From positions 1 through 36,834 of the forward strand of contig WFYJ01000029.1 of assembly GCA_015490175.1 (NCBI GenBank): 36,834 nucleotides of DNA, written 5' to 3'. The position numbers were made by a program, and so were the translations under genes. The number at the start of each line of letters is the position of its first letter. The stretch's first letter is position 1. The notes under the pieces were generated by a model that was not told where the DNA came from, did not search any database, and worked only from the letters and a program-made list of their open reading frames with translations. Of the stretch, positions 1-36,834 are shown piece by piece. The DNA comes from Saprospiraceae bacterium (GTDB taxonomy: Bacteria > Bacteroidota > Bacteroidia > Chitinophagales > Saprospiraceae).

Positions 1-147
1 CTGCGCGCAAACTGCGTTTTCTGCGGTCGAAAAATCATTCAGTTACACAAAGCGCCACTGAGCATGCACTGATTTTCACAGAGTTGTAAACTCCAAACTC
101 CGAAATCACGGGCTGTTACAGCCTTTTTTCAAAAGGCTCCTCACTCC
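1..147. repeat. Composite intergenic repeat, copy 1
   Basis: Non-coding stretch after the SGNH-like gene. It holds a short module built on CTGCG words (1-30), then module A (about 35-90), a 56-bp block of CACTGA/CACAGAG words that is nearly identical to 18989-19044 and related to 12552-12609, 19201-19254 and 20270-20325. It is followed by a hairpin at 120-138 (AGCCTTTT, loop TTC, AAAAGGCT) and a run of CTCACTCTTCACTC words that reaches into the 3' end of the neighbouring gene. No open frame of its own is convincing. The hairpin could end transcription of the gene at 148, but no U-run follows it on that strand. Confidence 0.7.
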
Positions 148-1134
148 TCACTCTTCACTCTTCACTCCCTCCTCACCCCCCCGGGCCGGCAGCACGCCGT
201 CGCGCACCAGCAGTTCGATGAAGCGTTTGGCGCCCGCCTTGTTGACGTGCTGATAGTCGCCAAAGAGCGCATCGTCCTGCAGGGCCGTGCTGTAGTCGCG
301 CACGTGCAGGCCGGTAGCGCGTTCCACCTTTTGACGAAAGTCATCCAGATTGCGGATGCGCGCGGCAAAGGGCGGCCAGTACGGGTTGATGAGCAAGCGC
401 ACTTCGAGTCCGCGCCGGCGGGCCTCGCTGACCAGGCCTGCGAGCCGCCGCAAAAGATAGTCGTCGGTATGGATGGTGTAGGGCGGCGCTGTGGCGTTGG
501 CGCGCTTCATGCGCTCGGTGATGACGCGATCGAGCAACCAGTCTTCATCGGTACGACGCAAGTAGAACAAGGTCCGCTGAAAGATCTCGCTGTTGTAGCG
601 AAACAGGTGGCTCACCACCCCACCCCACCAGGCCCTGGGTGCGCGCGCGTGGATGAGGCTGTCGAGGCGAGGCGAGCGGGTGCGGTAACAGTTGAAGCCG
701 GCAATGAGGGCGTCGTTGGTGCGGTCGCACATCGTCACGTCAATGACGAGCAGCCGCCCGGGCCGGGCATACCGGTCCATCCAGTCGGCGCACAACACGC
801 TCCCCAGGTCGATGGGCAGGGCATTGTAGGACAGGTTGAGGCTCTGCATGCCCGTCTGGCGCTCCACTTCGGGCTGGAAAAACATCAGTCCGCGCGAGTT
901 GCCGAGGAAGACCACATCGGCATCGGGCTGCCCGTAGTAGAGCCGCGAGTAGCGGAACCGGCTGTGCGCTACCACCTGTTCGAGGGCAAGCCCGCCCAGG
1001 CGGTCGCCAACAAACACCAGCAGCACCAGGCCCAGCCAGAAAAGCGGGTTGCGGCGCAACCGGGCGCTGCGCGTGTCTGCATGGGATATGTGCGCGTGTG
1101 GTTTCAAATCAAAACTGGAAGTAAATGAACGCAT
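148..1134 (-). CDS. SGNH-like membrane-anchored protein of O-acetylation cassette
   Basis: A 328-residue protein with one hydrophobic segment near the N terminus (about residues 31-52), then an exported domain. The SGNH-type nucleophile motif is seen as VVFLGNSRG (about residues 74-82) and the C-terminal histidine block as DYQHVNKAGA. This arrangement resembles the AlgJ/AlgX/DltD-like partners that work with MBOAT acyltransferases. Its start overlaps the end of the MBOAT gene by 26 bases, which implies translational coupling. The likely role is to transfer or remove acetyl groups on an exported polysaccharide with the MBOAT protein. The exact polymer cannot be read from sequence. The 3' end runs into CTTCACTC-type repeat DNA, so the last residues (GEEGVKSEE) are repeat-derived. 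Confidence 0.75.
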   Translation of the reverse strand: MRSFTSSFDLKPHAHISHADTRSARLRRNPLFWLGLVLLVFVGDRLGGLALEQVVAHSRFRYSRLYYGQPDADVVFLGNSRGLMFFQPEVERQTGMQSLNLSYNALPIDLGSVLCADWMDRYARPGRLLVIDVTMCDRTNDALIAGFNCYRTRSPRLDSLIHARAPRAWWGGVVSHLFRYNSEIFQRTLFYLRRTDEDWLLDRVITERMKRANATAPPYTIHTDDYLLRRLAGLVSEARRRGLEVRLLINPYWPPFAARIRNLDDFRQKVERATGLHVRDYSTALQDDALFGDYQHVNKAGAKRFIELLVRDGVLPARGGEEGVKSEE

Positions 1135-2536
1135 TGGAATCGAAAGTGCCGAAGAAAGCCATCAGCCACAGCAGCACGGCCCATGCAGCCACCTGCCACT
1201 GCGGCTTCCGCCAGACGAGCTCCTGCCAGTCGAGGCGCAGCGCAGCAACGTCCACCCACAAGAGGAAGGCGATGAGCAGGGCGCCCTTCAGCACCAGAAA
1301 CTTGTTGATAACCAGCTCCCACGAGAACGAAGCAATATCGGCCATGCCCTGAAACATGGCCATGGCCGTGCCAAAGTCAGGGCTTCGGAAAAACACCCAG
1401 GCCACATTGGTCAGGGTATACACCAACAGGATATAGCCACCCGCCTGCAGGGCACGAGGCACGCGCAGCGCAGCGAGCATTTTGCCGAAAGGCGGACCCA
1501 AAAGGCGCTGCCCCACCAGGTACATGCCGTGCAGAAAGCCCCAGAAAACGAACACCCACGAGGCGCCGTGCCACAAGCCGCCCAGCAGCATGGTCAGCAT
1601 CAGGTTGCGATAGGTCTTGAACGTGCCATGACGGTTGCCGCCCAGCGGAATGTAGAGATAGTCGCGCAGCCAGGACGAAAGGGTGATGTGCCAGCGCGTC
1701 CAGAATTCGCTGAAACTCCGACTGAAATAGGGCGAACGAAAATTTTCGGGAAACCGAAAGCCCAGCATGCGCGCCAGGCCGATGGCAATGTCGCTGTAGC
1801 CCGAAAAATCGCAGTAAATCTGGAAGCTGTAGAAAATCACCCCGATGAGGAGGTGCATGGCGCCGAAGCTGTCGGGCGACTGGAAGCACTGGTCCACGAA
1901 AGGAGCCAGTGTGTCGGCAATGGCCACCTTCTTGAAAAAGCCCCACAGGGCCTGCGTGCCGCCCTTGACGAAGTTGTCCCATCGGAACGGATGGTCGTGG
2001 TGGAATTGCGGCAGCAGCTCGGCCGCCCGCACGATGGGTCCCGCCACGAGCTGCGGGAAAAAGGCGATGTAAGTGGCAAAGCGCACCAGACTGTGCTCCA
2101 CCGGAATCTTGCGGCGATACACGTCGATGGTGTAGCTCATCGACTGGAAGGTGTAGAACGAAATGCCCACCGGCAGGATGATATTCAGCGTGGTCCAGTC
2201 GGCTTCCCAGCCGATGGTGTGCAACAACGCACGCAACGACTCGGCGAAGAAATTGAAGTATTTGAAAAAGGCCAGCACGCCAAGGTTGACCACCACGCTC
2301 ACCGTCAGCCAGCGCTTGCGCCAGCGGGGCCGGTGCTCATGTTCCAGCTTCATGCCAACGAAGTAATCCACCAGCGTTGAGAAAGCGATCAGGCTCAGAA
2401 AGCGCCAGTCCCACCACCCGTAGAAGAAGTAGCTGCCTGCCAGGCACCACAGGAGCCGCCGGCGCCCACGCAGGTAGAAGTACACCGGCATGAACACCAG
2501 GATGAAAATGAGGAATGGCAGGCTGTTGAAGATCAT
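1109..2536 (-). CDS. MBOAT family O-acyltransferase (AlgI/DltB-like)
   Basis: A 475-residue polytopic membrane protein of the membrane-bound O-acyltransferase family. Diagnostic blocks seen are ILPVGISFYTFQSMSYTIDVYR, DFSGYSDIAIG, EFWTRWHITLSSWLRDYLYIPLGG and GGLWHGASW, the last with the family's catalytic histidine. The length is normal for AlgI-type proteins. The family moves acetyl groups from the cytoplasmic side to an exported polysaccharide. The gene follows the SGNH hydrolase gene by 39 bases and overlaps the next SGNH-like gene by 26 bases, so the three form one operon on the minus strand. It carries one copy of the genomic word TTTGCCGAAAGGC at 1481-1493, and another copy (2563-2575) lies about 27 bases upstream of its start. 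Confidence 0.93.
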   Translation of the reverse strand: MIFNSLPFLIFILVFMPVYFYLRGRRRLLWCLAGSYFFYGWWDWRFLSLIAFSTLVDYFVGMKLEHEHRPRWRKRWLTVSVVVNLGVLAFFKYFNFFAESLRALLHTIGWEADWTTLNIILPVGISFYTFQSMSYTIDVYRRKIPVEHSLVRFATYIAFFPQLVAGPIVRAAELLPQFHHDHPFRWDNFVKGGTQALWGFFKKVAIADTLAPFVDQCFQSPDSFGAMHLLIGVIFYSFQIYCDFSGYSDIAIGLARMLGFRFPENFRSPYFSRSFSEFWTRWHITLSSWLRDYLYIPLGGNRHGTFKTYRNLMLTMLLGGLWHGASWVFVFWGFLHGMYLVGQRLLGPPFGKMLAALRVPRALQAGGYILLVYTLTNVAWVFFRSPDFGTAMAMFQGMADIASFSWELVINKFLVLKGALLIAFLLWVDVAALRLDWQELVWRKPQWQVAAWAVLLWLMAFFGTFDSNAFIYFQF

Positions 2537-2575
2537 GACTCGTGCTGTGGGGTCTGTTTTTCGCCTTTCGGCAAA

Positions 2576-3313
2576 TCATTCACTGGTGGCAGCGTTTTCC
2601 TTCAGCAATTTCATTATGGCATCGGCCCAGATGCGATAGGCCGACCCGTTGAGATGGATGCCATCTTCGGTGAAGCGCGCGTCGAGGCGGCCCTGCGCGT
2701 CCGAAAACAGCGGATGCAGGTCGAGGAAGCGGCATCCATGTCGGGCTGCCAGCTCTTTGAGGGCCTCATTCACTGCGCGAACATCTTCGTTGCGGATGCC
2801 GAGGGGCCGCACCTCGTTGTTTACCGGCAGCAGACTCTGCACCACGATACGGGTGCGAGGCAAGGCGGCAGTCAGCCGTTGCAGCAGCACCTCGTATTGC
2901 CTGATGACAAAGCCGGGCTCGTGAAACAGCAGGTCGTTGATGCCGATCATGAGGAACAGCCACTCGGGCTGCAGCTCCACCACCTCGTCGAGGCGGTGCA
3001 ACACTCCGCCAATATGGTCGCCGTTGATGCCGCGGTTGCGCACGCGCGGGTTTTGCAAGAGCTCGACCCACTCGCCCTGCCGTGTCAGCGAGTTGCCCAG
3101 CATGACGATGGTCGCAGAATCAGCAGGCAGCATGTCCAGTTGCGATTTTCGGTGTGCGTATTCGGCCCCTACCCCGCGCGTCTGAAAGCGATACATGAGG
3201 TAGCGCCAGCCGCCGAGGCGATGCACGGCCCACAGGCCGACAGCCATGGCCAGCACGTTGAGCAGCAATGAGCCTGCCAGGATTGCCTTGCACCAATTGC
3301 TACACGTACTCAT
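2576..3313 (-). CDS. SGNH/GDSL family hydrolase, membrane anchored
   Basis: A 245-residue protein with an N-terminal signal anchor (about residues 9-29) and a complete SGNH hydrolase core: GNSLT (block I serine), NRGINGD (block II glycine), GINDLL (block III asparagine) and DGIHLN (block V aspartate and histidine). It is probably an exported acetyl esterase acting on carbohydrate. It is the first gene of the cassette with the MBOAT and the second SGNH-like protein, so the operon has an acyl transporter/transferase flanked by two SGNH proteins. The 83 bases between its start and the insertion sequence hold no clear TAnnTTTG box, so its original promoter may have been changed by the insertion. 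Confidence 0.88.
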   Translation of the reverse strand: MSTCSNWCKAILAGSLLLNVLAMAVGLWAVHRLGGWRYLMYRFQTRGVGAEYAHRKSQLDMLPADSATIVMLGNSLTRQGEWVELLQNPRVRNRGINGDHIGGVLHRLDEVVELQPEWLFLMIGINDLLFHEPGFVIRQYEVLLQRLTAALPRTRIVVQSLLPVNNEVRPLGIRNEDVRAVNEALKELAARHGCRFLDLHPLFSDAQGRLDARFTEDGIHLNGSAYRIWADAIMKLLKENAATSE

Positions 3314-3396
3314 GCCTCATTTAGTGGTGTCCTTGAATAGATGATCGTGCACCCTGAGAATGAACCGGCTGTAAAAAATTGCGTGTAGGGTTTAGA

Positions 3397-5127
3397 CCTA
3401 CATTCCGCACCTTTGTGCAGGAGTCCCCGGTATTTTTTTAAATTCAATGTTATCGCATGGAAATAGACAGTATATTAGAGACGCAACGAATTGACCATCT
3501 GGGTATTGTGGCAGGCGTATGTGATGAGGTCGGTCTGATTTCAGCTATTGATGAAGTGGTTGGGCTGACAAAGCGCAAAGTGAGTTGCGGTATGGCCGTA
3601 CAGGCCATGGTATTGAATGCGCTGGGGTTTTCAGGGCGAGCGTTGTATCTGATGCCGCAATATTTGCACAACAAGCCTGTGGATTTGTTAATAGCACCGG
3701 GCTTGAAAGCAGAAGATTTCAACGATGACAGTCTGGGGCGCTGCCTGGATCAGTTGTTCGAAACAGGCGTGACAAAGGTTTTTGCTCACGTGGTACGCAA
3801 AGCACTGGAAACCTATGGGATAGAGTGCCGTTTTTTTCATCTGGACAGTACGAGTTTTCACGTACATGGGCAGTACGAAGGGCAGCAAACACCATCGGAG
3901 CAAGCAAGTGCAGAAGGCGAACCGATAGCCATACAGATCACGCATGGGTATTCGAAGGATCACCGTCCGGATCTGAAGCAAGTGGTGGTCAATCTCATCA
4001 CGACACATCGGTCGCAGCTTCCGGTGTGGATGGAATCCCTGAGTGGCAATGCGGCAGACCGCAAGAGTTTTCCGAAAACGATCCAGGCATTTTGCAAGCA
4101 GCTGCAGCAGGCCGATGAGTGTTTTTTCGTGGTAGACAGTGCGCTATACAGTGCTGAAAATCTGAACAATCTGTCACACATACGCTGGCTGACGCGTGTG
4201 CCGCGCACGCTCAAGGAGGCCCGTGAGGTACTGACCCATACAGAACGCGCCCAGATGCAAGATCTGGGCGATGGATATGCCGGTGTGGAAGTGCGCAGCA
4301 ATTATGCCCAGGTGGAACAGCGTTGGCTGGTGGTGTATTCAGAAAAGGCAGCCCGGCGAGAAGAAAAGACCTTGCAGCGTCGGCTGAGCAAGGAAAAAGA
4401 AAGCGCGCAACGTCAGTGGCGCAAACTGCAACATCAGCAATTCGACAGCCCGCAACAGGCTCAGGCAGCCATGGAATCCTTGCAAAAGAAGTGGAAGTAT
4501 CATAGCCTCTCGGCGCAGGTGGTTCCTGTGAAGCGCTATGCCTCGCGTGGCCGTCCGGCCGCCGGTTCTGAACCGCAAGTTGTTGGATTCCAGTTGGAAG
4601 GGCAAGTGCAGCAGTCGGAACAATTGCTCGAAAAGGCGCGAAAGGGTCAGGGATATTTCATACTGGCCACCAATGAATTGGATGCAGATCGCCTTTCGAC
4701 ACAGGACATGCTCGCTCAGTACAAAGCTCAGGCCGTTTCCGTAGAACGCGGCTTTCGTTTTCTGAAAGATCCATTGTTTTTCGCTCACAGTCTTTTTCTG
4801 AAAAATCCGGGTCGCATCATGGCGTTGACCATGATAATGACCCTCTCATTACTGATCTATTCGCTGGCCGAACGCAAGTTGCGCGACATATTGCAACAAA
4901 GTGGGCAGAGCATCCCCAATCAAGTGGGCAAGCCGACCCAGCGTCCGACCATGCGCTGGGTTTTCCAGTTGTTCGAGGGGATCGATTTGCTGCTGATTCG
5001 AGAAAACGGACGAATTGTCCAGCGAAAAGTACTCAACCTCACGCCTGTTCAGCTACAAATCATCAATATGCTCGGCCCGCCGGTCGAAAAATGCTATCTG
5101 ATCGATGCTTGAGGTGCGGAATGTAGG
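3397..5127 (+). mobile_element. IS1634-like insertion sequence, complete
   Basis: The element is bounded by a perfect 16-bp inverted repeat, CCTACATTCCGCACCT at 3397-3412 and its complement at 5112-5127, and encodes a single intact transposase. The flanks (ttaga on the left, ctcca on the right) show no target-site duplication. The right end lies inside the type IIG gene, while the left flank shows no continuation of that gene. The lack of duplication suggests a deletion or recombination next to the element after it inserted. The family is inferred from the transposase. The boundaries could extend a few bases further out. Confidence 0.85.
3457..5112 (+). CDS. IS1634 family transposase (DDE, IS4 superfamily)
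   Basis: A 551-residue transposase with an N-terminal DUF4277-like region (about residues 10-115) and an RNase H-like catalytic core. The first aspartate lies in FFHLDSTSFHVHG and the second in FFVVDSALYSAEN. The glutamate lies in YKAQAVSVERGFRFLKDP, which matches the Y-R-E-K signature of IS4-type enzymes. The frame is uninterrupted and full length for the family, so the element may still be active. The stop codon overlaps the right inverted repeat, so the C-terminal codons are part of the element end. Base composition differs from the GC-rich neighbours. Confidence 0.93.
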   Translation: MEIDSILETQRIDHLGIVAGVCDEVGLISAIDEVVGLTKRKVSCGMAVQAMVLNALGFSGRALYLMPQYLHNKPVDLLIAPGLKAEDFNDDSLGRCLDQLFETGVTKVFAHVVRKALETYGIECRFFHLDSTSFHVHGQYEGQQTPSEQASAEGEPIAIQITHGYSKDHRPDLKQVVVNLITTHRSQLPVWMESLSGNAADRKSFPKTIQAFCKQLQQADECFFVVDSALYSAENLNNLSHIRWLTRVPRTLKEAREVLTHTERAQMQDLGDGYAGVEVRSNYAQVEQRWLVVYSEKAARREEKTLQRRLSKEKESAQRQWRKLQHQQFDSPQQAQAAMESLQKKWKYHSLSAQVVPVKRYASRGRPAAGSEPQVVGFQLEGQVQQSEQLLEKARKGQGYFILATNELDADRLSTQDMLAQYKAQAVSVERGFRFLKDPLFFAHSLFLKNPGRIMALTMIMTLSLLIYSLAERKLRDILQQSGQSIPNQVGKPTQRPTMRWVFQLFEGIDLLLIRENGRIVQRKVLNLTPVQLQIINMLGPPVEKCYLIDA

Positions 5128-7076
5128 CTCCATATAAAGGGGCGGTCATCCTTCAGACATGCCTTTTCCCCGTTGAGTTCCTCGATGCGTGCCTTCCACT
5201 GGCGGATCTGCTGTTCTGTTGCGTCCGAAATGTCGATTTTGAGCTGTACCGCCTCCCCGGGAAAGGCAATGGCACCTTGGCGCCCCTGTTTTTTCAGTGC
5301 CTGTATTTTCCTTTTGCACTCCTGTATTTCCTCGTCCAGAACGGCCCTGAATACTTTCAGCTCTTCTTGGGTGATGGCGCGTGGATCCTCGGATTTATTG
5401 TAGAAATAATCCCTTTTCTTTTTCTTCAGTTCCCTGATTTTGCGCTTGAGTGGCTTGGAAAGCGAGGCGTGCCCTTGTACGGAAAATGTTTTGCTTGCAA
5501 TGCGCTGCACCAGGGAGTCGCCTGTGCGTACCTTGAAGGTCAGGTTGGGCAGCAGGGGGGTGGGCGAATGGCGCTCTTCGTCGGGCATGTCGACGAACAG
5601 CGTCAGCCACAGGCGCAAGTGATTGATCCACACGGCCCATCGCTTCACTTCCACGCCGTAGAGCGAGCGGGCAATGATGGCCTTTTTGCGCTCGAAGGGG
5701 GAAGGAGCATTCTGCGTCAGCTCGGGCGGGGCGTTGTTGTGGGTGTAGAGGTCTTCGAGTGTACGTTCCAGTACTTGCAGCATGCCTACTTCAAAGGCAC
5801 CAGAGCCCGCTGCTGGGTCGCAGACGGTCACATTCTCCAGTTTCTCGATCAGCGTGCGGATTTCTTCTGCACTGAGTGTGACTTCTACCGAATCTCCGGG
5901 TGGGAAGAAAAGCTGATACAGGCTTGCCTGGCGGATGTCGGTAGTTTGTTGCAACCACTTGATCAAGGCCAGGCGGCACATCAGGTCCACCTCCACGCGC
6001 GGCGTATAGACGGCACCCTGATCCATGTTGGTGATGCGCTCGAAGATGATGCCGAGGAATTCGGGGTTGAGTTCCAGTTCCTCGTCGTAGCGATCGTTTT
6101 CCTCTACGGTGAAATTGTATTGGAAGAGAAAATCGAAGAAATCTCCAATGAGATCATCGGGAATCCACAGATCTTTGTCATCCACGCCCTGCTTGCGCTT
6201 GAAGAGTTCCCCGTTGAGATAGGGGGCCATCTGCAGGGCCGTTTGCGTATCTTCTGAAAAGGGTGCATGGCCATAGGCCACCTTGCATCCTGGCGGATTG
6301 TTAAGGGCCTCAAAGAACAATGGTGCCAACCACTCTTTGTAGAAAGTGTTTCGAGGGCGATTGCTGCGTTGATATTCCCGCCAGAAATCCTGTAAGAAGC
6401 GGGGATTCTCGCCCAGCCAGCCTTTCTTTTGTACAAAACCGAGAAAAATGGTGCGGATGGCGAACAGGAGGGCAAAATCCTGCCTGAGGGCTTCGTCGGT
6501 TGTCCCCACTACTTCCCGGGCGATCTGGTCGTATCTGGGCCTGAATTCCTGATAGAAAGCGTCGGAAACAGCTTCCAGTGAGAAGGCTTCCAGGATCTGC
6601 GCCATCGAGGACAAATCGGCCTTCCCGAATTGGAGGACGAAGGTTTTGTTGGGAAGTTCCGGGTCCACAAAGAAAGTGTAGCGCCGGTAGGGGCTGAATT
6701 GTTTGCGCGTGCCGTGATAGGTGGTTGTGATGAGCGAGAGCCGAAAGCGACCGGCATCATCGTAGAAAGCGAAGATACCGGCATTGTAGTTGCCCGCCTT
6801 GAGGATGCGCTTGCCCAGATCAAACTGCATCTTTTTGCCGGAGCGCGATGTCAGCTCCCGTACCGAATGCACATCGGCAACTACGACATTCTTTTGCACA
6901 TCGGGAAATTCGATGACACCCAACTTTTGCACCGTATCAAAGGGCCAGCCTTCTTTGACCAAACGGTCGAATGGCTCGAACTCTTTATCCTGTTGGAAAG
7001 GCGCGATTCGACGCATCAAGTAGGTGAGCCGTTCATGGGTGTATCCTTCAAGCAGTGGTTTCAGGAACTCTGTCAT
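5128..7076 (-). pseudogene. Type IIG restriction-modification enzyme, 3' part lost to IS
   Basis: About 650 residues of an Eco57I/BREX-PglX-like fused restriction-methylation protein. It has an N-terminal nuclease-like region, then the methyltransferase SAM motif CDPAAGSGAFEVG and the helix LYGVEVKRWAVWINHLRLWL. The sequence reaches DDRPFIW, the start of the PFxW block that precedes NPPY in this family, and then enters the insertion sequence. The open frame continues to 5094 with IS-derived residues. Catalytic motif IV (NPPY) and the target-recognition domain are therefore missing, so methylation and cleavage are presumably lost. The start is placed at 7076 because its ATG overlaps the TGA of the upstream RAMP gene (ATGA). 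No matching 3' fragment occurs elsewhere in the window. Confidence 0.88.
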
Positions 7077-8029
7077 GTGTCGCTTTGCCATTTTTGTGCA
7101 AAAACTGTTTGCCAATGTTGTGGTAGCAGATTTATCGAATGGCGCTCCACCTCTGCCACGCCGTATCCGCTGCTGGTCTTGGCGCCAAAGCCGTATTTGG
7201 TGAGCATGGCGTGGACGCCTTCAGCGATTGCGGCGAGGTCGGCTTTGGCGGTTTCTTCCGAGGGGTGGAAGTGGAGTGGGACGTAGAGGAGGGAAAACAC
7301 GCCACTTGTGCCCGCAGGCACGCATTCAAAGTAGATGGGGTTTTTCCCCGTGCCCGTTGCCCGGTCGTGGGGGTTGATGACTTCCAGTCCGATGCGGTCG
7401 AAGAAGGTGGGGTAGAAGTGGAGGCAGCCTGCACGGTATGCTTCACTTTCTTCCTTTACATTGCCGAACAGACGCACCATTTGCTCGTTTTGTGCTGCTT
7501 CGTTCAGCGTTTTGTACCGCCTCAGTCGGTACATGGCGGCACGCAACGCGCCTTTCCACTGAGCGGGAGCTATGCAGGGTACTTTGAAGACCCACTCCTT
7601 TTTGACGGGATTGTCGAGAATGTAGAAGTCGGTATCGTCCTTGCTGATGTAGGGTTTGCGCAGGGTGAAGGGGAGCTGAAGCGCCCATGATCCGGGTGGG
7701 AGACCGGCGAGGTCGGGGAGGGAGGGATATAGTTTCAGCGCGGCCAAATATTGCGATTGCCGTTGAAAGAATGCTTTCGCATGGTGTTCGATCCAATAAC
7801 GCAATCCCCCGCCCATTTTGCCTGAACCCATGCGCGCTTCATCTTTACGGCCGGTGCCTGCTGCCTGCGTCAGGATGGCAATACGTGCCCAATCGTCTTC
7901 GATCCCGCCGATGGCAGGCCACCGGGTGGGCTCATCCGCATTGGGATCAACCAGTCGCCTGATGGCAAAGCCCTGCGTAGTACTGTTTTGCAGGGCAAGG
8001 GGGAATTGGGCGTGGTATTCGCGTTTCAT
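7073..8029 (-). CDS. RAMP superfamily protein, Cas7-like (Cmr4/Cmr6/Csm3-type fold)
   Basis: A 318-residue protein with marks of the CRISPR RAMP superfamily: QWKGALRAAMYRL (about residues 157-169), LFGN (about 187), a following AGCLHFYP strand, and a C-terminal glycine-rich loop GFGAKTSSGYG (about 280-290). In type III complexes such proteins bind crRNA along the backbone. Here no Cas10, Cas6 or repeat array is nearby. The start at 8029 leaves 5 bases after the TOPRIM gene; an alternative ATG at 8053 would overlap it by 19 bases. Its stop overlaps the start of the type IIG gene (ATGA). It is the second RAMP of the operon and is not a duplicate of the first. What it binds is unknown. Confidence 0.75.
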   Translation of the reverse strand: MKREYHAQFPLALQNSTTQGFAIRRLVDPNADEPTRWPAIGGIEDDWARIAILTQAAGTGRKDEARMGSGKMGGGLRYWIEHHAKAFFQRQSQYLAALKLYPSLPDLAGLPPGSWALQLPFTLRKPYISKDDTDFYILDNPVKKEWVFKVPCIAPAQWKGALRAAMYRLRRYKTLNEAAQNEQMVRLFGNVKEESEAYRAGCLHFYPTFFDRIGLEVINPHDRATGTGKNPIYFECVPAGTSGVFSLLYVPLHFHPSEETAKADLAAIAEGVHAMLTKYGFGAKTSSGYGVAEVERHSINLLPQHWQTVFAQKWQSDT

Positions 8030-8034
8030 AGAGT

Positions 8035-8760
8035 TTAAGTTTCTAATAACCAATTCCAGGCCTCAATCAAAGGGGCAAAAACACGTCGCAAGGATTCTTC
8101 AGACGCACACTTAGCTACCTTTTGGGAAAACCATACATGGGATTGCTGATACTGAAAGGCTGTGATGAATGCATAAATCCATGATTTGTTTTGTATCCAT
8201 GGGTAATTGTTTCTTTTCATAAGTTCAGGAAACTCCTCTCTGCCCTTTCTCAACAGTTCACGTGCCATTTCTTCGGAATGGGAATATAATCTGGTAGCAA
8301 TTTCATCATTATTCTTGTCTAACAGGAGCTTCAGAATATACCCATCGAAATCTCTATTGGAAATCCCTTGGATGGCGGCATCAGATACGTGTAAGACGAT
8401 ACAGGTTCCTTCGATATAGGTCTTGAAGAGATTTTGATATAAAGGATGGGTAGTCCAAATCAAACCGTTCCATTTGGCATCATGTTGTTGCAGGTCATTC
8501 GCGATCCGGTTTGCACGTTCTATCGGAGATTGAAGGTCTTCTTGGTCGAAAATCAGCAAAATTCGTCCTACTGCTTGTAGAGGAAAAGAGGCGAGTGCTT
8601 CAATAACCTGGTTATATCCTTCTCTTTTGTGCCCAAAGACACTTTTCCAGTCGGGGGGGCGTGGCTTTGCGACCTGGTTCATAATTTTTCTGTCATAAAG
8701 CACTTTCCCGACTTCCCGTTCAGTCGCTCCCTCGGTGATCACTATGATTTCAACAGACAT
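8035..8760 (-). CDS. TOPRIM-like protein paired with OLD-type ATPase
   Basis: A 241-residue protein. The N-terminal VEIIVITEGATE (conserved glutamates at about 10 and 14) and RILLIFDQEDLQSP (acidic D72-x-E-D75) fit the glutamate and DxD motifs of a TOPRIM-like fold, as in DUF3226/DUF4276/DUF4435-type proteins. Such proteins occur next to ABC-type ATPases in split OLD nucleases and PARIS-like defence pairs. The rest is helical and unassigned. The start at 8760 (MSVEIIV) overlaps the ATPase stop by 11 bases, so the two are translationally coupled. The expected role is a nuclease or toxin effector governed by the ATPase. The gene is clearly AT-richer than the housekeeping genes around it. Assignment is by motif only. 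Confidence 0.6.
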   Translation of the reverse strand: MSVEIIVITEGATEREVGKVLYDRKIMNQVAKPRPPDWKSVFGHKREGYNQVIEALASFPLQAVGRILLIFDQEDLQSPIERANRIANDLQQHDAKWNGLIWTTHPLYQNLFKTYIEGTCIVLHVSDAAIQGISNRDFDGYILKLLLDKNNDEIATRLYSHSEEMARELLRKGREEFPELMKRNNYPWIQNKSWIYAFITAFQYQQSHVWFSQKVAKCASEESLRRVFAPLIEAWNWLLET

Positions 8761-10099
8761 TGGTGTCTCTTTCTTTGAGGAGATAGTATAATGGCGACTT
8801 CGGTATTTCTTCTTCTGACTTGACGCGCGGATCTCCAATAAATCGGAACCAACTGGCGATTCCCTTACCTGCTGAAAGATCTGCCTGTAATAGTCCGTTT
8901 TCCAAATTCAGCCGAAAGACACGAAGGTCGTTTGTAAGCCGGTGGTTTTCTTCGACCAGTTGTACAAAGAATGCCAACACTTCCAAACTTTGGGTTGTGA
9001 TAAAGATCTGGATGGGCTTTTCTGTGATCAGATTGATGGTTTCTTCCAACAATCTGCCTAACCTCGCCGGGTGCATGAACAGCTCCGGGTCTTCCCACAG
9101 GAAGAGTCCGTAGTGCTTGTCGTTGGTGTTGTCGGGAAGAGGCGATTGTGGTTGATCGCTCGCATGGATTTGACTGGCAAGAGCAGTCAGGCCGGCCAAC
9201 ACCTTGAAGGCGTGGCGGGCGCCGTCGCCGAAGTGATCAATGGCAAGGCGATGATGCCCGGGCAGAGCGAGGTAGCCGGTTTTGCGTTGGGTGTTGCCGG
9301 GCGCATCATCCAGTTCCGTTTTGACGTTTTTGAAGTCGGGGAAAACCCTTTGAAGGCTCTGGGCAAGCTGTTCTTCCCAAGCGATAATGCGATCTTTGGC
9401 CTTGTGGACAAAGCGTTTGTGGAAGGGACGCGTTACTGTGTGGAAATCAAACAGCAGTACGCGATCATGCAATGGGAGTTTGCCTTCTATGGCCCAGACG
9501 GCAAAGTGATCAATGCCGATTTTGCGATCCCATTGATGCACCCAGGAATTTTCCCACAGGTAGGTCCAATATGCGTTTTCCAATTGGATGCCTTTTTCTT
9601 CAAAGTACGGCGGCATCATTGGTTGGGGAACCGTAACGGATTGCGGTGATAGTCGGAAAAGGCTGATTTGGTGTATATCTTTTTTGATAAAAGCTTTTTG
9701 AATAGTGGATTTCTCAGGTGGAGCTGTCAACGAAAATCTGCTGAAGGGAAAACTCTCGGGAAGATCCTGAAGAATCACGTCCAAAGAGTATTCATCTGTC
9801 AGTGCAGCAGGCGAGTTTTGCCACTTTTTGGGCTCTCCATGACGCTCGCGCAAACGCGGCATGGGTTCTTCACCCAGGAAGTCAAATCGGTTTAATGTAT
9901 GAGCAGGCCAGGCTGAGGGCTCCAAGTCAGGTGTAAGCACATTGCACGCTCGGCCGCAATTGCTTGCCAGGTAAAGCATTTCCAATACGGCCGTCTTGCC
10001 ACTGTTGTTTGGCCCAATGAGTACATTGACTTTGCCGAAATCGTCCAATGCTCCTTGTCGTATTCCACGAAACCGATGTATTGCCAGGCGCTTGATCAT
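8750..10099 (-). CDS. AAA15/OLD-family ATPase
   Basis: A 449-residue SMC/ABC-like ATPase. Walker A is GPNNSGKT (residues 29-36), a signature-like FGDGARHAFKVLAGL follows, and Walker B is LFLWEDPELFMHP (about residues 332-344). The switch segment is ITTQSLEVL, with glutamine where the family usually has histidine. The N-terminal IHRFRGI motif is typical of AAA15/OLD proteins. The start at 10099 lies one base after the stop of the Cmr1-like gene, and the end overlaps the TOPRIM-like gene. In OLD-like, Gabija-like and PARIS-like systems, ATPases of this type sense phage factors or form the scaffold of a nuclease complex. Here it sits between two RAMP genes, a context I do not recognise from a described system. 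Confidence 0.85.
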   Translation of the reverse strand: MIKRLAIHRFRGIRQGALDDFGKVNVLIGPNNSGKTAVLEMLYLASNCGRACNVLTPDLEPSAWPAHTLNRFDFLGEEPMPRLRERHGEPKKWQNSPAALTDEYSLDVILQDLPESFPFSRFSLTAPPEKSTIQKAFIKKDIHQISLFRLSPQSVTVPQPMMPPYFEEKGIQLENAYWTYLWENSWVHQWDRKIGIDHFAVWAIEGKLPLHDRVLLFDFHTVTRPFHKRFVHKAKDRIIAWEEQLAQSLQRVFPDFKNVKTELDDAPGNTQRKTGYLALPGHHRLAIDHFGDGARHAFKVLAGLTALASQIHASDQPQSPLPDNTNDKHYGLFLWEDPELFMHPARLGRLLEETINLITEKPIQIFITTQSLEVLAFFVQLVEENHRLTNDLRVFRLNLENGLLQADLSAGKGIASWFRFIGDPRVKSEEEIPKSPLYYLLKERDTNVC

Positions 10100-10100
10100 A

Positions 10101-11183
10101 TCAGATGTTTTGAAGCAGATCCTTTGTTTCCGTTGCACTTCTCACTTTCCATTGGTTCATAGGTGTTGTAGTCAGGCTTCCTTGCACCCCAAGCACGGTG
10201 TGCCAGGTATTTGCATCACTCAAGATGCCGTAAAGCTGTTGGGCCAGGTGGTTCTTTTGGGGCATCCATGCCCATCCGTGAATGGTCCATTGTTTGTTAT
10301 CGCTGTAAGCCCAGGTAGCACTGATACGTCCGCGCCTGCGCTCCGGATGCAATGTGCCGAAAATTTCCGCCTGTGTTGAGTTTTGCGGCCATTGATTGAA
10401 TCGCCATTCGTTTTTCAGGGCGGGAGTGGTGGGTGCCGTCTGCCACTGTGAAACCAGGGGTTGGATCTGCGCACCTGCCCGACCCATTCCGGGAACCTGC
10501 GTCCACCACCCGGGCAGGGAAGGTGCAAAGGCGTAATGAAAAAACAGAAAGTGCCGCAGGTCAGGCTGGTCCTTTCTGTCTTTGTCCGGGGGAGAATTTT
10601 CAAGAACTTGCCATTCCCATTTTTGGGCGGCTTCCCGGATCGCTTCGCGCTCGGGCAAGCTGAATGCGCCGTACCCCAGTTGTGGGCGGGCACCGATAGC
10701 GCCGTACTTTTCCAGCCACAACAACAGGGCGGCCAGCATGGCCACCGCCTTTTCTTCGCCCTCGATTTTCAATGTTAGTCGGCCTGCACGTCCCGGCAAA
10801 AGATACCATCCTCGCTTTCTTCCCGGCGGGCGGATGTTGATGGTTTTATTGCGTGGCTGCCATACGGGTGCAGTGCGATCTTCCGTTACCTCCAGCCGAA
10901 ACCGTCGTTTCCACCCCGTTGCGCCAAATACCTGGCAGGCATCGCACAGCCCGGCATCCCGAAGGCGTTGTCGTTCTTCAGTAGCTTGACTCCTGTGGTA
11001 TTTCTCCGCATCGAACGAGCATGTGTGCTCACCGGGATCACATGCATACCCACCCAGGCCGCGCACGATGGCCTCGTACCACCAGCGCAGGCTGCCCAGA
11101 ATGCCGGCTTCGTGGATACGTGTCATGGTCCTGTCGAGACTGCCGGTCCACAGGGGCGTGCGTGTTTGAATTGCGATTTTCAT
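10101..11183 (-). CDS. Cmr1-like RAMP protein (type III-B family), orphan
   Basis: A 360-residue protein matching the Cmr1 pattern: an N-terminal strand with TRTPLWTG, GILGSLRWWYEA (about residues 27-38), four cysteines (C48, C55, C80, C83) placed as a likely zinc site, CDACQVFGATGWKRRFRLEV, and the glycine-rich RNA-binding loop GAIGARPQLGYGAFSL. Cmr1 normally caps the type III-B effector and contacts target RNA. Here it is the first gene of an operon without cmr2-6 in recognisable form. A promoter with TTTG and TATCTTGG boxes lies directly upstream. I infer an RNA-binding or sensing role that feeds the ATPase and TOPRIM-like proteins. Transfer of a CRISPR part into a new system is possible. 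Confidence 0.85.
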   Translation of the reverse strand: MKIAIQTRTPLWTGSLDRTMTRIHEAGILGSLRWWYEAIVRGLGGYACDPGEHTCSFDAEKYHRSQATEERQRLRDAGLCDACQVFGATGWKRRFRLEVTEDRTAPVWQPRNKTINIRPPGRKRGWYLLPGRAGRLTLKIEGEEKAVAMLAALLLWLEKYGAIGARPQLGYGAFSLPEREAIREAAQKWEWQVLENSPPDKDRKDQPDLRHFLFFHYAFAPSLPGWWTQVPGMGRAGAQIQPLVSQWQTAPTTPALKNEWRFNQWPQNSTQAEIFGTLHPERRRGRISATWAYSDNKQWTIHGWAWMPQKNHLAQQLYGILSDANTWHTVLGVQGSLTTTPMNQWKVRSATETKDLLQNI

Positions 11184-11207
11184 CAGGGCAAGGGATTTCG
11201 CCTGTGT

Positions 11208-11238
11208 CCAAGATAGCCAATAAATATATCATGCCAAA
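11208..11238 (-). promoter_or_regulatory. Promoter of the RAMP-ATPase operon
   Basis: On the minus strand, TTTG (11235-11238) is followed after 19 bases by TATCTTGG (11208-11215), one mismatch from the Bacteroidota -7 box TAnnTTTG. The start codon at 11183 is 25 bases further on, giving a very short leader. The -33 box touches the foot of the hairpin at 11238-11279, so that dyad could also act as an operator. Confidence 0.6.
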
Positions 11239-11279
11239 ACGACCACCTCGGGATACTTTTGCATCCCGAACTGGTCGTT
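11238..11279 (-). terminator. Long hairpin between kbl and the RAMP operon
   Basis: AACGACCA and CGGGAT pair with ATCCCG and TGGTCGTT, giving a stem of about 17 pairs with two mismatches and an 8-base loop. On the minus strand it follows the kbl stop by about 33 bases and is followed by TTTT, so it is a plausible rho-independent terminator of kbl. Its overlap with the next promoter leaves an operator role open. Confidence 0.6.
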
Positions 11280-11311
11280 GTACACATATTTCAGAGACTT
11301 GAAGCCGACCA

Positions 11312-12502
<1,191 letters not shown>

Positions 12503-12530
12503 GGTATGTTTTGTTTTTTGAAAAATGAGG

Positions 12531-12640
12531 CCACTGAAAAAAGTCGGAAAATCATTCAGTTACACAGAGAATCCACTGAGGATACACTGATTTCCGCAGA
12601 GTTATAAAAACTGCGTTCAAGCTGCGTCTTCTGCGCCTGA
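12531..12640. repeat. Composite intergenic repeat between tdh and kbl
   Basis: This gap holds GAAAAAAGTCGGAAAATCATT, then module A (12552-12609, TTACACAGAG / CCACTGAG / CACTGATTT words) and the CTGCGT...CTGAAAGCT module. The same order occurs at 20251-20360. The block lies between two genes of one pathway, so it may be transcribed with them. Confidence 0.7.
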
Positions 12641-12643
12641 AAG

Positions 12644-13594
12644 CTACAGCGCCACGGCATCGCTTTGCAGGTGCGCGATCATGTCGGCGGTCATGGCCTC
12701 GAGGTCGAAGCGATGCTGCCAACCCCAGTCGGAGCGTGCGTGGCGGTCGTCCACGCGTTCGGGCCACGAGGCGGCGATCTGTTGCCTGAAATCGGGTGCG
12801 TACTGCACCTCGAAATCGGGGAAGTGCTTGCGGATGGCATCGGCTAGCTCGGCAGGAGTGAAGCTCATGGCGGCGATGTTGTAACCGATGCGCACCTTGA
12901 CCTGCTCGGGCGGCGCCATCATCAGTTCGATGGTGGCACGGATGGCGTCGTCCATGTACATCATGGGCAGGCGGGTGTCTGGCCCGAGGAAGCAGGTGTA
13001 GGGGCGGCCCAGGACGGCCTTGTGGAAGATGTCCACTGCATAGTCGGTGGTGCCGCCGCCGGGGGGCGACTGGTAGCCGATGATGCCGGGGTAACGCACC
13101 GAGCGGACGTCGAGCCCGTATTTGTTCCAGTAGTATTGTCCCAGCAGCTCACCCGACACTTTCGTCACCCCGTACATGGTGGTCGGCGTGAGCGGCCCGA
13201 ACTGCGGGGCCAGCTTTCGGTCGGTATGCAGGCCGAAGACGGCGATGGAACTGGGGAAGAACACCCTTTGTACGCCTGCCTTGCGCGCCACTTCGAGCAC
13301 GTTGGTCCACCCGTCCATGTTGATCTGCCAGCCCTTTTGCGGATTTTGCTCGGCCGTGGCGGAGAGCAGGGCAGCCAGGTGGAAAATGTACCCGATCCGG
13401 TGGGTGCGCACGATGGCGTCCAGTGCGGCGCGGTCGGTCACGTCGAGGATCGTCGTCTCCCAGTCGCCGTGCAAGGCAGGTCGGATGTCGGAAGCAATGA
13501 CGTGGCTGTCGCCAAAACGCTCTTTCAAAGTACGCGTGAGCACGGTGCCGATCTGGCCGTTGGCACCGGTCACGAGGATTTTCGCGTTTCTCAT
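12644..13594 (-). CDS. L-threonine 3-dehydrogenase, SDR/epimerase type
   Basis: A 316-residue NAD-dependent SDR-fold enzyme. It has the Rossmann motif TGANGQIG near the N terminus, FHLAALLSATAEQNP, PSSIAVFG and the catalytic YGVTK. This family in Bacteroidota oxidises L-threonine to 2-amino-3-oxobutanoate, and the gene precedes kbl, which uses that product. The start at 13594 (MRNAKILVTG) is preferred over an upstream ATG at 13651 because the Rossmann strand should begin at once and because a TATCTTTG promoter box lies between the two. A general NAD-dependent epimerase is the alternative, but the kbl neighbour makes the threonine role likely. Confidence 0.9.
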   Translation of the reverse strand: MRNAKILVTGANGQIGTVLTRTLKERFGDSHVIASDIRPALHGDWETTILDVTDRAALDAIVRTHRIGYIFHLAALLSATAEQNPQKGWQINMDGWTNVLEVARKAGVQRVFFPSSIAVFGLHTDRKLAPQFGPLTPTTMYGVTKVSGELLGQYYWNKYGLDVRSVRYPGIIGYQSPPGGGTTDYAVDIFHKAVLGRPYTCFLGPDTRLPMMYMDDAIRATIELMMAPPEQVKVRIGYNIAAMSFTPAELADAIRKHFPDFEVQYAPDFRQQIAASWPERVDDRHARSDWGWQHRFDLEAMTADMIAHLQSDAVAL

Positions 13595-13648
13595 CAGGTT
13601 TGTTTTGGTCAGGGAAAGCGGCTGGAAAGCTTCCTTTCCGGCCCCTCG

Positions 13649-13656
13649 CAAAGATA
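13649..13656 (-). promoter_or_regulatory. -7 box upstream of threonine dehydrogenase
   Basis: TATCTTTG on the minus strand matches TAnnTTTG exactly and lies about 55 bases before the chosen start at 13594. No clear TTTG -33 box is seen at the usual spacing. Confidence 0.5.
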
Positions 13657-13703
13657 GGCATTAGTTGTCGTGGCCCCGCGATAACGGCTGTCATCCTGCG
13701 GCA

Positions 13704-13760
13704 GGTATAATCGGTGAAATCGGTATAATCGGTGAAATCGGTATAATCGGTGAAATCGGT
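13704..13760. repeat. 18-bp tandem repeat, three units
   Basis: The unit GGTATAATCGGTGAAATC is repeated at 13704-13721, 13722-13739 and 13740-13757 without change, followed by GGT. It is internally a double of a 9-mer-like word (GGTATAATC / GGTGAAATC). A run of CTCTTCACTC and CATCACTCC words follows to about 13815, as seen at 140-178. There are no spacers, so it is not a CRISPR array. Confidence 0.9.
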
Positions 13761-13830
13761 TCTCTTCACTCTTCACTCCTCTCTCCATCACTCCGTCACT
13801 CCATCACTCCATCCCAAAAAATCGGGCCAT

Positions 13831-14277
13831 TCACTCGGGCTGGGGCAGGGCACGGACGAGCGTCCAGGTTTTTGCTTCGTGGTTGATGCGCGCACACCAA
13901 GTCTGCCGGCCATTGGTGATGACCAGCCAGGGAGCTTTCAGCGCCATGTTGTACCAGGATGCCTGGGCAAAGACCTGGTCGGTGAGCGCCACGCGGGGGG
14001 CCTTGCATTCGACGAGCAGCCAGGGATGCATGTGCCGGTCGTACACCAGGATGTCCACCCTTTTGCTGCGCCTGTTGACCCGCACCTGCTGCTCCACGGC
14101 GATGCGCCCGCGCGGAATGCCGTGGGCCACCAGCGCCTCGATCATGAGCTGCCGGACGATCTCTTCGGGCGTGTGAGCCACCCATTTGCGGCGCACGGGG
14201 CACCACAGTTGGCGCAGGCCCTCGTACCGTCGCTTTTTCAGCTTTTCGGCAAATGGGGTGAGGTCGAGCTGGATCAT
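13831..14277 (-). CDS. HsdR N-terminal-like PD-(D/E)XK domain protein
   Basis: A 148-residue protein that consists only of a type I restriction R-protein N-terminal-like domain (HSDR_N_2 type). Visible nuclease residues are E62 in AVEQQV, D75 in RVDILVYD and E90-x-K92 in LLVECKAP, the PD-(D/E)XK pattern. No helicase or methylase partner is adjacent. Such stand-alone proteins are common in Bacteroidota and their role is unknown; they may be nucleases or relics of such domains. It follows the outer-membrane candidate gene by 21 bases on the same strand, so the two may be cotranscribed. Confidence 0.8.
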   Translation of the reverse strand: MIQLDLTPFAEKLKKRRYEGLRQLWCPVRRKWVAHTPEEIVRQLMIEALVAHGIPRGRIAVEQQVRVNRRSKRVDILVYDRHMHPWLLVECKAPRVALTDQVFAQASWYNMALKAPWLVITNGRQTWCARINHEAKTWTLVRALPQPE

Positions 14278-14298
14278 GTGGTTCGGGCTGGCGGTGAA

Positions 14299-14964
14299 TC
14301 AGTCGTAAAGTTCCGGGCAACGGGCCCGAGCTTTCCGGCCTGCGAAGTTGAGACTCAGGCCAAGGCGCAGTTGGTGCTGTCCGGCGAGGAAAGCGGGCAC
14401 GGCCGGCAGATCGGTAGGGCGTCTTCTGGCCTGGCGGTATTCGTAGCCGAGCTCGAGGTGTAGCCACTTGTAAATGGGCGTACTCAGCCCCACGCCGCCC
14501 AGCCACATCAGGCCGTGGTCGAGCATCTGGTCGGTCAGCAACTGGCCTTCGGGCTCCTGCCAGATCGTCCAACGCGTCTGCTGGCGGCCCAGGCCGGCGT
14601 GGAACACGAACCCGAAGCGGCGGGCTGGCAGCGAGCTGAAATTGAGGCGTATCCAGCCGGCCCACCACTCGCTGTCGAACGACTCGCGCGTGCCGCCCCC
14701 GCCCGAGGAACCGGGAAAGCGAAAATCGGGGTGGGTCAGGTCGGTAGCCCAAAGCAGGCCGGCTTGCAAGTGTTCGCTACCCGCAGCCACCCGGACACCG
14801 CCGCTCAGCCAGCGCTTGCCGGGCGTGTAGCGGTCGAGCCGCCAGGCCGTCCGGTCCGTGGCCAGCGACACCTCTGCATACCATGCCTGCCCTTGCAAGC
14901 GAGTCGTGCTCACCAGGGTCAGCAGCAAAATCGCGGCGCAGATTTGCAGGTTTCGTTGCATCAC
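14299..14964 (-). CDS. Putative outer-membrane beta-barrel protein
   Basis: A 221-residue protein with an N-terminal signal peptide (hydrophobic AAILLLTLVSTTRL, cleavage likely near QGQA) and alternating strands rich in aromatic residues and glycine, such as WWAGWIRLNFSS, RFGFVFHAGLG and HLELGYEYRQA, ending in LRLGLSLNF. This fits a small outer-membrane beta-barrel. No specific family is recognised. The start could be the first or second methionine of MMQRNL. It is followed after 21 bases by the HsdR_N-like gene. Confidence 0.65.
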   Translation of the reverse strand: MMQRNLQICAAILLLTLVSTTRLQGQAWYAEVSLATDRTAWRLDRYTPGKRWLSGGVRVAAGSEHLQAGLLWATDLTHPDFRFPGSSGGGGTRESFDSEWWAGWIRLNFSSLPARRFGFVFHAGLGRQQTRWTIWQEPEGQLLTDQMLDHGLMWLGGVGLSTPIYKWLHLELGYEYRQARRRPTDLPAVPAFLAGQHQLRLGLSLNFAGRKARARCPELYD

Positions 14965-14995
14965 GCCGCAAAAATGCAGTTTTCAGGTCGTCGAG

Positions 14996-15030
14996 AAACA
15001 AAAAAAAGCGAAACCCGTCACGGGCTTCGC
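14996..15030 (-). terminator. Terminator after the small membrane protein gene
   Basis: GCGAA/TTCGC and CCCG/CGGG pair at 15008-15030 around a TCA loop. On the minus strand the stem is followed by an almost unbroken T-run (complement of 14996-15007). It lies about 45 bases after the stop of the gene at 15076, which supports that small gene as real. Confidence 0.75.
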
Positions 15031-15075
15031 CTGATTTGCTGGTAGATAAGAGTTTCTTTTTTTGCGGAAGCCCAC

Positions 15076-15294
15076 TCAATGAGCTATGTACACGTGGCTG
15101 GTCGAAAAAGGCGAAATGGCAGGTGCGCGGTCGCCCGTGGACTGGGTGATGTACAGGGCGGTGATGGCCACCATGAGTGCCAGCAGGATGGCGGCCAACA
15201 CCGTCTCGCGTTGCTGTTTCCGCTTTCGTCTTGCCAGATCGAGGGCATAGTCATTTCGTGCGTCCGCATGCTGGGGAAGGTCGAAGTGTTTCAT
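15076..15294 (-). CDS. Small single-pass membrane protein
   Basis: 72 residues: a charged, basic N-terminal part (RRKRKQQRE, about residues 22-30), one transmembrane helix (TVLAAILLALMVAITALYI, about residues 31-49) and a short tail. No family is recognised. A good terminator follows it, and a TATATTTG box lies upstream on the same strand, though about 138 bases away. It stands alone between the outer-membrane candidate and polX. Confidence 0.55.
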   Translation of the reverse strand: MKHFDLPQHADARNDYALDLARRKRKQQRETVLAAILLALMVAITALYITQSTGDRAPAISPFSTSHVYIAH

Positions 15295-15431
15295 AGTTCA
15301 TGGGAATTTTATGGAAAAAAGGAATGTCCATGGGATGTGGGCAATAGTGCGTACCATTGCACCGGTTCAATTGGTTTTTGGGACCTTCGTGGAATTGCCA
15401 TTGCGGGCGGATATGCAAAGAACTGTGATGG

Positions 15432-15439
15432 CAAATATA
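15432..15439 (-). promoter_or_regulatory. Possible -7 box for the small membrane protein
   Basis: TATATTTG on the minus strand matches TAnnTTTG exactly, with TTGC at about 20 bases upstream as a weak -33 box. The distance to the start at 15294 is long, so the assignment is tentative. Confidence 0.35.
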
Positions 15440-15520
15440 TGCGAAAAATTAATTTAAGCGCAACTCAATTTGAAATTTTTTTCATTTGTATTCACGGTCT
15501 GACGAAATCCGGATTTGCCC

Positions 15521-17209
15521 ATGGCGTCGAATGGCAAAAAATTGAGTAACAAAGAGATCGCGCGTGCTTTCCGCTTGCTGGCCGACCTGATGGAGTTGCA
15601 CGGTGAGAATCCGTACAAGATCAAGGCCTACCAGAACGCTTACATCCAGTTGCGCAAGCTGGGCAAGCCACTGGCCGAGATGGATGACGAAGAGCTGGCC
15701 CGCCAGAAAGGGGTCGGCAAGGCCATTTTCTCGAAAATCAAAGAGCTGCTGGCTACGGGTACGCTGCGCAAACTGGAGGAATACCTGGCTGTGACGCCGG
15801 TCGGCGTGGTAGAGATGCTGGAAATCAAGGGGCTGGGCCCGAAGAAGGTGCGTTTGTTGTGGCAGGAGCTGGGTATCGAGTCACCGGGCGAGCTGTTGTA
15901 TGCCATCAACGAGAACCGGCTGCTCGAACTGAAAGGATTTGGTCCCAAAACCCAGGAAGCCATCCGCGAGCAGTTGCTGTTCTGGTTTCGGTCGCAGGGC
16001 AAATTCCACTATGCTACCGTGGCCCTCGAGTGGCCGGCCATCGAGGCGGCCCTGCGGGCGGCATTTGCCGAAAGGCGCATCATGCCCGTGGGCGCCTTCC
16101 GCAGAAAGTGCAATGTGGTCGATGGGTTGGATGTGCTGATCGAAGGACAGGCACCTGCGGATGCCGACCGGTTGGAAGCCATTGCGGGTACGAGCGATTG
16201 GTCGCCGGCTGAAGGCGCATGGACGGGCAAGTGGGCCGATACCATTCCCCTGCGCCTGCACTTTTGCACGGAAGGGTGGGGCACGGGCGTCTGTACACTG
16301 ACGGGCGACGCAGCCTTCGTGGCCGGACTCGAAGCACTGGCAGGTGGTACCTTGCCCACCGCAGCCGACGAAACGGAGATTTTTGCGCAAGTGGGGTGCC
16401 AGTGGGTGGCTCCCGAGCTGCGCGAGAGCACGCGCTTTCTGGACCGGGCGCGGCGCGGCGCACTGCCCGACCTGATCGAAACCGACGACATCAGGGGAGT
16501 GATCCACGCACACAGCACCTGGAGCGACGGCATCCACAGCCTGCGCGAGATGGCGCTGGCGGCACGCGCGCGCGGCTATGCGTACCTGGTGATCAGCGAC
16601 CACAGCCGATCGGCCTTCTACGCCAACGGCCTCGATGCCGACCGCGTGCGCCGGCAGTGGGACGAGATTGATCGCCTGAACGAGGAGCTGGCTCCGTTCC
16701 GCATCTTCAAGTCGATCGAGTCGGATATCCTGGCCGACGGCTCGCTCGACTACGACGATGAGTTGCTGGCCGGCTTCGATCTGGTGATTGCGTCGGTACA
16801 CAGCCATCTGCGCATGGACGAGCAGAAAGCCACGGAGCGCTTGCTGAAGGCCATCGCGCATCCGGCCACGCGCATTCTGGGGCACCCCACGGGCCGCTTG
16901 TTGCTGAGCCGGCCCGGCTACCCGATCGATTACGAGCGCATCATCGAGGCCTGTGCCGCGCACGGTGTCGTGATCGAGCTGAACGCCAATCCGCATCGGC
17001 TCGACCTGGACTGGAAGTGGATTCCCGCGGCGCTGGAGGCGGGCGTGTGGATCAGCATCAATCCGGATGCCCATTCCACCGACGGCATCGACGACATTCG
17101 GTGGGGAGTGGCATCGGCGCGCAAGGGCGGCCTGGATGCGGCGCGCTGTCTGTCAGCGTTCGACCTGGCCGCGTTCGAAGACTGGCTGCACAATGGTCGG
17201 AAGCATTAA
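15521..17209 (+). CDS. polX: PolX family protein with degenerate polymerase site and PHP domain
   Basis: 562 residues with the PolX layout: an N-terminal 8-kDa-like region with helix-hairpin-helix motifs (GVGKAI 64-69, IKGLGPKKV 102-110, LKGFGPKTQEAI 137-148), a palm region, and a C-terminal PHP phosphoesterase domain from about residue 326. The PHP metal motifs are complete: HAHSTWSDG, SDHS, SIESDIL, SVHSHL, GHPTGR and NPDAHS. The polymerase motif that should read GSxRRG...GDxD reads GAFRRKCNVVDGLD, so one metal aspartate is out of place. The protein is more likely a DNA-binding 3'-5' exonuclease or phosphoesterase in base-excision repair than a working polymerase. The start at 15521 (MASNGKK) is preferred; ATG 15515 is two codons upstream. 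Confidence 0.88.
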   Translation: MASNGKKLSNKEIARAFRLLADLMELHGENPYKIKAYQNAYIQLRKLGKPLAEMDDEELARQKGVGKAIFSKIKELLATGTLRKLEEYLAVTPVGVVEMLEIKGLGPKKVRLLWQELGIESPGELLYAINENRLLELKGFGPKTQEAIREQLLFWFRSQGKFHYATVALEWPAIEAALRAAFAERRIMPVGAFRRKCNVVDGLDVLIEGQAPADADRLEAIAGTSDWSPAEGAWTGKWADTIPLRLHFCTEGWGTGVCTLTGDAAFVAGLEALAGGTLPTAADETEIFAQVGCQWVAPELRESTRFLDRARRGALPDLIETDDIRGVIHAHSTWSDGIHSLREMALAARARGYAYLVISDHSRSAFYANGLDADRVRRQWDEIDRLNEELAPFRIFKSIESDILADGSLDYDDELLAGFDLVIASVHSHLRMDEQKATERLLKAIAHPATRILGHPTGRLLLSRPGYPIDYERIIEACAAHGVVIELNANPHRLDLDWKWIPAALEAGVWISINPDAHSTDGIDDIRWGVASARKGGLDAARCLSAFDLAAFEDWLHNGRKH

Positions 17210-17264
17210 CAGCTCGTTAACACCTGTACTGCTGAGGCCCACAGGTGAAAAAAATTGAGCCACT

Positions 17265-17272
17265 TATCTTTG
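17265..17272 (+). promoter_or_regulatory. -7 box of the DUF1573 lipoprotein gene
   Basis: TATCTTTG matches TAnnTTTG exactly, 61 bases before the start codon at 17334. No good -33 TTTG is seen. A CACCTGT/ACAGGTG inverted repeat (17221-17247) lies just upstream, after the polX stop. Confidence 0.6.
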
Positions 17273-17333
17273 CATAGCGCAAAAAACAGCATTTCACAAG
17301 CCCATTATTCCATCAATCAAAAATCCCGAAACT

Positions 17334-17870
17334 ATGTTGAAGCGACTCATTTTCAGCCTGATGGTTGTGCTCATGGCTGGCGCCATGGTGAGCTGTGGCT
17401 CGGAAGGTGGCGACACGGCCACTGCTGAGGCCCGTCAGAGCGTGACGCCCAATCAGGATGCTGCCAATACTCCTCAGCCGCAACCGGCTACTCCTGCCAC
17501 GCAGGCGCCCACCGGTCCGACCACGAGCATTGCCTTCGAAGAGTCGGAGTACGACTTCGGCAGCGTGAAGGCCGGCGAGAAGGTGCGCCATCCGTTTAAG
17601 TTCAAGAATACGGGTTCGGAGCCCCTGATCATCAGCAATGCCAAGGGTAGCTGCGGTTGCACCGTGCCGAGCTGGCCGCGTGAGCCGATCCCGCCGGGTG
17701 GCGAAGGCGAGATCCTGGTGGAATTCGACACGAAGGGCAAGCGCGGCAAGCAAAACAAGAAGGTGACCATCACCGCCAACACCGAGCCGCCGCAGACCTT
17801 CCTCTACATCAAGGGCGAGGTGATCCCCGATCAGACGCAACAGCAGAACACGACCAAAGTGACCCAGTAA
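17334..17870 (+). CDS. DUF1573 lipoprotein
   Basis: 178 residues. A lipoprotein signal peptide ends at MVSCG (Cys21), then comes a low-complexity Q/P/T/A linker (about residues 25-65) and one DUF1573 domain with YDFGSVKAGEKVRHPFKFKN, NAKGSCGCTVPSWP and VEFDTKGKRGKQNKKVTI. DUF1573 is an immunoglobulin-like fold common in exported Bacteroidota proteins, and its function is not settled. It has its own promoter and is followed by a strong terminator, so it is probably expressed alone. Confidence 0.92.
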   Translation: MLKRLIFSLMVVLMAGAMVSCGSEGGDTATAEARQSVTPNQDAANTPQPQPATPATQAPTGPTTSIAFEESEYDFGSVKAGEKVRHPFKFKNTGSEPLIISNAKGSCGCTVPSWPREPIPPGGEGEILVEFDTKGKRGKQNKKVTITANTEPPQTFLYIKGEVIPDQTQQQNTTKVTQ

Positions 17871-17893
17871 TCAAACGGGTCTCTGGTTCCACG

Positions 17894-17935
17894 AAGCCCG
17901 CATCAGTGCCATTATTGATGCGGGCTTTCTATTTT
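17894..17935 (+). terminator. Rho-independent terminator after DUF1573
   Basis: AGCCCGCATCA pairs perfectly with TGATGCGGGCT (17895-17905 with 17916-17926) around a 10-base loop, followed by TTCTATTTT. It ends a few bases before the ubiA-like start, so it may attenuate rather than fully separate the two genes. Confidence 0.85.
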
Positions 17936-17942
17936 GGCGGCC

Positions 17943-18821
17943 ATGGAAAAGACCGTAGGCATCCGACATTTCCTCTCGCTGGTCAAGTTCAGCCATACCA
18001 TCTTCGCCATGCCCTTTGCCTTGCTCGGCTTTTTCATTGGCGTGCAGGACATGGGGCTCTTTCGCTGGATCGATCTGTTGCTCGTGGTCGCCTGTATGGT
18101 ATTTGCGCGCAGTGCGGCCATGGCGTTCAACCGCTACCTCGATCGCCACATCGACGCGGCCAACCCGCGCACCCGCAACCGGGAAATACCTGCCGGCATC
18201 ATCAGTCCGCGCCAGGCGCTGCGCTTCGTGGTGCTCAATGCGGTACTGTTCATGGCAGCGGCCTGGCTGCTCAATCCGCTGTGCCTTTACCTGTCGCCGG
18301 TGGCGCTGGCCGTCATTCTGGGCTACAGCTACACCAAGCGCTTCACGGCCCTGTGCCACTTCGTGCTGGGGCTGGGCCTGGCGCTGGCACCCGTGGGTGC
18401 CTACCTGGCCGTGACGGGCCGGTTCGCGCTGCTGCCCCTGCTGTACGGGCTGGCTGTGCTCACCTGGGTAGCCGGCTTCGACATCATCTACGCGCTGCAG
18501 GACGAGGATTTCGACCGCGCATACCAGTTGCATTCGGTTCCTGCGGCACTGGGCAAGGTGCGCGCGCTGCAGGTGTCGCGCCTGTTGCACGTCATCAGTG
18601 CAGCGGCCATCGTGTCGGCCGGCTGGATCCTGATGCAGGAGTATCCGCAGGTCGGCTGGCTGCACTGGCTGGCGGTGGGCATCTTCTGTCTGCTGCTCGT
18701 GTGGCAACACCGCCTGGTGAAGCCGGACGACCTGAGTCGGGTCGATCTGGCCTTTTTCACGACCAACGGCATGGCCAGCCTGGTGTTCGGCCTGCTCGTC
18801 ATCCTGGATTTCTACCTTTGA
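17943..18821 (+). CDS. UbiA family prenyltransferase (UbiA/MqnP-like)
   Basis: 292 residues, polytopic. The two prenyl-diphosphate/Mg motifs are NRYLDRHIDAANPRTRNR (N63, D67, D71) and DIIYALQDEDFD (D180, D188, D191). The second matches the 4-hydroxybenzoate polyprenyltransferase subgroup, which in menaquinone-using bacteria includes the futalosine-pathway enzyme MqnP. It attaches a polyprenyl chain to an aromatic quinone precursor in the inner membrane. The ATG at 17943 is chosen over TTG at 17934 because the latter lies in the terminator T-run. A MenI-like thioesterase at 19791 is the only other gene with a possible quinone link. Confidence 0.88.
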   Translation: MEKTVGIRHFLSLVKFSHTIFAMPFALLGFFIGVQDMGLFRWIDLLLVVACMVFARSAAMAFNRYLDRHIDAANPRTRNREIPAGIISPRQALRFVVLNAVLFMAAAWLLNPLCLYLSPVALAVILGYSYTKRFTALCHFVLGLGLALAPVGAYLAVTGRFALLPLLYGLAVLTWVAGFDIIYALQDEDFDRAYQLHSVPAALGKVRALQVSRLLHVISAAAIVSAGWILMQEYPQVGWLHWLAVGIFCLLLVWQHRLVKPDDLSRVDLAFFTTNGMASLVFGLLVILDFYL

Positions 18822-19320
18822 CGTTCATCCCAGAGGCTACGGTATGCCCGATGCAATCCCGTTCGGGAATTTTTGACGACGGTCAATGGTCAATGGACGA
18901 TTTTTTGAGATGGAAAGGAAAGAGATGGAGTGAGGGAGTGACCAGCTGCGCAAACTGCGTCAGCGCTGTGTCTTCTGCGTCTGGAAGATCATTCACTTAC
19001 ACAGAGCGCCACTGAGCATGCACTGATTTTCACAGGGTTGTAAACCCTCAACCCTACACGCTCAACCCTCAACAACAGGTCAAAAACTGCGCGCAAACTG
19101 CGTCCATCTGCGGCTGAAAGCTGCGGTTTTTGGCTGAGCAATCGAGGAACCAAAGAACCGAGGATTCAATTCAAGAGCCCCTGATGAAAAAGTCGAAAAA
19201 CATTCAGTTACACAGAGATCCACTGAGTGCGCACTGATTTTCACAGAGTTGTAAACTCTGAACCCTCAACACTACACCCTCAACCATTTTTGCAATAAAC
19301 CAAAATTCAAACTGTTTGCC
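18822..19320. repeat. 500-bp gap filled with intergenic repeat modules
   Basis: No gene is seen. It opens with hairpin module F (18847-18875: CCCGA pairs with TCGGG, then AATTTTT), a likely terminator of the ubiA-like gene. GGAGTGAGGGAGTGACC words follow, then module A (18989-19044, nearly identical to 35-90), CTCAACCCT words, the CTGCG/GAAAGCTGCGG module, AATCGAGGAACCAAAGAACCGAGG, and a second module A (19201-19254) with further CTCAACC words. The last 35 bases before the next start are AT-rich, with CATTTTTG (19285-19292) as a possible -7 box one base off consensus. Confidence 0.8.
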
Positions 19321-19773
19321 ATGAAAAACCGACTTTTCGTCCTGATCGGCGCATTGCTTGTGGTTCTTCAGTTTTTCCAGCCCGATCGCAGCGTGCCTGC
19401 CTACGATGCTTCTCAGGATTTCATCAATCAGATGAAGCCACCTGCCGATGTGGCGGAGATGCTGCGCGTGGCCTGCTACGATTGCCATTCGTACGAGACG
19501 GAATGGCCGTGGTATTCCTGGGTGCAACCGACAGGATGGTGGTTGGGCGGTCATGTGCGCGAGGGGCGCGAGCACTTCAATCTTTCGCTATGGGGCACCT
19601 ATTCGGCTGAGGATCAGCAGGACATTCTCGAACATATGGCCAAAGCCGTAAAGAAAGGCTTTATGCCGCTCGAGCCCTACAAGTTCATGCATCCCCGGGC
19701 AAATTTGAGCGATGCCCAGCGCGCCGCACTTGCCGCCTGGCTGGAACAAGCCGAGGCTTCCCTGTCTCATTGA
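19321..19773 (+). CDS. Haem-binding domain protein (Haem_bd, c-type cytochrome-like)
   Basis: 150 residues. The N-terminal hydrophobic segment (about residues 4-19) is a signal anchor that places the protein in the periplasm. The covalent haem site CYDCH is at residues 52-56, in the context ACYDCHSYETEWPWYSWVQP that marks the Bacteroidota Haem_bd family. Later blocks are KGFMPLEPYKFMHP (a methionine that could be the second ligand) and LSDAQRAALAAWLEQ. The role is presumably electron transfer or haem-linked sensing. It is followed after 17 bases by the thioesterase gene. Confidence 0.88.
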   Translation: MKNRLFVLIGALLVVLQFFQPDRSVPAYDASQDFINQMKPPADVAEMLRVACYDCHSYETEWPWYSWVQPTGWWLGGHVREGREHFNLSLWGTYSAEDQQDILEHMAKAVKKGFMPLEPYKFMHPRANLSDAQRAALAAWLEQAEASLSH

Positions 19774-19790
19774 CTCAGCATGTGAGCTTT

Positions 19791-20222
19791 ATGAAAATCT
19801 GGAAACAGTCATTTACCCTGGAAAGTCTGAACGCCCTGTCGGCCAACACGATGGTCGGCCATCTGGGCATCGAGATCGTGGAAGTGGGCGACGACTATCT
19901 CAAGGCCACCATGCCGGTAGACCATCGCACGGTGCAGCCCATGCGGCTGCTGCACGGTGGGGCCTCGGTGGCGCTGGCCGAGACGCTGGGCAGCGTGGCC
20001 GGCGTGCTCTGTCTCGAAGACCTGGAGCGGCAGAGCGTCGTGGGCGTCGACATCAATGCCACCCATCTGCGCCCCGGCCGCGAAGGAGAAACCGTCACGG
20101 GCATTGCCCGGCCGCTGAAAATCGGCCGAACCACCCAGGTCTGGAACATAGACATCTTCAACGAACAAGGCAAACAGATCTGCGCCAGCCGCATCACTCT
20201 GGCCGTGGTGGCGCGAAAGTGA
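19791..20222 (+). CDS. Hotdog-fold thioesterase (PaaI/MenI/EntH-like)
   Basis: 143 residues of the hotdog family. The key block is LLHGGASVALAETLGSVAG, with the catalytic glutamate, followed by VGVDINATHLRPGREGETV. The closest named groups are 1,4-dihydroxy-2-naphthoyl-CoA hydrolase (MenI) and proofreading thioesterase EntH. The substrate is not decided by the sequence. The ATG at 19791 is preferred over the TTG at 19770, which overlaps the previous stop. It probably shares a transcript with the Haem_bd gene. Confidence 0.87.
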   Translation: MKIWKQSFTLESLNALSANTMVGHLGIEIVEVGDDYLKATMPVDHRTVQPMRLLHGGASVALAETLGSVAGVLCLEDLERQSVVGVDINATHLRPGREGETVTGIARPLKIGRTTQVWNIDIFNEQGKQICASRITLAVVARK

Positions 20223-20743
20223 GGATGCGAGGGATCGAGTATTGAGCGCACTGAAAAAAGTCGAGAAATTATCCAGTTACACAGAGTTCCACAGAGAAGG
20301 CACTGATTTTCACAGAGCTACAAAAGCTGCGCCCAAACTGTGTCCGTCTGCGTCTGAAAGCTGCGGTTTCAATGGATGAGGATTTGGGGAACCGAAGAAG
20401 AACCGAGGATTTGAGCAAGCACCTGATAATCAATTTGAAAAAGTGCTCAACCCTGCACGCTACACCATTTTGCCCCCGGTTCATTTTCGGGATGCAGAAT
20501 TATACCCAGCGCAATCCGGTTTGGGAATTTGAGATGGAGTGAAGGAGCGACTGAGTGAAGGAGTGACCGAGCGCACGAATTTCGCACATGTGGGCCGAAC
20601 GCTCAACGCTACACGCTCAACCCTCAACTCAACCTGCACAACCGGTTTTCCCAAACCACTTCGTTTCGGGTATATCTGTTCAAGACCACCACCCGAAATA
20701 TTTCGAAACCTGATTGCGCCAAACAGACACCAATTCATCCACC
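20223..20743. repeat. 520-bp gap of intergenic repeat modules
   Basis: No gene is seen. Order: CTGAAAAAAGTCGAGAAA, module A (20270-20325), the CTGCGTCTGAAAGCTGCGGTTT module, AATGGATGAGG...AACCGAAG...AACCGAGG, TGATAATCAA, CTCAACCCT words, then TTCATTTTCGGGATGC (similar to 21487-21500), hairpin module F (20505-20530) and the GGAGTGAAGGAGCGACTGAG block. The 69 bases at 20511-20579 repeat at 36654-36722 with two differences. CTCAACGCTACACGCTCAACC words follow, and TTCCCAAACC near 20648 is inverted relative to module F. Confidence 0.8.
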
Positions 20744-21277
20744 ATGTTGCCTCGACATTGCTACCTGATCAGTCTGATTTGCTGCCTTTCGGCAAATGCC
20801 ACCGCCCAGCATGCCGGTTATCTCGATGACTGGCTTTCAAAATGGGACCACGCCCATGCCTACACGCGCGCCTTTGCGGAAGCCATGCCCGACAATTTGT
20901 ACGATTTTCGGCCCACGGATGAGGAAATGAGCTTTGCCCATCAGCTCGAGCACATGGTGCGCAACATGACCTGGTTGGCCAACAGCTACTTTGGTGCAGA
21001 CCCTTTCCCTGTGGAGCTGCCGCGTGAAGGCAGCAACCCGCCCCGTAGCAAGGAAGAGCTGCTTGCCTTGCTGGACCAGGCATTTGCCTACGTGCGCCAA
21101 GCCGTTGCCGACACGCCGCCCGAAGCGTGGGATGAACAGGTTGACTTCTTCGCCGGGCCCATGAGCCGCCGAAAGGTGAGCTGGCTCCTCTTCGACCACC
21201 TGACGCACCATCGCGGCCAACTGGTCGTGTACCTGCGCCTCAACGGCATCACGCCGCCGCGCTACGTGGGCTGGTGA
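20744..21277 (+). CDS. DinB family protein with signal peptide
   Basis: 177 residues. It starts with a signal peptide (MLPRHCYLISLICCLSANATAQ, cleavage after ATAQ likely), unusual for a family that is mostly cytoplasmic but seen in Bacteroidota. The four-helix DinB core has the metal histidines in FAHQLEHM and FDHLTHHRGQL. The family includes thiol-dependent transferases and many proteins of unknown role. The start at 20744 is chosen because the signal peptide begins there. The genomic word GCCTTTCGGCAAA lies within the signal-peptide codons (20784-20796). Confidence 0.88.
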   Translation: MLPRHCYLISLICCLSANATAQHAGYLDDWLSKWDHAHAYTRAFAEAMPDNLYDFRPTDEEMSFAHQLEHMVRNMTWLANSYFGADPFPVELPREGSNPPRSKEELLALLDQAFAYVRQAVADTPPEAWDEQVDFFAGPMSRRKVSWLLFDHLTHHRGQLVVYLRLNGITPPRYVGW

Positions 21278-21543
21278 CATTTTGCGAAAGCACCATCAAA
21301 AAGAAGATAGTATCCCCGATTAACTGATTTCAGACTGCATTTTCTGCGGCCGAAGGCTGCGGTTTCAATGGCTGAGGAATCGAGGAACCGAAGATTTGAC
21401 AAAAAACTGATAATCAACAAGAAAAACTCTCAACCCTCAACCCTCAACTCTCAACCTTGCGTGCTTCACCTTTCTGCAGCCGGTCCATTTTCGGGATGCG
21501 CGATCATCTATTTCAGGACACCATCAAAAAGAAGACTACCATC
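21278..21543. repeat. Intergenic repeat modules upstream of the VOC gene
   Basis: No gene. The gap holds GCATTTTCTGCGGCCGAAGG, AAGGCTGCGGTTTCAATGG, CTGAGGAATCGAGGAACCG, TGATAATCAACAAGAAAAAC and repeated CTCAACC words. The order is the same as at 22650-22780. It ends with TCCATTTTCGGGATGCGCGA. CATCAAAAAGAAGA occurs at both ends of the gap (about 21293 and 21522). Confidence 0.7.
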
Positions 21544-21969
21544 ATGGCACAAGCGATTCCTCCTTTCCATCTGGCCTTTCCGGTGACGGATCTCGAGGCC
21601 ACCCGCGCGTTTTACCAGGATTTGCTGGGCTGCACCATCGGACGCACTTCCGAGCGTTGGATCGACTTCAATTTCTGGGGACACCAAGTGACGGCCCACC
21701 TCGTGGATCAGCCCGTGCCCGATGCACCCGCCAATCCCGTTGACGGCAAGCAGGTGCCCGTGCGCCACTTCGGCTGCATCCTGCCGTGGGACGAGTGGCA
21801 CGCCCTTGCCGAGCGCCTCAAAGCAGCGAGCGTCGAGTTTGCCATCGAGCCCTATCTTCGCTTCGCCGGACAACCGGGCGAGCAAGCTACCATGTTTTTG
21901 CTCGACCCTTCGGGCAATGCATTGGAATTCAAGTCATTCAAAAATCCCGAAAAAATATTTGCCACGTGA
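21544..21969 (+). CDS. VOC family (glyoxalase-like) protein
   Basis: 141 residues with the vicinal-oxygen-chelate pattern: [24 protein letters not shown] at the N terminus with a metal histidine, RHFG near the middle and [15 protein letters not shown] at the C terminus with the metal glutamate. The substrate cannot be told; glyoxalase, dioxygenase and resistance proteins share the fold. The start at 21544 ([10 protein letters not shown]) is preferred to upstream in-frame ATGs because the domain begins there. The stop overlaps the next start (GTGA). Confidence 0.9.
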
Positions 21970-22565
21970 AGCAGGCATTTGCAGCTGTGGGTGCATTGGT
22001 GATCGGACTCGTGCTCATGAGTGGCTGCGGAGCAGATCAAACCAGGACTTTTGATGGCCAGATGACCGATCCGCGCGATGGGCAGACCTATCGCACACGC
22101 GTGGTCGGCAAGCTGGAATGGATGATGGAGAACCTGCGGTTTGCCACCGACACCTCGTGGTGTGCCCCTCAGGACAGCGCCTGCGCCATGGGGCGGCTGT
22201 ACCCCTGGAGTCAGGCCATGCAAGCCTGTCCTGAGGGCTGGCGCCTGCCTGCCATCGGCGAGCTGGGCGAGTTCGTCGAGCGCTTCAGTCCGGGCTGGCG
22301 CTCCAAGGCCAACGGCCCGCGACAAGCCTTTCTCGACCTCGAACCGCTGCTGCAACCCGCAGGCTTCCACCAGCCGTGGACGGGGCGCTTCGTCGATTAC
22401 GGCCAGGCCGCGACGCTGTGGACGTCGGACGAGTTCGGCCTGTCGGCGGCCATGGGGCTGGTCTGGTCGCGGCCCCATGAAACCGTAGAAATCACGCCGC
22501 TGAGCAAGGAAGCAGGTCACGCCTGCCGATGCGTCCGCAAGGCATCCGACAGCCCGGTCCGCTGA
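21966..22565 (+). CDS. FISUMP-domain lipoprotein
   Basis: 199 residues. The GTG start at 21966 overlaps the VOC stop by four bases. A lipoprotein signal ends at LMSGC. The mature part is a Fibrobacter succinogenes major paralogous domain: [40 protein letters not shown] and a C-terminal GHACRCVRK. This domain is common in surface proteins of Bacteroidota and Fibrobacterota, and its function is unknown. The coupling to the VOC gene suggests co-expression, with no evident shared role. Confidence 0.88.
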
Positions 22566-22966
22566 GCGGGTGTTGCTCCGCGTGGATACCCAATGCTGAG
22601 ATGGAGAGAAGAGTGATGGAGTGAGGAGTGAGAGAGTGACCGATTGTGCGAACAGCGCGACAACTGCGGTTTCAATGGATGAGGAACCGAGGAACCGAGT
22701 ATTTGACAAACAGTTGATAATCAACAAGAAAAACTTTAAACTCTAAACTTTAAACCCTCAACCCTCAACCCTCAACCCTCAACTTGGTCAAAGGTTGCGG
22801 TTTTTGGCTGGAGAATCAAGAATGGATTTGACGGGTGAGGCGAGGCAGCTCATTGACAGGTATTGGCGTTTTTCTTGTAATAGTCACTCTTTTTCGTTTG
22901 CGGCTCGAAGTGTGCCTTTGCACTTCGGGTCGTTTGTTTTTTGGCGAAAGCCAAAAGATGCCGGAA
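22566..22966. repeat. 400-bp gap with repeat modules and a hairpin
   Basis: No gene. GAGATGGAGAGAAGAG and GGAGTGAGAGAGTGACCG words, CTGCGGTTTCAATGGATGAGG, AACCGAGGAACCGAG, TTGATAATCAACAAG and CTCAACC words run to about 22785. A hairpin at 22906-22927 (CGAAGTG / CACTTCG) is followed on the plus strand by GGGTCGTTTGTTTTTT and looks like a terminator facing the FISUMP side. It overlaps the word TTTGGCGAAAGCC (22940-22952), itself a palindromic hairpin with flanking TTTT/AAAA. Confidence 0.7.
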
Positions 22967-24184
22967 TTATCGGGGCGTGCGCGCGGCCAATGCCGCTACT
23001 TCGCGCCGTGCCACGCGGCCGTACCACGCCCACAGGGCTGCTGCCATCAGTGCGAGCAGGGCGATGACCCACCACTGGAGGGGCGGTGCATTGCCGAGTC
23101 CCTGGCCTTCGAGCCAGCGGGTGAAAAGGAAGTGCAGGCCAAGGAAGGCGGCCAGGGCGATCAGGGCTGCCACAAGCAAATCGCGTCGGAAGCGCGCGGC
23201 CAGGACGGCTCGGAGCAGGGCAGGGGCATAGCCCAGCTCGAGCAGGCGCGCCAGTTGGCTGCGCATGCGCGCCGAGAGCAGCGACAGGCGGGTGGCCAGC
23301 AGTGCTGCCGCCAGCAAGAAGATGATGAGTCCGGTGGCGAGGATGAAGCCCAGTAGCAGCTGCACGGCCAGTGCCACCTCTTCGCCGACCACGCGCCCGC
23401 TGCTCACCTCGTAGCCCTGTGCGTCGAGCCAGCGCAGCAGCTCGGGATCGGCCGGGTTGCGCACCTTCAGGATGAGTCGGGCGGGGCCGTCGGCCGGGCG
23501 CGTGCCGAAGCGGTCGTTGGCCCATTCGAGGAAGTCGAGCGGTACGAGGATGCTGTTGATGCGGTCGGAAAAACCGGCGATACGCGCCGTATACGTCGCC
23601 GAGCGGCCATTGCCCTGCAGGTAGAGCGTCATGCGGAAGCGCTTGATGGTGGAAGGCGAGATGGGAGGCAGGCCGTGGCTGGGGGCAAAGCCGAAGTTGT
23701 ACAGGGCCAGGTAGTCGCGTGAGAGGATGACGGGCACCTCGCGCTGGCCCGGCTCCCAGCGGAAGTCGGGCGGATGCACGTCGAGGAAGGCGTCGGGAAC
23801 GGCCTCGAAGAACAGCTCGGTGTAGAAGCCCAGTTGCTCGTTGCGGGCCTGTACGCGGAACCGGTTGGAGAGAAAAGGCCCTATGTCTTCCACTTCTGGC
23901 AAGCGACGCAGGGCCGCGAGCTCCTCGTCGGAGAACACGGGCTTGATGCCCAGTGAGTTGAAGATGTTGACCTTCTTGTTGATCTGGATGAAATGGGCAT
24001 CGGCGCCGCCCGTGTGCAGCAACTGGCGCGCGCTGTGCCAGGCTTGCAGCGCTACCAATACCATCAGCAAGCCGAAGGCGAGCGAAGCCATCCCGCTGAG
24101 GCGCTCTCTGGGCGATACCTGCTCACCCACAAGCTTGTGCGTCAGGGCGCGCGGCGAAAGCTGTTTGGCAAGGTGTTGTTTCAT
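22967..24184 (-). CDS. FtsX/MacB-like ABC transporter permease
   Basis: 405 residues with the topology of FtsX-like permeases: one transmembrane helix (about residues 31-51), a large exported domain (about residues 60-300), then three helices (FILATGLIIFLLAAALLA, LLVAALIALAAFLGLHFLF and WWVIALLALMAAALWAWYG). The segment SARMRSQLARLLELGYAPALLRAVLAARF between helices is the usual cytoplasmic loop of the family. No ATP-binding partner lies next to it. The start at 24184 is preferred; an upstream in-frame ATG at 24301 would overlap the guaA promoter region. The transported substrate is unknown. Confidence 0.75.
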   Translation of the reverse strand: MKQHLAKQLSPRALTHKLVGEQVSPRERLSGMASLAFGLLMVLVALQAWHSARQLLHTGGADAHFIQINKKVNIFNSLGIKPVFSDEELAALRRLPEVEDIGPFLSNRFRVQARNEQLGFYTELFFEAVPDAFLDVHPPDFRWEPGQREVPVILSRDYLALYNFGFAPSHGLPPISPSTIKRFRMTLYLQGNGRSATYTARIAGFSDRINSILVPLDFLEWANDRFGTRPADGPARLILKVRNPADPELLRWLDAQGYEVSSGRVVGEEVALAVQLLLGFILATGLIIFLLAAALLATRLSLLSARMRSQLARLLELGYAPALLRAVLAARFRRDLLVAALIALAAFLGLHFLFTRWLEGQGLGNAPPLQWWVIALLALMAAALWAWYGRVARREVAALAARTPR

Positions 24185-24269
24185 GATGTCGGTTGTCGTG
24201 TGGTCGGTTGTTCCGGATCGCTGTGCTGCCGGCTTTTCGTCATGGGGATGGTTTTTGGCGCAAGCCGTG

Positions 24270-24277
24270 TAATTTTG
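24270..24277 (+). promoter_or_regulatory. -7 box of guaA
   Basis: TAATTTTG matches TAnnTTTG exactly and lies 44 bases upstream of the guaA start at 24321. A TTTTTGG stretch is nearby (24252-24258), but it is too close to be a normal -33 box. Confidence 0.55.
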
Positions 24278-24320
24278 CGGGCCTTTGCACCGCTTGCTCA
24301 TTTTGCTTCAAAACTGCTGC

Positions 24321-25859
24321 ATGGCCGAGAAAATTGTCATCCTCGATTTCGGATCGCAATATACCCAGTTGATCGCCCGCCGCATCCGCGAGTTGAATAT
24401 CTACAGCGAGATCGTGCCTTTCCACAAGATTCCGCCGCTCGACGACGAGGTCAAGGCGGTCATCCTGTCGGGCAGCCCCTTCTCGGTGCGCGACGAGCAG
24501 GCGCCGCGCGTACCGCTCGACGAGCTGGTGGCCCAAAAGCCGGTGCTGGGCATCTGCTATGGCGCCCAACTGTTGGCGCAGCATTTCGGCGGCCTCGTCG
24601 AGCGATCCGAAAAGCGGGAGTATGGCAAGGCCCACCTGCGCGATATCCAGCCCGATCCGCTGTTCGAGGCCATCGAGGAGGGCAGCCAGGTGTGGATGTC
24701 GCATGGCGACACCATCGTGCAGTTGCCCGAAGTGTTCGAGCTGGTGGCCGGCACCGACAGCATTCCCGTGGCGGCCTTCCGCGGGGCGCCCGACCGCTTT
24801 GCCCATCCGGTGTACGGGCTGCAATTCCATCCCGAGGTGGTGCACAGCATCGATGGGCTGCAACTGCTGCACAACTTCTGCATGCACATTGCCGGCTGTA
24901 CCGGCGACTGGACGCCGGCCTCGTTCGTGACGCAAACGGTCGAGCAGTTGCGCCGGCAGATCGGCACCGACAAGGTTATCATGGGCCTGTCGGGCGGCGT
25001 CGATTCCACGGTGGCGGCCACGCTCATCCACCGCGCCGTGGGCGACCAGCTCACCTGCATCTTCGTGGACAACGGCCTTTTGCGCAAGCACGAGTACCAC
25101 CAGGTGATGGAGTCGTACAAGGGCATGGGCCTCAACGTGATCGGCGTGGATGCCAGCGCGCGCTTCTACCGCGAGCTCAAGGGCGTGACCAATCCCGAGC
25201 AGAAGCGCAAAATCATCGGGCGCGTGTTCATCGAGGTGTTCGAGGAGGAAGCCCACAAGATCCGGGACGTGGTGTGGCTGGGGCAAGGCACCATCTACCC
25301 CGATGTCATCGAGAGCGTATCGGTGCACGGGCCCAGCGTCACCATCAAGAGCCACCACAACGTGGGCGGCCTGCCCGAAAAGCTGAAGCTGAAGATCGTG
25401 GAGCCGCTGCGCATGCTGTTCAAGGACGAAGTGCGCAAGGTGGGCAGCGAGCTGCACATCCCGCCCGTCATTCTGGGCCGCCACCCCTTCCCCGGGCCGG
25501 GACTGGCCATCCGCATCCTGGGCGAAGTGACGCCCGAGAAGGTGCGCCTCTTGCAGGAGGCCGACGCCATCTTCATCAACGGCTTGCGCGAGTGGGGCCT
25601 CTACGACGAGGTGTGGCAGGCAGCCACCATCCTGCTGCCCATCCATTCGGTCGGCGTCATGGGCGACGAGCGCACGTATGAGCAGGTGGTGGCCTTGCGC
25701 GCTGTGTCGTCTGCCGACGGCATGACGGCCGAGTGGAGCCGCCTGCCTGCCGACTTCCTGGCATGGGTCAGCTCGGAGATCATCAACCGCGTGAAAGGCA
25801 TAAACCGCGTGGTTTACGATATTAGCACCAAACCGCCGGCCACGATCGAGTGGGAGTGA
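24321..25859 (+). CDS. guaA: GMP synthase (glutamine-hydrolysing)
   Basis: 512 residues with both GuaA parts. The glutamine amidotransferase domain has the catalytic cysteine in [10 protein letters not shown] and the His-Glu pair in [10 protein letters not shown]. The ATP-pyrophosphatase domain has the loop [12 protein letters not shown]. The C-terminal dimerisation domain ends in [23 protein letters not shown]. The enzyme converts XMP to GMP in purine synthesis. The start at 24321 ([13 protein letters not shown]) is the family start. It is preceded by a TAATTTTG promoter box, and no purine riboswitch is recognised in the short leader. Confidence 0.97.
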
Positions 25860-25973
25860 TGGGGCATTTGCCGAGAGGCATATGTCCGGCTTTCGCCAAA
25901 TGCCGCCCGCAAGGAGTAGCAGATCATTGCCCCGCCCAGGCTCGTTCGACAGGCCGGTATCAAAACGAAGTGC

Positions 25974-27461
25974 ATGCAAGGCAAACATCGAATTCTGCCC
26001 CTCGTGGCATTGATGATGGTACTGGTCTTCAGTGCCTGCGATATTTTCAAGCCGGTGCCGCGCGAAGACCGCAGCCGCCGCGGCGACGAAGAGGAAGAGC
26101 TGGGCGAAATCGTAGGCCGGCGCGTCTGGAACCCCGAGACGCAACAGTGGGAGCCGGTGCGTGAAGTGCGCGAGCCGATGGATACCGTCGAGTGGACCGA
26201 GCTGCCGCGCGAGTCTTTTCCGCCCATCGTGTCGCGGCCCGACGTGGTGCAAAATGCCGGTCAGGCATTGCCCGCCGACACCGAACTCAAGGATCGCTAT
26301 GCCGTCGCTTTCCTGTTGCCCTTCATGACCCATCGCAATCCGCCTTCCCGACCCGACATCTATACCCATAGCTACTGGGCCCTGCACTTTTACGCCGGGG
26401 CGCAACTGGCCATCGAAGACCTCGAGGCCGAGCGCGGGGCCGCCCCCCTCGATATTTACGTGTTGGACACCAAGGCATCGAGGGCGGAAATGCGCCGACT
26501 GCTGACCTCCAGCGCCGAGCTGGCCGGTGCCGACCTCATCATTGGCCCCTACCGGTCGGCCAACGTCTCGATGGCGGCCGAATTCGGCAAGCAGCGCGGC
26601 AAGGTGGTGGTATCGCCCTGGGCTGCCGCCAGCGGACTCACCTCCGACAACGAGTATTTCGTGCAGGTGAATCCCTCGCTGGAAACCCATTGCAAGATGC
26701 TGATGCGCCATGCGCTCCAAACGCGTACCGACACCGCCGAAATCGTGGTGGTGGTGCGCGACGAGCCCGACGAGCTGGCGCGCCTCGAGTGGTTCCGCGA
26801 AGCAGCGTGGGAGTTTGCCGGAAGGCGCGACACGGTGCTGTTCCAGGAATTCATCGTGCGCGACACCACTTCCGACTTTCACGAGTTCCAGATCGGTCCC
26901 ATGGTGGCGCCCGAGGGAGAAACCATTTTTCTGGTGCCTTCGTGGTCCAACGAAAACTTCATCTACGCCCTGCTGCGCCAACTGCTCATCGCCCAGCAGC
27001 AAGGCAGCGTGGTTGATGGCGTGGTCAGGCAGCAGCGCCAGGTGCGCGTGTATGGCATGCCCCAATGGGCCGATTTCGAGCGCATCGACGTCAATTTTCT
27101 CGAAAAACTGCAGGTGCACATCTCTTCACCGTTTTACATCGACAAAGAGCGGGACGCGGTCAGGCAGTTTCGGCGTCGCTTTTTCGAAAAGTATGGCGCC
27201 TTGCCGCAGGAGGCGGCCTACTTGGGCTACGACGTGACGCACTACATGTGTGGCATGCTGCTCGACTATGGCACCCGTTTCCAGAAGGTGCTGGATCAGC
27301 ATCCGGATGAGGGCTTGCACATGAAGTTCGAGTTCGAGGCAGTGCCGGCTGCGGAGGCCCCTGCATGGAACGAAAGGCCAGACCGAGTGGACCGCTTCGA
27401 AAACAGGGCGCTGTACCTCCTGCGCTACCACCAATTCCATTTCCAACCGGCAAACGAATGA
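25974..27461 (+). CDS. Lipoprotein with type-1 periplasmic-binding fold (LpoA/LivJ-like)
   Basis: 495 residues. A lipoprotein signal ends at VFSAC (Cys22). A charged linker (about residues 25-95) is followed by a two-lobed periplasmic binding domain: YAVAFLLPFM, GAQLAIEDLEAERG, LLTSSAELAGADLIIGPYRSANV and VVVSPWAAASGLTSDNEYFVQVNPS. In Bacteroidota such proteins are labelled amino-acid ABC transporter substrate-binding proteins, but no permease is near and the ligand is unknown. The adjoining downstream gene trmH overlaps its stop by four bases (ATGA), so expression is coupled. The gap before it (25860-25973) holds an inverted GGCATTTG/CAAATGCC pair containing two copies of the genomic hairpin word. 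Confidence 0.8.
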   Translation: MQGKHRILPLVALMMVLVFSACDIFKPVPREDRSRRGDEEEELGEIVGRRVWNPETQQWEPVREVREPMDTVEWTELPRESFPPIVSRPDVVQNAGQALPADTELKDRYAVAFLLPFMTHRNPPSRPDIYTHSYWALHFYAGAQLAIEDLEAERGAAPLDIYVLDTKASRAEMRRLLTSSAELAGADLIIGPYRSANVSMAAEFGKQRGKVVVSPWAAASGLTSDNEYFVQVNPSLETHCKMLMRHALQTRTDTAEIVVVVRDEPDELARLEWFREAAWEFAGRRDTVLFQEFIVRDTTSDFHEFQIGPMVAPEGETIFLVPSWSNENFIYALLRQLLIAQQQGSVVDGVVRQQRQVRVYGMPQWADFERIDVNFLEKLQVHISSPFYIDKERDAVRQFRRRFFEKYGALPQEAAYLGYDVTHYMCGMLLDYGTRFQKVLDQHPDEGLHMKFEFEAVPAAEAPAWNERPDRVDRFENRALYLLRYHQFHFQPANE

Positions 27462-28096
27462 GGCCCGAACGCTATGAACGCATCCGCTCGGTGGTGGAGC
27501 GCCGTCAGGGCAACCTGACGGTCGTGCTTGAGAACGTGCACGACCCGCACAACATCGGGGCCGTGATGCGCTCCTGTGAGTCGGTGGGGCTGGTCGAGAT
27601 CTTCGTGCTCTATACCGAACCCGAACTCACCGAAGAGCGCCTCACGCTGGGCAAAAAAACCTCGGCGGGCGCGCGCAAGTGGGTGGACGTGAACTACTAC
27701 ACCGACGTGGAGGCCTGCTTTGCGCACGTGCGCAGCAAGTACGACACCGTCCTGGGCACGCACCTCGGCGAGGAAGCCGTGGAGCTCTACGACCTGGACC
27801 TGACCCGGTCGGTGGCGCTGGTGTTTGGCAACGAGCACGCCGGCATCAGCGAGGCGGTGCTGAAGCATTGCGACGGCAACTTCATCATTCCGCAGATGGG
27901 CTTCGTGCAGAGCCTCAATATCAGTGTGGCCTGTGCCGTGACGCTGTACGAAGCGCTGCGGCAGCGCAGGGCGGCCGGTTTTTACGGTCCCGACAATCCG
28001 ACCATGACGGCCGAGCAGCGACAGGCGCTGCTCGAGGAGTACCTGCGCCGCCACGACGTCCGCTCGAAAAACCGGACCGTACCGCGCATCAAGTAG
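27458..28096 (+). CDS. trmH: tRNA (guanosine(18)-2'-O)-methyltransferase
   Basis: 212 residues of the SPOUT family. Motif 1 is NVHDPHNIGAVMRSCESVG, motif 2 is LVFGNEHAGIS and motif 3 is IIPQMGFVQSLNISVACAV, with the catalytic arginine in MRSC. A C-terminal helical tail (residues about 175-212) matches TrmH rather than the rRNA-acting RlmB. It methylates the ribose of G18 in tRNA. The start at 27458 overlaps the previous stop; longer in-frame starts would overlap the lipoprotein gene by about 90 bases. Confidence 0.93.
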   Translation: MRPERYERIRSVVERRQGNLTVVLENVHDPHNIGAVMRSCESVGLVEIFVLYTEPELTEERLTLGKKTSAGARKWVDVNYYTDVEACFAHVRSKYDTVLGTHLGEEAVELYDLDLTRSVALVFGNEHAGISEAVLKHCDGNFIIPQMGFVQSLNISVACAVTLYEALRQRRAAGFYGPDNPTMTAEQRQALLEEYLRRHDVRSKNRTVPRIK

Positions 28097-28177
28097 GGTG
28101 GTAAATATATGAAAATCAGCATCTTACCTGCGGGTGCTCTGTGTGACTGTTTGCATCAAGCTCAAAATCCAATCGCA

Positions 28178-28699
28178 ATGAAGCAGATTTTTCAGAAAGG
28201 CCTGTTTGCCGGATTCTTTTTACTGGCCGGCCTGGGCAGCCTGACGGCACAGAACAAGTTTGGCGTGTTGAACGCGCAGGCCCTGCTGGCCGAACACCCC
28301 GACATTCAGGCCGCTGACAAGCAGCTCGAGGCCTACTACAACCAGCTCGTGGAGCAGGGCAAGCAGAAGGCCGCAGCATTTGAAAAGGCGTATGTGGAAT
28401 TCATGCAGCAGATGCAGGCGGGTGAGCTGGCGCCGGCCCAGGCCGAGCAAAAGCAGGCCGAGCTGACACGGCAGCAGCAGGAGCTGCAGGCCCTGCAGGC
28501 CGAGATCGCCCGGAAGGTCGAGGCGCGCCGGCAGGAGCTGTACGCGCCGGTGCTCGAGAAAGTGCAGGAAGCCATCGAAGCGGTAGGCAAGGAGCAAGGG
28601 TTCACCTTTATTTTCGATACGAGCACCTACCTCGCCGTGCTTTTTGCCGACGAGGCGACCGACGTGTCGGCGGCTGTGCGCGCCAGGCTCGGCCTCTGA
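28178..28699 (+). CDS. OmpH/Skp family periplasmic chaperone
   Basis: 173 residues. A signal peptide (MKQIFQKGLFAGFFLLAGLG, cleavage near LTAQ) is followed by the OmpH pattern: FGVLNAQALLAEHPD, a long Gln/Glu/Lys/Ala-rich coiled coil (about residues 40-130), and a C-terminal strand FTFIFDTSTYLAVLF. The family binds unfolded outer-membrane proteins in the periplasm. The start at 28178 is chosen for the signal peptide; the in-frame ATG at 28109 adds 23 residues without family support. It ends back to back with the convergent M50 gene. Confidence 0.9.
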   Translation: MKQIFQKGLFAGFFLLAGLGSLTAQNKFGVLNAQALLAEHPDIQAADKQLEAYYNQLVEQGKQKAAAFEKAYVEFMQQMQAGELAPAQAEQKQAELTRQQQELQALQAEIARKVEARRQELYAPVLEKVQEAIEAVGKEQGFTFIFDTSTYLAVLFADEATDVSAAVRARLGL

Positions 28700-29809
28700 T
28701 CAGGTGCGCGCAAAGAGCCGACCCAGCTTCCTGGCCCGTGCCAGCTCGAGCACGCCGCGCATGATGCCGGCATCCACCACGGGCATCAGGTCGAGCCGGT
28801 GTTGTTCCATTTGGCGAATGGCCTCAGACAATGGCGTTTCCGAGGCGAGCGGGGCCGGGATGCGTCGTCCCAGCTCGCCCACGGGCATTTGCTCGGGCTT
28901 GCCTGCGGCCAGGTGCTCCAGCAATGCGTCTTCACCCACCACCAGGCTGGGTCGGCCCTGCTCGTCGAGCAGGACGAACCCCTGTTCGCCGTTTTGCGTC
29001 ATCAGTTGCAGGGCCAGCCCCACCGGATCAGAAGGCGCCAGCAAAGTGTACCGCCGGCGCATGACGTCATTTACCGACACGGAAGAAAGCATCTGGCTGT
29101 CGCGCACGAATTGATATTCCCGGGAAGCAGTGTGGAAGACGAATACGGCAATCAGCCCGAGGATCAGGTCGAAGTGGAGAAAGGCCAGCAGAAGCAGCAG
29201 CAAAGCGATGCCCTGGCCCATCCAGGCGGCAATGCGCGTGGCCCTCACGCGCGACCACCACAAGGACAGCAGGGCGCGCACGACGCGGCCCCCGTCGAGC
29301 GGAAAGGCGGGCAACATGTTGAACGCCGCCACGAACAGGTTGGTGAAAGCCAGCGCAGGCAGAAAGTTGCGGCTGTACAGAAACAGCGCACCCGAAGGAT
29401 GCGCCAGCGTCATGAGGGCATCGCTCACCCACAGGCCGCGTTGCCAGCTCAGCCAGCCCCACAACACGGCGGCCACCGCGATATTGACCAATGGGCCTGC
29501 AATGGCCACAAGGAATTCTTGCAGCGGCCGCTCCGGAATGCGGTCGAGGCGCGCCACGCCGCCGATGGGCAGCAGCGTGATGTCGTGTGTGCGTATGCCG
29601 AAACGCCGGGCCATGAGGGCATGACCAAACTCGTGCAGCACCACGCACACGAACAGCGCCAGCATGAACAGCCCCAGCCATCCGGCCGACGACAGGCCCA
29701 TGCCGCTGCTCCAGCCGATCCAGGCCACCCACACAAACAGCAGGAAAAAGGACCAGTGCACTTGCACCGGTATGCCGAAAAGGCGGATGAGCTGAATGGT
29801 GCCGCGCAT
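28700..29809 (-). CDS. Site-2 protease family (M50) protein with CBS domains
   Basis: 369 residues. Multiple membrane segments carry the zinc site HEFGH (residues 59-63) and the second motif NMLPAFPLDGGRVVRALL. The C-terminal 120 residues form two CBS-like repeats (SVNDVMRRRYTLLAPSDPV and LSEAIRQMEQHRLDLMPVVD). This is the SpoIVFB-like subgroup of intramembrane proteases, in which CBS domains sense adenylates. It probably cleaves a membrane-bound regulator. The start at 29809 (MRGTIQLIRLFGIPVQVHW) fits the family. It lies after the terminator of the acyl-CoA dehydrogenase gene on the same strand. Confidence 0.92.
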   Translation of the reverse strand: MRGTIQLIRLFGIPVQVHWSFFLLFVWVAWIGWSSGMGLSSAGWLGLFMLALFVCVVLHEFGHALMARRFGIRTHDITLLPIGGVARLDRIPERPLQEFLVAIAGPLVNIAVAAVLWGWLSWQRGLWVSDALMTLAHPSGALFLYSRNFLPALAFTNLFVAAFNMLPAFPLDGGRVVRALLSLWWSRVRATRIAAWMGQGIALLLLLLAFLHFDLILGLIAVFVFHTASREYQFVRDSQMLSSVSVNDVMRRRYTLLAPSDPVGLALQLMTQNGEQGFVLLDEQGRPSLVVGEDALLEHLAAGKPEQMPVGELGRRIPAPLASETPLSEAIRQMEQHRLDLMPVVDAGIMRGVLELARARKLGRLFART

Positions 29810-29964
29810 GAAAAGCGTATTTTCTGAATGACGTTTGCCCGGAAAACCCGGCCGGGCGCGGGCAGCGGATTCCTTGCGAAAGTAAAGAAGGCAATTTGCC
29901 AACAAAGGGCAGTGCCCTGCGGTTGCCATTTTTCGGCAATCATTCAAATGGACCGGAAAAGAAA

Positions 29965-29992
29965 GCCGCTGCATCCATGCCGATGCAGCGGC
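29965..29992. terminator. Bidirectional terminator hairpin
   Basis: GCCGCTGCATC pairs perfectly with GATGCAGCGGC around CATGCC. T-rich sequence follows on both strands (GGGTCTTTTTT on plus, TTTCTTTTCC on minus). It lies 30 bases after the acyl-CoA dehydrogenase stop and most likely ends that gene. Confidence 0.85.
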
Positions 29993-30022
29993 GGGTCTTT
30001 TTTGCCGAAAGGCGGAGTGCAT

Positions 30023-31210
30023 TCACGCTGTCTGCTCCCAGGCAGCGCCGAAAAGCGGCACGTAGAGCTGCCCTTTGAGGATGTTGCGCGCGATGACGAG
30101 GCGCTGGATCTCGTTGGTGCCTTCGTAAATCTGCGTGATCTTGGCGTCGCGCATGAGGCGCTCCACGTGGTATTCGCGCACGTAGCCGTAACCGCCGTGG
30201 ATCTGTACGGCTTCGACGGTGTGGCGCATGGCCACGTCGGAGGCGAACATCTTGGCCATGGCCGCGGCCGCGGAGTAGGGCAGGCCCTGGTCTTTGAGCC
30301 AGGCGGCGCGATAGACGAGCATGCGGGCCGCCTCGATCTCGGTGGCCATGTCGGCCAGCTTGAAGGCGATGGCCTGATGCGCGCTGATGGGCTTGCCGAA
30401 GGCCTTGCGCTCTTTCGAGTAGACGAGGGCGCGCTCGTAGGCGCCGGCCGCGATGCCGAGGGCCTGCGCCGCGATGCCGATGCGGCCGCCGTCGAGGGTC
30501 TGCATGGCAAACTTGAAGCCGAAGCCTTCCTCGGCGATGCGGTTTTTCTTGGGCACCACCACGTCCTGGTACATGATGGAGCAGGTGTCGGAAGCGCGGA
30601 TGCCGAGCTTGTCCTCTTTGGGGCCGATGGTCACGCCCGGCCAGTCGCTTTCCACGATGAGGGTGTTGATGCCGCGATGGCGCAGCTCGGGATGGGTCTG
30701 CGCCATGACCAGGTGCACCTTCGAGGTAGAGCCGTTGGTGATCCAGTTCTTGGTGCCGTTGAGCAGGTAATGGTCGCCGCGGTCTTCGGCCGTGGTGCGC
30801 TGGCTGGTGGCGTCGCTGCCCGCTTCGGGCTCCGAAAGGCAGAACGAACCGATCCATTCGCCCGTGGCCAGTTTGGTCAGATACTTTTGCTTTTGCTCCT
30901 CGGTGCCGTAGGCTTCCAGGCCCCAGCACACCAGCGAGTTGTTGACCGACATGATGACGGCACAGGAGGGATCCACCTTGGAAATTTCTTCCATGGCCAG
31001 CACGTACGACAGCGTATCCATGCCGCCGCCGCCATACTCGGGGCTGACCATCATGCCCATGAAGCCCAGCTCGGCCATCATGCGCACCTGCTCGGTCGGA
31101 AACTCGGCCTTGATATCGCGTTCGATGACGCCGGGTAAAAGCTCATTCTGAGCAAAATCGCGGGCCGCTTCCTTGACGGCCTGCTGTTCTTCAGTCAGTG
31201 AGAAATACAT
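30023..31210 (-). CDS. Acyl-CoA dehydrogenase
   Basis: 395 residues, full length for the family. FAD- and substrate-binding blocks are CLSEPEAGSDA and NGTKNWITNG. The catalytic glutamate is in IYEGTNEIQRLVIARNIL near the C terminus. It resembles short/branched-chain and butyryl-type enzymes, but the chain length preference cannot be read. It oxidises acyl-CoA to enoyl-CoA with electrons passed to ETF. No beta-oxidation partner is adjacent. A GATATTTG box (31261-31268, minus) about 50 bases upstream is a weak promoter candidate. Confidence 0.95.
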   Translation of the reverse strand: MYFSLTEEQQAVKEAARDFAQNELLPGVIERDIKAEFPTEQVRMMAELGFMGMMVSPEYGGGGMDTLSYVLAMEEISKVDPSCAVIMSVNNSLVCWGLEAYGTEEQKQKYLTKLATGEWIGSFCLSEPEAGSDATSQRTTAEDRGDHYLLNGTKNWITNGSTSKVHLVMAQTHPELRHRGINTLIVESDWPGVTIGPKEDKLGIRASDTCSIMYQDVVVPKKNRIAEEGFGFKFAMQTLDGGRIGIAAQALGIAAGAYERALVYSKERKAFGKPISAHQAIAFKLADMATEIEAARMLVYRAAWLKDQGLPYSAAAAMAKMFASDVAMRHTVEAVQIHGGYGYVREYHVERLMRDAKITQIYEGTNEIQRLVIARNILKGQLYVPLFGAAWEQTA

Positions 31211-31386
31211 GGTCTGGTTATTTGGTTAAACGTCTGGCAGGGCTTGCGCCAAAAGCAGCGCAAATATCCTGATTTTGCGGGCAAAATGCCGCTGCCATTT
31301 CTCATGGCTTTACAGTTATGTGGTAGCCTGAAACAGTGTGCTGTGTTTCAGTGGTTTGTGTGCACAGGTGGGGAGGAGCCGCCTCC

Positions 31387-31689
31387 TCAAACTTCTTCCA
31401 GAATGGTGCGGAAGGCCACGTATTTGTCCTTGAAGCGCTCGGCATGTTCGCGCTGCAGGCGCGGCGCTTCGGTCTCCTGGTAGCGCGCCAGGGTGTCGAG
31501 GTCCTTGCAGGTGTACTGGATGGCATAGGTGATGCCCTGGTGGTCGTCGTGGCCGTAGAGGTGCAGCAGCTTGTAGCTTTCGAAATATCCGGTAGCCATC
31601 ACGTCGGGGATGTGCACCTGACGCATCCATTCGAGCCATTCCTCGGCCACGTCGTGGTCCACTTTTACCGTCACATTGTAGATGATCAT
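31387..31689 (-). CDS. DUF4286 family protein
   Basis: 100 residues that match the Bacteroidota DUF4286 family: MIIYNVTVKVDHDVAEEWLEWM at the N terminus, then HIPDVMATGYFESYKLLHL and ITYAIQYTCKDLDTLARYQ. The fold is expected to be a small ferredoxin-like barrel, and the function is unknown. The start at 31689 is chosen because the family begins there. Longer in-frame starts run through repeat DNA. The palindromic word TTTGGCGAAAGCC lies about 25 bases upstream of the start. Confidence 0.85.
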   Translation of the reverse strand: MIIYNVTVKVDHDVAEEWLEWMRQVHIPDVMATGYFESYKLLHLYGHDDHQGITYAIQYTCKDLDTLARYQETEAPRLQREHAERFKDKYVAFRTILEEV

Positions 31690-31832
31690 GTGGTCTTGAT
31701 TTTTTTTGATTCGGCTTTCGCCAAATGCTACCCGGTGGCAAAGGTGCGAAATGGGGGGCATCTGTCTGGCGTGTGGCTTCGGTGGGCAAGCCCTGTGACG
31801 GGCCGGAAACGAGCACACTGAAAAAAGTCCGT

Positions 31833-32045
31833 AACAACCCCGAGTTTCGGGGCAAGCAGTGACAACCCCGAAAATCGGGGCAGGCAGTGACGCGTGACGC
31901 GTGTCAACTATAGATAACACACTGATTTAAAATAAAAAATACATTGCGAATCGTTGCGTCCCCGACTTGTGTCGGAGCCTGCCCCGGCTCGCCGGGGACA
32001 GGCTGTTGCGTTCCCGACTGGCCGTCGGGACAAGCTGTTGCGCGA
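31833..32045. repeat. Cluster of REP-like palindromes
   Basis: Two 28-base units in tandem (31833-31860 and 31862-31889) each carry a CCCCGA...TCGGGG hairpin and end in CAGTG. Then come GTGACGCGTGACGCGTGTC and, from about 31954, units of TTGCGT + CCCGAC...GTCGG(G) palindromes separated by CTGCCCCGGCTCGCCGGGGACAGG-type palindromes, ending AAGCTGTTGCGCG. The pattern resembles REP or BIME elements. No TnpA-REP transposase gene is in the window. Confidence 0.75.
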
Positions 32046-32080
32046 GATTTTGGGTTTTTTCAGGGGACTCAGAAACGAAA

Positions 32081-32109
32081 TAGTCAGGGATAAAAGACAT
32101 CCCTGACTA
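32081..32109 (-). terminator. Perfect 11-bp terminator-like hairpin
   Basis: TAGTCAGGGAT pairs perfectly with ATCCCTGACTA around a 7-base loop. On the minus strand it lies 58 bases after the stop of the frameshifted membrane gene and is followed by a T-rich TTTCGTTTCTGAG. It also has T-rich DNA on the far side, so direction is not certain. Confidence 0.6.
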
Positions 32110-32166
32110 CCCACACCTGCAGCAAGGCAACGCTACAGGCTTCCCGACGGGTGTGCTGTGCCGGCT

Positions 32167-32647
32167 TCAGGCGGCGATGAGTCCGCCGATCAGGCCAATC
32201 AGCAAGAGGGCGAGGTATATCGCCAGCAACATCACGAAAATGCCGTTGACCACCAGTCCGACCACCGTGAGCGGATCGTCGGGATAGGCGCGTCTGGCCT
32301 TTCGGGCCAGCACGTAGCCCGCAATGAAGCACCCGAGGCCGGCCGTGGCCAGCACGCCCACCTTGCTCAGGGCTGCCAGCAGATACAGCAACAGACCGGC
32401 GCCGGCCAGCACGACGGACCATAACCCGTGCTCATTGTCTGCTGCAAGGCGGGGTTTTTGGTGCTTTTGTAGCGTTGCGCAACGCCTTTTTCTTGGCCAG
32501 CCGCACTGGCAGCGGGTCTTCCCTGGACGGTTGCAATACCTGCATCAGTTTGTTGGAAGGTGCCGAGTTGACAGCCTGTGCCGATGGAGAAAGCCAGTTT
32601 CCCCCTGCAAGGCACACCAGAAAGAGTACAAATGTAAAGGGTCTCAT
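32167..32647 (-). pseudogene. Small exported membrane protein, frameshifted (paralogue of 33231-33704)
   Basis: The N-terminal part (from 32647, MRPFTFVLFLVCLAGGNWL...) has a signal peptide, then SNKLMQVLQPSREDPLPVRLAKKKALR. It parallels WEQLLEPSRGDGITMRILKKKMKRKLR of the neighbour. The C-terminal part, read one base over, gives NEHGLWSVVLAGAGLLLY... and PDDPLTVVGLVVNGIFVMLLA, parallel to NRNGFWSVMAG... and DPNITLSIVGLVLNGIVLAF. The frames join at a CAAAAACCCCG run (32452-32462), so one extra A or C explains the break. It could be a true pseudogene, a sequencing error or a programmed shift. Three membrane segments with a DUF4190-like end are predicted. Function unknown. Confidence 0.7.
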
Positions 32648-33230
32648 GTGTGCTGTTTTTGAAAAGGTCAGGAAATCACTGAGAAGGTGTGCCAAAATCA
32701 GGCGCGAAGGACAGTCGGGTGGTGAAAGGAATGTTAAACTCTCCCCGCCTTCCTGGTTGCAGTGTTAAAATTGTTTGTAACAAGCTGTTACAGCGCCGTC
32801 GAATGAAGTTGCGTGCAGAAATATTGTGCATGGCGGCGGTCACGCGACAGGCAGTGACACAGTTGAGCGGGGCCTTGGCCCCAGGTTGAGACCGCCGGTC
32901 GTGCGCTTGGCCGCACGACCGGCGCCTGTTGAGACAAGCGCCGCCCCGCGGGGCGGCGCTTGATGTTTGTTTTGTTTTTGCTTGAAAAGTCCGGGAGCAG
33001 CATGTCATGCAACCCCAATCGCCGGAGGCGTAATAGCGCCCACTGTCATAAGGTGTGTGGACTTGAAAACTGCGCGCTGCGTAAGGCTGCGGCCAGAGGC
33101 TGCGGTTGCAATGGGTGAGGATTCAGGGAAGCAAGGAACCGGTGTTTTGATACAAACAACCGATAGTCAGAGTGAAAAAACTCAAGGTTCCTCGCTGGAC
33201 GCGCAACTGTTTGGCAGTGGACGCTGTGCG
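32648..33230. other. 580-bp gap with tandem GC-rich hairpins and repeat modules
   Basis: No convincing gene. Two strong hairpins follow each other: 32893-32924 (13-bp stem, CGCCGGTCGTGCG / CGCACGACCGGCG, loop of 6) and 32936-32961 (AAGCGCCGCCC / GGGCGGCGCTT). Then comes TGATGTTTGTTTTGTTTTTG, a T-rich tract on the plus strand. They could be a terminator pair or the end of a small RNA; no upstream plus-strand gene needs a terminator here. From about 33060 to 33190 the gap holds the CTGCG/GAGGCTGCGGTT, GGGTGAGGATTCAGG, CAAGGAACCG and AACTCAAGG repeat words. Confidence 0.6.
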
Positions 33231-33704
33231 CTATCCCCCACACGTGGCGAAAAGGGCCACCACGAGCAACATGACGTAGAGGTAAAACGCCAGCACGATG
33301 CCGTTGAGCACCAACCCGACGATCGAGAGGGTGATGTTTGGATCGCGGCTCAGTCCGCGGAAGCCCAGGCCGATGCCGACGAGCACGGTGGCGAGCGCGA
33401 GAATGAAAAATATGGATGCCTCGGTGGAGGCCATGAGCGCCGTAAAGAGCACCGATGCCAGTCCGGCCATTACCGACCAGAAGCCGTTCCGGTTGGCCAC
33501 CGGTGCCGCCGCTGCAGCCCGCGCCTTGCGCAGCTTGCGCTTCATCTTTTTCTTCAGTATGCGCATCGTGATGCCGTCGCCCCGGGAGGGCTCGAGCAGT
33601 TGTTCCCAGGCCGGGCGTGCGCTGTGCACGGCGTAGCTTTTGCCGAAAGGCATGCCTGCGCAAAAGGTCAACAGGGCGGTCAGCAGGAAAATTTTCAGGT
33701 TCAT
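33231..33704 (-). CDS. Small exported membrane protein (DUF4190-like C terminus)
   Basis: 157 residues: signal peptide (MNLKIFLLTALLTFCAGMPFG, cleavage near SYA), a stretch ending in WEQLLEPSRGDGITMRILKK, a very basic segment KKKMKRKLRKARAAAAA (about residues 51-67), then three membrane helices. The last is IVGLVLNGIVLAFYLYVMLLVVALF, similar to DUF4190-type segments. It is a paralogue of the frameshifted gene at 32167-32647. Function unknown. The start at 33704 is the only ATG that gives a signal peptide. One copy of the genomic word (33640-33652) lies in its signal-peptide codons. Confidence 0.75.
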   Translation of the reverse strand: MNLKIFLLTALLTFCAGMPFGKSYAVHSARPAWEQLLEPSRGDGITMRILKKKMKRKLRKARAAAAAPVANRNGFWSVMAGLASVLFTALMASTEASIFFILALATVLVGIGLGFRGLSRDPNITLSIVGLVLNGIVLAFYLYVMLLVVALFATCGG

Positions 33705-33871
33705 GGTTACATTTTTGGTGAACAAACCACTGCATGAGCATACATGCTGCAAATTGGTGATTTTTCTGCTTTTCTGCACCGCCGCGTTACTTGAATCGAA
33801 CAGCAAGAGTGGTACTGCCTTTTCGAACGCGCGAGGTGGAGCCGGCGCTTCCCGAACGGAGGCGGGTGCCG

Positions 33872-33904
33872 TTTGCAAAGGAGGGTGCGTGCAAGCTACC
33901 TTTG
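33872..33904 (+). promoter_or_regulatory. Promoter of pcrA
   Basis: TTTG (33872-33875), a 21-base spacer and TACCTTTG (33897-33904) give a full Bacteroidota promoter. The start codon is at 33958, so the leader is about 47 bases. The leader begins with the perfect hairpin TTTGCC-GAAA-GGCAAA (33912-33927). Confidence 0.8.
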
Positions 33905-33911
33905 CGCACCA

Positions 33912-33924
33912 TTTGCCGAAAGGC
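33912..33924 (+). repeat. Dispersed 13-mer TTTGCCGAAAGGC (reference copy)
   Basis: One of seven exact copies in the window: 1481-1493 (+), 2563-2575 (-), 16064-16076 (+), 20784-20796 (-), 30001-30013 (+), 33640-33652 (+) and here. The variant TTTGGCGAAAGCC occurs at 22940-22952 (+), 25888-25900 (-) and 31713-31725 (-). One-base variants are at 25867-25879 and 26814-26826. The word folds as a short stem with a GAAA loop. Copies lie in genes in different frames and in gaps. Confidence 0.9.
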
Positions 33925-33957
33925 AAAAAAGATGAGACCTGAAAAACAAAGCCCGGC

Positions 33958-36282
33958 ATGAGCACTTCGCCCCCACAACCCGACTTCATCAAAGATCTGA
34001 ACCCCACCCAGCGGCAGGCCGTCACCACACTCGACGGGCCGGTGCTGGTGGTGGCCGGTCCCGGCTCGGGCAAGACGCGCGTGCTGACCTACCGCATCGC
34101 GTGGATGTTGTCGCAGGGCGTGCCGCCGCATCAGATCCTGGCGCTCACCTTTACCAACAAAGCCGCGCGCGAGATGAAGGAGCGCATCGAAAAGGTGGTG
34201 GGGGCGGCAGCCAACAACGTGTGGGCAGGCACCTTTCACTCGCTCTTCGCGCGCATCCTGCGCATCGAAGCCGGGCACATCGGCTATCCGTCCAACTTTA
34301 CTATCTACGATACCGACGATACGAAGAGCCTGCTGGCCAACATCATCAAGGAGATGCAGCTCAACAAGGAGCACTACAACGTCAATGTGGTGCGCAACCG
34401 CATCGCTCACGCGAAGAGCAAGCTGATCACCCCGAAGCGCTACGCCTCGCTGCCGGCCCTGCTCGAAGAAGACAAGATGGCGAAGCGCCCCCGCCTGGTG
34501 GATGTCTATCGCGAGTACATGATCCGATGCAAGCGGGCCGGCGCCATGGACTTCGACGACCTGTTGTTGCGCATGTACGAGCTGCTGCAGAACCACGAGG
34601 CGGTGCGCAAGAAGTACCAGGCCCGCTTCCGATACGTGCTGGTGGACGAGTTTCAGGACACCAACGAGCTGCAGTACGCCATCGTGCGCAAGCTGGTCCA
34701 CTACGAAGGCAGCCCGCGCAACGTGTGTGTGGTGGGCGACGACGCGCAGAGCATCTATGCCTTTCGCGGAGCCACCATTCAGAACATTCTTGACTTCCAG
34801 AAAGACTTCAAGCCATATGGCGTCAAGGTGTTCAAGCTGGAGCAGAACTACCGCTCGACGCGCCACATCGTCGAGGCGGCCAACGAGCTGATCACCTACA
34901 ACAAGCGGCAGATACCCAAAACCATCCGCTCGGAAAAGGGCGAGGGTGAGCGCATCCGCGTGGTGCAGGCCATGAGCGAGACCGAGGAAGGACGGCGCGT
35001 GGCCGACATGATCGTGGAGCAGAAGAACCGCCATCACCTGCGCAACCGCGACTTCGCCGTGCTGTATCGCACCAATGCCCAGTCGCGCGTGCTCGAAGAA
35101 CACCTGCGTCACTACAACATACCGTACCGCGTCTTTGGGGGCATGTCGTTCTACCAGCGCAAGGAAATCAAGGACGTGATCGCGTACCTGCGGCTGGCCG
35201 TCAACCCCGCAGACGAGGAAGCCCTGCGCCGCGTCATCAACCTGCCGCGTCGCGGCATCGGCGACACGACCATGGCCAAAGTGGCCGCGCTGGCTGCCTC
35301 GGCGGGCAAGCCCATCTTCGAGGTGCTCGATCAGGTGCCGGTAGCGGCGCGCACGGCCAATGCGCTGGCCGATTTCAAAAAAATGGTGTTGCGCTTCGGA
35401 CAAAAGGCCGCCCAGGTTGATGCTTGGGAAGCGGCCGAGTACATCCTCGACAAGTCGGGCTACCTGAAAATGCTGCAGCAGGACACCACCCGCGAGGGCC
35501 TGGCGCGGCAGGAGACCGTGGCCGGCCTGCTCGACAGCATCAAGGAATTCGTGGACAACGACCAGGAGTTTGCCGAAGCCGGGCAAGACAAATCGCTGGC
35601 GAGCTGGCTGCAAAACGTGGCGCTCATGACCGACCTGGACGAGTCGAACGACCATGACGACTATGTCACGCTCATGTCGGTGCACTCGGCCAAGGGCCTC
35701 GAGTTTCCATCGGTGTTCGTGGTGGGGCTCGAGGAAAACCTGTTCCCTTCGTTCCTGAGCAAGGAAAATCCCGACGGCATCGATGAGGAGCGCCGCCTCT
35801 TCTACGTGGCCATCACGCGTGCCGAGCGTTTCCTCACCCTCAGCTATGCGCGCAGCCGCTACCAGTACGGCAAGCAGCGCTTCAACGAGCCCAGCCGCTT
35901 CCTCAGCGAGATCGACCCGAAGCATCTCGAACTCACGGGCTCGGCCCGCGACCTCGTGGCGCGACGTCGGCGGCGCCACGGCCTTTCGGCCTCGGGCGCC
36001 AAAGCGCCGGCTGCAGGGGCTCGTGTGCAGGGCGCTTTTCGCCGCCGCACCAAGGCCTCGGGCCTGCCCGACCGCGTCGATCCGGCTACCTTCAAACCCA
36101 GCCCGCCCGACCGGATTCAGGTGGGCATGCGCGTGCTGCACATCAAGTTTGGCGAAGGAAAGGTGCTCGCCATTGACGGCGAGCGCGACAAGCGCATGGC
36201 CACCATCTTCTTCAAGGAGCTGCCCGACTCGCCACAGCGCCGCATCATGCTCAAATTTGCCAAGTTGCAAATACTCGACTGA
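33958..36282 (+). CDS. pcrA: ATP-dependent DNA helicase PcrA/UvrD
   Basis: 774 residues of superfamily 1A helicase. Motifs in order: LNPTQRQAV (Q motif), AGPGSGKTRVLTYR (Walker A, about residues 33-46), LTFTNKAAREMKER (Ia), VDEFQDTN (II), DDAQSIYAFRGA (III), QNYRST (IV), MSVHSAKGLEFP (V) and RRLFYVAITRAE (VI). A basic linker (ARRRRRHG) and a C-terminal Tudor-like domain (VGMRVLHIKFGEGKVLAIDGE) match PcrA, which binds RNA polymerase there. It unwinds DNA 3'-5' in repair and at replication-transcription conflicts. It has its own promoter and ends back to back with the next gene (TGA-TCA). Confidence 0.96.
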   Translation: MSTSPPQPDFIKDLNPTQRQAVTTLDGPVLVVAGPGSGKTRVLTYRIAWMLSQGVPPHQILALTFTNKAAREMKERIEKVVGAAANNVWAGTFHSLFARILRIEAGHIGYPSNFTIYDTDDTKSLLANIIKEMQLNKEHYNVNVVRNRIAHAKSKLITPKRYASLPALLEEDKMAKRPRLVDVYREYMIRCKRAGAMDFDDLLLRMYELLQNHEAVRKKYQARFRYVLVDEFQDTNELQYAIVRKLVHYEGSPRNVCVVGDDAQSIYAFRGATIQNILDFQKDFKPYGVKVFKLEQNYRSTRHIVEAANELITYNKRQIPKTIRSEKGEGERIRVVQAMSETEEGRRVADMIVEQKNRHHLRNRDFAVLYRTNAQSRVLEEHLRHYNIPYRVFGGMSFYQRKEIKDVIAYLRLAVNPADEEALRRVINLPRRGIGDTTMAKVAALAASAGKPIFEVLDQVPVAARTANALADFKKMVLRFGQKAAQVDAWEAAEYILDKSGYLKMLQQDTTREGLARQETVAGLLDSIKEFVDNDQEFAEAGQDKSLASWLQNVALMTDLDESNDHDDYVTLMSVHSAKGLEFPSVFVVGLEENLFPSFLSKENPDGIDEERRLFYVAITRAERFLTLSYARSRYQYGKQRFNEPSRFLSEIDPKHLELTGSARDLVARRRRRHGLSASGAKAPAAGARVQGAFRRRTKASGLPDRVDPATFKPSPPDRIQVGMRVLHIKFGEGKVLAIDGERDKRMATIFFKELPDSPQRRIMLKFAKLQILD

Positions 36283-36549
36283 TCAGGTGAAGTGCGCCAG
36301 CGCATAAAACAGGCCGATGATCAGCGTGAGCCAGGCCGCCACGTCCAGCACGCTCAGTATGAGTGGGCCGGTGGCCTTGCGGCCAAAAAGGCGACGCGCC
36401 TTCAGGCTCAGCACGAGCGCAGGTATCGAAATCAGGATCGAGCCAAAGACGAAAAGCGGCAGCTCGAATGCCACGCCAAAGATGATGGCCAGACAAGCCG
36501 CCATGCCCAGTCCCCAGGCCCAACGGAGTAGCTTCATTCCTTTTTTCAT
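36283..36549 (-). CDS. Small membrane protein, unknown
   Basis: 88 residues from the ATG at 36549 (MKKGMKLLRW; the ATG at 36537 is possible). Three hydrophobic segments are seen (GLGMAACLAIIFGVAF, FVFGSILISIPALVLSL, LILSVLDVAAWLTLIIGLFYAL) with a basic loop KARRLFGRK. In size and layout it recalls the C-terminal halves of the membrane proteins at 32167 and 33231, but sequence similarity is weak. A TATCTTGA box on the minus strand (36632-36639) may be its promoter. It converges on pcrA with no gap. Confidence 0.65.
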   Translation of the reverse strand: MKKGMKLLRWAWGLGMAACLAIIFGVAFELPLFVFGSILISIPALVLSLKARRLFGRKATGPLILSVLDVAAWLTLIIGLFYALAHFT

Positions 36550-36646
36550 GAGCCAGTGCATTTGGATGCGGGCGCGTCGCCATGGGCGTTTTGAGTGGAC
36601 ACCTCTCCTCCCCACATCGTTTCCCGAGGCTTCAAGATAAAAATAT

Positions 36647-36756
36647 GCCCAACGCAATCCGGTTTGGGAATTTGAGATGGAGTGAAGGAGCGACTGAGCG
36701 AAGGGGTGACCGAGCGCACGAAATTCGCCTGAGGGGTGCCAAACGCTCAACGCTGT
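36647..36756. repeat. Intergenic repeat with hairpin module F
   Basis: Hairpin CCCAA...TTGGG (36648-36668) followed by AATTT, then GAGATGGAGTGAAGGAGCG and further GAG words, CGAGCGCACGAA and CTCAACGCT. Bases 36654-36722 repeat 20511-20579 with two differences. Confidence 0.85.
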
Positions 36757-36834
36757 AGAGTCCAGTTAAGTCATACTAACTGAGCGTCCAGAAAAGTCGT
36801 ACTAACTTTTTGGACCCGAAAACAAGCCGAAAAG
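36757..36834. repeat. Direct and inverted repeat at the window edge, possible IS end
   Basis: Two copies of GTCCAG-(4 bases)-GTC-TACTAACT lie in tandem (about 36760-36780 and 36786-36807). The second is also a stem: GTCCAGAAAAGT pairs with ACTTTTTGGAC over a CGTACTA loop. Such compound repeats are typical of mobile-element ends, but the window stops before any gene that would show this. Confidence 0.45.

Follow-up and report, generated by a model that had tools for sequence, protein, structure and literature searches.

The genes beside the insertion sequence (IS) in the window, i.e., the entire contig C29 (36,834 nt) of a Saprospiraceae assembly of 4.14 Mb and 291 contigs, make up the leading end of a type III-C CRISPR effector operon in which a restriction-modification (R-M) gene is embedded. 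This R-M gene encodes a type IIG-like adenine methylase, it is truncated by the IS, and a gene for an SGNH-hydrolase-like protein is found on the other side of the element. The SGNH-IS-methylase join is probably an assembly product, generated by passage through a collapsed repeat. From the gene orders of two further contigs, C107 and C146, it follows that the genes expected next to either flank of the IS are located elsewhere in the assembly. The features are compiled in Table 1; KBL, SGNH, MBOAT, and GT2 are presumed names of the respective genes.

Table 1. Features around the insertion sequence in the window
Feature	Position	Strand	Evidence and remarks
SGNH-hydrolase-like gene, exopolysaccharide-type gene cluster	2576..3313	-	67-68% identity to G037, there preceded by GT2
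Left flank, second part of intergenic repeat (first part ends C146)	3320..3396	.	Inverted repeat I1, 3320-3377 with 21471-21528, 81%
Complete IS of the IS1634 family, 1,731 bp	3397..5127	+	15-bp perfect inverted ends
IS1634-family transposase, 551 aa	3457..5112	+	NF033559 390 bits; DUF4277 + DDE_Tnp_1
N-terminal part of type IIG-like / DrmMI-like adenine methylase, interrupted at RPFIW ahead of NPPY	5128..7076	-	PADLOC REase_MTase_IIG E 3.8e-27; 13 relatives
cmr6 (RAMP), type III-C operon	7073..8053	-	PADLOC Cmr6 PDLC00988 E 1.6e-77
Cargo gene 2, 267-aa product; motifs resembling TOPRIM seen by eye only	8035..8838	-	Unmatched in Pfam, PADLOC, NCBIfam
AAA ATPase, AriA/AbiLi/OLD-like, cargo gene 1	8750..10138	-	AAA_21 E 3.9e-17; AriA E 2.9e-20; AbiLi E 2.5e-19
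cmr1 (RAMP), at the start of the operon	10101..11183	-	TIGR01894 62.5 bits, cut-off 28.65; PADLOC Cmr1
KBL-type acyltransferase, conserved neighbour marking the operon insertion site	11312..12502	-	91% identical in sister species G037, there before tRNA-Ser + protease gene

The break in the methylase gene

The reading frame of the methylase gene starts with an ATG at position 7076 on the minus strand and runs into the IS after KDDRPFIW. At the break point, 11 of the 13 relatives read a close variant of RPFIWSIEFAEIFFDRGGFDIIIGNPPY, and past KDDRPFIW a close variant of SIEFAEIFFDRGGFDIIIGNPPY is found in 11 of the 13. The exceptions are the distant relative L033 (27% identity), which differs before NPPY, and L030, the contig of which ends before the break point. 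The continuation of 11 relatives through the break point shows that the break in the methylase gene is exact. The NPPY motif is present in 12 of the 13 relatives, with L030 ending before the motif, and has been lost here by truncation. The alignment of the relatives is thus in agreement with the sequence-only reading, which had stated that a type IIG gene is truncated by the IS just before NPPY.

The fragment matches the PADLOC models for type IIG R-M systems and for DrmMI of DISARM, and an Eco57I methylase domain is present in the relative L031. The structure of the N-terminal 300 residues was modelled with a mean pLDDT of 77.8. The best match of this model was to residues 2-144 of the type IIG enzyme DrdV (Z 6.7, rmsd 4.1, 116 aligned residues), which is within the range of common arrangements, and Foldseek yielded no match at E <= 0.001. 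In contrast to both known systems, the gene is truncated here, and the candidate nuclease partner in the relatives is a PLD and SNF2 helicase protein. This protein is far under the cut-off for DrmD of DISARM (137.5 of 610 bits).

The C-terminal half of the methylase was not found in the assembly, and it is not encoded by the left flank of the IS. In a control for the query, all 4 of 4 known carriers were found, including the source genome of the query itself; the best pieces in the three other carriers had identities of 64-72%. The earlier view that no other half exists therefore applies to the methylase gene, but not to the operon, the 3' end of which is present on C107.

A type III-C operon with inserted genes

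The gene order in the window is cmr1, the AAA/267-aa pair, cmr6, and the methylase gene. With cmr1 and cmr6 on C29 and the end of cmr3 on C107, the first two genes and the last gene of the usual type III-C operon are present. The operon differs from the usual one in that the pair of the AAA ATPase gene and the 267-aa gene parts cmr1 from cmr6, and in that the methylase gene follows cmr6. The genes had previously been described as an operon left with a disabled modification enzyme. The truncated methylase was correctly recognized, but the operon itself is a type III-C CRISPR operon into which the R-M gene is embedded.

Other genes of the operon were searched for in the assembly. Neither cas10c nor the PLD/SNF2 helicase gene, which follows the methylase gene in the closest relative and encodes the candidate nuclease partner, was found; the sole match for the helicase was a generic helicase stretch of 48 residues. 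In the controls for the Cas10c/helicase query, the Cas10c part matched G350 (34-37% identity) and its own source G405, and the SNF2 part of the helicase query matched properly only in its source genome. A Cas10c family search of the present genome yielded nothing, and its 14 controls likewise gave no match. CRISPR arrays were found neither in C107 nor among the 20 listed of the 47 repeat families of the window.

The AAA ATPase gene and the gene for the 267-aa protein (42.8% GC) are located at 8035-10138 between cmr1 and cmr6, a position that is occupied by MNT and HEPN genes in L031. The AAA gene matches the AriA and AbiLi models and has a second gene as its partner, similarly to PARIS (AriA/AriB), AbiL, and further pairs with an OLD-like ATPase. 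However, the 267-aa partner does not match any model, and therefore, membership in PARIS or AbiL is not claimed. In addition to the collections listed in Table 1, PDB sequences yielded nothing better than E 0.56 for this protein, and no match was found in viral contigs or plasmids. Motifs seen by eye in the protein are presumably TOPRIM-like. A structure model generated from the single sequence had a mean pLDDT of 38 and was unusable.

Neighbours of the two flanks on other contigs

Downstream of KBL, the sister species G037 carries, in this order, tRNA-Ser(tga), a gene for a protease, and a membrane-protein-like gene. Contig C107 (6,206 bp) opens inside cmr3 and encodes the C-terminal 209 aa of the protein (PADLOC Cmr3, E 1.8e-31), which align over 200 aa to the Cmr3 protein of L060. 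The cmr3 piece is followed by tRNA-Ser(tga), a protease gene that is 41-42% identical to that of G037, and a gene that is 82% identical to the next gene of G037. Thus, cmr3, the last core gene of the operon, survives, and its position is as expected for an operon that was inserted between KBL and tRNA-Ser. Candidate borders of an island between KBL and tRNA-Ser are located at 11184-11312 and at positions 632-741 of C107. No copy of the tRNA 3' end of the kind left by attachment-site integration occurs in the window within 3 mismatches of the 23-base pattern. The GC content of the island genes is 43-57%, versus 59-60% for the host sequence, and with this lower GC content, an unbinned contig would readily account for the middle part of the operon that is missing.

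On the other side of the IS, the SGNH gene is preceded and overlapped by a GT2 gene in G037. Contig C146 (6,191 bp) is filled by five genes that are collinear with the five genes preceding SGNH in G037 (60-74% identity). GT2 is the last of these genes, with 135 bp between it and the contig end. The final bases of C146 belong to the initial portion of an intergenic repeat, which is continued by positions 3320-3396 of the window. By eye, C146 ends 4-5 bases short of the IS edge that is expected with a 5-6 bp duplication.

Members of the intergenic repeat family are also present at 12-98, 12526-12569, 18966-19052, 20246-22783, and 33086-33207, some of them with CTCAACCC-type tails, in addition to the one that ends C146. 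Between the epimerase gene and 31390 (13704-31389), the window contains about 18 kb that are absent from G037 at this place; in the comparison with L049, the neighbours match, and the stretch itself has no matches.

The insertion sequence and its copies

The inverted ends of the IS (3397-3411 and 5113-5127) are CCTACATTCCGCACC. The transposase score clearly exceeds the cut-off of 100 bits of the family model NF033559. The element resembles the IS1634 family in the transposase model, in its length, and in ends that fit C-----YT, as given in the family table of PMC2266710. The same source gives target duplications of usually 5-6 bp for the family, and atypical ones of 8-514 bp for IS1549 and IS1634 (PMC2266710). 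In contrast, a duplication of 5-6 bp is absent at the present copy. No target duplication of 2-10 bp was found between the flanks, and a comparison for ungapped duplications of 5-600 bp also yielded none, the best result being 50% identity over 30 bp. A long duplication of the 8-514 bp type is thus not seen at the junction in the ungapped comparison, and the previous observation of an IS without target duplication has been extended to 600 bp. If the flanks stem from two different IS copies, the absent duplication is a property of the junction and not of the element.

Contig C187 terminates 148 bp into the left end of the same IS, with 148 identical bases. As another contig is closed by the same left end, at least one further IS copy exists, and the repeat has been collapsed. 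This is in line with the earlier proposal that two or more IS copies are involved. The flank of this copy contains a thioredoxin-like and a PLD-like gene as well as a short ORF for a hypothetical protein (names given by eye). A search for a second copy flanked by the missing NPPY part of the methylase gene had been suggested; the C187 copy does not have this flank, since its flanking genes are unrelated, and C187 is ruled out as the location of the missing half. None of the C187 genes was found near the compared stretches of G037. The C187 flank and the methylase flank do not have a common duplication, and therefore, at least one flank of each of the IS copies is unseen.

Origin of the junction

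For the preferred assembly join, the following course can be envisaged. An IS1634 element would have inserted into the methylase gene, which was embedded after cmr6 in a III-C operon between KBL and tRNA-Ser. Further copies of the IS would be present on C187 and, as suggested by the left junction, between GT2 and SGNH. The copies would have been collapsed in the draft assembly, so that the contig exits the IS into the wrong flank. The true order would then be SGNH after GT2 (C146), and the methylase gene would continue through the operon up to cmr3 (C107), with the missing middle of the operon presumably left unassembled or unbinned. Judging by the gene lengths in the relatives, the piece with the methylase C-terminus, the PLD/SNF2 helicase gene, cas10c, cmr4, and cmr5 would measure very roughly 9-10 kb. 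Some observations argue against this course. Assemblers usually break at a repeat of 1.7 kb instead of crossing it, and thus, the crossed IS copy could be real. C107 starts inside cmr3 without a visible repeat that would be the reason, and thus, a genuine loss of some of the operon is conceivable. The lack of a common duplication of the C187 and methylase flanks also counts against this course. In addition, C146 halts short of the IS and does not run into it. Lastly, the G037 assembly has SGNH on one contig and KBL on another, and their true distance is thus not given.

This last point also means that synteny cannot reveal a real balanced inversion, or another reciprocal exchange, in which the IS copy in the methylase gene recombined with a copy upstream of SGNH and which would have generated a reciprocal junction of GT2, IS, and the methylase C-terminus. 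Such an inversion would fit the flanks without duplication, the presence of two or more IS copies, and the retention of cmr3-protease and of GT2. Nevertheless, we regard it as rather unlikely, as the reciprocal junction is absent from the assembly and one event more is needed than for an assembly join. The searches of the assembly did not reveal the methylase C-terminus, the PLD/SNF2 helicase, or Cas10c, as would be expected after a one-sided deletion starting from the IS, by which the remainder of both the methylase gene and the operon was lost and SGNH was brought into the adjacent position. Yet the segments just inside both breakpoints, cmr3-tRNA-Ser-protease on C107 and GT2 on C146, would also have been lost, and both are present. 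Furthermore, the methylase fragment and the four genes upstream of it have kept open frames. A simple deletion therefore fails, unless the segments had been moved beforehand, and it was rejected as highly improbable. Consequently, an assembly join or a balanced inversion between IS copies remains, and we consider the former about twice as probable as the latter. The sequence-only reading had named a one-sided deletion or a recombination between IS copies; the first of these is contradicted by the segments on C107 and C146, and the second survives in its balanced form.

The reading with the least probability, close to negligible, is a simple one-step insertion of the IS at this site without a recognizable duplication. 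The duplications of 8-514 bp given for IS1549 and IS1634 in PMC2266710 indicate that members of the family vary in the length of the duplication, but the two flanks of the IS have different neighbours in G037, and the search up to 600 bp did not reveal any duplication. The IS part of the story is ordinary.

Nesting of modules in type III-C operons

Matches to the Cmr6 of the window at E <= 1e-10 were found in 6 of 395 genomes of the phylum, including the present one. In all 5 other genomes cas10c directly follows cmr6, and in the 4 of them whose contig extends far enough cmr1 directly precedes cmr6. This direct adjacency of cmr1, cmr6, and cas10c shows that none of those other genomes has the genes inserted here. 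The order in G350 is cmr1-cmr6-cas10c-cmr4-cmr5-cmr3, followed by cas6, and a CRISPR-like array with 24 repeat copies (L061, 16483-18946) is located beside this operon. In 6 of 6 relatives examined, Cas10c lacks GGDD, and in the relatives its gene lies between cmr6 and cmr4. The absence of the GGDD cyclase site from Cas10 is described as a III-C trait in PMC11229360. The annotation of an Anabaena plasmid reads cmr1-RAMP-Csx11-cmr4-hypothetical-RAMP. In a Thermus thermophilus plasmid (L079, 4345-8705), two transposase genes (IS3, IS701) are located between cmr1 and RAMP genes.

Within the flanks examined, RAMP genes near the methylase gene were found in 1 of the 13 relatives, the Saprospiraceae MAG with locus L031; the contigs of several other relatives are short, and thus, further RAMP neighbours could be missed. 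The closest relative locus (L031+L060) has the order cmr1-MNT-HEPN-cmr6-methylase (IIG)-PLD/SNF2 helicase-cas10c-cmr4-cmr5-cmr3-csx1. The window shows the front of this arrangement, but the pair that separates cmr1 from cmr6 is another one. The methylase gene of L031 (3620-9405) is in three pieces: the frame is broken near 4,700, an AlbA_2/HATPase_c_4 ORF of 567 aa lies inside, and a C-terminal piece of 385 aa follows. Downstream of the methylase gene, 6 of the 12 other relatives (L022, L024, L025, L028, L029, and L032) contain an ORF of 1,125-1,139 aa. The downstream ORFs of L031 and L028, the only two that were scanned, both encode PLD/SNF2 proteins.

The III-C loci inspected for nesting were L031, those on two plasmids, and those of the 5 other genomes from the phylum. 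At two loci, a III-C operon contains a nested methylase/helicase unit together with exchangeable, toxin-like or ATPase, gene pairs, and this layout seems to be an unusual and new form of known systems. The titles and abstract openings searched, a coverage that excludes most subscription journals, do not describe a III-C operon with a type IIG gene inside.

To our knowledge, type III-C systems have no known effectors. We tentatively propose, as a rather speculative idea, that some III-C operons without the Cas10 cyclase site might be platforms for the nesting of immune modules. These modules would be exchangeable pairs between cmr1 and cmr6 (AAA and the 267-aa gene here, MNT and HEPN in L031) and a methylase with a PLD/SNF2 helicase between cmr6 and cas10, and they could be III-C effectors or a back-up.

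Taken together, the claim of a gene loss is removed, as its junction is not supported by the rest of the genome. The case illustrates that a multi-copy IS can make an immune operon in a draft genome look amputated. If it turned out to be general, the nesting of modules would offer a testable answer to the question of what acts as effector in III-C systems.
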